Shown here piece after piece: positions 1 to 64,000 of a stretch of 64,000 bases of DNA (position 1 is its first letter; every line of letters begins with the position of its first letter). The translations under genes were made by a program, and so were the position numbers. The notes beneath the pieces are model-generated. The model did not search any database. It worked only from the letters and a program-made list of their open reading frames with translations, and was not told the origin of the DNA. This DNA is from Schlesneria sp. (lineage in GTDB: Bacteria > Planctomycetota > Planctomycetia > Planctomycetales > Planctomycetaceae), in assembly GCA_028291515.1 (NCBI GenBank), contig JAQGHU010000114.1, forward strand, positions 124,001 to 188,000, written 5' to 3'.

Positions 1-1596
1 TTCGCGCCGACAGTTGGTTTTAATCTGGCGCCGAGCAACATGGTCGGCAGCGCCGTCATCCCCGGTTTCCGGGGCGACGTCTATCCGGCATCCTCCGGCG
101 CGCAGTATCAACATCAGATCCGGCAACAGTACGCGTTTTCGTCATACTCGCCGCAAGTCAGAGCGGCCCGCATGAGCCCACAGTACGTCGCATTGCCGTT
201 GGACGCGGAGGATGTTGCCAAAGCCGTCAAGTACGCTGAGGATCACAGCCTGAAGATCGTCACCAGATCCGGCGGACACCAGTACTGCGGCCTCTCGTCA
301 GGTGGCAATCAAACCTTGCTTCTGGACATGAAGCTTTTCGCGAACGTCGTCTTTTCTCCCTCAATAGGAACTCCAACCCAGGTCACCGCGGGACCGGGTG
401 TCTCACTTAAAGACCTCTCCAAAATGCTGCTCGCCAAGAGGGTCGTGATTCCCCACGGCGAGTGCCCGCTCGTCAGGCTCGGTGGTCACGTGCAGACGGG
501 CGGTATCGGCCACCAACTCCGTAGTCTTGGCGCGACGTTGGACTGGGTCAGTTCTTTCAAGATGGTGACGCGCGACCCGCAGTCTCCCGCAGTCAGCGCG
601 TATGCGGAGCACAAGTTCAACCGGCCGCTGGCGACCGGGGCTCTGTTGACGGACGAGGTGTTCCGGTCAGTGCTCGGTGGCGGCCCGAGCAGTTGGGGCG
701 TCTTGACGGAAATCACCTTCGAGTTGGTCTCTGATGGGACATTTCCCACTTCGGAAGGATATTCACGTAATTACCCGTACGACAGGGATGGATTCAGCGC
801 CGCTATGGATCAACTGCGGCGGTGGGCGGACCGCCAGGCGAGCGGCCAGTTGCTGCAGGGGATTGACCTATTTCTCTCTGTCGTTTCGGGTGACCTTCCC
901 AGACCTGGCGCGCTGCTCATCGAGACGATGTGCAGGGACGCCAGCGGTGTCGACGAAATCAATAGAGTCGTGGATGCCGTTGACGAAGCGATATCCTTCT
1001 TTACCCCGGCTTACAGTACAATTCATGGGCCTGTGGGCCTTTCCGTCATCGCAGACAAGGGTGTTCGTGAGATCGGCGCGTTCGGCCTGCCGGCAAGTGG
1101 CCACGAGTTCGATTTGCCGTACAAGAAGTCTCTGCACATCACGACGACGACGTTCTCGCAGGCCTTCTGTGACCAATTCGTCGACCTCGTCGATACGGTC
1201 TTCAACCATTCCGGCCTGAAGGTGGTGGTCCAGGCCGTCGTCGGTGGCGGCGAGTTCACTGCCAATGGGCAGAAGAATACAACTCGCATGCAACGGCGAG
1301 ACGGCCTGGTACAACTCGTTTTTGACGTGTTCTACGAGGATGGTTTTGAGGCCGTCGCCGAACATTTCCAGGCACAGATGAAGGGGTTGCTGAACCTGTA
1401 TAGCGGCGGCGCAGACCTGCGCATGTTCTGGGGCACGTTTGAGGATGCGAATACAAATGGAACACAACTCGACATGAGCCAGCAACAAGTCCAGAGCTTC
1501 TACTACGATTCACACAACGAGTATGCGCGACTGAAACAGATCAAAACGTCCATCGACCCCGACGATGTTTTCCATACATCCTTTACGGTGCAATAG
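1..1596 (+). CDS. FAD-linked oxidase, berberine-bridge-enzyme (BBE) type, 5' end outside window
   Basis: A PCMH-type flavin oxidase, family-wide oxidising alcohols, sugars or amines with O2 or another acceptor. The frame is open from base 1; the first ATG is at 40 (518 residues from there), so the true start may lie upstream. Counting from that ATG, the FAD domain carries R-S-G-G-H with His80 and later H-G-E-C-P with Cys142, followed by G-G-H-V-Q-T-G-G-I-G. These match the His and Cys that bind FAD bicovalently in BBE enzymes. The C-terminus (Y-x-R-L-x-x-I-K-x-x-I-D-P-D-D-V-F) is the BBE signature. The substrate cannot be read from sequence. No operon partner is visible downstream. Confidence 0.9.
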   Translation, partial: FAPTVGFNLAPSNMVGSAVIPGFRGDVYPASSGAQYQHQIRQQYAFSSYSPQVRAARMSPQYVALPLDAEDVAKAVKYAEDHSLKIVTRSGGHQYCGLSSGGNQTLLLDMKLFANVVFSPSIGTPTQVTAGPGVSLKDLSKMLLAKRVVIPHGECPLVRLGGHVQTGGIGHQLRSLGATLDWVSSFKMVTRDPQSPAVSAYAEHKFNRPLATGALLTDEVFRSVLGGGPSSWGVLTEITFELVSDGTFPTSEGYSRNYPYDRDGFSAAMDQLRRWADRQASGQLLQGIDLFLSVVSGDLPRPGALLIETMCRDASGVDEINRVVDAVDEAISFFTPAYSTIHGPVGLSVIADKGVREIGAFGLPASGHEFDLPYKKSLHITTTTFSQAFCDQFVDLVDTVFNHSGLKVVVQAVVGGGEFTANGQKNTTRMQRRDGLVQLVFDVFYEDGFEAVAEHFQAQMKGLLNLYSGGADLRMFWGTFEDANTNGTQLDMSQQQVQSFYYDSHNEYARLKQIKTSIDPDDVFHTSFTVQ

Positions 1597-1975
1597 CCAG
1601 ACTGATTGGGCCAGCGCATATGACGCGTAAACAACTTCCGCCGGATGAGTGGGCCGCATTTTATGCGCCGATATAGCAAACTAACACCAGATGGCTGCTG
1701 AACCTTGTCGACAGTCACTTCGCTCGAAATGTCGCTTCGAACCAACACGCCGCGCCCGATCTCGAGAAAAACAAGCTGGCATTCGGAATGGCTAAACTCC
1801 TGTCGCCGCGCGATTTCCGCCGCTGTTGTTGATTGCCGGGCTCACAGCTCCTGACCATTCGACAGGTGGCGCATCAGGAAATCAAACACGACAAAAGTTA
1901 CACTATGATTTCCCGCATCGAATCATTTCAGCGCGTTCTTACCGAGCGACCATCTGCATTAACCATATGAGTCTT
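1597..1975. other. No intact gene seen
   Basis: This stretch follows the flavin oxidase. Only short, stop-interrupted frames are present. It appears to be decayed or non-coding sequence and I found no repeat, RNA or promoter I can defend. Confidence 0.4.
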
Positions 1976-2461
1976 TTAGGGCATCGGCCTTTCGCTGTCG
2001 GTCCACTCGCGCGCCTGCTCGAAAATGCGAGTTGGGATCGGAACGCCCAGTTCCGTGGCTCTGTAGACCTCTGCTCGGGACACTGTGTTCGGAAGAAGAA
2101 CGGGCTTTGGAATGATTTCTTGCGCGATGCCGATGGACGGCTTGAACCAAAGCTGGTCGAGCCCTCCGAATCTAGATGCATGTATTCTGATCGTAATCAG
2201 TTGCGGAATGAGTCACAGCGTGAAGGACATATCGAGCAAGGCGGGGTCTTCCAGGTTGACAGGATAGACCCCAATTTGTCGATGGGCGTCACGGCCTGAG
2301 TTTATGAAGTATCTGATGGACGTGCCCATTTCACACGCAGTAGTCATTGGACGTTTGATGGGGCGAGAAATACGGTTACAGAACTTACGCTTTGAGCTCT
2401 CACTATGTGCCTTACCTAGGGCATTCCCAGCGTGATTCTCGATCTCGCGCTATCAACTCAA
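1976..2461 (-). pseudogene. Decayed reading frame, unknown product
   Basis: Read leftwards, one frame is open for about 160 codons from near 2461 to the TAA at 1976-1978, broken by a single in-frame TGA near 2216. The conceptual peptide looks protein-like on both sides of the stop (for example ...N-L-E-D-P-A-L-L-D-M-S-F before it and ...L-G-V-P-I-P-T-R-I-F-E-Q-A-R-E-W after it). I do not recognise the family. One base change would restore the frame. A chance open frame is the alternative. Confidence 0.3.
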
Positions 2462-2501
2462 GGGTGACGCCCTGGGGGTGGGGCAGCGAGACCTGCGCGT
2501 A

Positions 2502-5500
2502 TTAGCGCCGTTCCAACACCACTGCGCCGATGTAGGGCAGGTTCAAAATATCGCCGCTGTGAAGCTGTGCGTCGTAACCCCCGTTGGTTCGTTCCGGTTC
2601 GGATTCCACCTGGAAGACCGGCCAGCTGGAATTGAAGATTTCTTTGTACGAGCCGCCGGGCAAACCCAACCAGCCGCTATCCTGCCGTTGGTTGGCGGTT
2701 CCAAACGTAACCACGACGAACAGCGAGCGCCCGGCGCCGCAACTGAAGGCCAGCGTCCGATGTCCAGTAGCGACGCTCATCACATTGCTGTCGCCGCGCA
2801 GCCCCTTTTGATTGTCGTTGCGCAATCCGATCAGGGAACTGAACCAGGCCAGAACGCGCGTTTGATCGGTCTCCGCGCCGACGTGCGCCTGCGGGTTCGT
2901 CACTGGACCGTTGTTGTCGAACGAGAAGAAGCGAGTCTCCGCAACCTCTTGCCCCATGAACAACATAGGCACGCCGTTGGAAAGGAGCGGCAGGGCGCCG
3001 AATGCTTTGGCCAATTGAAAGCCCAGCCCGAACGGCGGCCGCTTGGCGATTCGCTGGTGCGAGTCTTCTTGGCCGCTGACGAAGTCGTGGCTTTCGCTGT
3101 AGCGGGCCGCTCCCATAAAGGGACGGAAAAAGCTCTGGGGGATTTGCACTTCGCGAGCGAGGTCGCTGACGTGATTTTGATCGCCGTGCCAGACATCGTA
3201 GGAGCAATCCAGCACGCGATAGGCTTCGTCCAAGTGCCAGGTTCCGTCCATGACCCCATCACCCGGCTTGGAGGCATTCCAGTACTCCAAGTCGTTCTCA
3301 GCGACACAGTACGGCCAGCGTTTGCCTTCGGCCGCGGCCGCCATGCGAACCGCATCGCGCAGGATCCGCAAAAAGTCCCAGCCGCCGGCGTTTCCCAAGC
3401 CGGGATTGGCAAGAATGGTCTTCGTATCGTCAAAGCGAAAGCCATCGAGGCCGAATGTGCGAAAGTGATAGACAATCGCTTGGCGGAGAAACTCGATGAC
3501 GACGGGATGCCCGCTGTTCATCTTGTCGCCGAAGTTGTCGCCGTTGCGATAGACGTCGCGGGCGATCTTCATCAGCGGCGAATCGAGCGAGTGGTTGTAG
3601 ACAACGTCCAGAATCACTCCTTTGCCGGCCCCATGTGCCGCGTTGATGAGCCGCGCCAGCGCCGGCGCTCCCCCATATCCGCCATCGATGGCAAAATAAA
3701 ACGCGGTGTTGTAACCCCATGAGTTCGAAGTCTTGAACTCGTTCACGGGCAGCAACTCGAGCGCGGTGACCGGAAGTTCGTGCAGGTATTCGCCGGGGCG
3801 CAAATAATGGGCGATGACGTCGCACCATTCGGCCTGGCCGTGTTTCTGACTGGTGAACCGCTTGACATGCATTTCATAGACCAGCAGCGCGTCCCATCCC
3901 ATCGTATCCCAAGGTGCCTGGTGAGCCGCCGCGCGGACTTTGGCTTCATCCAACACCACGGTCCAGGATTTCGAAGGATCGCTGGGATTGTCGGCGGGCG
4001 ACGTTTCGAAATCGCCCGAATCGAAGACCTCGCGGGCCGCTGGGTCCAACACTTCCTCCACGCCGTTGAGCAGAAAGCGATAGCGAATTCCCGGCGAGGC
4101 AACCGTCGCTGGCACCCTACACCACCAATAGCGAGTATCTTTCGTCAATTGCATCGGCACGGGTGCCAGCCGCTGCGGACCGCCCGCCGCCCCCGCATCG
4201 ACGAGGATTAGCGCGGCGTTCACCGCGTGCGGAGCATGCACGACGAAATAAACTTCGCCTCCAACAACCGTCGGCCCGTGTGGCATCTCGTGGCCGGGAA
4301 AGATGCCCGCATTGATATTCGGCTTGCCAAAGGCAGCTTCCATGACCTTCTTGCGATTGGTCGGCTCCCCAAACTTGGTCGGGCCCTGTAACGAAGTCCC
4401 AAACACCCCTTCGGTTGTGTGGCAGGTGCTGGCGGCAGCGCTCGGAACATAGAAGCGCTTCTTATCGATCCAAGCGTATAATTCATGCTCGTTGCCGCTC
4501 ACTGGTTTTAACCACAGTGCGTTGCGCACGTCCGCCAGCGCCGCCACTTGCGCGACGTAGGTCCCATCGGTCTGTGCTGTGGCTGCAACCGTTTCATGTA
4601 TTGGCCCCAGTTGTGTGGAGGCCTGAATGTTCAGGCCCGCGGCAAAGGCCGTCGAGCCCGGCAGCGGCTGCACGACGATCTTTTCGGTGATCACGGTCGG
4701 CAGCGTCGCCACCCAATCATCTAACCCCACCACGAGCCGCGATGGAACTGAAGTTCCTCCATGTGGCGAAGGAAACGGTCGAATGAAAGGGTAGTCTCCT
4801 TCCATTTGATGCACGGTCAGTGTGTAAACCGAGTCCGGATAGATCTGCGCCGAGTAGATGCCAACCTTGAACAAGGAACTGCCCGCAAAAAGAGACACGG
4901 TCGGCTGTAGTTCTTGATTGGCGTCATCGAACGGATCGTATAAATCCAACTTCGGCGGCGCGACCGTCGCGGGAAACAAAACTTCTACCGGAAAGCCCTG
5001 GAGCGCGAGGGGCGTATGGCGCACGCTGAGTTGGCCGCTCTTCAAAAACAGCTTGTCGCCATCGACCGGACGCCACACGCGGTTCAGCGCGTCGGGCTCC
5101 CACGTTTCGCTGTTACCATGTCGCGCGGTAACGAACTTAAAATGAAATCCCGTCGTCATCCAAGCAGCCAGCGGCAAACTGAAAGTCGAATTGTTGCCCG
5201 TGCGCGAATGCTCACCCACGAACATCGCTGAATTGTTGTGGTAGGGATCCCAAACATATAACTTGCCGCCGACGTAGCGATTAGCAGTGATCAAATCGAT
5301 CGTCACAATCTGGCCCGCGCTAACGGTAACACCCGGCGGAAGCGGATTCTTATAGAGCAACCGACCCGAGGATTCGAAGGCCCAAAGTTCGGTGGGAGCT
5401 GCCACGCGAATGCGACGTGTGAATTCGTCCCCTTCCCACGTCTCTTTGCTGGTGGCGGGATCGGTCGAGCGAAACTTGAATTGCCAATCGCGGGCGTCTC

Positions 5501-5636
5501 CTGTGATCGGCAGCGTAAAATCGATGTGATCGCCCGTGACCACGCCGTCTAAATCGACCACCGCGTGATCGCGCCACAAATGGCATTTATAAGTCAGCGT
5601 TTGGTTGGGAGGAAAGAAATGTGCGACGATAGTCAT
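2502..5636 (-). CDS. GH13 alpha-amylase-family enzyme with N-terminal carbohydrate-binding-like repeats
   Basis: A 1044-residue glycoside hydrolase or transglycosidase of family GH13. About 390 N-terminal residues look like repeated beta-rich modules (Y-K-C-H-L-W-R-D, L-Y-V-W-D-P-Y, K-L-D-L-Y-D-P-F), consistent with starch-binding-type domains. A CBM48-like segment follows around 440-550, then a TIM barrel. The catalytic regions are visible: region I D-V-V-Y-N-H near 678, nucleophile Asp736 in G-F-R-F-D-D, acid/base Glu780 in V-A-E-N-D, and His850-Asp851 in S-E-S-H-D-F. The barrel resembles trehalohydrolases and branching enzymes more than simple amylases. No signal peptide is evident, so an intracellular storage-glucan role is likely but inferred. 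Confidence 0.88.
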   Translation of the reverse strand: MTIVAHFFPPNQTLTYKCHLWRDHAVVDLDGVVTGDHIDFTLPITGDARDWQFKFRSTDPATSKETWEGDEFTRRIRVAAPTELWAFESSGRLLYKNPLPPGVTVSAGQIVTIDLITANRYVGGKLYVWDPYHNNSAMFVGEHSRTGNNSTFSLPLAAWMTTGFHFKFVTARHGNSETWEPDALNRVWRPVDGDKLFLKSGQLSVRHTPLALQGFPVEVLFPATVAPPKLDLYDPFDDANQELQPTVSLFAGSSLFKVGIYSAQIYPDSVYTLTVHQMEGDYPFIRPFPSPHGGTSVPSRLVVGLDDWVATLPTVITEKIVVQPLPGSTAFAAGLNIQASTQLGPIHETVAATAQTDGTYVAQVAALADVRNALWLKPVSGNEHELYAWIDKKRFYVPSAAASTCHTTEGVFGTSLQGPTKFGEPTNRKKVMEAAFGKPNINAGIFPGHEMPHGPTVVGGEVYFVVHAPHAVNAALILVDAGAAGGPQRLAPVPMQLTKDTRYWWCRVPATVASPGIRYRFLLNGVEEVLDPAAREVFDSGDFETSPADNPSDPSKSWTVVLDEAKVRAAAHQAPWDTMGWDALLVYEMHVKRFTSQKHGQAEWCDVIAHYLRPGEYLHELPVTALELLPVNEFKTSNSWGYNTAFYFAIDGGYGGAPALARLINAAHGAGKGVILDVVYNHSLDSPLMKIARDVYRNGDNFGDKMNSGHPVVIEFLRQAIVYHFRTFGLDGFRFDDTKTILANPGLGNAGGWDFLRILRDAVRMAAAAEGKRWPYCVAENDLEYWNASKPGDGVMDGTWHLDEAYRVLDCSYDVWHGDQNHVSDLAREVQIPQSFFRPFMGAARYSESHDFVSGQEDSHQRIAKRPPFGLGFQLAKAFGALPLLSNGVPMLFMGQEVAETRFFSFDNNGPVTNPQAHVGAETDQTRVLAWFSSLIGLRNDNQKGLRGDSNVMSVATGHRTLAFSCGAGRSLFVVVTFGTANQRQDSGWLGLPGGSYKEIFNSSWPVFQVESEPERTNGGYDAQLHSGDILNLPYIGAVVLERR

Positions 5637-6062
5637 AAGCAGGTCCCCAAACCGAACGACTCTTTGAGTTTCACTAATTGAAGTTCCGTGCCACTAGCCT
5701 CGCTGGCACACGACAAAGCCAGTCTAATACCTGCAGCCCGGCGCATCAAACTGATGGCAGAGAATATCACGCCCTCCCTGATGCGGCCTTCTCAATCACA
5801 TGTGTGTCCTCGTTCTCGCTAGACCCAGCAAAATAGACTGCGGGTGTAGACATAGCGACTGTCGTGGCAGCTACTGCTCAGGGTCGCGACGATCGGCCGA
5901 ACGTCAACACCTAGAACAGCGAGATCGTTGTCGCTAACAGAATGTTCGTTGAAGGGGGGCGCATCGGTCCGACACACCGATGTGGATTAGACTGGCGCGC
6001 ATTACTGCTGTCGAACTGGAGGGGGTATGGACTTCCACTACCGCGCATGTCACGCCATAGAC
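5637..6062. other. Intergenic stretch with one hairpin
   Basis: This is the upstream side of the GH13 gene and the downstream side of the lipoprotein gene. It holds the palindromic element at 5962-5982 and no convincing gene. Confidence 0.5.
5962..5982. repeat. Interspersed hairpin element, CCGACAC loop
   Basis: Perfect 7-bp arms CATCGGT and ACCGATG flank the 7-nt loop CCGACAC. It lies about 80 nt past the stop of the lipoprotein gene. The same arm/loop design recurs at 17823, 32670 and, degenerately, 30471. A second loop type with the same arms occurs at 24729, 26386, 28038 and 29497. Confidence 0.75.
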
Positions 6063-6935
6063 TTAACCCCCGCGGTCCCCAGGCGAAAACTTAACTGATC
6101 CCGGGCTGACCAGTGTCTGCGTCTCCTTAATCAGTGTCGACAATTCCAGCACCGTCAGCGTGAATTCGGTAAGCGCCTCCCGCCCCTCGGACTCGACCCA
6201 CACATAACAGTCGCCACTCCGCCCTATATAGCACGCGGCCTTGGGGACGTCCCGCTTGCAGCCGACACAGAACCATCCAGGTTCGATCCGGGCAAGATCG
6301 CGTTGAAGTTTCTCAATTTTTCGCCGGACGTTTTTGGCCAGCGGTGAAAGTTGACGGTCCAAATTGTCGGGCTCCGTCAGAAACTCCGTGTCATTCGTCG
6401 TGATCAACCGGGAATCAAGGGCGCGAGATCCCTTGGTGTCGCGGCCCTCAATTTCGAAGAACAATTCAGACTCGTTTCGCAGGTCGGCATTGGATGCGAA
6501 CTGCTCTTTCAACTCATGCGACAAGTCTTCGAGTAGTTCTGGAGACGGCATCTCAGGTATGCCGGAGGCGCGGCGATAGGCCACTCTGAGCAGTTGCAAT
6601 TCGATCGGATCGATCACAGGGGACATTCCCCATTGCGCAACGGCCGTCCTCGATCCAAAGACTTGGGGCTGAGTGACCGCAGGTGGCCCCAGATCGATCA
6701 ATGCTCCAGCGCTCGCCGAGTCGGTGATCTGGGTCGTTCCCTCGCGCAGGTTGACGTGCCAGGGAATCGCAGCAGGATTCGAAGCGAAAAGGGCGAGGTT
6801 TCCCAGAACCTGTTGGTACTGCAACTCCGGCAGTGTACTTCCCTGGCTGATCGTCCGTTGGCGGAGTCGAGCAGTCATGCAGCCAGTCACGAAGGTAACG
6901 CTGAGAGCGAGCATCATCATCCGAGCCACACGCAT
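6063..6935 (-). CDS. Hypothetical lipoprotein
   Basis: A 290-residue exported protein. The N-terminus is a short basic stretch and hydrophobic core ending V-T-G-C, a lipobox predicting lipidation at Cys19. The body has no domain I recognise. A C-x-x-C (F-C-V-G-C-K) near residue 232 and two further Cys just after it could bind metal or form disulfides. The start is supported by GAGGAG about 6 nt upstream of ATG. The gene stands alone between two intergenic gaps, the upstream one carrying the palindrome at 7069-7088, about 135 nt from the start. Confidence 0.7.
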   Translation of the reverse strand: MRVARMMMLALSVTFVTGCMTARLRQRTISQGSTLPELQYQQVLGNLALFASNPAAIPWHVNLREGTTQITDSASAGALIDLGPPAVTQPQVFGSRTAVAQWGMSPVIDPIELQLLRVAYRRASGIPEMPSPELLEDLSHELKEQFASNADLRNESELFFEIEGRDTKGSRALDSRLITTNDTEFLTEPDNLDRQLSPLAKNVRRKIEKLQRDLARIEPGWFCVGCKRDVPKAACYIGRSGDCYVWVESEGREALTEFTLTVLELSTLIKETQTLVSPGSVKFSPGDRGG

Positions 6936-7068
6936 GATTTACTCCTCACGGCAACTGGTTGTCCCCACCACTTTATCGGCGAGCAATGACACTCGACATG
7001 AGAGTCCGGATGTATATCGCATGGACGGCACACGACTTCAAATGCCTATGACGTAAGAATCTGCTCGG

Positions 7069-7088
7069 TTTGTCATCTCGATGACAAA
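7069..7088. promoter_or_regulatory. Candidate CRP/FNR-family operator
   Basis: Perfect 9-bp arms TTTGTCATC and GATGACAAA are separated by TC, so the core is TGTCA-N6-TGACA. The size and symmetry fit a CRP/FNR-dimer site. The same core with the same right arm recurs at 13225-13240. It sits about 135 nt upstream of the lipoprotein gene and beyond the hydrolase stop. The CRP/FNR-type regulator encoded at 10260-10988 is the natural candidate to bind it. Confidence 0.55.
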
Positions 7089-7139
7089 TCAACCGTCGAG
7101 ACCCGAAGACGAAGTTAGAACGTATCCGAAAAAGTCTTG

Positions 7140-8102
7140 TTACGGGCGGCTTTTCAAGAACCCATCGATCCGCGATGCGATCTCGTTGGCCGCCGTATCC
7201 AACGCAAAATGACCTGCATCGAGCATGTGGATCTCGGCATCGGGAAGATCTTGCTTGAATGCTTGCGGTTCGGTCGACTCAAACGACGGGTCATGCTTGC
7301 CCCAAACAACGAGGGTTCGTGGCCGCGTCTTTCGCATCCATGCCTGCCAGGCAGAATAAGCGGCAACGTTTGTTCGGTAGTCATAAAAGAGATTGATCTG
7401 GATCTCCATTACTCCCGGCCGACTCAGGAATGCATATTCATCCGTCCAGAGATCGGGGTCATAGCGATCGATCTTGGGATCGTTCCCCACATGTCGTCGC
7501 CGTGTCGCTTCGAGTGACAACAGGTTATCGTGCAGTGCCACCTCATGTCGGCCACGGTCATTCCAAAAGGCGCGCCGGGTATCCCAGGTCTTACCAAGTC
7601 CGTCACTATGCGCGACGGCGTTCTGAATGATGAATGCGTCGATTCGATCCGGATGCCTGATTGCCATCCGGAAACCCACCGGTCCGCCATAGTCCTGCAT
7701 GTAGAGTGTGAAATGAGACAGTCCGATCGCTTCGGTAAACTTGTCGATTACCTTCGCCAGACGATCGAACGTATAGTCAAAGTGATCAGGGCCTGGTGCG
7801 TCGCTGTGCCCGAACCCAGGATAGTCTGGAGCGACCAGATGGTATCGATCGCCCAAGCGGGCAAGTAGCGGTTCGAACATTCGCGAGGATGATGGAAAAC
7901 CGTGCAACATCACGATTGTCGGAGCATCTTTAGGACCAGTTTCCCTGTAAAAGATCGTAAGTCCGTCAACTGTGGTGGTACGGTAGTAGACTTGCGTCGC
8001 CATCGCGGGCTCTTCTGCTTCACTACGTGAGTGCGGCAAGAGGGATAGTGCGAAAAGTATCGCTATGACGTCCAGGACCGACTTCAACGATTGCAATCGC
8101 AT
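7140..8102 (-). CDS. Alpha/beta hydrolase, haloalkane-dehalogenase/epoxide-hydrolase-like, probably exported
   Basis: A 320-residue alpha/beta-fold hydrolase. The nucleophile elbow is M-Q-D-Y-G-G with Asp137. Asp rather than Ser marks the haloalkane dehalogenase/epoxide hydrolase branch. The oxyanion motif L-H-G-F-P-S-S-S and the late acid (G-K-H-D-P-S) and His (D-A-G-H-F) are all present. The first ~28 residues look like a signal peptide. The start has AAAGGAA upstream. An internal ATG at residue 34 would give a cytosolic form. It is the last gene of a leftward series after the disulfide reductase, about 145 nt downstream of it. The substrate is unknown. Confidence 0.85.
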   Translation of the reverse strand: MRLQSLKSVLDVIAILFALSLLPHSRSEAEEPAMATQVYYRTTTVDGLTIFYRETGPKDAPTIVMLHGFPSSSRMFEPLLARLGDRYHLVAPDYPGFGHSDAPGPDHFDYTFDRLAKVIDKFTEAIGLSHFTLYMQDYGGPVGFRMAIRHPDRIDAFIIQNAVAHSDGLGKTWDTRRAFWNDRGRHEVALHDNLLSLEATRRRHVGNDPKIDRYDPDLWTDEYAFLSRPGVMEIQINLFYDYRTNVAAYSAWQAWMRKTRPRTLVVWGKHDPSFESTEPQAFKQDLPDAEIHMLDAGHFALDTAANEIASRIDGFLKSRP

Positions 8103-8248
8103 ACCGGTTCCTTTCTAGCACGCATCGCTGCCCGAACCCGATCCGCATGCACCCTCACTCACATACGTGGTGCAGGCGGTCCTCACGACAACGTCCGTTA
8201 TTCGCAGTTTAAGCATTCAAAGCGCACCGTGCGAACTCGGCACCCGGC

Positions 8249-9643
8249 TCAGTTTCGACTCGGAATATCACGGCAAAGGGCGATGAGGCCCTCACACATC
8301 GTGGGATGGGTCATGATCGCGTCGCTCAGCACCGTATAAGGGAGCCCAGCAGTCATCGCCAGTTGAACCGTCGAAATGACATCTCCGGCATGGGGCCCGA
8401 ACGCCGTGAAGCCGAGAATTCTATCGCTGTTGGTATCGATCAGAATCTTGTAGAAGCCGCGCAGCTCAGACATCGTCCAGGCCCGACGGATCGCTGTGAG
8501 CGGAAGCTTGGACAGTCGATACTCGATCCCGCGACTTCGCGCCTGCTTTTCACTGAGACCGACCCGTCCCAATTCCGGGTCGGTAAACAGACAGTAGGGC
8601 ACCAAACGACCTGTAGTCACACGATCGATCCCGGCCAGATTATCTCGGACCACCCGAAAGTCGTCGTAGGCGATATGCGTGAAATGCGGACTGCCCGCGC
8701 AATCTCCTACCGCCCAGACTCCATCCGCGGTCGAGCGAAGACGTTCGTCGACTTTGATGAATCCTTTGCTATCAATCTCTACACCGGCGACCTCCAGCCC
8801 AATGCCGTCGGTATTCGGATAGCGACCACTCGCGACAAGAAGATCTGTGGCTTCGATGACTGCTGACACGCCTTTGCGAGTTACAAACAATCGGACAGTC
8901 TCGCCCGAACGCCCTTCGACGCGGTCAACTTGAGTCTCGGTCAGGACTTCAATTCCTTCATCACGAAAGAGTTGGCCGAGTGCCTCTGTCACATCGTCAT
9001 CTTCGTGATGGGCTAGAGCATCGTTACGTTCGATGATCGTGACGCGACTGCCGAATCTTCGCAGCGTCTGTGCGAATTCAAGCCCGACATAGCCACCGCC
9101 CATCACCACCAGATGGTTGGGGACGTAGTCCAGCTCAAGTGCTTCCACATGCGTCATTGGCTCTGAATCCGTCAGCCCCATGATCGGATCGATCCGCGAA
9201 CGGGAGCCTGTGCTGACCACAATCATTCGTCCGCGCAGCGTGCGGCGACTGCCGTCGGTTTGCCTGACTTCGATCGTTTTTGGCGCGACGAAACGCCCTT
9301 GGCCCATCACGAGTTCAGCGCCGCTCTCTCTAAATTTGTCGTACTGGATTGCAATGATACTATCGACCATTGTCCGTTTACGTTCCCGGACGGCCTGCAT
9401 ATCAATTTTCCAGTCGTTACAGATGACCCCGAACTCGGCGCTTCCGCGAAAATAGCTCGCCACCTTTGCACCGTGAATGACGTTCTTACTGGGCAGGCAG
9501 GCCACGGTCGGGCATGAACCACCGACGTACTGCCGTTCAATAACGGCTGTCCGTTGACCTTGCTTGGCGACTGACCAAGCAATGAATTTCCCCGCGTCGC
9601 CACATCCCAACACCACGACATCGTATTCTTCGACTTGACTCAC
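8249..9643 (-). CDS. FAD-dependent pyridine nucleotide-disulfide oxidoreductase (mercuric reductase/lipoamide dehydrogenase-like)
   Basis: A 464-residue flavoprotein of the class I disulfide reductase family. The N-terminal FAD site is V-V-L-G-C-G-D-A-G; the redox-active pair is C44-P-T-V-A-C49 (C-x4-C); the NAD(P) Rossmann motif is G-G-G-Y-V-G-L-E-F; the C-terminal dimer domain has H-P-T-M-C-E-G, carrying the conserved His. All catalytic parts are there. The usual mercuric reductase C-terminal Cys pair is not obvious, so a thiol or dithiol substrate other than Hg(II) is more likely. GTG is the probable start, with AGGAGG 7 nt upstream. It may be co-transcribed with RidA and the regulator. 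Confidence 0.88.
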   Translation of the reverse strand: MSQVEEYDVVVLGCGDAGKFIAWSVAKQGQRTAVIERQYVGGSCPTVACLPSKNVIHGAKVASYFRGSAEFGVICNDWKIDMQAVRERKRTMVDSIIAIQYDKFRESGAELVMGQGRFVAPKTIEVRQTDGSRRTLRGRMIVVSTGSRSRIDPIMGLTDSEPMTHVEALELDYVPNHLVVMGGGYVGLEFAQTLRRFGSRVTIIERNDALAHHEDDDVTEALGQLFRDEGIEVLTETQVDRVEGRSGETVRLFVTRKGVSAVIEATDLLVASGRYPNTDGIGLEVAGVEIDSKGFIKVDERLRSTADGVWAVGDCAGSPHFTHIAYDDFRVVRDNLAGIDRVTTGRLVPYCLFTDPELGRVGLSEKQARSRGIEYRLSKLPLTAIRRAWTMSELRGFYKILIDTNSDRILGFTAFGPHAGDVISTVQLAMTAGLPYTVLSDAIMTHPTMCEGLIALCRDIPSRN

Positions 9644-9767
9644 GATCGCCTCCTGAGCATTGCTTGTCCTAGAGTCAATTGTTGTCGCGAATCATCCATG
9701 CTGAGCGTTCGGCGTGGTCCAGCGGGATACGCAGACCGTAGCAACTCTGCTGCCCACGATGTGCGAA

Positions 9768-10154
9768 CTACGCTTTGGCAGCGATCACTTCGATCTCAAT
9801 CAGAAACTCGGGACGAACAAGTTGAGGGATCACGAGCAGCATCGACGCTGGTTGCAGATCACCAAGAAATAGCTTCCGCACCATCCCATAAGCCTGAATA
9901 TCAGCCGCGCGAGTGAGATATTGCGAGACCTTGACGATATCACCTATGGTCATGCCAGCCTGACCCAGCATGGACGTGACGTGCTTCCAGGCTAGTTCTG
10001 CCTGCCCCCCAATATCTCGCGGAAGTTCTCCAGCAGCCGAGAGGCCGGGCGTCCCGGACGTCAGTAGCCACCGTAGGCCCGACTTGCTTTCAATCGCATC
10101 GCTGTACAGACCGATCTGGCTGGCGATGCCGATGTTGTGAATGACGTGATTCAT
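9768..10154 (-). CDS. RidA/YjgF-family deaminase
   Basis: A 128-residue protein of the YjgF/YER057c/UK114 family, which forms trimers that hydrolyse reactive enamine/imine intermediates. The family core is visible: L-L-T-S-G-T near 30, a mid-region Q-x-x-x-A-W, and the C-terminal V-R-P-E-F-L-I-E-I-E-V containing the Arg-Pro and beta-strand typical of the active cleft. It sits between the disulfide reductase and the CRP/FNR regulator on the same strand. Confidence 0.88.
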   Translation of the reverse strand: MNHVIHNIGIASQIGLYSDAIESKSGLRWLLTSGTPGLSAAGELPRDIGGQAELAWKHVTSMLGQAGMTIGDIVKVSQYLTRAADIQAYGMVRKLFLGDLQPASMLLVIPQLVRPEFLIEIEVIAAKA

Positions 10155-10259
10155 TTAGCGCATCTTCTTCCTGCACGACAATCGTGGCGTAAGCGGATAC
10201 GTGGTTGGCATCGGGCCGTTGCCCAGCAATGCCCGCAAAACTTCTCACCATTCAAGCAG

Positions 10260-10988
10260 TCATTTCTGCGCGAGCTCTGCAATTGCGTGCAGCGCCTCTA
10301 GGTCCAGCAAACAGAGATACGAACGCGTATAGTCGATGATGCCAGTTGCCTTGAATTCTTTAAGTATCTCGGACACGGCGGGGCGTGCCGCAACGACAAA
10401 CTGCGAGAACTCCGCATGTGTCAGCCGCACGTCGACAAGGTGACCGTGACCACAGCGTCCTCCCGCAAAACAAAGCAAATCCGCGAGTGCCATCGCGACC
10501 CGATTTCGCAACGGTGAGATCAATTGCCACTGGATGCGACGATCGAGGAATTGGAACTGCGATGAAACGGTTTTCAGCAGCAACAATTGAAAATCAGCAT
10601 TGGCCTCGGCATGTCGCTCAAGTTCTTCGCGTTCGATCTCCCAAACGCAACTCGCTCCGGTCGAGACTGCCTGTTCCTCGCTTAAGAATGCGGCTGGTCG
10701 AAAAGGGAGATCACCAAACAAGGCACCCTTTCCGAAGACCATCCGTGTCCAGGGCCGACCGTCCGGTTGGACGTAGACCAATCGGACATATCCTCTTTTG
10801 ATGACGTAGGTTATCCCAGGCTCGCGCCCGATATAGACGGACTCTTTGTCTTTGAACGATACACGTCTCGCAGAGCGGATTCGGCCGCAAGCAAGGGTGA
10901 ATGATTCACACAACTGGGCCAAAATCTGCATCGCCAGCACCTTGACGTTCTCAACACACCATTGGCAACTGAGGGCGTCGGTATCCAT
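10260..10988 (-). CDS. CRP/FNR-family transcription regulator with FNR-like cysteines
   Basis: A 242-residue regulator: cyclic-nucleotide-binding-type beta-barrel (about 40-130), long dimer helix, and C-terminal winged helix (T-H-A-E-F-S-Q-F then R-P-A-V-S-E-I-L-K-E-F). N-terminal cysteines C8-Q-W-C11, C27 (L-C-E-S-F-T-L) and C34, plus C114 in G-A-S-C-V-W-E-I-E, echo E. coli FNR (C-Q-D-C, Q-L-C-I-P-F-T-L, M-V-C-E-I-P). The spacing is longer, so an Fe-S cluster or redox thiol sensor is plausible but unproven. The recognition helix has Pro and Glu where CRP has Glu181 and Arg185, suggesting a non-standard operator. Palindromes at 7069 and 13225 are candidate targets. Confidence 0.87.
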   Translation of the reverse strand: MDTDALSCQWCVENVKVLAMQILAQLCESFTLACGRIRSARRVSFKDKESVYIGREPGITYVIKRGYVRLVYVQPDGRPWTRMVFGKGALFGDLPFRPAAFLSEEQAVSTGASCVWEIEREELERHAEANADFQLLLLKTVSSQFQFLDRRIQWQLISPLRNRVAMALADLLCFAGGRCGHGHLVDVRLTHAEFSQFVVAARPAVSEILKEFKATGIIDYTRSYLCLLDLEALHAIAELAQK

Positions 10989-11029
10989 TGCATGTCACGG
11001 TCGTCGGCCAGAGGCCCAAGTTGCAGCCT

Positions 11030-12469
11030 TCATTTTGTCGTCAGCCAAGCCAGAATATCGAGCAGCGCCTGATTTGAGAGGCGGATATCACTATATCCCG
11101 GCATCTCGTCATTGTTCTTGTATTCCGGATTGCGGATTCGAAGGGCGAGTTTCTTAAGGTCGGCCGCTGCGAATGAGCCGCCTCCAATTTTCCCGGCCGC
11201 GTCTAGGACACGGGCGTTTTTTCCGTCGACAGAATGGCAAGAGATGCAGGTCTGCATCACCAGTGCTCCGCCCTTCTTCGCATCGCCGCCAGACAGTGTT
11301 TCTGGGATTGTCCATTTCAGATGCGCGTAATCCACATTTTTCGCAGTCGCATGTTTTGCATTTCCACCAGATTGAAGGAACTGATTCATGTCCGCTAATT
11401 CCTGCGGTGTCATTCCTGGGGGTTCCCCCTTCATGAAATGGACAACACAGACGTTTGCACCCAGCGCCACCAATCCGGTTCCGGAGTGCTTGATATCAGT
11501 TCGGTGAGCAGCGGCGAAGATTGGAAAACCGGAACGCACCAATCCGTCTCCGTCGAGACTCATCGTGTCACGAACATCGAAACTGTGACATGAGGCGCAC
11601 GTCAAGGAAGTGTTGATCGTCTTGCTTTCGAAATATTTTCGGCCTTTCGCAAGATCTCCCTTCAAGTGAATGGCCTCCTTCCATTGCGGAAACCGCGCCA
11701 CCAGATCCTTGGTGGGACTCGTTTCCGAGGTCGAAACGTCAGCCTTCGACTTCGCATCGATCTTTTTCAGCGATGGATAGCACTGCGTATAAATCCAATC
11801 GTTTCCCTTGGCAGGAACGTGACACGTCCGGCAATCAGTTCGATAGTCGGTGGCAACTTGCTTCGTCCGGTCGTTTGCGTTGAATAACGCCCAACCCCAT
11901 CCGTCACCCCACAGATCGTTGTCCTTGAACCTGCCTGTGCCGTCCTTCACCATGACAAACCAGATCTTCACATCGGCTGCAAACCGAGTGTGCCCGGTTG
12001 GTAGATCTTCGCCTTTCGCCGACCGGACCTCTTTGACAAGAATTGCTCCATCGGCAAAGTGTCCGTCTTTCTGAAATGCTTTGACATCTTCGGCACGTGT
12101 GTAGGTTGCGTGCAACTCAGTGACGTCAGCCCCCGTCTTGGGAGCGACAGCAATACTGCCGAGATGAACGAATGTCGTTTCGAATTCCTCGGGTAGTGAA
12201 ATGTTGCCCTTGGAGTCGACATATTTGGAGAACTGCTTTTCGCTCCGCTCCTGGGCGCTGACCCCAGCGATCATGACGATCGAACAGGTGACTGAGAGCA
12301 ACACTCCCTTGGCACGCCTTGCCATTCCATCGAATGCATCTCGGTACCAGTTGGCCTGGGGACGTCTCTGATTGATCTGGTTCATGGAATGATTCCCGAG
12401 CGAAAGAGCGGTCGAAATGAAGAGGGACGCGAACTTGCTCCCCCTTGCAAAGCGGTGAATCGGAAGCAT
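11030..12469 (-). CDS. Cytochrome P460-domain protein fused to c-type cytochrome, three CxxCH motifs
   Basis: A periplasmic multihaem protein of up to 479 residues. Signal-like segment R-R-A-K-G-V-L-L-S-V-T-C-S-I-V-M-I-A-G fits starts at residue 29 (12385) or 49 (12325) better than the longest frame. Residues ~75-245 match the cytochrome P460 fold, ending in C-R-T-C-H-V-P-A-K-G-N-D-W. A C-terminal cytochrome part adds C-A-S-C-H-S-F and C-I-S-C-H-S-V-D-G. P460 proteins oxidise hydroxylamine or handle NO; here two extra haems could relay electrons. It is followed upstream by a second, single-domain P460 gene, 36 nt away, so the two are likely one operon. Confidence 0.85.
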   Translation of the reverse strand: MLPIHRFARGSKFASLFISTALSLGNHSMNQINQRRPQANWYRDAFDGMARRAKGVLLSVTCSIVMIAGVSAQERSEKQFSKYVDSKGNISLPEEFETTFVHLGSIAVAPKTGADVTELHATYTRAEDVKAFQKDGHFADGAILVKEVRSAKGEDLPTGHTRFAADVKIWFVMVKDGTGRFKDNDLWGDGWGWALFNANDRTKQVATDYRTDCRTCHVPAKGNDWIYTQCYPSLKKIDAKSKADVSTSETSPTKDLVARFPQWKEAIHLKGDLAKGRKYFESKTINTSLTCASCHSFDVRDTMSLDGDGLVRSGFPIFAAAHRTDIKHSGTGLVALGANVCVVHFMKGEPPGMTPQELADMNQFLQSGGNAKHATAKNVDYAHLKWTIPETLSGGDAKKGGALVMQTCISCHSVDGKNARVLDAAGKIGGGSFAAADLKKLALRIRNPEYKNNDEMPGYSDIRLSNQALLDILAWLTTK

Positions 12470-12504
12470 CCGTCAGATTCGCCTGGCCTCAAAGTGACCG
12501 AGTA

Positions 12505-13116
12505 CTATTTCTTGTCTGTGCTGAAGGCGGCTCGCAACACTGGATAGTGCGCCGAGAAAACGAAGTTCTTCGCATTCGTCTCATGACAACTGTTGCAAGA
12601 GGCCACGTCATTTTTCGCCACCGCTTCCTTCAATGGATACTTGTGGCCGAAACTGAAATACCCCCAGCTTCCTGGATCGCCAGCGAATCGCTTGCTGTCT
12701 TTGACGGACATCTCGAGCCCGGTGAATTCGCCTTCAAAATAACCGTTTCCACTCGACGCCTTCTTGGTGCCGACCGACGTCAGCTCTTTCACAAGGACTG
12801 TGCCGTCGCGGTACTCGCCTGTCTTTTCAAGGTGATCGAAGCTCTCCGGATCGATATACACATTGTGAAATTCCGGAAAGCTGGCTTCCCCGCCATTCAT
12901 ATCATTGGGAGTAACCGGGGTCCCGATGTAAATCCATTTGCGGTAGCCGACGGGCTTTTTGGCTTTGCCATCGGATGTAAACTCGATGAGTGGCTTCTTC
13001 GCTGATGCGACTGCTTTTTCCTCTGCTTGCGCGCCATCGCCATAGACGTTCCAGAATGCGAATGCCCCAGCCCCGAACAAAATCGAGAACAAGCCGATCG
13101 ATGCTCGTGATGCCAT
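12505..13116 (-). CDS. Cytochrome P460-family protein
   Basis: A 203-residue exported haem protein. An N-terminal hydrophobic segment (L-F-S-I-L-F-G-A-G-A-F-A-F) acts as signal or anchor. The P460 fold covers roughly 40-200 and ends with the haem motif C-N-S-C-H-E-T-N-A-K-N-F-V-F-S. Family members hold a c-type haem and convert hydroxylamine or NO; whether the Lys-haem cross-link exists cannot be judged from sequence. It is the first gene of the P460 pair and has the palindrome at 13225-13240 about 110 nt upstream, so regulation by the nearby FNR-like protein is a fair hypothesis. Confidence 0.85.
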   Translation of the reverse strand: MASRASIGLFSILFGAGAFAFWNVYGDGAQAEEKAVASAKKPLIEFTSDGKAKKPVGYRKWIYIGTPVTPNDMNGGEASFPEFHNVYIDPESFDHLEKTGEYRDGTVLVKELTSVGTKKASSGNGYFEGEFTGLEMSVKDSKRFAGDPGSWGYFSFGHKYPLKEAVAKNDVASCNSCHETNAKNFVFSAHYPVLRAAFSTDKK

Positions 13117-13224
13117 TTTTGATACCCTTCAAATACCGATGAACAATGAATTTCAGCCCCAACGGGCACGACGGAGATCCAGAAACTGCGAGTGGAAATT
13201 CTAGAAACGTTGCTAAAGTCGCGC

Positions 13225-13240
13225 TGTCATCTGGATGACA
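13225..13240. promoter_or_regulatory. Candidate CRP/FNR-family operator
   Basis: Arms TGTCATC and GATGACA are separated by TG, giving TGTCA-N6-TGACA. The right arm with its flank (GATGACAAA) is identical to the site at 7069-7088. It lies in the divergent gap between the P460 genes (leftward) and the sigma factor gene (rightward), upstream of both. Confidence 0.6.
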
Positions 13241-13376
13241 AATTGTGTCGAATGTCTAGAAAACACTCCAAATCTTTGGGGCTGTCGCCCATCCACTTGC
13301 CCCCGCGACTTCTGCCGATGTCGGTGCACATGCGTATTCTCTGCAGGTGAATTGATTCGGACGATTTTCTGTTGCT

Positions 13377-14066
13377 ATGAATACTAAGAGTGGCGGGTGG
13401 ACATCCGGCTCGATAACATTCAACGACCGCTCCAACTCCCGAGATGGATCAGACATTGTGAGCGATCAAAACACGACAGCTACGTTGCAGCACTGTCTCA
13501 ATGCATTGGCCGGAGACTCGTCAGCAGAGCCAATCATTCGGGAATTGCTGGACAGATCTGTTCATCGACTTCAGAGTCTCTGCTCTCACCAACTCCGCCA
13601 CCGCTATCCACGCTTGGCCAGGCCGCCCATGAATCTGGACACAACTGAGATGCTGGGTGGGGTCGTGGCCGAACTGCATAAGGCCATGCGCAAGATTCGT
13701 CCGCTGACTGTCCGCCAGTTTTTTGCGTTGGTGAATCAGCATATCCGCTGGCAACTCAATGATCTCGCTCGCCGTTTGGATGAAACGCCGGTCATGACCG
13801 AGCTTCACGAAGGAATCGCGGCGGTTTCAGTTGGCAGCGGATCTGGCATTACGCCGAACGGTCGTCGAATGTTTACGGCAATCGATGAACTGCCGGAACC
13901 AGAGCGAGAAGTCTTCGAATTGATGCGGATTCAAGAGTTGACTCAAGCGGAAGCGGCCGAGGTCCTCGGTGTCTCGACGAAGACTGTGCAACGGCGATTA
14001 ATCCGCGCGCGGCTCTTACTGGCGGCAGCATTGGCTGATCTGCAACCTCGCAACGTTGATGGATGA
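13377..14066 (+). CDS. ECF-type RNA polymerase sigma factor
   Basis: A 229-residue ECF sigma factor. Region 2 lies around 60-130 (L-D-T-T-E-M-L-G-G-V-V-A-E-L, then Q-F-F-A-L-V-N-Q-H-I-R-W-Q). Region 4 is clear at ~165-220, with L-P-E-P-E-R-E-V-F-E-L and helix-turn-helix L-T-Q-A-E-A-A-E-V-L-G-V-S-T-K-T-V-Q-R-R. A GTG at 13458 is an alternative start that removes a low-complexity N-terminus. The stop overlaps the kinase start (ATGA at 14063-14066), so the two are translationally coupled. In planctomycetes such sigma factors are commonly paired with a partner kinase. Confidence 0.9.
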   Translation: MNTKSGGWTSGSITFNDRSNSRDGSDIVSDQNTTATLQHCLNALAGDSSAEPIIRELLDRSVHRLQSLCSHQLRHRYPRLARPPMNLDTTEMLGGVVAELHKAMRKIRPLTVRQFFALVNQHIRWQLNDLARRLDETPVMTELHEGIAAVSVGSGSGITPNGRRMFTAIDELPEPEREVFELMRIQELTQAEAAEVLGVSTKTVQRRLIRARLLLAAALADLQPRNVDG

Positions 14067-17000
14067 AACTGCCTCCGCGCTGTCATTCATCCCAGGAAAG
14101 ACCCATGCAGCCCGATTCGCTCGTCATGACTCTGCTCGAAGAATTTCTGGAATTGGGGCGTCCACTCGCGGAAGTGTGCCAAGACTATCCTGAACTGCTT
14201 CCACTACTTCTTGAGAGTTTGGAACATTTACGACATTGCGATGCTCAATTAGACTCACTTTTCCCCATCGCGGGACCAGCAGCAATGGCCAGCACTCCGG
14301 CAGTGCCACAGTCGACTACAGATTTGCCTGCCATTCCTGGTTATCAGGTCTTTGAGGTACTTGGTTACGGTGGAATGGGAATCGTTTACAGAGCCCGGCA
14401 TCTGCGCCTCAATCGGATGGTGGCCTTAAAGATGCTGCTCGCGGGTGTCGACGCGACCCCGGAATATCGGAATCGCTTTCTCAGGGAAGCGGAAGCGATC
14501 GCTGCTTTGAGGCATCCGAATATCGTCCAGATTCACGATCTAGGCGACCAGAATGGACAGCCGTATTTCACCATGGAGTTGGTGGCGGGAGGTAATCTCG
14601 GGCTAATGTCGGCGGGAATTCCCCTAGCCCCTCACCAGGCTTGCTCCCTGCTGGTCATTTTGGCTGCGGCGGTCCAGGCAGCGCATGAGGCCGGAATCGT
14701 GCACCGCGACTTAAAACCAGCAAATATCCTGCTCACCACAGACGGCGAACCCAAGATTAGCGATTTTGGACTCGCCCGACGTCGCGAAGACGACAGTCGA
14801 CTTACTTGGGTTGGCACCGCAGTCGGGACTCCGGGGTATATGGCCCCCGAACAAGCCGATGGCGGATCTGCTGCCGTGTGCCCGGCTGTCGATATCTATG
14901 CCTTGGGAGCAATTCTCTATGAACTCCTGACAGGTCGGTTGCCATTCCTGGGAGCGACGGTAGCGGACACAGTTCGTCAATTGATCTCTGAAGATCCGGT
15001 GCCCCCGTCGAAATTGAATAGTGTTATCTCCCGCGACCTGGAGGTAATTTGCCTGAAATGCCTGCAAAAAGAGCCTCACCTCCGCTACTCCAGCGCATCG
15101 GCCTTGGCGTCTGATCTGAAACGTTTCATGGCTGGCGAAGCCATCGCGGCGCGACCGGACGGTCAATGGATGAGGCTTCTGAGGCGGGTCCGCCGCCAGC
15201 CTAGATTGACAATCGCAGTGTCGATGCTTGCCGTGTTGGCTACCGTCCTTCTCGGGGACGCGCTGTGGCGGAACGTGCAACGGAGGGAGGTCGCACGCGA
15301 GACTGCCGCCAAGCAGACTGCATTGGAGATCGCCACGGCCAATGATTTTCGCCACATGGCCCAAGGATTGAAGGAGTCGTCTTGGCCAGCAGCGCGCGCC
15401 GCGTTAGAGCGTGCGAAAGAACGGCTCGTGGGCCCTGGACATCGCCACGATTTAGACCAAGGCATTCGCGAGTTGGAACTGGCAAAACAGTTAGACGAGA
15501 TCCGGATGAGTCCCGCACGCGGCATCCCGGGTTTTGACTTCTCTTGGTGCGATCAGCAATATCGGGACGCTTTTCGAGGGGCCGAGATCGGTGAACTCGA
15601 AGACGACCCGACGGAAGTTGCGCATCGAATGGCGGCATCCAACATTCGAAGGGTGCTCGTGGACGCACTTGACGATTGGGCTGGCTGCACTCAAAACCCT
15701 GTCACCTTGAGCTGGGTCATGACGGTTGCTCGGGAAACCAATCCGGACCCGACCGGCTGGCGCGATCGCGCGCGTAACCCGAAGACCGCTAGTAATGAAG
15801 CATACGTTGTCGACCTCATCGCGACTGCACCGGAATCGGAAAGTTGTGTCGCCCTGTTTCTCAGTCTGGATCGACGATTGAAGCGGAATCACCAGGAGCG
15901 TCACTCTTTTTTGAATCGCATCTATCAGGCGAACTCCGGCGACTTCTGGCTCAATCAAACGATTGGCGATCTATTGACGCAGGAGAACAGGCCACGGGAA
16001 GCGATCCGGTTCTACAAAACTGCTGTGGCGATACGGCCTCAAATCGCTCTCAGTCATCATGCACTGGGATATGCAGCGATGGGGTCAGGACAAAACGAGC
16101 TTGCCCTCAGCCAGCTCCGACAGGCAGCGGAGATTGAACCGACATACATCCTGACACGACAAGTACTCGCGTCTCTTCTGTCGCATCTCGGAAAGTACGA
16201 TGAGGCGATTCAACAGCTTCAAGGAGCCATCGTCCTCAATTCCAATGCGGCCTCACTTCGCTCCGAACTCGGACATCTCCTGGAGCTGAGAAACCTTCCT
16301 GAGGGAGCTCTGGATCAACATCGAGTCGCCATTGAGATCGACCCAAGTAACCCGAGCGTTCAAAGAGAGCTTCGAAACGCCCTCGTCCGGATGGGACATT
16401 CGGACGAAGCCCGTGCCGCTTGGCATGCGGCTCTCCAGGCCAAATCTCCTGACTATCTTGAGTGGACCGGATATGCCGAGTTCTGCTTGTTCATTGGGCA
16501 GGAGGCCAATTACGTCATCGCGCGCCAATCCTTGCTCTCGATGTTCGGCGCAAGCACTGACCCTGCGATCGCGGATCGGACCGCGAGAGCCTGTTTGCTC
16601 CTGGCAGCAACGGAAGACGAGCTTCGCCAACTCATCACTCTTATCGAGCGGGCCTTGGATGTCGGCCGTTCTGGAAACCCCTTCCAGCAATCGTCATTGC
16701 TGTTCGCGCGTGGACTCGCCGAATATAGGCAAGGGAAATTCGATCAAGCCATCGCCACCCTGGAGGATAACGCTTGGGGGGGACTCGGACCAGCGCCCAA
16801 TTTAGCTTTGGCCATGGCATTGCACAAACACGGCCGCATCGCTGAAGCGCGAAACAAGCTGGCTTTGAGTGTATTGTCTAAAGATTGGAGAGCAATCCAA
16901 GTTCGCGATCAGAACGACTGGTTCCTTCACGTCCTTCGTCGTGAAGCTGAGCGATTGATCATTCCAGATCTCTCCGACTTTTTGGCGGGAACGTATCAGC

Positions 17001-17467
17001 CACAGGATAACGATGAGCGGATGGCCCTGCTTGGCGTCTGCCAGTTCACCAATCGCCTGCACGCCGCGGCCCGCCTCTATGCTGATTCCTTCGCGGCCGC
17101 TCCCCAAATCGCAGCCCATGTAGGTCCGCTCCATCGGTACGGGGCCGCCCGCGCCGCAGCCCAGATCGGTACCGAATATTGTGGCACCGGAAGCGATCTA
17201 AGCGGTGAGGAACGGATGCGTTGGCGGAAACAGGCCTATGATTGGTTGAAGCTTGAACTCGAAGGCTGGTCGACAATATTGAAAAGCGACATCGCCGCAA
17301 ATCATGGTATCGTGTGGACCAGTTTAACTTTCTGGGTGGCTGACCCGGCACTAGTCGGGCTTCGTGAGCCAAAGGGGTTAGATCTGCTACCCGCCGAAGA
17401 ACGGGAGCATTGGCTTAGTCTATGGAAGGAAGTCGACGCATTGCTCACTCTATCGCGCAATCCATGA
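14063..17467 (+). CDS. Membrane Ser/Thr protein kinase with C-terminal TPR repeats
   Basis: An 1134-residue Hanks-type kinase. Kinase domain ~93-365: glycine loop L-G-Y-G-G-M-G-I-V-Y, catalytic Lys123 (V-A-L-K), H214-R-D216-L-K-P-A-N, D234-F-G, and G-T-P-G-Y-M-A-P-E. A single membrane span follows near 375-395 (L-T-I-A-V-S-M-L-A-V-L-A-T-V-L-L-G). The long C-terminal part holds TPR-like repeats around 640-800. A second ATG at 14105 has AGGAAA upstream and could be the real start. Coupling to the sigma gene suggests the kinase senses a signal and modulates that sigma factor; this is inference from context. Confidence 0.9.
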   Translation: MKLPPRCHSSQERPMQPDSLVMTLLEEFLELGRPLAEVCQDYPELLPLLLESLEHLRHCDAQLDSLFPIAGPAAMASTPAVPQSTTDLPAIPGYQVFEVLGYGGMGIVYRARHLRLNRMVALKMLLAGVDATPEYRNRFLREAEAIAALRHPNIVQIHDLGDQNGQPYFTMELVAGGNLGLMSAGIPLAPHQACSLLVILAAAVQAAHEAGIVHRDLKPANILLTTDGEPKISDFGLARRREDDSRLTWVGTAVGTPGYMAPEQADGGSAAVCPAVDIYALGAILYELLTGRLPFLGATVADTVRQLISEDPVPPSKLNSVISRDLEVICLKCLQKEPHLRYSSASALASDLKRFMAGEAIAARPDGQWMRLLRRVRRQPRLTIAVSMLAVLATVLLGDALWRNVQRREVARETAAKQTALEIATANDFRHMAQGLKESSWPAARAALERAKERLVGPGHRHDLDQGIRELELAKQLDEIRMSPARGIPGFDFSWCDQQYRDAFRGAEIGELEDDPTEVAHRMAASNIRRVLVDALDDWAGCTQNPVTLSWVMTVARETNPDPTGWRDRARNPKTASNEAYVVDLIATAPESESCVALFLSLDRRLKRNHQERHSFLNRIYQANSGDFWLNQTIGDLLTQENRPREAIRFYKTAVAIRPQIALSHHALGYAAMGSGQNELALSQLRQAAEIEPTYILTRQVLASLLSHLGKYDEAIQQLQGAIVLNSNAASLRSELGHLLELRNLPEGALDQHRVAIEIDPSNPSVQRELRNALVRMGHSDEARAAWHAALQAKSPDYLEWTGYAEFCLFIGQEANYVIARQSLLSMFGASTDPAIADRTARACLLLAATEDELRQLITLIERALDVGRSGNPFQQSSLLFARGLAEYRQGKFDQAIATLEDNAWGGLGPAPNLALAMALHKHGRIAEARNKLALSVLSKDWRAIQVRDQNDWFLHVLRREAERLIIPDLSDFLAGTYQPQDNDERMALLGVCQFTNRLHAAARLYADSFAAAPQIAAHVGPLHRYGAARAAAQIGTEYCGTGSDLSGEERMRWRKQAYDWLKLELEGWSTILKSDIAANHGIVWTSLTFWVADPALVGLREPKGLDLLPAEEREHWLSLWKEVDALLTLSRNP

Positions 17468-17981
17468 TTAACAACGGCTCGATTTGTCTAGCCTGCAGAG
17501 CCTCCGTACCTTCTGAAGCGGAAACGACCTTATCGACAATCGCAACGTGAAATACATGTTGAATCGTGACTCAACGATCCAGGCTCATCCTAGCGACGAC
17601 GGCATTGAGCCCAGTCGATGGGGCGGAAATCTTCTGGGAGGCGAAATCGTAGCGACCTTCCCCAGTCTAAAGCTGACAGAGAGTCAACGCTGGAAAGAGT
17701 CCCGTAGTTCTGACCGGATGGACTTGAGCCTCTGGCTAGTAACATTGCGGCCTACTTCGTCGTGACGTTCTGAGCACGATCGACAGTGCCGCACAGCGAG
17801 GTCGGTGTCAGCCATCTCAACTGCGTCGGTCCGACACGCCGACGCCTAATTGACGAGAGCGTGAAAGCAACTCGATCGATCCGATCGATTTACCGGCGAG
17901 CGAATAGCGTCATACTGATATCGTTGCGTCGGACCGACGAGGTTTGCATACAGGGATCGCACAACCTCACACGAGCAGATC
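17468..17981. other. Convergent intergenic region with hairpins
   Basis: Between the kinase and the DUF1080 gene, whose 3' ends face each other. No credible gene. It contains the hairpin at 17823-17845 and a short palindrome CGTCGG-A-CCGACG near 17925-17937. Confidence 0.5.
17823..17845. repeat. Interspersed hairpin element, CCGACAC loop, covarying stem
   Basis: Arms GCGTCGGT and GCCGACGC around loop CCGACAC. Relative to the copy at 5962 the stem has changed on both sides (A-T to G-C, innermost pair now G-T) while pairing and loop are kept. Such compensatory change supports a folded structure under selection. Confidence 0.7.
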
Positions 17982-19103
17982 TCAACGACGTTCATCAACC
18001 CAGATATTGCGGTACAGCACGCGGCGTCCGAAGGCTTCAAACCAAATGGGGCCATCGGGAGTCTCCGGTCCTTGGAAGCCGTGCGGCGTCGGGCCATTGA
18101 CTTCCTGCTTGTCCACCGTCTGATGACCATTCAACTTCGCTGAGATCACCGCCTTCGATGTCTTCTTTCCTTCGCTGTCGAATCGAGGTGCCGTGAAGTC
18201 GATGTCGAGTGTCTGCCATACCAGCGGCGGCAGGCACGAATTCGGGACGTTGCTCGGGTAGGTAAAAACACTTCCACAGACGCGCGGCGAGTTGTTGTTC
18301 TTCGCCACCGGAAACATCGACGACGTGCTCTTCTCATCGAGCAACTTGCCGCGATCCGGACTCGTCGCGCCAGACAGATCAAAGTCGAAGCCAAAGCTAT
18401 CGCCGATCGCAACTTCGTAGCGCGAGAGCATATAGATACCCGCATCGGCTCGGCGCCACGGAATGTTCTGCGGCTCCCACCCGGTCATGAACTCCACATG
18501 CAACTGGTAGTCTCGGAACCGCCGTTTCGTGACGGCCCCGGCGAGCATGTGGCCTTCAAACATCGTCGGCGAGGTCAATCCTTCGATGTCCTTGCGTTCC
18601 TCGAACGCGTCCATGTTGGGAGTCGCACCACCGAACAGCACGATCGCTCCCGCAGGAGGCTGCCGACCGAGCGTCGTGCTCTTTCGTTCCACTCGCTTCA
18701 ACAGAGTCTGTCGCTCACCACGCTTCAGCATCAGGCCGTTCTCATCCAGAACCGAGCTGACTCCCTCATCCGTCAGCGAACGAAACTCCGCTCGCCCTTG
18801 CGACAACGGGGCGCTCTCCAATAGTCCATAAAGCGCCCCATCCCAACCATCACCCGGCAATCCGCCTTCGAGGACCAGAGCATGAAACGACTTCTCGCCG
18901 CGCGTCACGACCAGCGCACCGACCGACTTCTCGCCGTCCTTGCCGACGTATTCCCCCTGCAACTTCAGTTCGACTCCGATCGCCTGAGCATCGAACAGCT
19001 TTCGCGTCGCCGCCTCAGTCGCGGAGTCCAACGTCTGCGCCAGAGCCACTGCGTGCCATGCGATAACCAAGCAGAGCGCCACACTTGTGACCAAATTTGG
19101 CAT
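17982..19103 (-). CDS. Exported DUF1080 (3-keto-disaccharide hydrolase) domain protein
   Basis: A 373-residue exported protein with an N-terminal signal peptide (L-V-T-S-V-A-L-C-L-V-I-A-W-H-A-V-A-L-A-Q). The second half (about 165-372) is the concanavalin-like DUF1080 fold, with A-D-A-G-I-Y-M-L-S-R-Y-E-V, W-Q-T-L-D-I-D-F-T-A-P-R-F-D and the terminal V-L-Y-R-N-I-W-V. Members cleave oxidised disaccharides or bind glycans and are greatly expanded in planctomycetes. The start has AAAGGAAA about 10 nt upstream. A DUF1501 C-terminal relic just upstream suggests this was once the tail of a longer operon. Confidence 0.88.
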   Translation of the reverse strand: MPNLVTSVALCLVIAWHAVALAQTLDSATEAATRKLFDAQAIGVELKLQGEYVGKDGEKSVGALVVTRGEKSFHALVLEGGLPGDGWDGALYGLLESAPLSQGRAEFRSLTDEGVSSVLDENGLMLKRGERQTLLKRVERKSTTLGRQPPAGAIVLFGGATPNMDAFEERKDIEGLTSPTMFEGHMLAGAVTKRRFRDYQLHVEFMTGWEPQNIPWRRADAGIYMLSRYEVAIGDSFGFDFDLSGATSPDRGKLLDEKSTSSMFPVAKNNNSPRVCGSVFTYPSNVPNSCLPPLVWQTLDIDFTAPRFDSEGKKTSKAVISAKLNGHQTVDKQEVNGPTPHGFQGPETPDGPIWFEAFGRRVLYRNIWVDERR

Positions 19104-19214
19104 CGTGATTCATTTCCTTTTAGCCGCGTTGAAGTGCCGGTTTTTATCTTTTGTTCGCTGACGGATTTGTGGCCGAGTTACATGGATGGACTGCCGCGCG
19201 ATATGAGACAGCGT

Positions 19215-19378
19215 TCATGCCAACATCTCCAGCACCACCGAGCCGTGAATGTCCGTCAGGCGGAAGTCGCGGCCGACTTGATTTAACGAGCTGCGTGGTC
19301 GATGCCGAGCAGGTGCAGCAGGATACCAACTGTCGCACCATGCTGGAAAGTATGAGGCGAAGGCAACTGCGGTTCGGG
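19215..19378 (-). pseudogene. C-terminal relic of a DUF1501-family gene
   Basis: Read leftwards, the last residues are G-R-D-F-R-L-T-D-I-H-G-S-V-V-L-E-M-L-A then stop at 19215-19217. This matches the end of the intact DUF1501 protein in this window (G-R-D-M-R-L-T-D-V-H-G-E-V-I). Upstream, H-G-A-T-V-G-I-L-L-H-L-L-G-I-D-H-A-A-R matches its H-A-T-I-L-H-L-L-G-L-D-H, but a stop and a frame change separate the two parts. The remainder is gone; the IS5 fragment begins right beside it. The gene was cut by insertion or deletion. Confidence 0.65.
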
Positions 19379-19414
19379 TGACTTCGGTCCGACGCCCCGC
19401 GAGCCTCAGGCGAT

Positions 19415-19924
19415 GTGACCGACGCGCGTCTGGATGGTCGGACGTTGAAGTCGACCCCGGAAAGCGGTGCTCGTGCGGGGTATGATGGGGCCAAGAAAAT
19501 GAAGGGTTCGAAGGTTCATGCCGCTGTGGATACGCTGGGAAATCTGCTGGCTTTAACCATCACGCCCGCCAATGAACAAGAACGTTCTCAAGTGGCCGAG
19601 TTGGCTCAACAAGTTCAACAGGTGACTGGTGGAACTGTGGAAGTCGCCTTTGCCGATCAAGGATATACCGGGGCCGCAGCTGCCGAGCAGGCGCAACAAG
19701 CCAAGATCGAACTGGAGATCGTCAAACATCATGAAGCCAAACGAGGTTTTGTGTTGCAACCCAGGCGGTGGGTGATCGAACGGACTTTCGGCTGGCTCGG
19801 ACGGTTCCGCAGACTTGCACGCGACTATGAACGACTGGCTGAGACACTGGCTAACTGGCACTGGCTCGCTTACACAGCACTCCTCAGCGCCAAAATCGGA
19901 TCCAAAGTGCATAACAGGCTCTAG
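19415..19924 (+). mobile_element. IS5-family transposase, 5'-truncated
   Basis: A 169-residue C-terminal part of an IS5-group DDE transposase. It retains [14 protein letters not shown] (first Asp), [10 protein letters not shown] (second Asp) and [16 protein letters not shown]-x-x-D-Y-E (Glu). Full-length relatives carry roughly 100 more N-terminal residues; an in-frame stop at 19378-19380 and missing domain show truncation. I could not find matching terminal inverted repeats or a target duplication. It is probably immobile. Confidence 0.8.
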
Positions 19925-20364
19925 AAATACAGTAAGGTCGACTCTCCGCAAACGGAGGGATGCTCGCCCGGTTCGGGCTGGATGTTTCGATGTTGACTAG
20001 GAACGTCGTAACAGCGCTCGTAGCGCATTATCGTAGCCGTCTGATGGCAGGCTTTCAAACAGCGATTCAGGCACCTTAACCTGCATCTGCCAGAACACAC
20101 GCGAGATAAACCGGTTCGCGAATAGTCGTACTTGCATGTTTATCGTCGTATTCTTACTTTTCGTGGTCGTTGTGCCGACAGTGGTAAGTGTGACAATACT
20201 CTTTTTATCAGACCTCGTACCTCCACTTATGCCTCATGCAGTTCCTAGATGAATAACTGTCGCGTATCATGATTTCTCTGTCCTCTGGCCATTCGCAGCG
20301 CGGGAATTACGGTAACACCGCAAATAGCTCGAAGCTCGTTTCTCTGCAAAGTCGAAGGAAAGCG
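19925..20364. other. Non-coding leader of the SIR2 gene
   Basis: No gene seen. The stretch from 20140 is T/A-rich relative to neighbours and is the likely promoter region of the SIR2-domain gene. A longer frame from 20269 would extend that protein by 32 residues. Confidence 0.4.
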
Positions 20365-23300
20365 ATGAACGACCTCTCTGACGCGCTTCAATCGATCAAA
20401 TCAGCGTGGAGTAATGGTCGCCTCGTGGTGCCACTCATTGGTGCAGGCTTCTCAGTCGACTCCGGAATGCCAGTCGCGCAAGGTGTCGAGGGGTATCTTG
20501 CTCAATTACACCTATATTTGAAGCATGCGCTGTATTTGGGTGATCGAATAGAGGTAAGGGATCTTTTTGGGAAGCTTGCGGATACTTACAGACTTGAACC
20601 GGAGATGTTTGTCCGGGATCTGCAATGGCCTGATCGCTTCGTCCTGCATCAGCACCTTTGCGTTTCGAATGTCTGGCAGTCCGAAACTCGCGGCTCGCTG
20701 GCAGTCCCTAAAACCATGCACGACCTAATGGGTCTCGCTTATCTTGAACTGTTCGCACCTGCCATAGGCTGGAAGCAGGATCACATTCAACAAAAGAGTG
20801 CACCGGCCGCCAATGGTCATTTATTGCACAGCCTTTTCGGCGATTGGCGCACGCTTATCAATAAAAGTACCGGTTTCAATGTCGATCTCGGGGAAGCGCT
20901 CATCCAACGACTTCATGCGCGTCGTCGTCCAGGGACAAGCCATCAATACTTGGCGTTTCTTGCCCGGTTAAATGTATGGCAACTGATCCTCACGTTTAAT
21001 TTCGATCAATTTATTGAACGTTCAATGACGGAGCAGCAACTTCCTCACCGCGTATTTGGGATGGAATACGGAGAGACATTTCCCGATCAACAGCTTGTCG
21101 ATGGAAGTTTGGCGATCGTCAAAATGCATGGAGATACTCATCGCTTGCTGATGGATCAACGTCTCGACCGCCCCCTCGGTTCCGAGTATTTGCAAAGGCT
21201 AGATGCCTGCTTGGTAAAGTCGGCTTCTGGAGTGCCGCCACTTTTCGTCGTACTTGGTTGCGGCGGTACTGAGGAACGGTGCTTGTCCCTGGTCCGACAC
21301 TTTTGCAAAAGCGCCGATAAAGTCTCTGCGTGCAGCGGTCCTCTGGTGGTCTGGGTGCATTATGAACCAATTTCAGAACTGCCACTACTGCTTGATCGGT
21401 GTTTACCCGAAGAAACTCGACCTCAAAGAGTTGCCGTCGCCGGCGGGTACCGTGCCGGCAACGAGGACATTTTTCGCAAGCGACTTATCAAAGCGCTAAA
21501 GGACCACCGGATTGATTTAGTGCGAGCCAAAAATCCGGGCTACTTTCTGATGCATCTCTATTCGTTCTTGACGACGCGCCATCCCTCCAGTCGTGTTCCA
21601 TACCTCGCTCACGTCGATCGGCCCATTATGGAGAGCACAAAAAGCGCGACACACCACCCGCGAACGATCGTGGTTTTCGATGGATATTTTCGCATAGAAG
21701 ATGCGGGTGACGATAACACAGCGTCGCAGAAGCTCGCCGACCATATCCACCAGTTGGTGCCTTCGTGTTACCCGATCTGGATTGATGTCGAAGACTGTTA
21801 CTCGGTTGTTGACATCGTCGGGCGAATCGTCGAGCAGGCGCGGCGGTATGACACCAATTTGGCCCCTGGGGTCTTCGAGCTTGATGTGCTCAAAGACGAT
21901 CAACTACTAACCAATCTTTCACGTTTACCATTAAAGCCGATTGTAATACGAAAAGCTGTTGATCGCGTGTGTCGAATACTGAGTCGAGGGACGTTTTGCA
22001 TCGCATTCGATGCCGTCGAAGCGGTTGGCTGGCCTCCGACGACACATCATGGCGAAGTCAAAATCAACGCCGCGTTCGCGGAAACTCACAGGGTCGATCT
22101 GATGAAGTTCCTCAGCTCGTTGGTGGCAAGATTTCAGCAATATCACGGGTCGTCGGTGGCAGTTGCGATCAATCCCCCAAGCATCCGCTACGCCGATGAA
22201 CGTGATGACAAGGTGATTCGAACGTGGAGTCGCAAGATTAAATCATTGCGAAGCGCTATCGGAATACTGCAGAAGAGATTCCCGAACGAGGTAGAGTTGG
22301 TTCCTGTTGACGCCACCAGTTCGAAGCCACTCTTTGTCACTATCGACCGAACATCACCGCTCCCTTTGGCTCGCGTTCCTAATCGGCTTAGTCAAAAGCA
22401 CCCGAACGCTGGTGTTAACCGACTAGTCCTATTCCGATTAACTGCCTGCCGTCGCACTCGCCAGTTAGTCGCGCTCCGTCGTTTGCTGCAGCCTCTCGTC
22501 GGAGACCAAGTCGATAAATTACTCGACATGCTGGTCTCGGCTCAAATCTTACACAGGCTCGAAGGCGGTGGTTTTTGGATGAATCGGCCATTGCGCGACG
22601 CATATTATTCGCAATGTACGTCCCACACTTCCCCAACGCAGTTGGCCGAGGTCTTGGCGGGAACTCACTCAAATTCCGACCTTGAAAGGATTGTGGCACA
22701 GTTGTGGTTGGCGTTCGCAGAACACGATCGCTGGGCAGATTGGTATTTCGATCAGAATCACCAGCACTCAAAGGATCCACACGCGTTCTTCGAATACATC
22801 TACCACCGAGTCACATCATTGCGGCTGATCACAGTTGTGGTGGCTTTGGCGGCTCGTGATCCGGTGATCGTGCATCGAACGATTAAGCAGACCCTTGCGA
22901 TTATCGAGAAGGCGTCAAGTGGTGGAGAGCAGTGGTTCCTTAGGTCAGTTCACGAGATCTTTGACGACATAAATGCCTCCAAAGGTGCCCGCAGCAATTC
23001 ACGGAGCGGTGCATTTAAACAGGGAATTCTGGTCAAATTGAATAGTTTGAGACAAATGCGACTCCGCTGGCTTGCTGCTGTATGGCGGATTTGCGGTGAT
23101 GATCTCGCGCTAACAACAGGTGCAGAGCGTTGTATCCTCTGGATTAGATGGCTTGTCACCAACGATTTGAAACAGATACGTCACCCACTAGGAAACAGCT
23201 GTCTTGTACCGAGTTCGACCGAAATGGGCGGGACCGAATTTAACTCAAGAGAGTATCAGCAAGAATTAGGAGCTTTAGCGGATGTTTTATTGCGTTTATG

Positions 23301-24615
23301 GCATCGCCTAGCATTCAATCGAATGGATTATCGAACCGCCTTGCAGCTTATTCGATTGCAGTCGGGTCTACCGATCGGATGCGAAGAAATGGTCCTTTTA
23401 GAGGGGTCACAGGAGCGCGCGGCGCTCTTGGCAGTTCAAAAATGGAGAGCGAGTGGGGCTCTTGCGATCTTTGGAAACCGCCCCCCAAAAGAGCGCGTTC
23501 TGGAATGTCTTGAGTCCGCCGCGGCGCTCAAATGTCTTGGGCAGGTCGATCGGGGGAGGCCGCCACAGCCATGGACGCTGGAGGCCCGAGTCACCCGCAT
23601 TCGCATGCTACTCGATGCGGATGAATGCGGACTTCTAGATGTCGACGGAGATCCATTACTCAAGCGCGCGAGAGCCGCTCGGGATCGCGCGCGGGAACTG
23701 ATTAGCTACTGCGATTCTGCGAATGACAGCCTGCACGAATGGCTCTCTGCACATGATGCCGGAGACTACGAGATTCGGATGCAGCATGCCTGGCTACTGA
23801 TCTCCGCAGCTCGGCTACAGTTGATGAGAAAGCAGCCGACGGAGCAATCGTTTTCGAGCGCCTATCGGGACTTGGAAGCTGCGCGGTCACTTGTCCAAGA
23901 GGGGCCATCCCACTTTCGAGGAATTATCGAGATTTACTCTGGAAAAATCTCGCTTCAGCACGTTGAGTTCCGACTACTACAGAGGGAACCGTTGCTTCGA
24001 GAGGCGAGCGGAAAACTACGAGCCGCGGAGGCGGCATTGACACGTGCTCATGCATTACTGCGCGAGGGACGTCGGAACACGCGATGGTGGCGAGAGTTTT
24101 TCAATCTAGAAGCGAGACTTGTATGCTGGCAATTATGTCATCAATGGTTCGGCTTCTCCTTGACGCCGGTCAAAGATGAGCGTCCGCTTGAAACACGTGA
24201 ACTTCTCTCGCTCCCTGCTCAGAAAGGGGTCGTAAATACGTTGCGATGGATTCGCAGAGGCCTATCTGCTATTCGACGTCGTTCAGATCTCCAGGGAGAA
24301 CCTGTAATCAGCGTCGTCGATCTCCGGAAGCATGCCGATCCTCCCCACCTGATTTGGTTGGCTTTGTTTCGACTGGGATACTCGGTCGTTTTGCAACTCA
24401 CGAGGATCGATAGTCTATCAAACGATGCCCAAACGAAGTACAAAAACACCTTCATACATCAGTTTGTATGGTATACAAAGTCGGTTGGATTCAAGGTTGA
24501 TCTAAAGACAAGCAGGGATTTGGAATTGTGGGCCAAGGGGGTACAAAGCGCGGATTTACTGTCAATTCTCTCCGAGACGAGGAGAATGATTTGTGGGTTG
24601 CTGAATCACCAATAG
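20365..24615 (+). CDS. Giant SIR2-domain protein, candidate anti-phage effector
   Basis: A 1416-residue protein with an N-terminal SIR2-like fold. Seen: L-I-G-A-G-F-S-V-D-S-G-M-P (G26 onward), catalytic-type Asn212 in T-F-N-F-D-Q-F-I-E, His255 in V-K-M-H-G-D, and V-V-L-G-C-G-G-T-E-E. SIR2 domains of this kind in defence proteins degrade NAD+. The middle (~430-750) resembles a STAND/AAA module (Walker-B-like C-I-A-F-D-A-V-E) but I see no P-loop lysine. The C-terminal half is helical and repeat-like. The start is chosen on GAAGGA upstream of ATG; 20269 is an alternative. It stands alone beside IS5 debris, like a single-gene abortive-infection system. Function is inferred. Confidence 0.8.
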   Translation: MNDLSDALQSIKSAWSNGRLVVPLIGAGFSVDSGMPVAQGVEGYLAQLHLYLKHALYLGDRIEVRDLFGKLADTYRLEPEMFVRDLQWPDRFVLHQHLCVSNVWQSETRGSLAVPKTMHDLMGLAYLELFAPAIGWKQDHIQQKSAPAANGHLLHSLFGDWRTLINKSTGFNVDLGEALIQRLHARRRPGTSHQYLAFLARLNVWQLILTFNFDQFIERSMTEQQLPHRVFGMEYGETFPDQQLVDGSLAIVKMHGDTHRLLMDQRLDRPLGSEYLQRLDACLVKSASGVPPLFVVLGCGGTEERCLSLVRHFCKSADKVSACSGPLVVWVHYEPISELPLLLDRCLPEETRPQRVAVAGGYRAGNEDIFRKRLIKALKDHRIDLVRAKNPGYFLMHLYSFLTTRHPSSRVPYLAHVDRPIMESTKSATHHPRTIVVFDGYFRIEDAGDDNTASQKLADHIHQLVPSCYPIWIDVEDCYSVVDIVGRIVEQARRYDTNLAPGVFELDVLKDDQLLTNLSRLPLKPIVIRKAVDRVCRILSRGTFCIAFDAVEAVGWPPTTHHGEVKINAAFAETHRVDLMKFLSSLVARFQQYHGSSVAVAINPPSIRYADERDDKVIRTWSRKIKSLRSAIGILQKRFPNEVELVPVDATSSKPLFVTIDRTSPLPLARVPNRLSQKHPNAGVNRLVLFRLTACRRTRQLVALRRLLQPLVGDQVDKLLDMLVSAQILHRLEGGGFWMNRPLRDAYYSQCTSHTSPTQLAEVLAGTHSNSDLERIVAQLWLAFAEHDRWADWYFDQNHQHSKDPHAFFEYIYHRVTSLRLITVVVALAARDPVIVHRTIKQTLAIIEKASSGGEQWFLRSVHEIFDDINASKGARSNSRSGAFKQGILVKLNSLRQMRLRWLAAVWRICGDDLALTTGAERCILWIRWLVTNDLKQIRHPLGNSCLVPSSTEMGGTEFNSREYQQELGALADVLLRLWHRLAFNRMDYRTALQLIRLQSGLPIGCEEMVLLEGSQERAALLAVQKWRASGALAIFGNRPPKERVLECLESAAALKCLGQVDRGRPPQPWTLEARVTRIRMLLDADECGLLDVDGDPLLKRARAARDRARELISYCDSANDSLHEWLSAHDAGDYEIRMQHAWLLISAARLQLMRKQPTEQSFSSAYRDLEAARSLVQEGPSHFRGIIEIYSGKISLQHVEFRLLQREPLLREASGKLRAAEAALTRAHALLREGRRNTRWWREFFNLEARLVCWQLCHQWFGFSLTPVKDERPLETRELLSLPAQKGVVNTLRWIRRGLSAIRRRSDLQGEPVISVVDLRKHADPPHLIWLALFRLGYSVVLQLTRIDSLSNDAQTKYKNTFIHQFVWYTKSVGFKVDLKTSRDLELWAKGVQSADLLSILSETRRMICGLLNHQ

Positions 24616-24728
24616 TTTCCAGCCTTCATTCGTCAACATCAATCGGCTTCAGTGCTTTGTCTCTTTTTGCATTTAACCAACACATTATTTTAGGAATTGG
24701 ATATAGCGAGAATATTGCACCCTCTTGG

Positions 24729-24749
24729 CATCCGTCGATGTGACCGATG
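24729..24749. repeat. Interspersed hairpin element, CGATGTG loop
   Basis: Arms CATCcGT and ACCGATG with one mismatch; loop CGATGTG, whose outer C and G extend the stem. It lies 114 nt after the SIR2 gene stop and 3' of the next, leftward gene. Confidence 0.65.
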
Positions 24750-24837
24750 TTGGGTGGAGAAGAATGGCGCGAGTGGCCATATACGCGCCTCAGTTGGATG
24801 AGCACGTCGATCGTTTCACCGGACGAATGTCGCCCAA

Positions 24838-25455
24838 CTACCGCCTCTCTGGCCAGATCGCCATCGCTTGCGAGATGTCGTCAGTGTAGGCTCGCTTGGC
24901 CCCGTCTATGTCTTCCTTGCCCGGTGGATCAAACTGCTTGATGACCTTGAACTCGGGGAGGAGGAATTCGAGGTAATTCCACCGCGCCTTTTTTTGCCGC
25001 CAGTAGTCCACGCAGACCTCGTTGAGAACTGCCCGGTTGGACAGATGGTGCATCCCGCGCTTCACCAGCGCCATGACGGTCGGGGTCGCGGACGGACACT
25101 CGATCTCGTAGTAGAAAATCTCGGGGACCACCTCCTTGCGTTCGTGGAACGGCCCCTCGATTTGCGGGACGATGAAGGCGCCACACTCGGCGACGCACTT
25201 GCAACCGTAGTAGGCAGTCATCCGCGATTGCTCGGTGGGAAGGCGGTGCCATTCGAGACACGCCTCCATCTCAGCCCAGGGGATGTTGTCTTTGATCCGG
25301 TCGATGTGCCCACGTGAAAGTTTGGTTCGACTTGGACGGATCTCGCCGTCGGGCAACTTATGGATGCTTGCAGTGTAAAGTAGCACTTTACGTCTCCTGA
25401 ATCTGGCGTGCCAGTCTGCCCTCGCACCGCCACTTACAGACGAGTTTTGAATCAA
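24838..25455 (-). CDS. Hypothetical protein
   Basis: Up to 205 residues, no family recognised. The chain is mixed alpha/beta with a Cys-rich spot (Y-Y-G-C-K-C-V-A-E-C-G) near 85 that might bind metal. A GTG inside the frame at residue 24 (V-L-L-Y-T-A-S-I-H-K-L) is a credible alternative start, since the palindrome at 25375-25391 would then straddle it as an operator. The sequence is visibly more GC-rich than the SIR2 gene beside it, suggesting a separate origin. It may pair with the small gene just upstream on the same strand. Confidence 0.55.
   Translation of the reverse strand: MIQNSSVSGGARADWHARFRRRKVLLYTASIHKLPDGEIRPSRTKLSRGHIDRIKDNIPWAEMEACLEWHRLPTEQSRMTAYYGCKCVAECGAFIVPQIEGPFHERKEVVPEIFYYEIECPSATPTVMALVKRGMHHLSNRAVLNEVCVDYWRQKKARWNYLEFLLPEFKVIKQFDPPGKEDIDGAKRAYTDDISQAMAIWPERR
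25375..25391. promoter_or_regulatory. Palindrome at possible gene start
   Basis: Arms GTAAAGT and ACTTTAC are separated by AGC. The element overlaps the GTG alternative start of the leftward hypothetical gene, the position expected for a repressor site or a start-masking hairpin. Confidence 0.35.
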
Positions 25456-25479
25456 ATCGCCCGAGGTGCGCCCCTGCTG

Positions 25480-25788
25480 TTACAGATTCCTTGGCAGGTC
25501 CCGGATCAACCTCCTCAGCCGGCGGACCCGCTGCCGCTTGCGGGGGTGAGTGCCAGCCAACTCGGCGAGCAGAATCTGTTCGAGGCCCGATCGAAGATAC
25601 GCATAATGGCAGCGACCGATCCCGACCATCGCAGTCAGATTCGTCGCCGGGTCGATGACGATCTCGCACAGTTCGTTGCTCGGCGGCTTTCGATTGCAGG
25701 CGGAGCAGCGGTGACCGTTCGCGGGCCGGCGACCGTTGATTCGCGCTCGACGGTTGCCGAACAGTTGACAGGTTTGCATGGGGTTCAC
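25480..25788 (-). CDS. Small Cys-containing hypothetical protein
   Basis: A 102-residue basic protein (or 99 from the second Met). C-S-A-C-N-R-K near residue 28 and a later Cys (E-L-C-E-I-V-I-D-P-A-T-N) look like an HNH or zinc-ribbon-like core, but the catalytic His pattern is incomplete. The tail is strongly basic (R-K-R-Q-R-V-R-R-L-R-R-L-I-R), suggesting nucleic-acid contact. Base composition matches the GC-rich gene downstream. Confidence 0.45.
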   Translation of the reverse strand: MNPMQTCQLFGNRRARINGRRPANGHRCSACNRKPPSNELCEIVIDPATNLTAMVGIGRCHYAYLRSGLEQILLAELAGTHPRKRQRVRRLRRLIRDLPRNL

Positions 25789-26231
25789 TGCTACGGGTCA
25801 AGTTGACCGCTTCGTTCGGCAACAATCGGCGCTAACGTTGGTCAAGTGCTTTGACCGCGGCGAAGTCCGCCTCAATGTCATCGTAAAGCGCCTCTTGGCG
25901 TTGGCGTATTGCAGAAGCGAAGTCATGCCGGCTCAACACGCTAACACTTTGAATCGTCAGCGACTGCGGGTCAAGCAGTGATCACGGACGAATAATTCAG
26001 CGGACTTGGCAATCTGGGTCAAAGTTCGAAGAGAGTTCCACTCGCGACCCCGCGCGGGACGGGGTTGTTAACTTTGAGGGGTCTGTTAATTCGGAGACAA
26101 AGAGAGTTTTGGGCCGAAATCGCCAAATTTCGTGGGCAACCCATTTATAGAAATGCAAAGAGCATACTCTTTGAAGGTCTCGCGAGAGACCGAGAGTCAT
26201 CGCAACTTGTTGCGAACAAAGGCAAAGAAAC
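25789..26231. other. No clear gene; possible short transcript
   Basis: No protein frame I trust. A hairpin GGTCTC-GCGA-GAGACC lies near 26177-26192. A 32-codon basic frame beginning at the ATG near 26153 stops inside the terminator stem at 26232-26265. A small RNA or peptide ending at that terminator is possible. Confidence 0.3.
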
Positions 26232-26265
26232 AAAAAACGCCGGGAGGCTGACCTCTCGGCGTTTT
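26232..26265. terminator. Intrinsic terminator, bidirectional
   Basis: Stem AACGCCGgGAGG / CCTCtCGGCGTT around CTGA, flanked by A-runs on the left and TTTT on the right, so it can act on both strands. Confidence 0.75.
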
Positions 26266-26385
26266 CGTTAACTGGTGGGGAACCTCAATTTCGAGGTTTT
26301 CCACGAGGCTCGCCATGAGAGGCTTGATTCTTCAACCCAGAGATTAACGACATCCGTGCGTCGAGCGCGAAGCGACAAGGAGACC

Positions 26386-26408
26386 GCGTCGGTCGATGTG
26401 ACCGATGC
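26386..26408. repeat. Interspersed hairpin element, CGATGTG loop
   Basis: GCGTCGGTC pairs with GACCGATGC (one G-T wobble) around GATGT. Same design as 24729 and 28038. Confidence 0.7.
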
Positions 26409-26605
26409 CAGCTCTCTAAAGTCCGAAAGTAATTGTCGAGTGCGAAAGCCGTCCGACAACCACGGCAATTTGACCATGAAGCTGACCGAGCAGCCTCAGG
26501 TCAAGTGCATGTACTGGCAAGTCTGTGGCAGCTCAACGGCCAGCATTCAGTGCGTTACGGTGATCTAAGAGCCAACACGGGATGTATTGATTCGATCAAT
26601 AGAAA

Positions 26606-26638
26606 AGGCCGGGGGTAGACCCCCCGGCCGAAGTTTTT
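26606..26638. terminator. Intrinsic terminator, bidirectional
   Basis: A very strong stem GGCCGGGGG / CCCCCCGGCC around TAGA, with TTTTT on the right and TTTTCT on the left-reading strand. It lies about 20 nt past the stop of the XRE regulator, which it should terminate. A 30-codon frame (ATG near 26476, stop 26566-26568) reads into it from the other side but has no evident ribosome site. Confidence 0.85.
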
Positions 26639-26658
26639 AAAGCGAGAATCACGACTCA

Positions 26659-26961
26659 TCAGGATTCGGCAGAAATCGTCGTCAGTATGGCCTTTTTCAA
26701 TGACTTCGACAGACTCGCCAATGTCGGGTCTTGGACATCTTTTCCATCCCCCGCAAGGAATGTAATGAATTCTGTCGGAACACCGACCGCCTTCGCATAG
26801 CTGTTCAATGTCTCTGTCGTCAGTCCACGTTCTCCATTCTCCAGCAGACTGAGAAAGTTCACAGTTAATCCAGATTGATATGCAACTTCACGTTGCGTGA
26901 GCCCGCGACGTTTGCGAATCTCGGCCAACGTTTTTCCGAGATTCGCTGGATCAATCGCCAT
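26659..26961 (-). CDS. XRE-family HTH regulator
   Basis: A 100-residue DNA-binding protein. The Cro/CI-type helix-turn-helix covers about 8-65: I-R-K-R-R-G-L-T-Q-R-E-V-A-Y-Q-S-G-L-T then F-L-S-L-L-E-N-G-E-R-G-L-T-T-E-T-L-N. GGAG lies 5 nt upstream of ATG. The gene follows a 57-codon gene by 70 nt, likely as one transcript ended by the terminator at 26606-26638. This arrangement suits autoregulation or control of a small partner, as in toxin-antitoxin or restriction-controller pairs, but no toxin is recognised. Confidence 0.85.
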   Translation of the reverse strand: MAIDPANLGKTLAEIRKRRGLTQREVAYQSGLTVNFLSLLENGERGLTTETLNSYAKAVGVPTEFITFLAGDGKDVQDPTLASLSKSLKKAILTTISAES

Positions 26962-27031
26962 CTCGACTCCAATTCAGAAGAGGTCCAATAGCGGTCTCAA
27001 GATGAAGTAGATTCGCGCAATCAAATCTTTT

Positions 27032-27205
27032 TCATTTTGAGGGGGCCGCTTGGATATCGGTCGTAATCTTAACCAATTTTTCGGCAATCTCACGGAGACG
27101 TTTTTTTGTCACCGCGTCCAGCCGAGATTCCGTCAGAACTCCGAGCAAATCACGATGAACTTGCTCAAGATCAACACGCAGTTCAACCTTCAACTCCGAC
27201 TTCAT
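27032..27205 (-). CDS. Small hypothetical protein upstream of XRE regulator
   Basis: A 57-residue, highly charged, probably helical protein. The start is fixed by AAGGAG 7 nt before ATG; a longer frame to 27319 runs through a strong leader hairpin and is unlikely to be translated. The sequence (L-K-V-E-L-R-V-D-L-E-Q-V-H-R-D-L, then K-K-R-L-R-E-I-A-E-K-L) is typical of a small regulatory or antitoxin-like helical protein. No family is recognised. Confidence 0.6.
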   Translation of the reverse strand: MKSELKVELRVDLEQVHRDLLGVLTESRLDAVTKKRLREIAEKLVKITTDIQAAPSK

Positions 27206-27226
27206 ACCCAAACTCCTTAGGCGAGT

Positions 27227-27260
27227 CGGGAGAGCCGCTGGCAAACCAGGCGCTCTCCCG
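27227..27260 (-). promoter_or_regulatory. Strong leader hairpin
   Basis: Near-perfect 15-bp arms (CGGGAGAG...CTGG and CCAG...CTCTCCCG) around loop CAAA. It ends about 12 nt before the AAGGAG of the 57-codon gene. No T-run follows, so an attenuator, mRNA stabiliser or translation-control structure is more likely than a plain terminator. Confidence 0.55.
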
Positions 27261-27333
27261 GACATTGCCACCAAGTCGATGAGACTTAAATGACAATCGG
27301 GATAGCGCCTGACTTGCATTAAGGAGAAGTCGC

Positions 27334-27492
27334 ATGGGCATTATCTGCTCCTATGGACATAATGAAATCAGGACGATTTTGGCTGCTGGACCGCCCAACA
27401 GACCGCAATTTGTTCCATTGAAGTATCACAGACCCTGCTTCTCACAGGTGAAAGTCCTTCTTCCAAAAGCGGTTCCGGAATTGCGCCGGTAA
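27334..27492 (+). CDS. Small hypothetical protein
   Basis: A 52-residue frame, M-G-I-I-C-S-Y-G-H-N-E-I-R-T, ending P-E-L-R-R. It has an excellent ribosome site (AAGGAG, 7 nt before ATG) and is divergent from the 57-codon/XRE unit. No domain is recognised. It contains two Cys. Confidence 0.5.
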   Translation: MGIICSYGHNEIRTILAAGPPNRPQFVPLKYHRPCFSQVKVLLPKAVPELRR

Positions 27493-27526
27493 AATACCGA
27501 CTCACATTCCAGATTGCGCATCCATG

Positions 27527-27550
27527 CGACCTGTCAACCTTGACAAGTCG
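27527..27550. promoter_or_regulatory. Operator-like palindrome
   Basis: CGACcTGTCAA and TTGACAaGTCG flank CC. Further TGTCAA-like half-motifs occur at about 27596-27634. A target of the nearby XRE regulator is possible; unverified. Confidence 0.35.
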
Positions 27551-27713
27551 TGTATCTCTGCCTTTATCTACGCGTCAACAAGACAGAACCACCACTGACA
27601 GTCAATCATACCAATAGTCAATTGTCTGTCAACTGAGTATCGCAAAAGACAATCGCCCCTGTGTCTGGAGCGTGATTGCGTTTCCCGCTTGGAATTACGT
27701 CTCGCCTGAAACG

Positions 27714-27754
27714 TTTGGGACGTAGAGGTCGCAGGTTTCAATTCTGTTACCCCG
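27714..27754 (+). pseudogene. 3' fragment of tRNA-Pro(UGG)
   Basis: The run starts with TTTGGGA, the anticodon loop of tRNA-Pro(UGG), continues through a variable region into a T-arm (GCAGG-TTTCAAT-TCTGT, pairs with wobbles) and ends ACCCCGA, the 3' acceptor strand of proline tRNAs. The anticodon stem is only partly paired and no 5' half (D-arm, CGGGGT acceptor) precedes it. This is what an integration event at a tRNA gene leaves behind. Confidence 0.5.
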
Positions 27755-27789
27755 ATTTCCGGAAGTCATGATTCTGGTGCCGCCAACCT

Positions 27790-28017
27790 GTTACCGTGGG
27801 GAACATGGCAAAGTTCAGCCAGAATGAAGACCTTCGGGCGTTCCTGCTTAGCACCTGCGACCAGGTAGTGGCTGAGGCCAGTCCGTACGACAGGATCTAG
27901 GGGATTGGTCTGAAAGCCACCAACGCGAAGGCACAGCATCCCGATACGTGTTAGGGTCAGAAATTGCTGGGGTTTGAGCTGATGGATGTGCGGGCAGAAT
28001 TGTCAGGCGCTGATTGA
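27790..28017 (+). pseudogene. NADAR (YbiA-like) C-terminal pseudogene
   Basis: The frame reads V-G-N-M-A-K-F-S-Q-N-E-D-L-R-A-F-L-L-S-T then S-P-Y-D-R-I-(stop)-G-I-G-L-K and L-L-G-F-E-L-M-D-V-R-A-E-L, the C-terminal half of the NADAR family, which acts on ADP-ribose/NAD- or riboflavin-pathway-related N-glycosides. Two in-frame TAGs (27898-27900, at the conserved Trp of D-R-I-W-G-I-G-L; and 27952-27954) break it, and the N-terminal half is missing. The relic begins 40 nt after the tRNA fragment. It is dead. Confidence 0.75.
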
Positions 28018-28037
28018 ACGTGGGGTGGATTGAGAAT

Positions 28038-28060
28038 GCATCGGTCGATATGACCGATGC
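28038..28060. repeat. Interspersed hairpin element, best copy of CGATATG loop type
   Basis: Perfect 9-bp arms GCATCGGTC and GACCGATGC around GATAT. It lies about 20 nt after the NADAR relic and 140 nt past the stop of the leftward gene. Confidence 0.75.
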
Positions 28061-28198
28061 CGATTCGCAATTATTTGTCACTGACGTTTTGGGGAGAACC
28101 TGCCTGTAACCCTGAAGGCAACTGGTTTGAATCGTCCGACGGGCTGGTTGACTTGTTAACTTCTTCGCGAATGCCTGAGGCAAGGCGAAGTTTCCAGC

Positions 28199-28999
28199 CT
28201 AAGAAGCAATTTCTTTCGCCTTGAGAGCTTCAGTGTACGCGACAAGTTTGTCGATCTCAGCCTTTTCCGGAAGTTCCTCGCTATCACCGTGGACGAGAGG
28301 ATTTCGGATCTGGTTCAGTCGGTAGATTAGCAATTGCGTTTCCCCATCCAGAAGGCCTTCTGACATAAGCCGATCAATCAGCCAACGCCCAGCAAATGGC
28401 CGGTCACCAGGTCGCGAGACAATTCTCCTTGCTGTGCGCTCGAAATCCATCCACGCACCCATGAAGTACGTGAACCCGCTGAGGAAGAGAAATTCTCCCG
28501 CATCAATATCCGGAACATGTCCCACGATTGAGATGATCTCATCGTCTTTCAACTTGAAGGTCGCTTGTTCGAGGTGTTGGGCCAAGAAGATCGATGCCTT
28601 GCTCAACCCGTACTTCGCCTTGAGTTGTTCCATCAGGGCGCGCAAAGGCGGCCCGATTGACCGGTACTTGTCGTTTAGCACAAAACAGAACTCTTTCACG
28701 GGAAAGATTGGATTCCAAAATGCCACCAAACCAGCCAGATCCGTCTCAAGTTTCTCCAACGCAGCTTTCTCGCTCCCGACGTATTCCTGCGGCGCGTAGA
28801 CTTGAAAATAGGTACCGGCCTTTGCGTTGAACCCATCGTTCTTTCGGTCGCCAACGTTTCCGTATGGCCTCACGGATTCGAATTCGGGATCGGACAACCT
28901 CATCACGGCAACGAAGAGATCTTCGTATGCCTGTCCGTCCGAGCGGTGTACGAGCAAACGGAACATGTTCCGCGCAAACGCGCGGACGTTGTGGTCCAT
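28199..28999 (-). CDS. Restriction-like protein with HEPN-like C-terminus, candidate defence protein
   Basis: A 266-residue protein; the start is chosen because GGGGAGGA lies 5 nt before this ATG (a longer frame begins at 29047). Residues ~35-75 read G-N-V-G-D-R-K-N-D-G-F-N...G-T-Y-F-Q-V-Y-A-P, like the G-D-x-x-x-D-G...Y-Q-x-Y core of PD-(D/E)xK-type nucleases. Near the end, R-N-P-L-V-H-G is an R-x4-H motif of the kind seen in HEPN domains. Both are motif-level readings without alignment. It sits among NADAR, HNH-like and XRE genes, fitting a defence role. The partner, if any, is not obvious. Confidence 0.6.
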   Translation of the reverse strand: MDHNVRAFARNMFRLLVHRSDGQAYEDLFVAVMRLSDPEFESVRPYGNVGDRKNDGFNAKAGTYFQVYAPQEYVGSEKAALEKLETDLAGLVAFWNPIFPVKEFCFVLNDKYRSIGPPLRALMEQLKAKYGLSKASIFLAQHLEQATFKLKDDEIISIVGHVPDIDAGEFLFLSGFTYFMGAWMDFERTARRIVSRPGDRPFAGRWLIDRLMSEGLLDGETQLLIYRLNQIRNPLVHGDSEELPEKAEIDKLVAYTEALKAKEIAS

Positions 29000-29187
29000 C
29001 CGATCCTCCCCAATAAAACGAGTTGCCAATCCTTGAATTCTACTCACTGTAAGCTGTTACGGGTCAACTTCACCTTACCATTCTGACACGGCGCGGGGGC
29101 CGCTGATCTCCGTTCGGGCGAAACTCCTGATTCGCTCCTCCTCGCGTCTCTTTTCCCATCAGGAATCGGCAACAGAGTCCGACGAGC

Positions 29188-29457
29188 ATGGAAACAATTC
29201 ACTGGCTGGACGAACGCGAATCAGAGACGTGGCGATTCCTTGGAGACTGGGACAGACAGGTCACCCAGATTGCCCGCGAAAGAGACTCGGAAGCCGATCC
29301 AAACTGGGATGCGGATATTACTTCACCGGATCCGGAACAGCTTGGTCCGTTGTTGGTCGCTTACGCAAAGACCTTTCAAGGGGCGGAGCATATCCGAGTG
29401 GGTCGAAGCGGCGGCCAACAAGACGAATCGAAAGGGAAACCGAGGCATCCTGCTTAG
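29188..29457 (+). CDS. Hypothetical protein, doubtful
   Basis: An 89-residue acidic frame (W-L-D-E-R-E-S-E-T-W-R-F-L-G-D-W-D-R-Q). No recognised domain and no clear ribosome site. It may be the remnant of a larger gene, since it ends just before a degenerate copy of the hairpin element. Confidence 0.35.
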   Translation: METIHWLDERESETWRFLGDWDRQVTQIARERDSEADPNWDADITSPDPEQLGPLLVAYAKTFQGAEHIRVGRSGGQQDESKGKPRHPA

Positions 29458-29496
29458 TGGAGACTCATTGTCGAGGCAACTGATCCGGTTAGGGCG

Positions 29497-29518
29497 CTCA
29501 GTCGATGTGACCGATGAG
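29497..29518. repeat. Interspersed hairpin element, degenerate
   Basis: CTCA-GTC-GATGT-GACCGATGAG. The right arm is intact but three bases are missing from the left arm. Confidence 0.45.
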
Positions 29519-29555
29519 ATATGCTCACTTGAGGATGCTGTCGTAACGCAATTCA

Positions 29556-30374
29556 CTAAACGTAATCGATCTGCGGCGCTGTTCGGCCCCGCCCGATTCC
29601 AGACTGGATAGAGTCAACCCCAGTAATACGTGTGCCAAGTTCGATGACTTGTCTCAGGCGGTCACGCGTGTCGCCACGTACAAACCAGTGCGTGACATTT
29701 GTCAGCGTGGAGAGGTTGTAGCCCGGGCCGATATCCGAAGCGTAAACGAAGCCAAAAGGAAAAAGAGAGATCTCTCCTCCAGCGAATTTGTACCCTGGAG
29801 CGAATGTGTCTGCGCGGCCATGAAAGCGAGAAATCGTTCCAGCGTGCGGAAGGTCTGGAACCAAGAAGGCATACACTCGAAAGGTCGGTTCCAGTAACGA
29901 CTGCGGATCGCAAACAAATTGCCGTAGTTGAGCGTTGTGTTTGGCGTATGTCAAAGGTTCGATCGCTAAGATCATGGTGGCGATCTCTTTCGCGATGAAT
30001 AAGGTATCACTGGGTATCGAAACTAAGCGACGCCGCCCCGACGGGGCGAATAATCTCGGCTGTTCGACAAGTCGTCGGATGAAGGCGACGTAAGCCTTTG
30101 CATAGTTGGAGCAAAGGCCATTGTTGCAGCATTCACAAAGCGTCGAAACGCGAAAGCCACCCTTAACGCGAAACGTCTGTGCCGACGGTCCGGCCCCCTT
30201 GGGTGTAAACAAGCGATTCCAAAGTGCAGTATCGTCGTTGTACGCGCTCTTTGGCGGAACATGTTCCCGCGTTAGCTTGCCGTCACCCAGACACACATGG
30301 CATCGGTCACTTCTTACAGCGGCATCATGCGAAGAAGTAAGGTACATCAGGTTTGAAAGTGAATCTCGGTCCAT
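29556..30374 (-). CDS. HNH-like zinc-binding protein
   Basis: A 272-residue protein. The N-terminal C-H-V-C-L-G-D-G-K-L-T-R-E-H-V-P-P-K-S, followed by L-C-E-C-C-N-N-G-L-C-S-N-Y near 75, matches the layout of HNH-type proteins (CxxC, E-H, CxxCN). The rest is alpha/beta with no recognised domain. Function may be DNA cleavage, but many such proteins lack tested activity. It lies leftward in the accessory island, isolated from its neighbours by hairpin elements on both sides. Confidence 0.6.
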   Translation of the reverse strand: MDRDSLSNLMYLTSSHDAAVRSDRCHVCLGDGKLTREHVPPKSAYNDDTALWNRLFTPKGAGPSAQTFRVKGGFRVSTLCECCNNGLCSNYAKAYVAFIRRLVEQPRLFAPSGRRRLVSIPSDTLFIAKEIATMILAIEPLTYAKHNAQLRQFVCDPQSLLEPTFRVYAFLVPDLPHAGTISRFHGRADTFAPGYKFAGGEISLFPFGFVYASDIGPGYNLSTLTNVTHWFVRGDTRDRLRQVIELGTRITGVDSIQSGIGRGRTAPQIDYV

Positions 30375-30470
30375 TGGCGTAGTCCATGAAGGTGGCTCAC
30401 ATCATAGACAATGAATCTCAACGGCGGGTTCATTCGAGATGATTGGCATCACACCAGCCTAAATCAAGGA

Positions 30471-30495
30471 TGCTTCGGTCCGACACCTCGACGTA
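30471..30495. repeat. Interspersed hairpin element, degenerate, CCGACAC loop
   Basis: TGCTTCGGT and CTCGACGTA flank CCGACAC. The loop is identical to the copies at 5962, 17823 and 32670; the stem has two mismatches and two wobbles. Confidence 0.4.
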
Positions 30496-30733
30496 TTTCA
30501 GGAGTCGCCTGAACCGCGATACTTCGGCGTGCATTCCGCGGGTGGCCGAGTAATTTCAACTGGCGTCATGTGTTCGATCGCGACTATCCTCGGAGCAAAG
30601 GTGCAACCGCTGTGGCTTGCGTCCGAATTATCTCGTCGCTCCGGGATCGGTGCGATCATCAGCAGGATGCGCATTTCCGCCGGTCCCAAGGATCGTGCAT
30701 GGTTGCCAGCACCGGTGGTGCGGGAGTCCAGCT

Positions 30734-30950
30734 ATGCCAATAACTTTCAAAGCCGCCGTTACGAACTACCTTCGCGCTACCTGTCCATCCCACGGAACAC
30801 GTGCCGAAATACGCCACGACTGTTAGGAAGTGGAAGGATTGGAGCGGCGGAGTTGCAATCGAAAAGGTCGGACGCAAGAGGGATGGCATCTGTGCACCTA
30901 CTCTCATGCAGCGACAGGGGCGAGTGGGGCACTTGACGCCCCTTCATTAT
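30734..30950 (+). pseudogene. Tyrosine recombinase relic, N-terminal core-binding part
   Basis: From ATG 30734: I-T-F-K-A-A-V-T-N-Y-L-R-A-T...H-G-T-R-A-E. One base later in phase it continues Y-A-T-T-V-R-K-W-K-D-W-S-G-G-V-A-I-E-K-V-G-R-K, then in a third phase S-H-A-A-T-G-A-S. Joined, these give the SAM-like DNA-binding domain of integrases common in planctomycetes. At least two frameshifts and loss of the catalytic domain make it non-functional. A catalytic-domain relic of a similar recombinase lies at 39994-40209. Confidence 0.6.
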
Positions 30951-31097
30951 CGGTCTACGTGCCAATTCGCGAACCTTCCGAGTCGCGGATCAACGGAACT
31001 CCTACAACTCCCTACCTTACTCCGGAGATTTCCCCAACTCGCGCAAGTATCGGAAAGAGAGCAAGTGCCACCCACAATATGATGGTCGGTGCTGTGA

Positions 31098-32189
31098 TCA
31101 GTCTCTTACACATTTGTGTGCTCCTAGTTGAAAAAAGGTGTGACCGTCGGCAATCGCAGTCTCAATATCATCCAGTTGTTGGCGAGCCGAGCTGTCGTCT
31201 GGTAGGAAGGGACGAAAAGGTGCAATCCGGCGTAAAACCTCATTTGCATTAACAGCCCAGTTTGGGGCATTAGTCTTGCCACAATGCCAAATATCCCGCG
31301 AGATATGTTCAACGACTTCCGTCGTCAACGTCATCGGAGCATCGTCCGTTAGAATTCGCAGCTGGGCCGAAATACGGTCATAAACGGTCGCCCAGTCTCC
31401 CGTGATAGCAGCTGCGAGTGCGAACGTGTGTTCTGCATACGCATCCAACGTTTTGTCCTCATGGACCGACTTGGGATTAGTAGAAACACTCGGATCCCAT
31501 TGGACAACTGCTGCCATACCACGACAACGTAGCCTACCAACCGCCGCGTCGACGCGGTTGACCAATACATCCGGTAGCTCGTCAATCAGCATGCGGTCGC
31601 CAACATACTCTAAAAATCCCATGATTGCGGCAACAGCGTTTCGACAAGCGCGGACTCGGAATCGTTCGTCTATGTTTCCAGACTGCCTAGCGAGACCCAC
31701 CAAGCGTTGACCAGCAACCACCAAATCGCACGGCTCTTCGGAGAGACTCTTGTTAAACAACCGAAGTTGATCGGCATTAAGACGGAATTCTATATATCCG
31801 TCATCAAATGCGAGGTGCTCCCAACCGGACGGCAAATCCGTTAGGTCGAACTCGGCCTTGAACTCGGTAATCGTGGTGACGGAAAGAGCCTTTGAGGCAC
31901 GCAGGATTCTCTCGAAGTTTTTGCCCGCCCGGCGTTTGAACTCCTTGTAACGGGCTTCGATGTCATTTGAAGAATCCAACTTAACGTTGTTCAACTCGTT
32001 AACTGCGCCGCGAATCGATGCAGAGTGAGTATCCAACTCGAGTGCAGCGGCAATCGATTTGCAAATCCACTTCACCGGGCGTCTTTTGCTCTGGACTACG
32101 AATTGGACTCGCTCAGCAGCCTGCCGAAATCCGACAATGTCCATCGTTCCCTCCAACGTTTGAACATCGCGATTGTAGACGATTGACAT
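31098..32189 (-). CDS. Hypothetical protein
   Basis: A 363-residue protein from the ATG with GGGAG 8 nt upstream; a GTG at 32303 would add 38 residues. No family recognised. N-terminal ~100 residues (V-Q-F-V-V-Q-S-K-R-R-P-V-K-W-I-C-K-S-I, then D-I-E-A-R-Y-K-E-F-K-R-R-A-G-K-N-F) are charged and helical; the rest is helical with scattered Trp. No signal peptide or membrane span. It is an accessory gene with no visible operon partner. Confidence 0.6.
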   Translation of the reverse strand: MSIVYNRDVQTLEGTMDIVGFRQAAERVQFVVQSKRRPVKWICKSIAAALELDTHSASIRGAVNELNNVKLDSSNDIEARYKEFKRRAGKNFERILRASKALSVTTITEFKAEFDLTDLPSGWEHLAFDDGYIEFRLNADQLRLFNKSLSEEPCDLVVAGQRLVGLARQSGNIDERFRVRACRNAVAAIMGFLEYVGDRMLIDELPDVLVNRVDAAVGRLRCRGMAAVVQWDPSVSTNPKSVHEDKTLDAYAEHTFALAAAITGDWATVYDRISAQLRILTDDAPMTLTTEVVEHISRDIWHCGKTNAPNWAVNANEVLRRIAPFRPFLPDDSSARQQLDDIETAIADGHTFFQLGAHKCVRD

Positions 32190-32492
32190 CTGTCGGTCTC
32201 CCAAGAATCCAGTCGCACGATTCACATTTGGCAATGTGACTTCAGAAAGACGTGTCGAACTTCGTTCATAAGCTTCCTGTGAGCCGTCACGCGGAAAACG
32301 CACACGCTTTCACAGCAATGTTTTGCGCCCACTTTGAGCTTGTGTGACCACTCCGACGCACATCAATGCCAGCGAACAATCGTCCGTCACCCGACTTCTT
32401 GTCGCTCGACTGCTATCGATCAGGCTTAATGTTGTGAATGTCCAGCACTAGTCGCGTCTATCGGTGCACCAATCAACTATTCTGGGGAAATC
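32190..32492. other. Divergent intergenic region
   Basis: Upstream of both the leftward hypothetical gene and the small rightward membrane gene. No defined motif seen. Confidence 0.4.
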
Positions 32493-32624
32493 ATGAAAGA
32501 GTTCTTCACTGCTGTCGGAGATGCTGCGAAAGAACAAATTATCCGAATGACATACTGGCAGTTGCTGGTGCTGATCGTCTTGGTGATTTTCGCCATTGCT
32601 GCTGCGCACCACTACTTTCCTTAG
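32493..32624 (+). CDS. Small single-span membrane protein
   Basis: A 43-residue protein: amphipathic N-terminus (M-K-E-F-F-T-A-V-G-D-A-A-K-E-Q) followed by one span, W-Q-L-L-V-L-I-V-L-V-I-F-A-I-A-A-A. TGGGGAAATC precedes ATG, giving a good ribosome site. The size and layout resemble small membrane toxins or stress peptides, but the family is not recognised. A perfect hairpin element lies 45 nt past the stop. Confidence 0.55.
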   Translation: MKEFFTAVGDAAKEQIIRMTYWQLLVLIVLVIFAIAAAHHYFP

Positions 32625-32669
32625 TCGCTTGGCGTCGGCAGGGCTCGGAACTCGGCGAACGGCGCAAAC

Positions 32670-32694
32670 TGCATCGGTCCGACACACCGATGCA
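32670..32694. repeat. Interspersed hairpin element, best copy of CCGACAC loop type
   Basis: Perfect 9-bp arms TGCATCGGT and ACCGATGCA around CCGACAC. Confidence 0.8.
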
Positions 32695-32794
32695 TGAAGC
32701 TCACTTTTGAAGGGAGCGCTTCGCGGGATGCTCAGAGTCAGGGAATCCTCTCCGCGAGACCCGACGGAAATTTCCATACAATCCATCGGAATGG

Positions 32795-32977
32795 TTGACC
32801 GTCGTTAGGAAACCTGATGGCTGCAGCTGCGCGCTGAGCGCCGATGATCTGAAACTATTCACCAACATCACAGACCAGATAACAGCCGCAGGATACCCAG
32901 CGTTCATGGCGATTGTTGGCCAAAACAACCGGTTTGCATGGTTCGTGGGCACATGGGCTAGCAAGGTAAAAGGATGA
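32795..32977 (+). CDS. Hypothetical protein, TTG start or 5'-damaged
   Basis: A 60-residue frame from TTG. The protein-like reading (F-P-Y-N-P-S-E-W-L-T-V-V-R-K-P-D-G) continues upstream of the TTG without an ATG or GTG, so the true start may have been lost. Ends F-V-G-T-W-A-S-K-V-K-G. Unknown family. Confidence 0.35.
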   Translation: MTVVRKPDGCSCALSADDLKLFTNITDQITAAGYPAFMAIVGQNNRFAWFVGTWASKVKG

Positions 32978-33008
32978 TTACATTTCTTGAGCAGAGAGAT
33001 GCAATCGG

Positions 33009-33299
33009 CTAGAGCTTTTGCTCCAGCTCGACTCGCTCTGGAGTGATCCAACTAGGGTGGAGATCGCAAATCAATCGATCTGCCGAAGTCGGGTCGCCAT
33101 AGTTAACAACTTGCATCAATTTTACTGCCACATCCAATTCTGGAGACCAATGAACAAAGCCACAGCAACTGAGGGCAAATGAAACGCAGGGATGGTCACC
33201 CAGACATGAGATGATGCGAGTGTAAGTCTGTTCGGCAATTGATCTCTGAGCCGCTCTGAGCGCGTGGCTACCGCGACTGGTGTTCATGATAGTGTTCAT
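33009..33299 (-). CDS. Hypothetical protein
   Basis: A 96-residue protein with GGAGA about 4 nt before ATG (a second ATG is at residue 5). It contains an adjacent Cys pair (A-L-S-C-C-G-F-V-H-W). No domain is recognised. It is convergent with the preceding small frame. Confidence 0.5.
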   Translation of the reverse strand: MNTIMNTSRGSHALRAAQRSIAEQTYTRIISCLGDHPCVSFALSCCGFVHWSPELDVAVKLMQVVNYGDPTSADRLICDLHPSWITPERVELEQKL

Positions 33300-33355
33300 A
33301 AAGTCTCCAAAGTGACGTTTGTTACAAGATGTTGGACCAAGTCAGCCACGAGGAT

Positions 33356-33550
33356 TTATCGCATCCCAAGATGCAAGTCATTGGCATTAGGTATGTTGCG
33401 GATTGACAACGGGATCAACGAATGCCAGATGTCTTCTTCAGGAGACATGGCAAGAACCTTGATTGCGTTTTCAGGTGTTAACCGGTGGATGCTCGGTTCG
33501 AGCCATAGCTGGGGAGCCTTGTGGATGCGCCGCCCCAATCCTGTCGTCAC
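33356..33550 (-). CDS. Small hypothetical protein, doubtful
   Basis: A 64-codon frame from GTG (G-L-G-R-R-I-H-K-A-P-Q-L-W-L-E-P...). No clear ribosome site. It could be a remnant; the surrounding 33300-33780 region has no intact gene. Confidence 0.3.
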   Translation of the reverse strand: MTTGLGRRIHKAPQLWLEPSIHRLTPENAIKVLAMSPEEDIWHSLIPLSIRNIPNANDLHLGMR

Positions 33551-33592
33551 TTCCCGTGATATCCGCTACTCGTCATTCGTGCTCCGGCCTAA

Positions 33593-33757
33593 GCACCGGC
33601 CGGTCTCGATGGCTCGGTTCGGATCGGCTGGGCCGAAGTGGACTTTCAGCCTTCGGAAGACTCGGAGTTCGATGCTTGTTACAACTGTTTCTTAGCGTTC
33701 GTCGACGAGGGTGGGCCACGAATCGCTTGCTACGCTATCGAATCAGCGACCGAGTAG
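33593..33757 (+). pseudogene. Start-less reading frame before the tandem family
   Basis: A frame opening after TAA at 33590-33592 reads G-L-D-G-S-V-R-I-G-W-A-E-V-D-F-Q-P...C-Y-N-C-F-L-A-F-V-D-E-G-G-P-R-I to TAG 33755-33757. It is protein-like but has no start codon. Probably the C-terminal remnant of an unknown gene. Confidence 0.3.
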
Positions 33758-33780
33758 ATCCACGAAGACTAAGCACCACA

Positions 33781-34172
33781 ATGCACAACTTCTTCTACGG
33801 ATGGCGTCGAAAGGCGGGCGAGTGGCGCTGGTGATGGCGTTGGCAGTGACTGCCGTCTGGATACGCAGCTACTCCATGTTTGATGGTGTCCTGTATCCGC
33901 TCGCCGAACGACAACAGTCAATTGGCACGACAGAAGGAATAATCTACTGGTGGGGATACGCTATACAACCTGAGTGGGGCTTCGAGTCGATGCGTATGCC
34001 TTCGACCATCTCCAGAATAGCTGTCGAAAACGCGAAGCGAATACTTTCGGAAGTCGACGATACTAACTTTAGAGAATGGACATTTCCGTTTTGGTCGATC
34101 GTCCTGCCCCTGACCCTGCTCTTGGTCCCAGCACGGAAGCGACCACCAACCGTGAGCCGATCCGATGCGTGA
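33781..34172 (+). pseudogene. Tandem membrane-protein paralogue 1, frameshifted
   Basis: Starts M-H-N-F-F-Y-G-W-R-R-K-A-G, then needs a one-base shift near 33820 to continue V-A-L-V-M-A-L-A-V-T-A-V-W-I-R-S and ends ...F-W-S-I-V-L-P-L-T-L-L-L-V-P-A-R-K-R. Family layout: basic G-W-R-R-K start, N-terminal membrane span, extracytoplasmic middle, C-terminal span and basic tail. Without the shift, translation stops after 17 codons. The stop overlaps the next copy's start (ATGCGTGA). Confidence 0.6.
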
Positions 34173-34539
34173 ATTCTTTCGAGGTTGGAGGCAGAAGGTT
34201 GGGTGTGTGACGATGGTGGTGGCGTGCTTCGTGCTTGGCTTGTGGATGCGAAGTCTACGAATCAGGGACGTGATTGACTTCCCCAATGGACCCGGTTCTT
34301 GCCTGCGATTAGTGTCTGAAAACGGTCGCTTCAGTTGGGACAAAGACATGTCACACTTGTTCGCTGTTCCTGCATTCAAGAAGGGGGATTTCGCGGGATG
34401 GGCATCTTGGCCGGCTAATCCAGATAGGCCCAGCGAAGCGTCGTCTTTCCCCTAATTCTGGTTTGCTCTGCCCCTAACCCTTCTCTCCGCCTACCTGATC
34501 CTCTGGAAGCCACGGAAGCGAGTAAAAGCCGATGCGTGA
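34165..34539 (+). pseudogene. Tandem membrane-protein paralogue 2, interrupted by TAA
   Basis: M-R-E-F-F-R-G-W-R-Q-K-V-G-C-V-T-M-V-V-A-C then a middle domain. An in-frame TAA at 34453-34455 stops it at 96 residues, yet the same frame continues F-W-F-A-L-P-L-T-L-L-S-A-Y-L-I-L-W-K-P-R-K-R to TGA at 34537-34539, the expected C-terminal span. The protein made would lack its second span. It overlaps both neighbours by the same 8 nt. Confidence 0.6.
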
Positions 34540-34813
34540 AGTTTTCCACGGCTGGCGAAGAAAAGCGGGGGTTGTCACGCTAGTAATGGCGTTGGGGGTG
34601 ATGGGGCTGTCGATCAGGGTTCGTGTAATCCAAGATGATCTGGCGGTTGGGCAATATTACTTGTTCACCACACGCGAAGGGATTGGAGGGCAGGTCGCGC
34701 GATTCAGGGAGGGGCTGCATTTTCTGAATCGTTTTGACTGGTGGACCAGACCAAGCAGTGATTTGCCGCTCCCAGTGCTGCCGCTCGATTGGCGAGCAAC
34801 AACCGACTTCTAG
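34532..34813 (+). CDS. Tandem membrane-protein paralogue 3, short
   Basis: A 93-residue frame: M-R-E-V-F-H-G-W-R-R-K-A-G-V-V-T-L-V-M-A-L-G-V. The N-terminal span and family start are intact, but no C-terminal span or basic tail follows, so it is probably truncated. The start overlaps the end of copy 2 (ATGCGTGA). Function of the family is unknown; it is characteristic of planctomycetes. Confidence 0.5.
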   Translation: MREVFHGWRRKAGVVTLVMALGVMGLSIRVRVIQDDLAVGQYYLFTTREGIGGQVARFREGLHFLNRFDWWTRPSSDLPLPVLPLDWRATTDF

Positions 34814-34887
34814 CCGTACGTAGTTCATTGATTGGCATTTGAACGGATTGAATCCGCGTTAAGACAGATCCTTCTGGGTAACGACCG

Positions 34888-37800
34888 ATGCGACCAATGA
34901 TTATCAGTTTGATTTCCATCATGACAGTCATGGTCCCGTACGTTATCGCCCGAGCGGACGATGCGGGAATCGAGTTCTTCGAGAAGCGGGTCCGGCCGCT
35001 CCTAACCGAGCATTGCGCGGAATGTCATGCAGCCGATTCCAAAAAACTCGGCGGCAATTTATTGCTCGACAGTCGCGACGGAGTTCTCAAAGGAGGAGAC
35101 TCTGGCGCGGCGCTGGAAGCTGGAAAACCGGACGCAAGTCTGCTGATCAAAGTGATCCGTTACACCGACGACGATGTGAAGATGCCTCCGAAGGGAAAGC
35201 TACCAGCCGCAGCGATCGCGGATCTGGAGACCTGGGTCAAGATGGGTGCGCCTGATCCTCGGGACCAGCCGACCGCGCGGAAAGCAACAAAGTCATGGGA
35301 AGAGATCCTGCGGACGCGTCGTGGCTGGTGGAGCCTGCAACCGGTCCAAGATCCTGCCGTGCCAACCCCGAAAGATCCTGCGTGGGCGAAGAATGCGATC
35401 GACCGTTTCATCGCCGCCAAACTGGATACGCAGGGTCTGACTGCTGCTGCGTCCGCATCTCCGCGAATCTTCGCGCGGCGGCTGGGGCTGGTCCTGACGG
35501 GACTGCCTCCCAGCACTGAACAGGTTGAAGCCTTCGTCCGCGATTGCGGTGGGGATCAAGCGTCGTCGCTCCCCGCCGCCGCAGTGGAACACTTGACCGA
35601 CGGAATGCTGAATTCGCCCCATTTCGGTGAGCGATGGGCTCGGCATTGGATGGACGTCGTCCGCTTTACCGAAACGCATGGCAATGAATGGAACTACGAA
35701 GTCCATCATGCCTGGCGCTATCGCGACTACTTAATCCGCGCGTTTAATGCCGACGTTTCCTTCGATCAATTCGTTCGCGAACACATCGCCGGAGACCTGC
35801 TGTCACAGCCGCGCTGGAACGATGCGACACAAACCAACGAATCGGTAATCGGGACTGGCTTCTATCGCTTCGGTGAAGTGAATCACGACGACTGCATCGG
35901 CCTGCGTGAACTAGGCTACGATCTGCTGGATAACCAGATCGACACGCTGTCGAAAGCCTTCCAGGGGACCACTATCGCTTGCGCCCGTTGCCACGATCAC
36001 AAGCTCGACGCGATTTCGATGCATGACTATTACGGGTTGCTCGGAATCCTGCGCAGTTCGCAACTGGTCAGCCATACAATCGACGCTCCCACGGTCAACG
36101 CGACGCTCAAGCAGCGGCTGCGCGAGTTGAAGATCGAACTCCGCAAGGAACTGGCAGGAATCTGGTCTGACGATGCGGCTCAGATCGGCCGATACCTGTT
36201 GGCCGCACAGGCGAAAAAGGGGACTGCCGCCGATGCCGCAGAACTGGCTCAGGGCCTCGATTCGGCACGGATCGACAAATGGGTTGCCGTTCTGACGGCG
36301 GACAAACTGCCGATGGAACATCCGCTCGAACCCTGGCGACAGCTCGCTGCAGCCGCCCCCGCTGATGCTGTCGCCTTCGCGACGGAATGGAGGAAGCTGA
36401 CGGAGACATATTCACGTGAAGAAAAGGAACGGGCCGAGTTCAATGGGACGCAGTTTGTTCCGTATGCGGACTTCCGGAAGGCCGTTGCGCCAGACTGGCA
36501 AGTCGGCGGTCTTGGACTCGCTGACGGGCCGTCTCCCAGTGGCGAGGTCACGTTGCATCACGACGGCGAAGTGCTGGTGAAGACTATTCAGCCGGCAGGA
36601 TGCTTTACGAACACACTGTCAGAGAAGCTCAACGGCACTCTTCGTTCCCCCGTGCTGCCACTGGGCAAAAAGAAGATCAGCTTTCAGGTGATGGGGCTTC
36701 GCAGCAGTGCGGTGCGACTGGTCTCCAACAGTTGTCAATTGAACTATGCCAACTACCGGGCTCTCACTTCCAGTGAACTGCACTGGCAATCGTTTTCGCC
36801 ACCCGATGATCGTGATGCGCTACGAACATACGCCGAGCTGATGACGATGTTCGACAATCCAAAATTCCCGGATCAATTGAGCGCTCTCGGTGGCGATCCT
36901 GAGAATTACAAACTTCCTTGGGATAAAGCAGCCGAGAACCCACGATCATGGTTTGGAATCACACAAGTCGTTTTGCACGATGGAGCCGAACTTCCACGCG
37001 CGGAGCTCACGCATATGCGTCCGCTCCTGGAAGGAGCAGGCCCCGCATCATTGGCTGACGTCGCCAATCGCTACGCCACGACTGTCCAGCGACTACTTCG
37101 AGGCTGGGCGGAATCTCGCACGACAGATGACGATGTCCGTTGGCTGGATCTTCTGCTGCGCCGCGAATTGTTGGGCAACCGATTGAACCTGTCGCCCCGG
37201 CTACAAACACTTGCGGAAGAATATCGTCGTACGGAGCAAGAACTGGCGTCGCCGCGCGTCGTCCCGGGGATCGCAGATAGTGGCTCGTCGATTGAGCAGC
37301 CGGTTTTCATTCGTGGAGATTGCCATCGGCCAGGTGAAACGGTTCCGCGCCGGTTCCTTGAAGTGCTCGCGAATTCACGCGATGGCTATATGGGCCAGGG
37401 GAGCGGCCGGTTGGAACTCGCCGACCGGATTGCCAGTCCAACCAATCCACTCACGGCACGCGTGCTGGTGAACCGCGTCTGGCATCATCTATTTGGGACC
37501 GGACTGGTGCGAACGGTGGACGACTTTGGTCATGTTGGAGATCTGCCGTCGCACTCGGAACTGCTCGATCATCTGGCAACGCAGTTCATGCGCGATGGCT
37601 GGTCGATGAAACGGTTGGTCCGGTCGATTGTGCTGACGCGGACTTTTCAGCAGTCATCCAGTCATGTCTCTGCCCATGCACGGGAGATCGATCCGCAAAA
37701 CCGATTGCTGTGGCACTATCCCGCTCGACGAATGGAAGCTGAAGCGATCCGTGATTCAATCTTGTCGACATCGGGGCGGCTCGACCAAGCGTTGTTTGGT

Positions 37801-38283
37801 GCCAGTGTGCAGCCGTTCCGCGATCAGGAGAATGCCGACCGACGACTATTTCCTGGGCCGCTGGATGGAAATGGGCGGCGTAGCGTGTACATCAAGAACA
37901 ACCTGATGGAAGCTCCGCGATTTTTGGAAGCCTTTAATTTCCCTGGCGGGAAGGTGACTCAAGGCCGTCGCGACTCGACCAATGTTCCTGCCCAGGCACT
38001 GGCGCTACTGAATGATCCGTTTGTCCAAGAGCAGGCGGACGTCTGGGCCGCCAGACTGATAGTCAACGCAAGTGATTCGGTGGAGTCTCGCATCGAATCG
38101 ATGTTCATGGCAGGATTGGGACGCTCGCCAACGAGCGAGGAACGGCAGCGATTCGCAGAGGCCGTGATGCAGTTTGCAGATTTAGAGCAAGTTCCGGCCG
38201 CGGACGTCTTGAAGAATCAGGCCGTTTGGAAAGACATCGCCCATGCGGTGTTTAACTTGAAGGAATTCATCTTTATTCAATGA
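34888..38283 (+). CDS. Planctomycete giant cytochrome PSCyt1-PSCyt2(DUF1549)-PSD1(DUF1553)
   Basis: An 1131-residue exported protein. Signal peptide 1-22 (I-I-S-L-I-S-I-M-T-V-M-V-P-Y-V-I-A-R-A). PSCyt1 cytochrome domain with haem motif C-A-E-C-H near residue 43 and M-P-P-K-G near 103. PSCyt2/DUF1549 follows (about 145-350; R-R-L-G-L-V-L-T-G-L-P-P, R-W-A-R-H-W-M-D-V-V-R, A-R-C-H-D-H-K). PSD1/DUF1553 occupies about 840-1120 (N-P-L-T-A-R-V-L-V-N-R-V-W, D-F-G, L-V-R-S-I-V-L). Family function is unsettled; a periplasmic redox role tied to polysaccharide breakdown has been proposed. The stop overlaps the DUF1501 start by 4 nt. Confidence 0.95.
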   Translation: MRPMIISLISIMTVMVPYVIARADDAGIEFFEKRVRPLLTEHCAECHAADSKKLGGNLLLDSRDGVLKGGDSGAALEAGKPDASLLIKVIRYTDDDVKMPPKGKLPAAAIADLETWVKMGAPDPRDQPTARKATKSWEEILRTRRGWWSLQPVQDPAVPTPKDPAWAKNAIDRFIAAKLDTQGLTAAASASPRIFARRLGLVLTGLPPSTEQVEAFVRDCGGDQASSLPAAAVEHLTDGMLNSPHFGERWARHWMDVVRFTETHGNEWNYEVHHAWRYRDYLIRAFNADVSFDQFVREHIAGDLLSQPRWNDATQTNESVIGTGFYRFGEVNHDDCIGLRELGYDLLDNQIDTLSKAFQGTTIACARCHDHKLDAISMHDYYGLLGILRSSQLVSHTIDAPTVNATLKQRLRELKIELRKELAGIWSDDAAQIGRYLLAAQAKKGTAADAAELAQGLDSARIDKWVAVLTADKLPMEHPLEPWRQLAAAAPADAVAFATEWRKLTETYSREEKERAEFNGTQFVPYADFRKAVAPDWQVGGLGLADGPSPSGEVTLHHDGEVLVKTIQPAGCFTNTLSEKLNGTLRSPVLPLGKKKISFQVMGLRSSAVRLVSNSCQLNYANYRALTSSELHWQSFSPPDDRDALRTYAELMTMFDNPKFPDQLSALGGDPENYKLPWDKAAENPRSWFGITQVVLHDGAELPRAELTHMRPLLEGAGPASLADVANRYATTVQRLLRGWAESRTTDDDVRWLDLLLRRELLGNRLNLSPRLQTLAEEYRRTEQELASPRVVPGIADSGSSIEQPVFIRGDCHRPGETVPRRFLEVLANSRDGYMGQGSGRLELADRIASPTNPLTARVLVNRVWHHLFGTGLVRTVDDFGHVGDLPSHSELLDHLATQFMRDGWSMKRLVRSIVLTRTFQQSSSHVSAHAREIDPQNRLLWHYPARRMEAEAIRDSILSTSGRLDQALFGASVQPFRDQENADRRLFPGPLDGNGRRSVYIKNNLMEAPRFLEAFNFPGGKVTQGRRDSTNVPAQALALLNDPFVQEQADVWAARLIVNASDSVESRIESMFMAGLGRSPTSEERQRFAEAVMQFADLEQVPAADVLKNQAVWKDIAHAVFNLKEFIFIQ

Positions 38284-39785
38284 CCGCATGGATGCGCGTT
38301 TCCGCCATCAGACACGTTAATCAGGTTTCTACGAAAGCTCAGTCCATGACAAATAGAGTCCTCGGACAATCCGGTTGCCCTGGTCGCCTGTTATTCCCCA
38401 TGTCTCGCCGTCAGATGCTGGCCGCCTCTGGCAACGGGTTCGGATTGGTGGCTCTCTCGGCACTGATGGCCGAACAAACGTCGGCAGCATCGGCGTCGAC
38501 TATGGCGTCGGCTCGGCATCATCCCGCCCGAGCGAAGAATGTGATCTTTCTATTCATGGACGGGGGGGTCTCGCACATCGATTCATTCGATCCCAAGCCG
38601 AAGCTGGAAGAACTGGACGGCAAGGCGTACACGGAATCAAAGAACCCGACAGCTAATGGAAATCGTCTGTGGTTGAAAAGTCCGTGGACGTTCCAGAAAT
38701 ATGGCGAATGCGGTATGCCCGTCAGTTCACTATTCCCAAACATCGCAACCTGTGCGGACGACCTGGCCGTGGTCCGGTCCATGAAGGCGGATCTACCAAT
38801 CCACTCGACCGGAGTGCTGCGACTGCATACCGGCTCCAACAATGCCGGTCGGCCGAGCTTGGGATCCTGGGTGACGTACGGCCTGGGGAGTGAGAACCGT
38901 AATCTTCCCGGTTTCGTGGTGCTGAGCTTTGGTGTCGTCCCCTGCGGCGGATTGGAGAATTACTCCAATGGCTTCCTCCCCGCCAGCAATCAGGCGTCAC
39001 TTTTTCGGGCGGACGGTACTCCGATCGAAAACATCGTCCCCGCTGACAAGAACCAGCGGATTCAGCAGGCCAAGCTGGCGCTGCTGCGCCAGCAGGACGA
39101 ATCGTTTTCGCAGTCGCTGGGTGTGGATGACACCATTGAATCGGCGATCACGAATTATGAAATGGCGTATCGGATGCAATCGCTGGTGCCGGACGTACTT
39201 GACCTCAGCCGTGAAACTGAGGCAACTCAAAAGCTGTACGGTCTCGATTCGACGGTCCCGTCAAAACGTCTGTACGGCGTTCAGTGCTTGCGAGCTAGAA
39301 AGCTGATCGAATCCGGCGTCCGCTTTGTAGAGATCACCTGCCCGCCAGGGGCATCGAACGGAACATGGGACCAGCACGGCGACTTAAAGAACGGACACCA
39401 GAAGAATGCCTTGGACACCGATCAGGCCATCGCGGGCTTGATCCAGGACTTGAAGCAGAGAGGCCTGTTTGACGAAACCTTGATCGTTTGGGCGGGCGAA
39501 TTCGGTCGGACCCCACATTCGGCGGGACGCGATGGACGCGATCATCACCCCGAAGGATTTACAATCTGGATGGCAGGCGGCGGCAGCAAAGGGGGTACGA
39601 TCCTGGGAGCCACAGATGAAATCGGCATGCACTCGGTCGAGAACATCTGTACGTTTTTCGACATGCACGCGACGATCCTGCACCTCTTGGGACTTGATCA
39701 CGAACGCCTGACCTTCCGCTTCGGCGGCCGAGATATGCGGCTGACAGACGTGCATGGCGAAGTTATCCAACCGATCCTGGCGTAG
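38280..39785 (+). CDS. Tat-exported DUF1501 protein
   Basis: A 501-residue protein coupled to the PSCyt1 gene by ATGA overlap; internal ATGs at 38346 and 38400 are possible starts. S-R-R-Q-M-L followed by a hydrophobic run is a twin-arginine signal. The DUF1501 fold, related to the alkaline-phosphatase/sulfatase superfamily, has F-L-F-M-D-G-G-V-S-H-I-D-S-F-D-P-K-P near residue 90 and W-A-G-E-F-G-R-T-P with H-H-P later (metal-type Asp/His residues). DUF1501 and PSCyt1 genes are standard operon partners in planctomycetes. Confidence 0.93.
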   Translation: MTAWMRVSAIRHVNQVSTKAQSMTNRVLGQSGCPGRLLFPMSRRQMLAASGNGFGLVALSALMAEQTSAASASTMASARHHPARAKNVIFLFMDGGVSHIDSFDPKPKLEELDGKAYTESKNPTANGNRLWLKSPWTFQKYGECGMPVSSLFPNIATCADDLAVVRSMKADLPIHSTGVLRLHTGSNNAGRPSLGSWVTYGLGSENRNLPGFVVLSFGVVPCGGLENYSNGFLPASNQASLFRADGTPIENIVPADKNQRIQQAKLALLRQQDESFSQSLGVDDTIESAITNYEMAYRMQSLVPDVLDLSRETEATQKLYGLDSTVPSKRLYGVQCLRARKLIESGVRFVEITCPPGASNGTWDQHGDLKNGHQKNALDTDQAIAGLIQDLKQRGLFDETLIVWAGEFGRTPHSAGRDGRDHHPEGFTIWMAGGGSKGGTILGATDEIGMHSVENICTFFDMHATILHLLGLDHERLTFRFGGRDMRLTDVHGEVIQPILA

Positions 39786-39993
39786 CTCGCTTCAATGATG
39801 TCTTTTGGCACTTCGCTTCGGCGTCACGCCGGCCGTCCGGGGGAATTCCTACAGGAAACTGAGCCATAGTCCAAAGTGACAGCATAAGCTGGTTCTGGAT
39901 GCCGTGCCTGTACTTCGCGAGGCCAGCAAAGCTCAGGCGATAGTTGAATGAATTCGCGTTCGACCCCGGATTGAGGGTGGGCGATCAATTACG

Positions 39994-40209
39994 GACTTCA
40001 AATCCGATAGCCAAACGGTCCTCATCCAGGAAAAGAAGAGGGTCAAAGGCAAGACGACGACTCGCCGCGTGCCGTAGTCGACCTTCGTGGTCTCCGTCCT
40101 GCAGGATTGGCTGATGGTTCACCCAGGCGTGCCGTACTTGTTTTGTGCGGCCGCGGCGGTTGGCCGAAGTCAGAAACGTGGCACGACAACCGGACCGAAG
40201 GGAATGTAG
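39994..40209 (+). pseudogene. Tyrosine recombinase relic, catalytic-domain part
   Basis: One frame reads D-F-K-S-D-S-Q-T-V-L-I-Q-E-K-K-R-V-K-G-K-T-T-T-R-R-V-P-(TAG)-S-T-F-V-V-S-V-L-Q-D-W-L-M-V-H-P-G-V-P-Y-L-F-C...S-Q-K-R. This is the beta-sheet segment of integrase catalytic domains, where K-x-x-x-T-x-R-x-V-P-L precedes the L-x-x-W/x-L-x-x-H-P helix. An internal TAG at about 40074 and loss of the Arg/His/Tyr boxes make it dead. Confidence 0.6.
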
Positions 40210-40246
40210 ACGCCCCAAATACTGCTGTCGCACGACTGCGGACACG

Positions 40247-40564
40247 TCACTTGTCTTCCTGGTCGCTGTCGGAGGATGCGTTCAGTCCATGTTGCGTAAT
40301 CAAACTTCGGACGGATTCTGCTGTCCGAGGATGACCGCATTTGCAAGGTGTCACGATGTTGGCGTAACGGACGCTTTGACAGACAGGACACCGGCCGCAA
40401 CAGTTGCAGAAGGGGGTTTTGCAGTTCAAGCAATTCGGCTCGTGCGGCATCCGTTTCTGACCGCATGCCAGACATCGTCCACAGCCCGAGCAGACGGCAG
40501 ATGTGGCGTTCACGACGGCATCGCAGCCTGGACAATGGATCAGATTCTCAATCTCGGTCGACAT
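40247..40564 (-). CDS. Cys-rich multi-zinc-ribbon protein
   Basis: A 105-residue protein dominated by C-x-x-C knuckles: C-P-G-C, C-S-G-C, C-L-A-C, C-L-N-C, C-N-C-C, C-P-V-C, C-K-C. This predicts two to four structural zinc (or other metal) sites, like double-zinc-ribbon proteins. AGGGGG precedes ATG by about 7 nt. The tail is acidic (S-S-D-S-D-Q-E-D). The role is unknown; protein or nucleic-acid binding is usual for such ribbons. Confidence 0.7.
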   Translation of the reverse strand: MSTEIENLIHCPGCDAVVNATSAVCSGCGRCLACGQKRMPHEPNCLNCKTPFCNCCGRCPVCQSVRYANIVTPCKCGHPRTAESVRSLITQHGLNASSDSDQEDK

Positions 40565-40860
40565 TTCGGCCCCCTAACGTGCGATCGCTCATTCGCGTCG
40601 GCGAGGGGATCGGTTGCGTGAGTTTTCGCTGTGAACATTCTCAGTCGAAATCTGACTCAGCAGGAGGGACATCTTGTCGCATCAGGATTTTCCGGAGGCG
40701 ACATTTTGGCCCAACATCACTGACTTTGTTACCTACCGAACCATCGATAACTTCGTGCAAATCAGTCCCTGTTCGTGATGGGAACTGTACCGAGTTACAG
40801 GGAACCCCAATCCCTTTGACCGGTTCGAACGAAGGTCGAAGATTTACGAATCAACGGACT

Positions 40861-41208
40861 TCACCGAGCGTCCTGGAGCAATCCCCGTAGCGTTCCCCAG
40901 TTGATCTCAGGCTCGATGTCTCGAGACGAAATCACGACTGTATGCACGTAGTCGGGCTGTTCAGTCAACGTGAGTCGCAGTTTATCGATGATCGGAATGT
41001 CGTAGCTCTCGATCTGCAGCAGAGCGAGATGATGCTTGCTGTTCTTTCGTATGACCAGCCACGACCACTCTGAAGACGCGTTTTCGGAGTACCGGTGCGG
41101 AACAAGTCCTATCCGTTCAAGTTCAGAGATAACGATGCTGAGCGGGTTGATTAATTGTTGCGTTTCCACGTCCCGATCCTCTGGCAAGAGATGTGCGAGC
41201 TTGGGCAC
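40861..41208 (-). CDS. Hypothetical protein
   Basis: A 115-residue protein starting with GTG (P-K-L-A-H-L-L-P-E-D-R-D). Predicted alpha/beta (L-V-I-R-K-N-S-K-H-H-L-A-L-L-Q-I-E-S-Y-D, then V-H-T-V-V-I-S-S-R-D-I). No domain recognised, and the preceding G-rich run is too far for a firm ribosome site. The ~300 bases upstream of the zinc-ribbon gene (40565-40860) show nothing else. Confidence 0.5.
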   Translation of the reverse strand: MPKLAHLLPEDRDVETQQLINPLSIVISELERIGLVPHRYSENASSEWSWLVIRKNSKHHLALLQIESYDIPIIDKLRLTLTEQPDYVHTVVISSRDIEPEINWGTLRGLLQDAR

Positions 41209-41461
41209 ACTAATCGTCGGATCCCCCCAAATGCGAGCATTTTTTTTCGAACTTCGGATAATGCTCTAACGGCCACACCAATTGATCAGATTTTGACAAG
41301 GGCAATTTAGTTGTAATCTCCCGCTGATTCACGCCATCCCACTCGCAGACCAGACAGCGTTGATCATCTGCATCGTGACTTCGCCGTAAATGGGGAATTC
41401 GACGTGAGTCGGCGGCCTGTGGTCTCCAAAGTACTGGTCGACCGAACGAGTCTGGGCTTCC

Positions 41462-41560
41462 ATGACGTATCTGCAGATGAAATTCGAGGCGAAAGAGGCT
41501 GCTGAGAAGTATTTGATGACTCACCGGAAGCGACTGGATGAGGCTGAGAGTCAACCGTGA
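41462..41560 (+). CDS. Very small hypothetical peptide, possible gene end
   Basis: A 32-codon frame (M-T-Y-L-Q-M-K-F-E-A-K-E-A-A-E-K-Y). The same frame is open about 18 codons further upstream with protein-like content, so it may be the C-terminus of a lost gene. It ends 13 nt before the next small frame. Confidence 0.25.
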   Translation: MTYLQMKFEAKEAAEKYLMTHRKRLDEAESQP

Positions 41561-41573
41561 TTGGATATGAACG

Positions 41574-41714
41574 ATGGGGCCACTCGATTTTATTGCAGTT
41601 CCGCGATGGAAGGTGGTTGCCTGCGGGATCGTGATTGTCCTCGTACGTCTGTGGCACTACCCGCTGCCAATGCTGTTCATTCTTGCGATGGCATCCAGCG
41701 TATTTTTCTGCTGA
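41574..41714 (+). CDS. Small hydrophobic membrane protein
   Basis: A 46-residue frame with two hydrophobic stretches (V-V-A-C-G-I-V-I-V-L-V and P-L-P-M-L-F-I-L-A-M-A-S-S-V-F-F-C). The content is strongly membrane-like, but the ribosome site is weak and the family unknown. Confidence 0.35.
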   Translation: MGPLDFIAVPRWKVVACGIVIVLVRLWHYPLPMLFILAMASSVFFC

Positions 41715-41768
41715 CGTGGATTGCTTCGCCGAAGAAACACTGAAACCTAAAGACGAGTGGCGAACTTG

Positions 41769-42005
41769 ATGGGCGCAACCCCGCCCGAAAATCCTGCTAG
41801 TCGTGCCCGAAAGCGGAGCGGACTTCATGACCGACTCAACACGGCGAAAGGTTTCATGGGATACGCCTGCAGCCTTGACGATTTTCTTGTCGACCCGAGT
41901 CTTCTGTTCTCCAACTAATTGGATGACAGAATCTCCAACATCGGCTTCAACTACGACGTCACCATTGAGCTACGGCAAACCGAATTGTGTCCAGAATATG
42001 CGTGA
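41769..42005 (+). pseudogene. Short gene or relic with one internal stop
   Basis: From ATG 41769 the frame runs 49 codons (…R-L-N-T-A-K-G-F-M-G-Y-A-C-S-L-D-D-F-L-V-D-P) to TAA 41916-41918, then continues protein-like (L-D-D-R-I-S-N-I-G-F-N-Y-D-V-T-I-E-L-R-Q) to TGA at 42003-42005. One substitution would join the parts. Unknown family. Confidence 0.3.
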
Positions 42006-42077
42006 CTGCGGCACAACACGATGATAAATTAAGGGACCGTCGGCCAAGTTAGTTGGTTCGACTGAGGAGCTCGTGAG

Positions 42078-42099
42078 GAAGGCCCGCCTCACGGGCTTC
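42078..42099 (-). terminator. Hairpin overlapping a stop codon
   Basis: GAAGCCCG pairs with CGGGCcTTC (one bulge). It overlaps the TGA of the small leftward frame, in terminator position, with only a weak T-run. Confidence 0.35.
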
Positions 42100-42280
42100 T
42101 TGTATAATACATCGCGTAGAGCCTTGAATGCGTTGCCCATGCTGCCTTGCGTTCATGTATCAGCAATCGGACTGACACGACCGCCGTGCCGAGAACGATG
42201 AATATTCCAGCAGCATCGGGAATTCCATTCGAGGTCGGATTCCACGGCCACATAACTGCAACGACTTGGTTCGCGATCAA
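42089..42280 (-). CDS. Small membrane protein, doubtful
   Basis: A 63-codon frame from TTG, or 54 from ATG at 42253. One hydrophobic span (A-A-G-I-F-I-V-L-G-T-A-V-V-S-V-R-L-L-I) precedes a basic tail. No ribosome site is obvious. Confidence 0.3.
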   Translation of the reverse strand: MIANQVVAVMWPWNPTSNGIPDAAGIFIVLGTAVVSVRLLIHERKAAWATHSRLYAMYYTRSP

Positions 42281-42435
42281 TTAGATTGTTATTTCTTGTG
42301 GAACCAATCAGCAGAGTACAGTCCCTTGTTGTGGCGGGAGTGTCGCATGTTCTCAACTTTGATTACGCGCCGTCATGGCCGTCATTCTGGCAGTGTGACT
42401 CTTGTCCGAGGCATGTTGAGTAATACTTCTGTCCG

Positions 42436-42661
42436 ATGTACACGAAGCTGAACGACAAGCGGACGCTGATCAACCTGACCGAGGTGTATTACCAGTTGGA
42501 ATTGAGTTCGGCAGGACTGAGGTTACGGCTGGTGGATGCCTGCCGGAAAGATCCTCAGTCCGATTCCTCGCGGGCGTTATCCCAGGTGCATATGGAGAGC
42601 GTAACCCGTCCTCAGCGTGCACCGCCAGGGCGTGGCAGCATTCCTGATCGGTCGATCGCCA
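42436..42661 (+). pseudogene. Caspase-family (peptidase C14) relic
   Basis: The frame reads L-N-D-K-R-T-L-I-N-L-T-E-V-Y-Y-Q-L...L-R-L-V-D-A-C-R-K-D-P-Q-S-D-S-S-R, the D-A-C-R catalytic-cysteine block of planctomycete caspase-like domains. After S-V-T-R-P-Q-R-A-P-P-G, a one-base shift is needed to read G-V-A-A-F-L-I-G, the next block. The catalytic His region and both ends are missing, so it is a fragment. Confidence 0.65.
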
Positions 42662-42727
42662 GTGATCTGAAGCTCGCGGATGATGGCTTAGATGTATTCG
42701 TTTTCATAATCTTCGGCGAGCATCAAC

Positions 42728-43891
42728 ATGTTTCTGCATCAGACGCACCTCCCACATCTATTGCCACCTGACAGCTATTTTTGCCCTAAACAATACGCGC
42801 ACGAAATGTCCTTCATTTTTCGGCCGGGGTGGCATTTGGTTGCTGGGGTAGAGGATCTTGCGTGCGATGGCGATTTCGTGACCTGCACGCTGTTCGACGT
42901 ACCGCTTCTATTGCGGAATTCGTGCGGCCAGCTTCACGCGTTTCTGAACGTCTGCACTCACCGTCACTGCCTCTTGACACATGCGCCGCTTGGCAATCAA
43001 GCAAAGCTCACGTGTCAATATCATGGCTGGGAATACTGCGACGATGGGAGTACCGCGCGTATTCCTGATGCTAGAAGCTTTCGGCCAATGCCAGGCGGTC
43101 CGGAGCGACTTCGAAAATTTGCCTTGCAAGTCCGAGGGCCGTTGGTGTTTGTTTCACTTGCCGATAATCCGCGCCCGTTTGAGGAATACTTTGGTCCATT
43201 GGCGGAGCCATGCGATGAATATCCCGTCGCGAGATGGCGACTCGCAGCCGCTTGGGAATACGCCTTCAATGCCAACTGGAAAATTCCTGTGGAGAACACA
43301 ATCGAGTCATATCATGTCCCGCTGGTTCATCCGAACTCATTGGTCAATTTTGCGTCCGAAGAACAAATTGTTCACGAGATTCATCCACAGGCGACTGTAA
43401 TGCGAACGCCGACGCTACCACCTGCTTTCTATCGCCGCTTGTCGCGATGGGTGCTTCCATGGCTCGACGCTCGCTGTACTGTTGATCATTACGAGCTATT
43501 TCACGGATTTCCCAATTTATTTCTCATTCGCATTGATGCCATGTTGCAAGTGATGGCCATTTTTCCGATCTCTCCGACGACCTGTCGAATGACGGTTCGC
43601 GTGTACGGATTGCGAGCGGCGAAGGAAACCTGGATGTCACGGTGGTTGACATGGGGTTGGGGGAACCTAAAAGCGAGAATCGTTCGTTGGGTCCTTTCCG
43701 AGGACGCTCGGCTTTATCCAGATCTTCAGCGAGGCATGGAATGCAGTCCGTTTGAGGGGACCATCAGCATGCGTGAGGAATTGGTGTTTGCCTTTCAAGA
43801 TTACGTTCGACGACAATGCGAGCAGCCGCAGGTTGGGGGCACGCCTCCTTTTTCGTCTGAAACCCGACCCGGAAGGGAGTCCACGTCATAG
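42728..43891 (+). CDS. Rieske non-haem iron oxygenase (paralogue 1)
   Basis: A 387-residue oxygenase. The Rieske 2Fe-2S ligands are C-T-H-R-H-C and C-Q-Y-H-G-W-E-Y (about 77-105). The catalytic iron site lies in N-W-K-I-P-V-E-N-T-I-E-S-Y-H-V-P-L-V-H-P near 185-200, with two His and, in the family, a later Asp. Such enzymes hydroxylate or desaturate lipids and aromatics using electrons from a reductase, which is not encoded here. It is clearly paralogous to 48658-49842 and faces the lipid-synthase operon. A product-tailoring role is inferred from that context. Confidence 0.9.
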   Translation: MFLHQTHLPHLLPPDSYFCPKQYAHEMSFIFRPGWHLVAGVEDLACDGDFVTCTLFDVPLLLRNSCGQLHAFLNVCTHRHCLLTHAPLGNQAKLTCQYHGWEYCDDGSTARIPDARSFRPMPGGPERLRKFALQVRGPLVFVSLADNPRPFEEYFGPLAEPCDEYPVARWRLAAAWEYAFNANWKIPVENTIESYHVPLVHPNSLVNFASEEQIVHEIHPQATVMRTPTLPPAFYRRLSRWVLPWLDARCTVDHYELFHGFPNLFLIRIDAMLQVMAIFPISPTTCRMTVRVYGLRAAKETWMSRWLTWGWGNLKARIVRWVLSEDARLYPDLQRGMECSPFEGTISMREELVFAFQDYVRRQCEQPQVGGTPPFSSETRPGRESTS

Positions 43892-43932
43892 ATACAAAAA
43901 AACCTGATAGACACCTTCGCCGTTTCGCTTAC

Positions 43933-44385
43933 TTGATAGCGGGCCCAAAAGATCTTGTGATCAACGCGGTGATCAACGGCACCATCGCCTGGTGGGTCTT
44001 CGGAGGCGACGAATTCGTGACAACTTCGGGACAAGCCTCGATCTTCAAAATGTTGCTGCCAATGATGACAATCGAAGCAAGCGTGACATCCTATTTTGGA
44101 CTCGCTAGCGGGCGCGCAGAACTTCGCCGAAGAGGAGTCAGCATCCGGAAGGCAACAGACTCAAATTGGACTCGCCTTGCTTTGAGATATAGTTTCACTC
44201 AGGGGGCCATCGGAATTTTGATTTGCCTGTTCGCCATGTTGAGTGCAAGTGTGTTGATTCCGACGATCGTTCTGAAGCCTCAGTTGGTGTCGATGATCGT
44301 TGGACTAATCTCAGGAGTCCTCGGCTTTATTTTTCATTCGAAGGCCGTGATCCAAGCTGAACATTTTTTCAGTCATCCGAAATGA
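43933..44385 (+). CDS. Four-span membrane protein
   Basis: A 150-residue hydrophobic protein from TTG, with spans around A-V-I-N-G-T-I-A-W-W-V-F, M-L-L-P-M-M-T-I, G-A-I-G-I-L-I-C-L-F-A-M-L and L-V-S-M-I-V-G-L-I-S-G-V-L-G-F. The frame is open upstream to the GGGAG near the Rieske stop, so an earlier non-standard start (I-D-T-K-K-P-D-R-H-L-R-R) is possible. Family not recognised. Its end overlaps the convergent 67-codon gene by 17 nt. It probably shares a transcript with the Rieske gene. Confidence 0.65.
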   Translation: MIAGPKDLVINAVINGTIAWWVFGGDEFVTTSGQASIFKMLLPMMTIEASVTSYFGLASGRAELRRRGVSIRKATDSNWTRLALRYSFTQGAIGILICLFAMLSASVLIPTIVLKPQLVSMIVGLISGVLGFIFHSKAVIQAEHFFSHPK

Positions 44386-44572
44386 GTTCGTCATTGACGA
44401 TCGCATCAAGAAGCTCGGAAAGATGTTCGACGCAACCTTCAGACCACTGCTTCCCAGCCGCGAAATCATTCAGCTGCTGTTTTCCATAGTGCCCGACGCT
44501 GCGAATCAGCGTGTCGACGACGACGCTTTTTGTAGGATAGGCATTGTGAGCGAAAGCAGTGAATTCGATCAT
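44369..44572 (-). CDS. Small hypothetical protein at operon end
   Basis: A 67-residue acidic helical protein (M-I-E-F-T-A-F-A-H-N-A-Y...). The start is fixed by ATGA overlap with the upstream gene's stop (44569-44572), showing translational coupling as the last gene of the lipid operon. Size and acidity would suit a carrier or adaptor, but no D-S-L/D-S-I phosphopantetheine motif is present. Confidence 0.6.
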   Translation of the reverse strand: MIEFTAFAHNAYPTKSVVVDTLIRSVGHYGKQQLNDFAAGKQWSEGCVEHLSELLDAIVNDELISDD

Positions 44573-44970
44573 GGCCCCGAATCCGCATTCCCGCGTTCTC
44601 TCAACAGTTCGCACGCGCTAGCGGCCGCTTGTTTCCATGCCGTTTCGATCTCGACTTCAGTCAGCGGTAGTTTGCGTATAATCATTGGTCGTGTCATCAC
44701 GTCCTTCGACATCTGAACGGACAATGATGGTACGGCAGTTGACCCGAATTCTGAATTGGTAACATTCAAGGCATCGGCTGGATTCGCGCAATCGGTTTGT
44801 GCGGCAATCATGAGCTGCGGTGATGCATTATTCCGACCTGCTGTCCGTCCCTGAACGCGAGTTGAATCGGAAGGCGGTCGCCGCAAAATGAGCAGCAGCG
44901 AGGCGACCATCAACAGCCCAGCTGCGACCGTCGTCACGACTTTTTCGAAACGGCGATTTGAAAACCACAT
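44569..44970 (-). CDS. Single-span membrane protein
   Basis: A 133-residue protein; GGGAGG 5 nt before this ATG makes it the start (a longer frame reaches 45057). One span (V-V-T-T-V-A-A-G-L-L-M-V-A-S-L-L-L-I-L) follows a basic cytoplasmic N-terminus, then an extracytoplasmic domain with one Cys and no recognised fold. It is coupled to the downstream 67-codon gene and follows the acyltransferase by about 60 nt. Confidence 0.65.
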   Translation of the reverse strand: MWFSNRRFEKVVTTVAAGLLMVASLLLILRRPPSDSTRVQGRTAGRNNASPQLMIAAQTDCANPADALNVTNSEFGSTAVPSLSVQMSKDVMTRPMIIRKLPLTEVEIETAWKQAAASACELLRERGNADSGP

Positions 44971-45029
44971 GTTGTCCTCCCGAGAATAGAACGCATTGCA
45001 CGCTCGGCGATCCATTCCGTGCTTTAGTT

Positions 45030-46376
45030 CTATACGGTCATACGGTCGTCGACCCATTGCCGCCAGATGGACACAAACACCTGCAATAGCTCACCTGCCG
45101 ATTTATTATCGAATAATGCAGGATCGCATTGCACCGTCAACACCAAACGCCCGCTGGTCAGACACATGCCAAATCCAACTCGGCAGGCACGGGAGATGGG
45201 TGGGGTTGCGACGATGTGGTGAAGACGCATGTTGCCGAAAAGCATGGACCGATCGGCGACGGGAAAGAATTGTTCGTAACGACGCGTTTGTCCGAAGTTC
45301 GTCAGCAACGTGGTGGCCATGCAGCCGGGTGAACGGAGCAACATGGGCAACAATCCAGGAATAGTATCGGTAACTTTTAGTCCGTTGATAAAATCCATCC
45401 CCAAACGAGTTCGTCGTATGAAGCGAATCTCTTCTCTCAGGCTATTTAGCAACTGATGCCAATTGTCGCATTCCTTAATCGATCGAGATGGAAACGAGAA
45501 GCCGACTCGATTGGTGGCCGGCCCGAAACGATCGCCCGCTTCTCTCAAATCGATTGGCATCAGAATTCTCAGCCTTTGGGAAGGCGATTCGCGACCCCGG
45601 CTTTTCTGCCACAATGAAACGGCGCGAAACAGCAGGGCGAGGCCCACGTCATTGATCGAGCAGCCTCCTAGCGTCGCGGTCTTAGAAACAAAACAATCTG
45701 TTTCATCGCGGTCGAAAACGTGAGTCGCGATGACCGGGGCCGTGGAGCCGGACGGAACGGGCAGATGATTAGGAGCGGCCAAGGGCGTCGGCGTCAATAC
45801 ATGGAAACGATATGCGTTCAGGGTCTTTTGCCATCGGCTTGTTTGTCCGAAACGGCGAAAGCGGTCGCGATTTTTGAGTGCCAGCAAGTCGGCAGACGAC
45901 GTGACCAGATCAGGTTGACGACATACAAGTCGCGAATATTCGGACATAAGATCGATAATGAAGCGACCAGCGCCCAATCCATCCGTACATGAATGGTGAA
46001 ATTGAAGATAAAGGACGTCGCCCAATTGGGGCTGCTCTCGAACCCAAATCCGCAAGCCGCACTCTCGTCTTAAATCGATCCATCGACCGAGAGGTGGCCC
46101 AGGCGCGTCGGTGGTGGATTGCCAGAGGGCATGCGGCGGTTCGCTCGCCGGCTGCCAGCTTTCACGCCAACCGGTTTGAACGACCGTAGCACACAGGAGA
46201 GGGTGGCGCAACACCGCAACACGTAAAGCCTCTTGGAGTGCTGTTCGGTCAAACTGACCTTCCAGGTGCAATTCCACATAGAAAGTCGCAGGGTAATTCA
46301 AATCCTCACCGTGAAGCAGAAATCGCTCAAAAGATGTCAGCGCCAACGGCCACAATGCCCGATCCGTGTCCCGCAC
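45030..46376 (-). CDS. Condensation-superfamily acyltransferase (HHxxxDG)
   Basis: A 448-residue enzyme from GTG with AGGGAG 6 nt upstream (a longer frame starts at 46466). The active-site motif H-H-S-C-T-D-G lies about 125 residues in, within L-Y-L-Q-F-H-H-S-C-T-D-G-L-G-A. It matches the H-H-x-x-x-D-G of wax-ester synthases, PapA-type acyltransferases and NRPS condensation domains. A second family-like region is F-G-P-A-T-N-R-V-G-F. It would esterify the cluster's lipid product with an acyl or alcohol partner. Position inside the operon supports a tailoring role. Confidence 0.8.
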   Translation of the reverse strand: MRDTDRALWPLALTSFERFLLHGEDLNYPATFYVELHLEGQFDRTALQEALRVAVLRHPLLCATVVQTGWRESWQPASEPPHALWQSTTDAPGPPLGRWIDLRRECGLRIWVREQPQLGDVLYLQFHHSCTDGLGAGRFIIDLMSEYSRLVCRQPDLVTSSADLLALKNRDRFRRFGQTSRWQKTLNAYRFHVLTPTPLAAPNHLPVPSGSTAPVIATHVFDRDETDCFVSKTATLGGCSINDVGLALLFRAVSLWQKSRGRESPSQRLRILMPIDLREAGDRFGPATNRVGFSFPSRSIKECDNWHQLLNSLREEIRFIRRTRLGMDFINGLKVTDTIPGLLPMLLRSPGCMATTLLTNFGQTRRYEQFFPVADRSMLFGNMRLHHIVATPPISRACRVGFGMCLTSGRLVLTVQCDPALFDNKSAGELLQVFVSIWRQWVDDRMTV

Positions 46377-46458
46377 ACTATTCTCCCTAAAACATGGCTC
46401 TCGATCAGGCGCATGACTCGGAATCAAGCTTGAAAACAAGCGTACTCGCGCGGACTTC

Positions 46459-47884
46459 TTATGCACGCGATGTCTCGCCGTCGCGGACGGTGAAAATGCG
46501 GGACGATTGACCCCGTGACAGCCCCGCGTTCAAGCCGGATGACGCTCCGGCAATCCGAATGTACCAGAATCCAAAATCGCGCGACATCCAGACGGTCAGC
46601 AGTGTGGCTAGCATGGTCATCGAGACACCCGCCATTGCCGCCGAGAACGCTTTCAATCCTGGTGTCGTTGAGCTCGATGCGCTGATGCGTATCCAAATGG
46701 TAACCACCCCGGCACACCACACGAAGAAACACGAGAGTCCCAGATAGCCGAAGCGCAGCCCCATTACTAGGAAGGCGTTGTCAACGGTGCCAATACGCTT
46801 TATGGAGTAAAGATCCTGTTGACCCACCGGAACATTAACGGGGAATCCAGTATTGGCTTCCGTTCCAAATCTGAACAGAGCAGCCTTTCGCATGGCAAAC
46901 CCATATAAGTCGACGATATGGAGATGCAAGGAGGTTGACGACGCACTGTATTCCTCTTCGTCAATCTTGATCGTCGGCCGCTTTGATCGAGGCGTGCCCG
47001 ACCAGGCGATTAAATCTCCAGTCCATGCGTCAAGCAGTTTGATGGTCGAGTCGAACTGCCAGGTGACGCAGGCGACAATTGTTGCGCCCGCCAATGGAAT
47101 TGCCATGCAAAATCGCCGTAGCGTCAACAACCATGCGATCAGTCTTCTGAGCACGATCCCCCCTGGAATGCTCGCGACTTCGGAAAAAACACACCCACAG
47201 TGGACCGCGCGGGTCGACTTGCCGACTTGCCCACCACCACGGGCCCGTGTGACGTAACGCCCGGGTAGCGGCATAAACAGCCGAGGGAAACAACAAGAGT
47301 TGCAAGACGCCGAAATAGTTCGGATTCTTCAAAGGTCCAAAAGCGCGGTGAAATCCCCATCGCGACATGTTGGGAACATTTTTATCGACCTGTCCATGCC
47401 CGAACACCGTCTCGGCGAGATTGAGGCCCGTCAATCCTTGAACAGTTGAAATCACCGCGAAAACGATCACCATGACGACCATAAGCGGCAAAAGCGCTCG
47501 CAAGTCTTCCGCTTTTTGGATTGCGAGACGACCGGCCACATACGGGACGAACCATTCTCCATACGCCCGCAGGGGAATCGCACACGAAAAACCCTGATAT
47601 CCCCAATCAACGCTGATATGAAGCAGGATCAGGTATATCATCGCCCGGTCGACAAGCCCAAGTCGGCTGCGGAAGATCGCCAGTGGGTGCAAGCAATAGG
47701 CACCCAGCGCAGCAATTGCCACAGCGATCTGAACACTGATCGGAAATCCAAATAATTCCCAAGTCACCCACGATGGCACGAGCATGGAAAGCAGTACCAT
47801 TACTCCGACGGCAAAGTGAGAGCCGGCTTGCCAGGAGATGGTTGACAGTATCAAAAGCAGAATGAAGAGACGTGTCAACCACAT
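46459..47884 (-). pseudogene. O-antigen ligase/Wzy-like membrane protein, frameshifted
   Basis: Two overlapping leftward frames together encode one polytopic protein. The first (47884 to ~47200) has spans L-F-I-L-L-L-I-L-S-T-I, V-A-I-A-A-L-G-A-Y, M-V-V-M-V-I-V-F-A-V-I-S, and N-P-N-Y-F-G-V-L-Q. The second (~47190 to 46459) has Wzy-like V-D-N-A-F-L-V-M-G-L-R-F-G-Y-L-G-L. The phase changes between ~47160 and 47270, where T6 and G6 runs occur, perhaps twice. Either the gene is broken or these runs hide sequencing errors or slippage. Family members polymerise or ligate lipid-linked glycans. Confidence 0.65.
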
Positions 47885-47896
47885 GTGTGGAAGCTT

Positions 47897-48661
47897 TTAT
47901 GATTGGATCCCGAGCCCACCGTCGACCACCAGGGTGGCACCCTGAATCAAGTCGCTAAGCGGGCTAGAAAGAAAGACGACTGCGTCGGCAATGTTCTCAA
48001 CCTTCAGGGTCAAAGCGGACGCCAGAGTGCGCCGACGGGCGTAGTTGAACAGGTCTTGCGACCCTGGCATATTCCTCGTGGCATCGGTTTCTATCAAGCC
48101 GGCCAGAACTAAATTAAAATTGACGCCCGAATTACCCAGCTCCAATGCGAGATGTCGGACCAGACTTTCCAAGGCCGCTTTGGAGGGTCCGATCACACCA
48201 TAGTTCGGAAATGCGACATGCGAACCGTGACTGGATAAAGCAATGACTCGCGCTCGACCTTCGGTCCGCTCCAGCAACATTCTTGCCGCTTGCACCAGAT
48301 TTAGAGTGCCAAGAACATTGGTGGAAATCGCCGCATCGAAATGAATTCGCTTTGCCTCCATCAAAGGGCGAAACCCCCCGCTGGCGGCGTTGCTAACGAC
48401 AATATCCAAGCGGCCGAATTTCTCGCGGATGAATTGGATCATTTCAGCCACATCCTCGGATTCGCTGACATCGGCTTTGACAATGGCGCATCGCCGTCCG
48501 TAATGCGCAATTTGACCGGCAACTGCAGTAGCTGCTGAATGGGAGCTGAGGTAATTGACGATCACATCGGCACCGGCCTCCGCCAACTTCAGCGCACAGG
48601 CTCGGCCTATCCCTCGTGATGCGCCTGTGACCAGCGCAACCTGACCTTCTAAATTGATCAT
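47897..48661 (-). CDS. FabL-type enoyl-[acyl-carrier-protein] reductase (SDR)
   Basis: A 254-residue SDR. The start overlaps the upstream Rieske stop (ATGA, 48658-48661). N-terminal G-A-S-R-G-I-G binds NAD(P)H; N-A-A-S-G-G is the SDR N-A-A-G region. The active site is Y-G-V-I-G-P-S-K-A-A-L-E, i.e. Y-x6-K rather than the Y-x3-K of ketoreductases, which with E-T-D-A-T-R-N-M-P points to FabL/FabI-like enoyl reductases. The big synthase has no enoyl reductase domain, so this protein probably supplies that step in trans. Confidence 0.8.
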   Translation of the reverse strand: MINLEGQVALVTGASRGIGRACALKLAEAGADVIVNYLSSHSAATAVAGQIAHYGRRCAIVKADVSESEDVAEMIQFIREKFGRLDIVVSNAASGGFRPLMEAKRIHFDAAISTNVLGTLNLVQAARMLLERTEGRARVIALSSHGSHVAFPNYGVIGPSKAALESLVRHLALELGNSGVNFNLVLAGLIETDATRNMPGSQDLFNYARRRTLASALTLKVENIADAVVFLSSPLSDLIQGATLVVDGGLGIQS

Positions 48662-49842
48662 GACTCGAGCCCTTGGTCGTCGCAAAAGGGTCGACATAAG
48701 AACACTTCTTGCGTCTTCACTTCCGGAACAAATACCTTCACTTCGCGATCAACATAAACCTGGAATGCATGAATGCGTTCTTCGCAGCGACCCAGCATTC
48801 CCTCGTGCGTGCTGTTTCGCAGCCCCTGTTGAACACTCTTGAACAAGGCGCGATCCTCGGCAAGAATTCGTTTTGTGATTCTCGCGGCCAATCGTCCCCA
48901 AATTCGTGCGATCCAGCGCCGTGGGCCGCGCGATTTGCCGACGTATCCGAACTGACGAACTATCGAGCGGCAACTCTCGGGACCCGTTGGGACGAGGCAT
49001 TGGCACAGGCTGACGGCATCGGTAAAGGAGAACAACACGTTTGGAAAACAGTGGTGATGGCGGTAATCGGCGGTCGGAATTCGCCCCATCAATCGTAGGA
49101 AGCGGGCCTCCAGCCATTGAAAGATGCCATCGAGTTTCGAAGAAGCGCCGAACGGCAAACGCGTGCTAAGCGTCGTATGGTTACTGCCTAATACATGCGA
49201 CGTTTTAGCTTCTTGCGGAAAGGTACCGAAAGTCGAAGGATGGACTTGCGGTACGTGATACGCTTCCAAGGTTCCTTCAACTGGCACTTTCCAATTGCAC
49301 TCATGCTCCGCGTCCTCGTTCAAGAATGGTTCCCATCCTTGTCCGAACCGCTCGGAACAAACGGCGAAGAAATCGCCAAGGAAGTCCACGAGTAGCGGGC
49401 CATCGCCGGCCAGCGATACGAACACAAGTTTGCCGCAGGTAGAGACCCGATATTCCGCAAGCTGAGTTCGCTCGCGATCAAGAGGGGCAAAGTCCTTGGC
49501 GACCGGGATTTGTTGGGTTCGCCCCGTTTTATCATATTCCCATCCGTGGTACTGACATTTCATCTTACTAGAACGACCCGATGTCAGTCTTGTGATCAAA
49601 CAATGACGGTGCGCGCATACGTTCGACAACGCCGACAACTGCCCGTCGAAATTTCGGACCTGAATCGGAATCCCCAGGAGTTGGCACGTTAGAAAATCCC
49701 CAGATTGCGACAACTCAACAGTGGTGCCGACAAGATGCCAGCCCTTCGTCAGCAAGACTTTGTTTTCTGACTGGCTAGATTCCAGGGACCAGTAGGCCGA
49801 GGGAGGAAGGACATGTGGCAGTCGTGAATTGCTAACATACAT
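48658..49842 (-). CDS. Rieske non-haem iron oxygenase (paralogue 2)
   Basis: A 394-residue oxygenase paralogous to 42728-43891. Cluster ligands: C-A-H-R-H-C and C-Q-Y-H-G-W-E-Y. Catalytic region: N-W-K-V-P-V-E-G-T-L-E-A-Y-H-V-P-Q-V-H-P. It starts 9 nt after the synthase stop and its own stop overlaps the FabL start, so it is firmly inside the operon. It likely hydroxylates or desaturates the lipid made by the synthase. The redox partner is not encoded in the window. Confidence 0.9.
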   Translation of the reverse strand: MYVSNSRLPHVLPPSAYWSLESSQSENKVLLTKGWHLVGTTVELSQSGDFLTCQLLGIPIQVRNFDGQLSALSNVCAHRHCLITRLTSGRSSKMKCQYHGWEYDKTGRTQQIPVAKDFAPLDRERTQLAEYRVSTCGKLVFVSLAGDGPLLVDFLGDFFAVCSERFGQGWEPFLNEDAEHECNWKVPVEGTLEAYHVPQVHPSTFGTFPQEAKTSHVLGSNHTTLSTRLPFGASSKLDGIFQWLEARFLRLMGRIPTADYRHHHCFPNVLFSFTDAVSLCQCLVPTGPESCRSIVRQFGYVGKSRGPRRWIARIWGRLAARITKRILAEDRALFKSVQQGLRNSTHEGMLGRCEERIHAFQVYVDREVKVFVPEVKTQEVFLCRPFCDDQGLES

Positions 49843-49851
49843 CGGTAATGA

Positions 49852-52800
49852 TCACTCGTGAAAAATCACGCAATAATTCGTTGCGCGGACGATCAAATCA
49901 TCGTTCAGCCCGACGAGTATGAAGTCACACCAAGCGTATCGCTCTTCTTGCCGTCGGAACCGGACTTCGACAATGCAGGGTTCGCCTGGGTGCGGACGCC
50001 GTCCAAGTTCCAACATCTCAAGACTATAAGGCAGTGATGCAGCTTGCTCAATCTGCCGCCAGATCAAGACGGCCGCAGCGTACAGGCAGGCATCCAAGAC
50101 CGCGCTTGGAATCGTCCAATTTGTAACGTCGCGTTGCGATCCGGCGAGTTCAACTAGAGCCGGTGCGACGATACGACCCCAGGCGACTCGATTGCCATGT
50201 CGCACTTTTCGCAGGCATCTGAGTGATGGCCCGTGATACATCCTCGCTTCGCCCGCCGACGGATACTCCATCCGTTCCCAAGAATCTGAAGGAACCTCAA
50301 GTTTGAGCTTGCTGGGCGCGTGTGTAGATGCGAGTACTGTCGCAAGAAGACTTGTGCGATCGCGTTCCACAAGCGTTCCATTCTTGAGACGCACATCCCT
50401 TGCAAGAGAACAGCGCATGCCGCCGGACGTGGCCTCGTTAGCGAACAGGCGAATTGTTTGCGGTTCGTCAGTAAAGAATTTCAAACCGTGGACTGCTTCG
50501 ACGTTTGTTAAAGCCCCTATCGGACCCACACCTGCCACGGTTGCAATCTCGCAGATCATTTCCAGTGCGACAACCAGCGGCAACAGAGGACGGTCATCAA
50601 GACGGTGTTCAATCAGGAACGGTTCCTTCAGAGGATCGAGCGTCAGTTCCACGAAAACTCCTCTTTCGTGGGAAAAGACTTCCTTGTCATGAAGGATGGG
50701 TAGTACTGACCCCACTGCTGCAAGGCGTCCGTCGACTTCCGTCAACAATGTTTCGGCGGGGTAGAAGGATCGATAGTATCGATCATCAGTCACCAAGACT
50801 TCCGCTTCGGGGGCACCAGCTTCCAGTTCCGAGATTAAGTGGTTCAGGCCTTCCGCCGACGGCATGAACTGCATATGGACCATTTCAAGAGCTAGTCGCG
50901 TCTCTGGTTTTGTGGCCATGCCAACGTCGCCCCAGGCATGCCAGTGAAAAGCCACGGCGGCGACCTCGGGACGCTGCTTTCGAAACCAGCCGATTTGTTT
51001 GGCCAGCATTTCGTTAGCGGAAGAATAATCCGTATGACCGTTCGCCCCGAACCGACCGCTGATGGACCCGAAGCCAACGAAGTATTTTAAAGGATCGTCG
51101 CGTGTTAGCTCCATTAGTAGGAACGCGCCATCGATTTTTGCTCCCATGCATTTGTCAACATTTGTTGACTCTTTCTGTTGGAATCGAGCGTCCTTGCCGA
51201 AACCAGCACCATGCAGTACGCCCGCGATCGGGCCAGTCTGCCTGCGAATGGTGTTGAGGGACTCAGACAGCTGTTCCTGATCAGAGACATCGCACTGATA
51301 ATAATGAGCGGAAATGCCCATCAGTCGCAGTTCCTCAAGGTTGCGGTCGATCTCAAGTGCCTTCTCGAGCGCCTGCCACTCCTTAAGAGGCGATAAGCCC
51401 TTAGTTCGGGCTTTCTGCATCACGCGGTTTCGGAGCGACTTTAACTCGGCAGGCGACAGGTTACGCCACTCGTCGATAATTTGCGGAACTGGGGCCGTTC
51501 CCAACAAATTCAGCGTGAGTTTGTACCGCGCTGCTAACTGTCGCGAAACATAGGCCGAGATTCCGCGGGCTCCGCCAGTACAGACCCAATTTCCACGCTC
51601 GGGGATCGGCTTGCGGGGCGACAAAGGAATCGGCTTGCGGACGGCGCGCACTACACTGCGTTTCCCGTCCTTCCATGCGACCTCGACATCATAACTGGGT
51701 ACGGTTAGTTCGCGCCAGATGGAATCGACAATCGCGATTGGCGTTGCAGTCAATGCCGTGTCAATTACTTTTATGGGCAGGGTACGAACTCCATTGACCC
51801 AATTCTCAATTAAGATCGCTTTCAACAAACCCGCTAGGGCACCACTTTCAGCAGCGACAACTTCACTATCGAATCCGAAAGCGCCGCCCAGCGAGGTCGT
51901 GGCGACGATAGATGCTTCATCGGTCAATCGGTCGCGTTGAACGAGGCGCAACCAGTGCTGGCAGAGCCAGAAGGGCGTCATGACCCCGCGAGTCCGGCGG
52001 CGCTGCCAATGGAGTGGATCAAAGTTGCTGGCTGCATCATGATCGCGTGGCGTGACCAGAAACAGATGCGGCACCGGTTCTTTCAACCAGATTTGTTCAA
52101 GCGCGTCCACTGTTTTGGTTGGATCATCCGTAGGCTCAAGAATATGACAATTTATTCCGGCAACGAACAGCCGTTCTTGTAGCGCCTGGGCGACATCGTT
52201 ATTTCCAAGGATCAGTGCAGATCCGTGAAAGTGAGGACTGCCAACAGCCTCCGTCCATTGTGGCGTGGGCACCACATGAAGTGTATGTCGCCAAGTAACC
52301 GGCGAAAGGGTTAGATCTTCCTGCACCTCTTGCGTCGCCAAGAACGTGTGTGCAGACGGATCAGCTATCGGAGGTCTATCGAGAAGGTCAGCTTCGGCGA
52401 GGAGCAACTCCAAGCTATACCGACGAGCGAAGGCGGCGACGTTTGCGGGATCAACTTCTACTTCGTTAGCAATGGTATGTATGCGTTCGCGTTCTTCTTT
52501 TGTGAAGTAGTCCCCGAGTTCCCACATTGCAGCAAGATTTGTAGAGCCGTCCCGATCGCATGGTTGGTCCGCAAGGCGACGTAATCGGTCAATGATAATC
52601 TGAATTTTTCTTTGATCGAGGCTCAACGACGCTGGTTCATCGGCTGAATCGTGGAATGACGAACGACCGCATAGATTTTTTTCAGCGAGTCTGGCGATCT
52701 GACCTTCTGTGTCAATCCGCATGTTAGCATCACGATCGCATGACCTGTCGAGCCAATGAACAAATTCGTCATTGGCGATCAACTCCGAATGGGCCGGGGT

Positions 52801-55800
52801 CGATGCTGTCGAAAGACCGGGCGCGGCCAAGTCGTGAGATGATCGCACTTCTGCTGACACGCTCGTTAATTGATTGGGAATGGAGCGGGGGACGGTAGTA
52901 GTAACCGACATGGAGTTGAAAGTGGAACCTGCCACGTTTTCGACGATTTGACGCAATGTGCGAAGTTGAGAAATCGAAGAGAGACCAACGTCAGTACCCA
53001 CATTTGCGATACGTTCGCGCAACTCACCGAGGAGTTGGGCCTTTCGAATACTGTCGATTCCTAATTCTGCTTCCAAGTCGGCATCCAGGTCCACCACCTC
53101 TTCAGGATAGCCAGTTTGATCGACCACGAACTCGACGAGAAACTTTTCGATCTCCCGCGTGTGGGAGCGGGTTTGATCGTGCTTCGTCGGCGATTCTGGC
53201 GTATTCAGTTCGCTGAAACCATTGGTAGTCGCCAGCTCTGCATTACGAATCAATTTCGAATCGAAATGCCGGTCCACCGCTTGTGATGAATTCGCGACAA
53301 AGTCGAGTCGAAGGTCGGATGCCGGCAATTTTATCACGGAGGCGTCCTGCGCGCCATGCTCCGCCACATTCACTAAATTCAAAATGTCCCGCAGGGTTCT
53401 CACGTCTCGTACGCCATGACCGGTGCCTAGATTCAACTCTCGCATTTCGCCGAAAAGTTGAGCTCGTCTGATACTGTCGATCCCCAATTCGGCTTCCAAG
53501 TCCGCATCCAAATCGACAACTTCAGGAGGATATCCGGTCTGCTCAATGATAAAGTCGATCAGAAATTGTTTTAGCGATTCTTGTGAACCCATTCGAGACT
53601 GTGGAACGCCGACGGCCTGATCGGCACTCGTAGTGAATTGTGACACTTGCGGTGGTCGCGCGTGTTCACCATTCGGAGGTTTCGCATGAGCCTGGTGCTC
53701 TTGGGAGGAATGCCCCCCAAGGGTGAACATTTTTACGGCCATCGGCGGGACTTGCGATGAACTGCTTGCTTGACGGTTGCGGTCCCGCCGTTGGGCCGTC
53801 GCATCGAATTGCTCAACCGGATCGGTGGATACCGCCCGCAAGTCAGTGGCTGCGGCCATAGCCATCGATGGCCGCGTCGTTTTCCGATCTGTTGTTACTT
53901 CGAACGCTGCGAGTGAAGGAAGTGCGATGCTGTGAAATCCGCTGTAATCTTGTCCGACGGATAAAGCTCCAGCACATTCAAGCGCTGCCTGAATACACGC
54001 GAATTGCTCAATCGGCGTGCGCCTCGGATGATCTATACAAAGGCACGTTGTAGAACTGCCTTCAAGGATCTGCCGATTAAATTGTGTCAGCACTTGACGC
54101 GGTCCCGATTCAATCAGAATCGTGTTGCCGTCATGGACTAATCGCCTGACAAGTTCCTCGTACCGAACAGGCTCGACAAGTTGTGAAACGAGGTTGTCGC
54201 GAATGTCTTGAGGATCAGCCATGTATCGGTTCGTGACGCTGCTTAGCAAAAGCTTGCGAGGAGGCAAAAGTCGCTCCGCATCAAGAGCTTCACGCAATGG
54301 ATTTTGGGCGTGTCGCATGAACGGCGTGTGAAAGGCGCCCGGCACGGGCAACAACATGGACACGATGCGTCGTGACTTCAAGCGGTCTGCGAACTTTTGC
54401 AGCGCTCGACGATCACCGCCAACGACCGTGCGTTTCGGCGCGTTGAGATGCGTCAGAAACAATTGCTCGGCGTCATCGTTCAACAAATCAAGCACTTCGC
54501 TGTGTGATGCGCTGATCGCGAGCAAAGCTGTGCACTCGGTGCTCCCCTCAAGAATTGCCCGCGTTCGCATTCGTGTCAGCTGGACGGCTTGCTCGAGGGT
54601 GCAGACCCCCGACGCAACCAGCGCAGGATATTCGCCGAAGCTATGTCCAGCAAAACAATCCGGCCGCACACCAATTTCTTGAAGAGCTGCGTATGCGACT
54701 ACGTCTGCGACCAGCATCGCGACCTGAGTTGTCCAAAGATCTGTGTCGATGCGGTCACCGGATTCCCATGCTAAATGTGAAAACGGCGACTCATTGAACG
54801 CTACGAGGCATCGATCCGCGGCTTCAAGCTGACCCTGGGCGGACTTGGACGCCGAGATCAATGAGCGGAGCATTCCGGACGACTGCGAACCTTGCCCCGG
54901 AAACAGGACCGCGATTCGGGGCGCCGACCCACGGAACCATGAAGAATAGATTCCTTTGTCTTCCAGAGCCGACTTGGACTTCGTATCGCGCCAGTGCGCT
55001 GCCGCTTGATTCAAAAGTTCGGGAAAACTACGTCGATCCGTTGTGACAATCGCCATGCGGTATTCATGGTCGTCTGAAAAGGACGACGGATTTCGAAGCC
55101 AACTGTCCGGATCTGTCCGTGCGGCTTCAATTTGTCGGGTCAGCTCGTCTGCGTGCGAAGCCCCCATTCGCAGCGTGAAAACCGCCTTTGTGGCAGTCTC
55201 CGGTGGCGACGATAACAAATTCTTGGCAACTGCCCTTTCCCCAGTTTGCGTAGCCGCGTCCACATTCTCGATAATAGTGCAGTAGGCCTGTCCGTTTTGA
55301 TCCCGCGTCACGATGCCTTGCCGTGTGTCCGTGAGCGATGTTAACTCGCTCGGTGCAGGCGGCCGACCGGATGGTTCCGCCACCGATAGTGCGATCAGAG
55401 CGACAAGTCCATGCGCGGAACGCAGATAACCCGTCTGCCCGGCTAGAGTGGGGCATCCAAAACGATCTTGTGCGAGCTGAGAGGAGTTCGCACCGTCAAG
55501 GCACCCGCCCAATGGACCGTCGAACTCCCAATGCATCGCTGTTGGCGGCGATAAAGCTGCACGACGAATCGCACTTTCTACTGCCGTGCTTAAGTTACCG
55601 GGATGCGACGCAGATCCAATCGTCCGGATGATGGCTCGAATAGTGTCGCCGTCGCGGCGTGCGTCTGACAGACGCTTTAACAGCACCACCGCGGCACCTT
55701 CCCCTGGGAAGCAGCGACCGATCATGTCGGGGGTGGCTCCAGGAAACACCGGCAATCGATCTTGAGAAGCCAGCGCCTCGAACCCCACGAGATCCAATCG

Positions 55801-58032
55801 GCGATCACCGGTGCCACAAACAACCAGGGAACAGGCACCGGACAGCAGCAGATTTCGAGCAACGTCCAAGGATGCCAGCGACGAACAGTCTGCCGCATCA
55901 ATCGCCAATGCGCCTCCCATGAAATTAAATGTTTTCGCAATGCGGGAAGCGAGCGTGCTGGATGTAAAGCTACCTGTCTCATCAAGCAGTGCCGGCCTCT
56001 TTTCCAGAAGCACTTCTTCGAATCTGTCCAACAGTTCAACGATTGCCCCAGACGTCAGCCCGTGTTCCGTTAACGCCAAGAGTAAGGATCTTCGAAACTC
56101 CGGCAGGCGTAAGCCGACCGCCAGTTGATTTGGGAATTCGCCGCCGAACGCGCTCCCGATCACAACAGCTGTACGTTTCGAGTCATAGGGTCGTCGGTCA
56201 TACCGCGCCTCGGCAAGGGCTTGGGTTGTCGCGTCGAGTAGCATGAATTGCAGAGGATTGGCGCGCTGAATTTGTTTTGGCGGTATTCGTTGCGCTTTCC
56301 AGTCATAGACATAGTCGACGAGGTATCCACCGCGACACGTCGGGGACTGATAAGGCTGGGTGGCCCCCGACACCACGCCGATATGTTTCCGCCATCGATC
56401 AAGCGGAGCATCAGTCAACAAACTGCGTTCCGTCTCAATTAATTCCCGCAACTCTTCAACCGAGCGGGCGCCTGGCAGGACAACGCCGCGGCCAATTACT
56501 GCGAGAGAATCTCGATCAACATCGGGTATCGACGTTACGGACATTGCCGATATTGATGTCATCAAGGGTGTTTTTTTTAAATTCCCAACTGGTACATATT
56601 CATCGACGATGACATGCACGTTCAGTCCACCGATCCCAAAAGCATTGACCCCCGCGCGACGCGGCGAACCATCCGCATGCGGTGGCCACTGCACGCCTTC
56701 CGTGGGTACATAAAAGGGCAGGTGCTCCCAGGGGATACTCGGATTGAGCGCATGCAAATTAATGTTCGGCGGGATGCATCCGTGCTTAAGAGCCAAAGTT
56801 ACTTTGAGCAAGCTCGCCAGGCCTGAAGTCTCTAGCGTGTGACCGATATTGGATTTGACGCTCCCAACTGGGATGCGCCTTGCTTGCAGATGCGGGGCGA
56901 AGAACAGTCCAAGAGCTTCCATTTCGGTTGCGTCCCCAACCTGCGTGCTGGTCGCATGCGCCTCGACGTAGTCGATACTGCCTGGATTCAGTTCTCCGCC
57001 ATACGCCCGTTCCATCGCCAAGCGCTGGCCTTCTTTTCTTGGAGCCCACAGACTGCGTCCTTTGCCGTCTGTGGAAATCCCCATTCCACGGACCACCGCC
57101 TGAATTTCGTCCCCATCCGAAATCGCCTGCGATAAGGATTTAATGATTAAGACGACGTACCCCTCCGACCCAACCAGCCCATTCGCGGCCGCGTCGAACG
57201 GTCGCGATGCCACGTCACTTGCAGATTGCGCTTGAGAAAAGAGCAGCAGACTATCCGCCTTGGCCCACGACGCTCCCCCTATCACCGCGGCGTCGATTTC
57301 CCCACGTTGGATAGCCATGACCCCCAAATAAAGTGCAAGCAATGACGAAGCACATGCGGCGTCAATCGACATTGCCGGGCCGTCCAGTTTCAGGACGCCG
57401 GAAATCAACGCGGCCGCGCGGTCGGCGCTCAAGGACGAACCTCCAGCCCGGCATTGAGGGCGAGTCTCTCGAAACTCCTCGCACGCATCCTTGAGAACAG
57501 CTGTTTGAAGGTTCGACGGCAAAGATGAAAATTCAGGCACATCTCGTATAAAGTCGAATGTTTCTTCGGCCAGAGTACCCACCGTCATCTCGGTACAGAC
57601 GGGACTGCCGCCCGAGTGTCCCACGTAGACGCCGACATGTTTTCCCAACATGCCACCCGGTTCAAGTCCAGCATTTTTCCAAGCGTCAAGCGAAACGTCG
57701 CACAGTATGCGATGACAAGGATCAACGTCCTGTAACTTGTCGGCAGCGGGCCAGTTGAATTCGTGACCGGGTGGCCGTCCTGGAATGAGTCCCCCCAGTG
57801 CGGTATACGTTTTTGCGCGGCGACCCCGCTCCCGATCGAAGTATAAAGCCCGATCCAACCGATCCGGAGGAAGTTCGCCGATCGCATTTCCGCCAGCTTC
57901 CAAAAACGCCCAAAACGCCTCAATGGAAGAACCACCAGGCAAGCGGCAAGCCATGCCAACAATTGCAATCGGCGTTTGGAATGAGTCCTGATTCATTTGC
58001 AGTTTTAAGAGATCTCCAGATAACTGGTCCAT
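49852..58032 (-). CDS. Type I PUFA/hglE-like polyketide synthase, KS-CLF-AT-ACP-ACP-KR-DH
   Basis: A 2726-residue iterative synthase. KS1 ~20-460 has Cys227 (D-A-A-C-A-S-S), His359 (E-A-H-A-T-S) and His398 (N-I-G-H). A second KS-like domain (~500-930) has Asp715 at the Cys position (D-A-A-D-C-S-S) and resembles a chain-length factor. AT ~1040-1340: Ser1131 in G-H-S-F-G. Two near-identical ACPs carry Ser1520 and Ser1661 (L-G-I-D-S-I). KR ~2145-2420: T-G-G-A-R-G-I and Tyr2336. The C-terminal ~250 residues are DH/hot-dog-like: His2476 is kept but the usual Gly of H-x3-G-x4-P is Asp. Order and D-S-I ACPs resemble PUFA and heterocyst-glycolipid synthases. Confidence 0.92.
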   Translation of the reverse strand: MDQLSGDLLKLQMNQDSFQTPIAIVGMACRLPGGSSIEAFWAFLEAGGNAIGELPPDRLDRALYFDRERGRRAKTYTALGGLIPGRPPGHEFNWPAADKLQDVDPCHRILCDVSLDAWKNAGLEPGGMLGKHVGVYVGHSGGSPVCTEMTVGTLAEETFDFIRDVPEFSSLPSNLQTAVLKDACEEFRETRPQCRAGGSSLSADRAAALISGVLKLDGPAMSIDAACASSLLALYLGVMAIQRGEIDAAVIGGASWAKADSLLLFSQAQSASDVASRPFDAAANGLVGSEGYVVLIIKSLSQAISDGDEIQAVVRGMGISTDGKGRSLWAPRKEGQRLAMERAYGGELNPGSIDYVEAHATSTQVGDATEMEALGLFFAPHLQARRIPVGSVKSNIGHTLETSGLASLLKVTLALKHGCIPPNINLHALNPSIPWEHLPFYVPTEGVQWPPHADGSPRRAGVNAFGIGGLNVHVIVDEYVPVGNLKKTPLMTSISAMSVTSIPDVDRDSLAVIGRGVVLPGARSVEELRELIETERSLLTDAPLDRWRKHIGVVSGATQPYQSPTCRGGYLVDYVYDWKAQRIPPKQIQRANPLQFMLLDATTQALAEARYDRRPYDSKRTAVVIGSAFGGEFPNQLAVGLRLPEFRRSLLLALTEHGLTSGAIVELLDRFEEVLLEKRPALLDETGSFTSSTLASRIAKTFNFMGGALAIDAADCSSLASLDVARNLLLSGACSLVVCGTGDRRLDLVGFEALASQDRLPVFPGATPDMIGRCFPGEGAAVVLLKRLSDARRDGDTIRAIIRTIGSASHPGNLSTAVESAIRRAALSPPTAMHWEFDGPLGGCLDGANSSQLAQDRFGCPTLAGQTGYLRSAHGLVALIALSVAEPSGRPPAPSELTSLTDTRQGIVTRDQNGQAYCTIIENVDAATQTGERAVAKNLLSSPPETATKAVFTLRMGASHADELTRQIEAARTDPDSWLRNPSSFSDDHEYRMAIVTTDRRSFPELLNQAAAHWRDTKSKSALEDKGIYSSWFRGSAPRIAVLFPGQGSQSSGMLRSLISASKSAQGQLEAADRCLVAFNESPFSHLAWESGDRIDTDLWTTQVAMLVADVVAYAALQEIGVRPDCFAGHSFGEYPALVASGVCTLEQAVQLTRMRTRAILEGSTECTALLAISASHSEVLDLLNDDAEQLFLTHLNAPKRTVVGGDRRALQKFADRLKSRRIVSMLLPVPGAFHTPFMRHAQNPLREALDAERLLPPRKLLLSSVTNRYMADPQDIRDNLVSQLVEPVRYEELVRRLVHDGNTILIESGPRQVLTQFNRQILEGSSTTCLCIDHPRRTPIEQFACIQAALECAGALSVGQDYSGFHSIALPSLAAFEVTTDRKTTRPSMAMAAATDLRAVSTDPVEQFDATAQRRDRNRQASSSSQVPPMAVKMFTLGGHSSQEHQAHAKPPNGEHARPPQVSQFTTSADQAVGVPQSRMGSQESLKQFLIDFIIEQTGYPPEVVDLDADLEAELGIDSIRRAQLFGEMRELNLGTGHGVRDVRTLRDILNLVNVAEHGAQDASVIKLPASDLRLDFVANSSQAVDRHFDSKLIRNAELATTNGFSELNTPESPTKHDQTRSHTREIEKFLVEFVVDQTGYPEEVVDLDADLEAELGIDSIRKAQLLGELRERIANVGTDVGLSSISQLRTLRQIVENVAGSTFNSMSVTTTVPRSIPNQLTSVSAEVRSSHDLAAPGLSTASTPAHSELIANDEFVHWLDRSCDRDANMRIDTEGQIARLAEKNLCGRSSFHDSADEPASLSLDQRKIQIIIDRLRRLADQPCDRDGSTNLAAMWELGDYFTKEERERIHTIANEVEVDPANVAAFARRYSLELLLAEADLLDRPPIADPSAHTFLATQEVQEDLTLSPVTWRHTLHVVPTPQWTEAVGSPHFHGSALILGNNDVAQALQERLFVAGINCHILEPTDDPTKTVDALEQIWLKEPVPHLFLVTPRDHDAASNFDPLHWQRRRTRGVMTPFWLCQHWLRLVQRDRLTDEASIVATTSLGGAFGFDSEVVAAESGALAGLLKAILIENWVNGVRTLPIKVIDTALTATPIAIVDSIWRELTVPSYDVEVAWKDGKRSVVRAVRKPIPLSPRKPIPERGNWVCTGGARGISAYVSRQLAARYKLTLNLLGTAPVPQIIDEWRNLSPAELKSLRNRVMQKARTKGLSPLKEWQALEKALEIDRNLEELRLMGISAHYYQCDVSDQEQLSESLNTIRRQTGPIAGVLHGAGFGKDARFQQKESTNVDKCMGAKIDGAFLLMELTRDDPLKYFVGFGSISGRFGANGHTDYSSANEMLAKQIGWFRKQRPEVAAVAFHWHAWGDVGMATKPETRLALEMVHMQFMPSAEGLNHLISELEAGAPEAEVLVTDDRYYRSFYPAETLLTEVDGRLAAVGSVLPILHDKEVFSHERGVFVELTLDPLKEPFLIEHRLDDRPLLPLVVALEMICEIATVAGVGPIGALTNVEAVHGLKFFTDEPQTIRLFANEATSGGMRCSLARDVRLKNGTLVERDRTSLLATVLASTHAPSKLKLEVPSDSWERMEYPSAGEARMYHGPSLRCLRKVRHGNRVAWGRIVAPALVELAGSQRDVTNWTIPSAVLDACLYAAAVLIWRQIEQAASLPYSLEMLELGRRPHPGEPCIVEVRFRRQEERYAWCDFILVGLNDDLIVRATNYCVIFHE

Positions 58033-58106
58033 TTCTTGACCACGGAACTATTTCCATCAACCTTTTCAGCGTAAATGCAGCGAAGCTAATGGCAGGCACC
58101 ATATCA

Positions 58107-59609
58107 TCACCGACTGAGACCGCTACTCGCCAGCCGAATTGCTTGTTGGAGTTCTGTAAATAGTCGGACGGTCGCTCCGACTGGTCGTCCTTTCGCTTGC
58201 ATAATGATCGCGCCGCGTGCCATAGCATCAGCAGTTTCGACCTTCGCGTCGACGACCAACGAAAAAGTTTCGGCTGAGCAATATGCCGAAGCGTCCCAAT
58301 TTGGGTCGATTCCTCGATCCAGACAGACCGGAACATTATTAAGGAACCCGATTTGCCATGCGCCGCCGCCCCGACCGCTCACCTCGAGTTGCAGCCAGTC
58401 GTTAGCCTGAGCGCTCGTCGTCGAGACATCCGGAAAGACCGACTGCAGATGCTCTTCAATTCTAACTGCGGATTCTGGCTGCGTTCGTGGCATCACAAAC
58501 CGATGTCGGATTGCGTACGTCATCATTTGAACCAACGTCGCATCGTCCATCTCAGGGCAGCGAATTCCAGGAGCGAATTTGACCGTTTGAGAGCAATCAA
58601 ATTCGGGGTCGCTGCTAAAGTAAGATTGGTAAATTCCCAGAGTATTGTTGAAAGAATCGCTTTCGAACTGCGATGGGGCGGGCGCTCCCCAATCGCCGAC
58701 TTTTCCGTGAACTGCATTCAGCGAGTCTTGCAGAGCGTTCATGATCCTCGCGACGAGCGTCGGTCGAGGATTGGTCAAATGAAACGTCCGGCCGGCCGAA
58801 TCCGGACACCGCATCAGATGCCAGATCACCCTCGAAACCCAATCGACCGGGACAAGATTTTTCTCCTCAGAACCCGTCAGACCAACGGCATCCAGTGGAG
58901 GAAATTCGTGAAGGCGATTTGAGATTGCATAGAGAATCAAGAGTTGAAGAGGGGCATACAGCCCCCGAAAACTCGTCGTACGTCCCGTCGAATGCTCGCC
59001 AACGACTATGGACGGCCGATAGATCGTTGCTCTCCGGGGACGACTGAATTCTTGTACCAGCTTTTCCGCATCGAACTTACTACGTTCGTACTCGTTCTTG
59101 AATGATTGACAGCCCGAAAGGTCCGATTCCAGAATCCTGTCGTTTCGCAAGCCGCACACAAAGGCTGTGGAGACATGATGAAAATCATCCAAGCCAATAT
59201 CGCAGCAAAGTTCGAGCAGATTCCGCGTCCCCTCGACATTAGTTAACCACGGCTCTCTGCTTCCGGGACTAGAGGTGAACGTGACGCTTGCTGCACTGTG
59301 AATGACCGACGCGCATCGTCGAGATAACCACTGGCGGTCCGCACGACTCAATCCTAAGCCCGATTCAACCAGACTTCCTTCAAGGACAGTCGGACGAACA
59401 AACTTGCGTTGAAGTTGGTTCTCGAGATTTTGAAGTAGGCGCTCAATACGAGAATGACCGCTCTCATGTCGACTGGGCCGGACGAGGACCGCCATTGGTG
59501 ATCCATTGATCAGGCCGTCCCTGAGAAGATATTGACCAACAAAACCCGTAGCGCCTGTTAGAAATACGCCGCATGGAACTGTAGAAGACCGCAGCACCAT
59601 AATTTCCAC
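58107..59609 (-). CDS. Thioester reductase-like / fatty acyl reductase (extended SDR)
   Basis: A 500-residue protein. N-terminal Rossmann motif T-G-A-T-G-F-V-G and catalytic Y-E-R-S-K (Y-x3-K) with upstream H-V-S-T-A-F place it among NAD-binding-4 thioester reductases, which release ACP- or CoA-bound chains as aldehydes or alcohols. The last ~130 residues form a separate domain (P-D-V-S-T-T-S-A-Q-A-N-D-W-L-Q-L-E...) of unknown fold. GTG (59609) or ATG (59600) starts it. As first gene of the operon, 75 nt before the synthase, it is the likely reductive off-loader. Confidence 0.85.
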   Translation of the reverse strand: MEIMVLRSSTVPCGVFLTGATGFVGQYLLRDGLINGSPMAVLVRPSRHESGHSRIERLLQNLENQLQRKFVRPTVLEGSLVESGLGLSRADRQWLSRRCASVIHSAASVTFTSSPGSREPWLTNVEGTRNLLELCCDIGLDDFHHVSTAFVCGLRNDRILESDLSGCQSFKNEYERSKFDAEKLVQEFSRPRRATIYRPSIVVGEHSTGRTTSFRGLYAPLQLLILYAISNRLHEFPPLDAVGLTGSEEKNLVPVDWVSRVIWHLMRCPDSAGRTFHLTNPRPTLVARIMNALQDSLNAVHGKVGDWGAPAPSQFESDSFNNTLGIYQSYFSSDPEFDCSQTVKFAPGIRCPEMDDATLVQMMTYAIRHRFVMPRTQPESAVRIEEHLQSVFPDVSTTSAQANDWLQLEVSGRGGGAWQIGFLNNVPVCLDRGIDPNWDASAYCSAETFSLVVDAKVETADAMARGAIIMQAKGRPVGATVRLFTELQQAIRLASSGLSR

Positions 59610-59944
59610 GGCTAAACTGGTTCACACTGGATCGAGAGCATTGCCTCCACAATATACGGCCGTTCTGGTGATTGCACGAACAACGAAAGCACTTTCATCC
59701 GTTTTTCCCATCGACTTCGGCTATCCGTTGTTTCTCGCGAACAGTCTTTATTAAGGGTTGAAGCGGTCACAATTCATTGTAGGCTGCCTTTGCATCATCG
59801 GTCGAACCAATTGGGTTACCGATGTGCACGGACGCCTTCGTCGTCCGCCGAAGCGTACACGGGGTTTCTACGCTTGGTCAGCGGGCTTTGGTTCCAGTTT
59901 TTTGAACGACGATCTCGTGCCGATCGAGATTGCGAGGGGGATCC
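59610..59944. other. Divergent promoter region of the lipid operon
   Basis: Between the leftward thioester reductase gene and a rightward exported protein gene. No gene inside. The only structure noted is the nested palindrome at 59796-59824. Confidence 0.5.
59796..59824. repeat. Nested hairpin related to the interspersed family
   Basis: Outer arms CATCGGT and ACCGATG are identical to the interspersed elements, but the loop is 15 nt and itself contains AACC-AATTG-GGTT. It lies in the divergent region upstream of the synthase operon. Confidence 0.5.
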
Positions 59945-60976
59945 ATGCTGCGCAGACGACATTTTCTGTTGGCGGCCGGAGCTCTATTCGTTCGCACTGC
60001 CACGGCAGCCGAATCGCGAATTCGCGATTTGCGAACGCTGTCAGTCGTACCGAACACGGTTGACGAAATCAAACGGATGTATGACCAATCGAGGGACTTT
60101 TCGGCGGAGTTGATTCAAGAAGAAGAGCCGCTCGAAGTAAAGACCTTCGCTCCGTTCTTGACGAAGCTCGACGAAATCGAGGCAAAAAAGAAAGGCCTTC
60201 CGAACGCGAGCACTCGTCGGCATGTGTTGTCTGTCGGACTTGAGATGATGACCGATGACCAAAAACAACTTCCTATGTTAAGCCGCAATCAGATTCTTGG
60301 TTACTTGAAAGAGCACTTCGTCTCAATCCAGGCCCGCGTGTATCGCGATCCGATTTCCCGTGGACTTTATCTCGGACCACGTTGCCTGGCGGCGACAAGG
60401 TCGATGCGCTCTTCGAATCTGACGCTGTCGTTTACTGGCACTGTCGCCGAATCTGTCGGTAACATCCGGAGCTTTGGTCTGTTGCTTCCGGAACGCACGC
60501 CGCCAACGCCGTCAAATCTGCGGACCCTTGTCCTGGTTCATAGAAACCAATTGCAGGGTGCGGTGCCCAAAACAAATTATGAGTATTTGTTCATTCGTGC
60601 CCATGCGTCCGGGCCAGATCAGCTTGAATTGCACGCCTTTGCAACATCGGACGAACGCACAAAGCTTCACTGGTTGAATCCGGCGATGAATCCAAAACTT
60701 CCATCGGACTGCAGCGTTCGCGGTGCCGTTGCATTCACGGAGTATTCGCAACAGGGCCTATATCCCAAGAACGCCGTCGTGCGTCGTACCCTGACGACGG
60801 GCAAGAAATCGTTTGCCTGGGACTCCGTTGAAAAACACGCACGGGAATCGTTTGGACGGCCGGCCATGGATTCCATTACACAGATTCTAGACGCAATCAT
60901 TGCGGGTGAAATCCAAGAGTCGAAAGCAGTGATGACGCCCATTGATCGCGGTGCCGTCTCCACAACCGGCAACTGA
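59945..60976 (+). CDS. Tat-exported hypothetical protein
   Basis: A 343-residue protein. L-R-R-R-H-F-L-L-A-A-G-A-L-F-V is a twin-arginine signal, and GAGGGGG lies just before this ATG (an upstream ATG at 59930 is less likely). The middle has paired strands (L-T-L-S-F-T-G-T-V, L-V-L-V-H-R-N-Q-L-Q-G-A-V, Y-E-Y-L-F-I-R-A-H). No family recognised. The location between the lipid operon and polysaccharide-export genes suggests an envelope role. Confidence 0.65.
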   Translation: MLRRRHFLLAAGALFVRTATAAESRIRDLRTLSVVPNTVDEIKRMYDQSRDFSAELIQEEEPLEVKTFAPFLTKLDEIEAKKKGLPNASTRRHVLSVGLEMMTDDQKQLPMLSRNQILGYLKEHFVSIQARVYRDPISRGLYLGPRCLAATRSMRSSNLTLSFTGTVAESVGNIRSFGLLLPERTPPTPSNLRTLVLVHRNQLQGAVPKTNYEYLFIRAHASGPDQLELHAFATSDERTKLHWLNPAMNPKLPSDCSVRGAVAFTEYSQQGLYPKNAVVRRTLTTGKKSFAWDSVEKHARESFGRPAMDSITQILDAIIAGEIQESKAVMTPIDRGAVSTTGN

Positions 60977-61016
60977 GCCGCTCAGCGGTGACATTGAACG
61001 TGCGAGCCTGCGACGA

Positions 61017-62321
61017 CTAATTGGGCACAACGTTGACACTGAAGCCGATATAGTTGAGGAGCAGGTTCGAAGTAAACTCCGCGGGCGAGAAGAACAAGAG
61101 GACCTGGTCTTCTGCCTGAACCAACAGTCGTTCGTTGGGATCGTGCAATGCACGGTTCATGTCGACTCGAATGCGAATTTGTTGACCGTTCGGCAGTTTC
61201 CTGACGACAAGACATTGAGTCGCTGGAATGACGTTGCCTGGACCGGTTCGGAAGATCGCTCCGTTGGTACTTGGTCCGCCGGTCGATCCGTTCACATATG
61301 CGACGGCTTCGAGCACGTCCATATCTTGATCGCGCGGTAGCGGAATTTTTGAGCCTGGTAACTGACCGCCGGTGTAAAAGTTCTCGATCTCCCGGGGCGG
61401 CAGATAGACGATATCGCCGTCTGCCAAGATGATGTCGTCCTTGACGAAAGGCAGTGGTGCGTTGGGATTGACTCTCAACGGAATGCGAACCAGTTGCCGT
61501 TCGGTCAGCTTCAATTTTGCGATGAAGTCTTTCGACGAACCCGCTTTCGCAATCTGTTCTTGAACGGCTGCCGGGTCAAATTGTTCTGCGTCGCGATTTC
61601 GATAAATCCAGACTTCGCTGAACACGTCGAGCCCTGGAAGCCCACCGCTTTGAGAAAGAGCGTGTAGCACGTCGTTCTCGTAGGCGGGCAAGTCCAAGAC
61701 CTCTCCCCGGCCGATTTTTGTGTAGGGAACGGCGATTTTGGGGACAAATGTCGGCGAAGTGCCTTGAGCGTCGTCACGAAGCACCACGACGCGATGGACA
61801 CGAGGACGAAGCAGAGAAACGATGACTCGCTCACGACCTTCTTGAATCACTCCCGCCTTTTCATACGCTGTCCGAATGATGTCCGTGGCGTCTTCCAAGT
61901 TCTTACCTTCGACGCTCACTTTCCCCACAAGTGGCAGTAGGATTTTTCCTTCCGACCCTACGTAGATCGGGACGCCGACCGCCGGGGTCGAAATTCGCCC
62001 ATACGGCGGGTAATAGGGTCCCATCGCGCTCTGTGGCACAAATGTCGTCGATAGGTCGTCGGCCTTGGGTGGCAAGACATTCGCAACATAGACCGCAAGC
62101 AGGTCACCATCCGCGAGTCGGTGTCCGTCTTTGGGACGTTGCTGACTGAGAAGACTGAGGTCTATTGACTCCATTCCTTCCCGGCTGCACGCGCGAAATT
62201 CCATGGGGAGACGATAGGCTGGAACTGCATCTCGAGTGCTCATGATGCAAGATGGCGTGCAACATCCCGTACAAATGAAGGTGAACGCGAGAAGCAACAT
62301 TCCAAAGGCGATTGATTTCAT
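61017..62321 (-). CDS. Polysaccharide export outer-membrane lipoprotein (Wza-like, SLBB)
   Basis: A 434-residue outer-membrane export protein. Signal with lipobox I-C-T-G-C. The poly-export domain starts with H-R-L-A-D-G-D-L-L-A-V-Y and continues G-K-I-L-L-P-L-V-G-K-V-S-V-E-G. SLBB-like segments follow (V-V-V-L-R-D-D...V-L-D-L-P-A-Y-E-N-D-V-L-H-A-L, then D-I-I-L-A-D-G-D-I-V-Y-L-P-P-R). GAAGGA lies about 9 nt before ATG. It forms the outer-membrane channel of Wzy-type export systems. The Wzz-like start at 63843 belongs to the same pathway. Confidence 0.9.
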   Translation of the reverse strand: MKSIAFGMLLLAFTFICTGCCTPSCIMSTRDAVPAYRLPMEFRACSREGMESIDLSLLSQQRPKDGHRLADGDLLAVYVANVLPPKADDLSTTFVPQSAMGPYYPPYGRISTPAVGVPIYVGSEGKILLPLVGKVSVEGKNLEDATDIIRTAYEKAGVIQEGRERVIVSLLRPRVHRVVVLRDDAQGTSPTFVPKIAVPYTKIGRGEVLDLPAYENDVLHALSQSGGLPGLDVFSEVWIYRNRDAEQFDPAAVQEQIAKAGSSKDFIAKLKLTERQLVRIPLRVNPNAPLPFVKDDIILADGDIVYLPPREIENFYTGGQLPGSKIPLPRDQDMDVLEAVAYVNGSTGGPSTNGAIFRTGPGNVIPATQCLVVRKLPNGQQIRIRVDMNRALHDPNERLLVQAEDQVLLFFSPAEFTSNLLLNYIGFSVNVVPN

Positions 62322-62467
62322 GGTTGATCGATCCTTCAGCCCATGGATTCGCGCAAATCCGACTGATGTCAGTATCCAAACTCGTTCGGTCGTAATTCTT
62401 CAGGCATTTCGCCCGAAACTGGTTCCATTCGCAAACCGCGTGTAGCTTTTGCCCCAAAACCGGGTAC

Positions 62468-62481
62468 TGCCGACGTCGGCA
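62468..62481. promoter_or_regulatory. Perfect 14-bp palindrome
   Basis: TGCCGACGTCGGCA, in the gap between the two lipoprotein genes and about 150 nt upstream of the Wza-like start. It may be an operator or a short terminator stem for the upstream gene. Confidence 0.35.
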
Positions 62482-62549
62482 ATAAGCAGACTCTGCGAAG
62501 CACCCCTAAAGGCGGGCTTTGTTGAACAGGACTTTCAACGCGTCACTCG

Positions 62550-63200
62550 TCATTGTAGCCACCTCATTAGTGCGCCACCGGAGCGCACCCCCCACACCCG
62601 CGTCTGTTGGGCTTTGCCATCGGGAATTGCATCCGGCGAAAGTGGAGTATCATTCACTGGCTCGCTGGAATTGTCCGGGGACGGTGGGACGTCGGCGGGT
62701 CCGGGATCCGCCGGTGGGCTATAAGAGTCCTCTTCACTCGACGACAGAACGCCGAGGATACTTCGGCCGAAGGGATGAAGTGCCCGATCATTGGACAAGC
62801 AGTCGGGACTGCATTGCTGGTATTCGCCGGAAATCGGTACGTTACGCAAATTGTCTTCGCAATTCGCCAACGCAGCGGCCGCTCCGTGACGGTATCCCTC
62901 GAACCAACACTCAACCGCACAAGAACCTGCTTCAGATTGATATTTGTGCGACCAATAGTTTTGCGGAGGTACTGGCGGACATCTTCCGTCGCCGCCCATC
63001 AGTACATCTGAATATCCACGGTACCAACCGCAAGAATAATGCGAAATCGGGTTCGAGGAAGAGCGGAATTCGGAGCAGCACCACCAGGCGCAATGTGCAC
63101 GTGACTTCTGTGCGAGACAGTATTCATGGTCTTGAAATGCTACGCAGCCGACCGAGTTCAGCGAAAGGGCGAGCACAAAGCAAATTCGGATTGACAACAT
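62550..63200 (-). CDS. Cys-rich planctomycete lipoprotein
   Basis: A 216-residue protein; GGGAGG 6 nt before this ATG selects it over a longer frame at 63239. The signal ends N-S-V-G-C (lipobox). The first ~110 residues are Cys/Trp/Tyr-rich (H-C-A-W-W-C-C-S-E-F, H-Y-S-C-G-W-Y-R-G-Y-S-D-V, G-G-D-G-R-C-P-P-V-P-P, W-F-E-G-Y-R-H-G-A-A-A-A-L), a pattern recurring in planctomycetes near polysaccharide genes. The tail is Pro/Ser-rich and disordered. Function is unknown. Confidence 0.65.
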   Translation of the reverse strand: MLSIRICFVLALSLNSVGCVAFQDHEYCLAQKSRAHCAWWCCSEFRSSSNPISHYSCGWYRGYSDVLMGGDGRCPPVPPQNYWSHKYQSEAGSCAVECWFEGYRHGAAAALANCEDNLRNVPISGEYQQCSPDCLSNDRALHPFGRSILGVLSSSEEDSYSPPADPGPADVPPSPDNSSEPVNDTPLSPDAIPDGKAQQTRVWGVRSGGALMRWLQ

Positions 63201-63842
63201 TCGCAGCCTCCCTGCAACAACCGATACGAGCGCGAGCAACGCTGCAAAGGTCCGGAGAATTCACCCTCCGTTTCCTGAACCATCTGAGAACTCATTCGAC
63301 AATTCGTTAGGAAGACCTATGGACCTAATGGTCTTTCAGGAACAGGTCGCCTAATCCGGAAAGATTGCCATTGCGGAGACAGGTGTCAAAGTAGGTTGAA
63401 GATTCTCATTAGCCTGCACCCAGTCAAAGAATCGCAAAATTCGGCAATCCGAAATCTCGCGATACTAGAGCCGTTTTTGTGGGAATTGAGTGCGTGATTT
63501 GTGTGAGGAAAAACACAGATTTGCATTGCTTCTGGGCAAGCGATATTGGATGGAAGCGTTTCCAAAGATCTGTTCGGAAAGCCGCAATTGCGTGTGAATG
63601 TATTCAATGAAGAACTTGAGCGAATCTGCTTTTGTCTTCTGTTTTCAAAGAAAATCATCAGCGAACCTCTAACACGCGTGTGCCTCGTCCTAATCCGAAT
63701 ATGTGATTCCTTCAGAACTAATTCGTTGCACGGCGTGGTCTCAATTGCCGTGCTGGCACAGATCTTGCCTCCCATCAAGGCAATGTGGGCAATCTAGTCC
63801 AGTTCTCACAACTTTTATGTTCTTTATGAATGTGAAAATTGC
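63201..63842. other. Long divergent leader region
   Basis: About 640 bases between the leftward lipoprotein and the rightward Wzz-like gene. The part after 63380 is A/T-richer than its surroundings. No gene or strong hairpin is evident; it likely holds the promoter of the exopolysaccharide operon. Confidence 0.4.
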
Positions 63843-64000
63843 ATGATGCCGACATCGAAGCCGAAATCTACAAAGCCGCCCAAAGTTCGAAATGAGTTGA
63901 ATTTCAGGAAACTGGTTCAAATCATGCGAAAGCGATGGGCCATCATCGCGGTCGCGGTCGCGGCGGGTGCGACGTTTGCCGTTGTATTTCAATTGGTTTG
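63843..64000 (+). CDS. Wzz-like chain-length determinant / exopolysaccharide kinase, 3' end outside window
   Basis: The first 52 codons of a gene running off the window. M-M-P-T-S-K-P-K-S-T-K-P-P then E-L-N-F-R-K-L-V-Q-I-M-R-K-R-W-A-I-I-A-V-A-V-A-A-G-A-T-F-A-V-V-F: a basic N-terminus and the first membrane helix preceded by L-x-x-I-x-R-K-R-W, as in polysaccharide co-polymerases. ATG 63846 is an alternative start. With the Wza-like gene next door, a Wzx/Wzy-type export locus is likely to continue to the right. Confidence 0.6.
   Translation, partial: MMPTSKPKSTKPPKVRNELNFRKLVQIMRKRWAIIAVAVAAGATFAVVFQLV

Follow-up and report, generated by a model that had tools for sequence, protein, structure and literature searches.

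A recurrent planctomycete gene cluster with an in-cis KS-CLF synthase and a predicted wax-like lipid product

Planctomycete genomes carry many large synthase genes, few of which have an assigned lipid. One such gene, coding for a 2726-residue protein, lies in a stretch of 64,000 nucleotides from Schlesneria sp. (the window, meaning the whole stretch that was analysed). Which product would this synthase and its neighbours make, and how would the finished chain leave the enzyme? A preliminary description had proposed a reduced, oxygenated and acylated long-chain lipid, perhaps linked to a glycan, made by an unfamiliar type of cluster.

The locus and its recurrence

The named ORFs form a leftward run at 44369-59609, which confirms the coordinates given in the preliminary description. 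The features of the run and of its surroundings are as follows.

61017..62321, minus strand: Wza-like polysaccharide export protein (Poly_export 33.6 bits, cut-off 28)
59930..60976, plus strand: HYP348, partner protein of the window-type synthase (genome co-occurrence)
58107..59609, minus strand: TER, predicted thioester reductase (R domain, extended SDR; NAD_binding_4 1.2e-44; fold match to the MxaA R domain 4w4t)
49852..58032, minus strand: SYN, putative 2726-aa iterative lipid synthase (Pfam domains, KS/CLF residues)
48658..49842, minus strand: RIE1, Rieske non-heme iron oxygenase, catalytic subunit (Rieske 1.8e-15, Ring_hydroxyl_A 5.6e-22; ligands conserved)
47897..48697, minus strand: FabL, FabL-type enoyl reductase, predicted to act in trans (best PDB match FabL; Y-x6-K)
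47030..47884, minus strand: O-antigen-ligase-like gene, N-terminal part, frame broken (30-44% to six relatives)
46459..47274, minus strand: O-antigen-ligase-like gene, C-terminal part, other frame (25-45% to the same six relatives)
45030..46466, minus strand: WSAT, HHxxxDG acyltransferase of the Condensation/PapA/WS-DGAT superfamily (TIGR02946 5.2e-8, far below the cut-off)
44569..45057, minus strand: remnant of a second HYP348-family (348-aa) copy, N-terminal end (HMM E 3.2e-5, positions 16-100)
44369..44614, minus strand: remnant of that decayed HYP348 copy, C-terminal end (HMM E 1.4e-9, positions 293-366)
42728..43891, plus strand: RIE2, facing Rieske oxygenase (Rieske and Ring_hydroxyl_A cut-offs passed)

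Gaps of 74 nt and 9 nt separate SYN from TER and from RIE1, respectively; RIE1 and FabL overlap by 40 nt, and 12 nt lie between FabL and the ligase-like gene. The run and its ORFs are real, but its ligase-like gene is frameshifted and its two small ORFs are remnants. The paralogous Rieske gene said to face the run is present, though outside the interval that had been assigned to the cluster.

The O-antigen-ligase-like protein that had been described does not correspond to an intact gene. Its two ORFs are in different frames and match successive parts of the same relatives, each of which is a single open frame of 450-578 aa; by our reading the frame would change near 47190-47216, and a sequencing error may be the source. 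The relative in locus L016 passes the Wzy_C cut-off (53.4 bits against 31.7) and that in L096 stays below it. Since the gene occurs in 7 of 16 loci of the window clade and is broken here, the suggested glycan linkage of the product finds no direct support.

Likewise, the two small proteins are instead the two ends of one decayed HYP348 copy. Both match a single 370-position profile, built from nine relatives together with the intact paralogue in the window, for which the best of 400 shuffles reached E 0.03. The end of the operon is decaying, with this second copy gutted. The intact paralogue, HYP348, is a partner missing from the preliminary description: 13 of the 16 genomes that have a synthase of the window type carry it, as against 0 of 154 other genomes of the family. 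A fold search with HYP348 against the PDB gave no match at E<=0.001 (best E 0.035, probability below 0.2 in the best 50 rows); its N-terminus suggests that the protein is perhaps exported. In L022, L026 and L097, too, a Wza-like gene lies next to the cluster, an association that is only suggestive. A promoter/terminator scan gave nothing usable (11 against 10.4 expected and 22 against 20.4 expected).

The gene set was found again in other genera by locus comparison, which is more than chance would give; it is a recurrent planctomycete cluster type and not a one-off. Blastopirellula marina, for example, carries SYN, FabL, TER, Rieske and WSAT ORFs at locus L066. Named matches to the synthase family are all planctomycete. 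The counts below refer to 47 loci of at least 15 kb, 16 in the window clade and 31 others, after removal of 13 loci that repeated a contig, as judged by its length; L112 and L122, whose synthases are incomplete, were skipped. Trees are quick IQ-TREE runs with SH-aLRT support only. Four partial rows (L094, one of L020, L117 and L097) were left out of the family tree, and L097 was counted in the window clade because its contig is as long as that of G071, whose score is 1540 within the clade as against 1261 outside it.

The synthase and its predicted partners

SYN has the order KS-CLF-AT-ACP-ACP-(trace of AAT)-psiKR-KR-DH, and it exceeds the Pfam cut-offs for KS, KS-C, AT, two ACPs, KR and both halves of a PKS-type DH. 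The KS cysteine and both histidines are kept in 21 of 21 aligned synthases; at the corresponding cysteine column of the CLF none of the 21 has a cysteine, the window protein having an aspartate. PKS_DH_N is matched by 16/16 alignment members and FabA weakly by three of these, the window not among them. Domains and residues thus agree with the in-cis KS-CLF synthase of lipid type and iterative action that had been proposed, its activities being predicted. In the KS tree, 27 family rows stand on one side of a branch with SH-aLRT 99.7, against 18 reference and own rows (SgcE and Azospirillum among the references; two FabF-type rows of the window genome left out). The family KS is apart from the PUFA (PfaA, PfaC), phenolic-lipid and enediyne references. 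The phylogeny places the synthase outside the PUFA clade as covered by this comparison, whose reference set holds no HglE; no named HglE appeared in one scan of genome contigs or among the plasmid records listed.

FabL has B. subtilis FabL as its best PDB match (3.7e-55; next match 5.5e-35) and scores 190.7 bits against FabL and 124.7 against FabG. With the NCBIfam FabL equivalog model it reaches 255.2 bits, below the cut-off of 328. All 34 aligned FabL-like ORFs keep Y-x6-K, given as a FabL signature in passages of PMC9260719. A FabL match is present in 42 of the 47 loci; L022 and L026, from the window's genus, have none in the locus. The best match and the conserved residues agree with a predicted role of FabL as an enoyl reductase acting in trans, as had been suggested.

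RIE1 and RIE2 both pass the Rieske and Ring_hydroxyl_A cut-offs. The CxH/CxxH cluster ligands are kept in 23-24 of 25 rows and, at the iron site ExxHx4H...D, E, H and H in 25/25 and D in 24/25, so that oxygenation may be predicted. Of the three PF00848 matches in the window genome, two lie at the cluster. A Rieske match occurs in 13/16 window-clade loci versus 5/31 others, L096 and L088 being among the loci without one. The pair of Rieske oxygenases proposed earlier does exist here but is not the rule: among the 13 window-clade loci with a match, only the window, L017 and L095 have two ORFs, and L016 has a second place by tblastn yet one ORF. Neither ferredoxin nor ferredoxin reductase was found among the cluster ORFs scanned with Pfam.

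As for the HHxxxDG acyltransferase, the motif previously noted is present, its H, H, D and G occurring in 34, 37, 37 and 35 of 37 aligned sequences, and acylation would be its role. At E<=0.001 the window WSAT matches nothing in Pfam. Its relatives match Condensation, PapA_C or WS_DGAT_cat, mostly weakly, PapA_C always below its cut-off; of five that were scanned, two (L101 and L066) exceed the Condensation cut-off, L066 also narrowly exceeds that of WS_DGAT_cat, and the remaining three stay below all of these cut-offs.

Release of the chain across the family

The model of TER (mean pLDDT 87.7) has the R domain of MxaA, from myxalamid synthesis, as its best fold match (4w4t, E 2.4e-22). The myxalamid R domain is alcohol-forming. 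YxxxK and GxxGxxG are kept in all rows having the column (45 rows), and the score against TIGR01746 is 133.5 bits, below the cut-off of 213.35. An SCP2-like C-terminal domain, absent from the window TER, occurs in 10/29 alignment members at E<=0.5 (best 6.3e-6). The fold and the SDR catalytic residues are consistent with the reductive release that had been proposed, and TER would free the chain as an aldehyde or alcohol. TER accompanies WSAT in 20 of the 22 loci of at least 15 kb that carry the acyltransferase; the two exceptions, L049 and L097, lie on contigs that begin within TER or within the synthase. Eight loci below 15 kb have a WSAT ORF and no TER ORF (L051, L082, L094, L108, L113, L116, L118, L123); all are cut inside the synthase and thus do not decide on the pairing of WSAT with TER.

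The synthases of relatives contain an embedded C45/AAT domain, absent from the preliminary description. PF03417 is matched by 5 of 16 alignment members and not by the window SYN, whose segment between ACP2 and psiKR corresponds to the place of the complete domain in relatives. With a model built from seven full domains, the window gave a full-sequence E of 0.035 and one shuffled control a better 0.014, so that this test failed; with a second model that included stubs of relatives, the window reached 7.9e-4 (0/100 shuffles). The window SYN would thus keep at most a trace of AAT, not a domain. The AAT cysteine is intact in 14 loci, nine of which lack TER; of these nine, seven have a GH3 or aminotransferase-type domain. 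TER is present in 28/33 loci with AAT Cys-less or undetected versus 5/14 with the cysteine (Fisher p 0.0015, a value too small because related loci are not independent).

These observations lead us to propose, tentatively and with rather more doubt than assurance, that planctomycetes possess an undescribed family of lipid synthases which act iteratively and whose mode of off-loading can be exchanged; the window synthase would belong to one of its branches. An ancestral Ntn-type C45/AAT domain between ACP and KR would release the chain by hydrolysis or acyl transfer, followed by a GH3 (amino-acid conjugation) or an alpha-oxoamine-synthase-like domain (sphingoid-like head). In the window branch this domain would be dead or shrunk, and the thioester reductase and a PapA-like acyltransferase would make a fatty alcohol ester. 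Within this family, the gene set could be tested as a guide to the chemistry of release (acid or amide, amino-ketone, alcohol ester). The family also exhibits an Ntn-type acyltransferase domain within a fatty-acid-type megasynthase. Among the matches listed from open-licence PMC, titles and abstracts gave no report of such a domain in such an enzyme, and the phrase '6-aminopenicillanic acid acyl-transferase' was absent.

Proposed pathway, alternatives and known systems

On balance, and with considerable reservation, we favour a cluster that makes a wax-like envelope lipid. Genes, domains, catalytic residues, clade and co-occurrence are observed, whereas the reactions and the sequence in which they occur, as well as product and chain length, are predictions. 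SYN would build an aliphatic chain iteratively from malonyl units: the AT would load, the KS, paired with the inactive KS (CLF), would condense, the processing would be done by KR and DH, and FabL would reduce the enoyl group in trans. The ACPs would be activated by a PPTase encoded elsewhere in the genome, where two PF01648 matches are found. Reductive release by TER would then take the chain off the ACP as an alcohol, or else as an aldehyde. RIE1, joined here by RIE2, would hydroxylate the chain, and WSAT would attach a second acyl group to the alcohol(s) in ester linkage. PapA-type enzymes esterify mycobacterial diols in this way. HYP348 would act after synthesis, perhaps at the envelope, and may point to lipid placement; the predicted FabL offers a small dedicated enoyl reductase partner.

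It may be asked whether SYN is rather a divergent PUFA (Pfa) synthase leading to polyunsaturated chains or olefin precursors. The KS/CLF/tandem-ACP logic is common to both, and TIGR02813 (PfaA) is the best NCBIfam match of SYN; its 629.2 bits, however, do not reach the cut-off of 1010.1, the KS lies outside the PfaA and PfaC groups, and the DH is PKS-type and the reductase FabL-like, not NMO-type. Moreover, Pfa-like genes are present at another locus of the same genome (TIGR02813 1665.3 bits), and these encode three FabA-like domains and an NMO-type ER. The contrast with PUFA synthases drawn earlier thus holds within a single genome, and a PUFA synthase appears quite improbable. An hgl-type system, in which a long-chain alcohol freed by a thioester reductase is glycosylated, is unlikely. 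TER does adjoin the synthase as in such systems, whose islands combine KS, CLF, AT, ACP, KR, DH, ER and thioester reductase in the part of PMC11804610 considered, and ligase-like and Wza-like genes are near; but no glycosyltransferase match was found among the operon ORFs, which hold an acyltransferase instead, and the ligase-like gene is broken.

Release might also be non-reductive, TER working on another substrate and the acylated alcohol coming from elsewhere. TER need not be the release step in the five loci that combine it with an intact AAT cysteine, and a diffusible substrate might be what the SCP2-like domain handles. The excess of TER where that cysteine is missing or AAT undetected speaks against non-reductive release, and we give this possibility little credence. 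Finally, the frameshifted ligase-like gene and the gutted HYP348 copy could mean that the cluster is decaying in this strain, with an altered final product or none. This seems rather improbable, given that the reading frames of SYN, TER, RIE1, RIE2, FabL and WSAT are uninterrupted and still encode the catalytic residues, and that one HYP348 copy is intact.

The gene set is undescribed in titles and abstracts among the matches listed, which cover open-licence PMC only and are weak evidence; the type is unfamiliar in this sense, but it recurs in planctomycetes. One 'hglE-KS' cluster is mentioned for a planctomycete in a portion of PMC13190842. PUFA synthases (types A-T of Shulse and Allen 2011, PMC3098273) share KS, CLF, malonyl AT, tandem ACPs, KR and the iterative lipid logic. 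The present cluster differs by its one-protein KS-CLF-AT-ACP-ACP-KR-DH, PKS-type DH, FabL-type ER, TER, acyltransferase and separate KS clade; none of the types described in the sections of its text that were compared has this set. The hgl system, in the corresponding part of PMC11804610, likewise has a CLF-bearing lipid synthase, a thioester reductase and a long-chain alcohol (predicted here), whereas the cluster has a predicted ester-forming acyltransferase and a Rieske oxygenase, and no glycosyltransferase match in the operon. Phenolic-lipid-type synthases (Shulse type P; Beijerinckia and Methylosinus records) are also large single proteins with KS, AT and KR. Their loci have adjoining '3-oxoacyl-ACP synthase III C-terminal domain' genes and a PPTase, and their KS falls outside the window family. 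In the mycobacterial phthiocerol diester, a polyketide-type diol is acylated by a PapA-type enzyme (PapA5). From this logic the cluster differs in its synthase, its predicted reductive release and its Rieske enzymes.

Gene organization and the synthase

The genes under study are arranged as follows.

44369-59609, minus strand: leftward run of TER, SYN, RIE1, FabL, an O-antigen-ligase-like gene, WSAT and two small ORFs
58107-59609, minus strand: TER, thioester reductase
49852-58032, minus strand: SYN, lipid synthase
48658-49842, minus strand: RIE1, Rieske oxygenase
47897-48697, minus strand: FabL-type reductase
45030-46466, minus strand: WSAT, acyltransferase
42728-43891, plus strand: RIE2, second Rieske oxygenase, facing the run
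59930-60976, plus strand: HYP348, partner protein

The preliminary description had proposed this leftward operon and the opposing Rieske gene. TER, SYN, RIE1, FabL and WSAT stand, as does RIE2. The ligase-like gene, though, is split over two frames in the window (it occupies one frame in six relatives), and the two small ORFs are the two ends of a single HYP348-family gene. Elsewhere in the window are found a 1448-aa ORF with no Pfam match at 1e-5 (20269-24615) and a cytochrome c domain joined to a cytochrome P460 domain (11030-12469). At 34888-39785 a DUF1501 protein comes after a PSCyt1-PSCyt2-PSD1 protein, an arrangement typical of planctomycetes.

SYN exceeds Pfam cut-offs for KS, KS-C, AT, two ACPs, KR and both halves of a PKS-type DH. 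Among 21 aligned synthases, one of them the window's, none has lost the Cys or either of the two His of the first KS. The Cys column of the second KS holds Asp (16), Glu (3), Asn (1) or Gly (1), and this domain is therefore read as a CLF.

The closest solved relative of the FabL-type reductase is B. subtilis FabL (190.7 bits; runner-up, 124.7 bits), and all 34 aligned FabL ORFs carry Y-x6-K, the spacing reported for FabL (PMC9260719). The closest other SDR in the window genome is 34% identical to it. The predicted TER model (mean pLDDT 87.7) has the myxalamid R domain as its top Foldseek match (E 2.4e-22); the product of that domain is an alcohol. At E<=0.5, 10 of 29 TER alignment members match SCP2 (best 6.3e-6), the window's TER not being among them. 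The Rieske ligand set is present in RIE1 and RIE2, which are two of the three PF00848 matches in the window genome. WSAT has the HHxxxDG motif; five scanned relatives match Condensation, PapA_C or WS_DGAT_cat, most under cut-off.

Family, distribution and co-occurrence

With the synthase alignment as query, the GTDB collection yielded 232 candidate stretches, 180 of them relatives. Among the best 80, which were retained, every title naming a phylum-informative organism indicates Planctomycetota, several MAG titles (e.g. 'Candidatus Kuenenia', 'Gimesia') being judged unreliable. At least 18 of 391 sampled genomes of the phylum, in three families of one class, have a synthase match at E<=1e-150, a lower bound from a survey scoring two candidates per genome. 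Window-type synthases occur in 3 of 15 genomes of the window's genus.

A quick KS-CLF tree of 97 rows, made up of 95 family rows (the window's among them) plus two outgroups from its own genome, places the window within an 18-row clade (SH-aLRT 100). KS phylogeny places the family outside the PUFA group: its 27 rows fall into a single clade (support 99.7) apart from Persicobacter PfaA and PfaBC. In these quick trees, whose comparisons do not include HglE, the family KS is also separate from Beijerinckia and Methylosinus (phenolic-lipid type), SgcE, an Allorhizobium gene (type H) and own-genome synthases. The window KS shares 31-40% identity with the 15 lipid/PKS rows (references and own-genome); for the three FabF-type rows the figure is 29-32%.

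Co-occurrence was counted over 47 mutually related loci, all 15 kb or longer and one of them the window's own. FabL is present in 42 (13 of 16 in the window clade, 29 of 31 outside), TER in 33 (14 and 19), WSAT in 22 (15 and 7) and Rieske genes in 18 (13 and 5); ligase-like genes (7 and 0) and HYP348 (9 and 0) were matched within the clade. WSAT occurs without TER at L049 and L097, where one contig begins within TER (163-aa end piece) and the other within the synthase. HYP348 is found at E<=1e-8 in 13 of 170 family genomes (5 genera), all within the 16 carrying a window-type synthase (10 assigned by the KS-CLF tree, 6 by best hit); with one query at this threshold, which distant copies may escape, window-type genomes G066, G116 and G021 gave no match. 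Since HYP348 and the synthase lie on separate contigs in G126, this is an association beyond mere linkage. A Wza-like export gene (61017-62321) is 66% identical to a cluster-adjacent one in L022, in a different arrangement. In other branches a PPTase gene sits between synthase and FabL (L018:3233-4294, L027:5270-6010); the window-clade loci searched gave no PPTase match.

The AAT/C45 domain and chain release

In many relatives, an AAT/C45 acyltransferase domain, absent from the preliminary description, lies between the last ACP and psiKR of the synthase. PF03417 is above cut-off in L033, L027 and L079; Pfam detects the domain in 5 of 16 synthase alignment members, and a custom model in 40 synthase ORFs at E<0.01, partial ORFs and seven seeds included. 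It occurs in L109, the family's first branch, and, within the window clade, in L095 and L096, with a stub retained in L016 and L017. A first model scored the window at E 0.035, not separated from shuffles (one control, 0.014). A second, built with the window left out, gave E 7.9e-4 (0 of 100 shuffles); L028, L049, L070, L051, L088 and L025 were negative with it.

Of the 47 loci, 14 keep the Cys that, by analogy, is the presumed nucleophile. TER accompanies 5 of these 14 versus 28 of the 33 others (Fisher p 0.0015, the loci being related). The nine Cys loci without TER have GH3 (three), a class I/II aminotransferase (four), a sulfotransferase (one) or, in L109, none of these; GH3 had no match in the remaining 38 loci. 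We read this pattern as one release chemistry having been exchanged for another; the five loci that have TER as well as the Cys are exceptions. The genes concerned include the following.

L079:10037-15292: KS-CLF-ACP-aminotransferase class I/II protein
L079:16928-25060: KS-CLF-AT-AAT-KR-DH synthase, with FabL
L033:16984-18630, L035:17711-19420, L060:21347-23155: GH3 acyl-amido synthetases adjoining AAT-Cys synthases without TER

The aminotransferase domain is strong (>700 bits) only in the four closely related Stieleria-type loci, where it forms part of a second KS-CLF protein, and weak (54-57 bits) in seven others. PF00155 matches the L079 protein at 1.5e-44 and the L071 protein at 5.6e-45. 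The Stieleria/Rhodopirellula clusters L071, L076 and L078 share the L079 pairing of aminotransferase protein, AAT synthase and FabL, and TER had no match in any of the four. These clusters possibly make a sphingoid-like lipid; amino-acid conjugates are possible products of L033, L035 and L060. A sulfotransferase gene (L021:1806-2933) lies next to a family synthase whose AAT Cys is preserved.

Proposed pathway and the genome's PUFA-type genes

SYN would elongate the chain iteratively together with FabL, the chain would be released reductively, and the released product would be hydroxylated and then acylated before placement of the lipid with HYP348.

Elsewhere the window genome (G000) has separate Pfa-like genes on contigs C63 (L131) and C5 (L132). 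On one contig PfaA (TIGR02813, 1665.3 bits; cut-off 1010.1) adjoins an NMO-type ER; the other encodes a KS-AT protein that carries three FabA-like domains. The window cluster is therefore distinct from the genome's PUFA-type system. The Pfa-like genes have an NMO-type ER and FabA-like domains, whereas the window cluster has a FabL-type reductase and a PKS-type DH.
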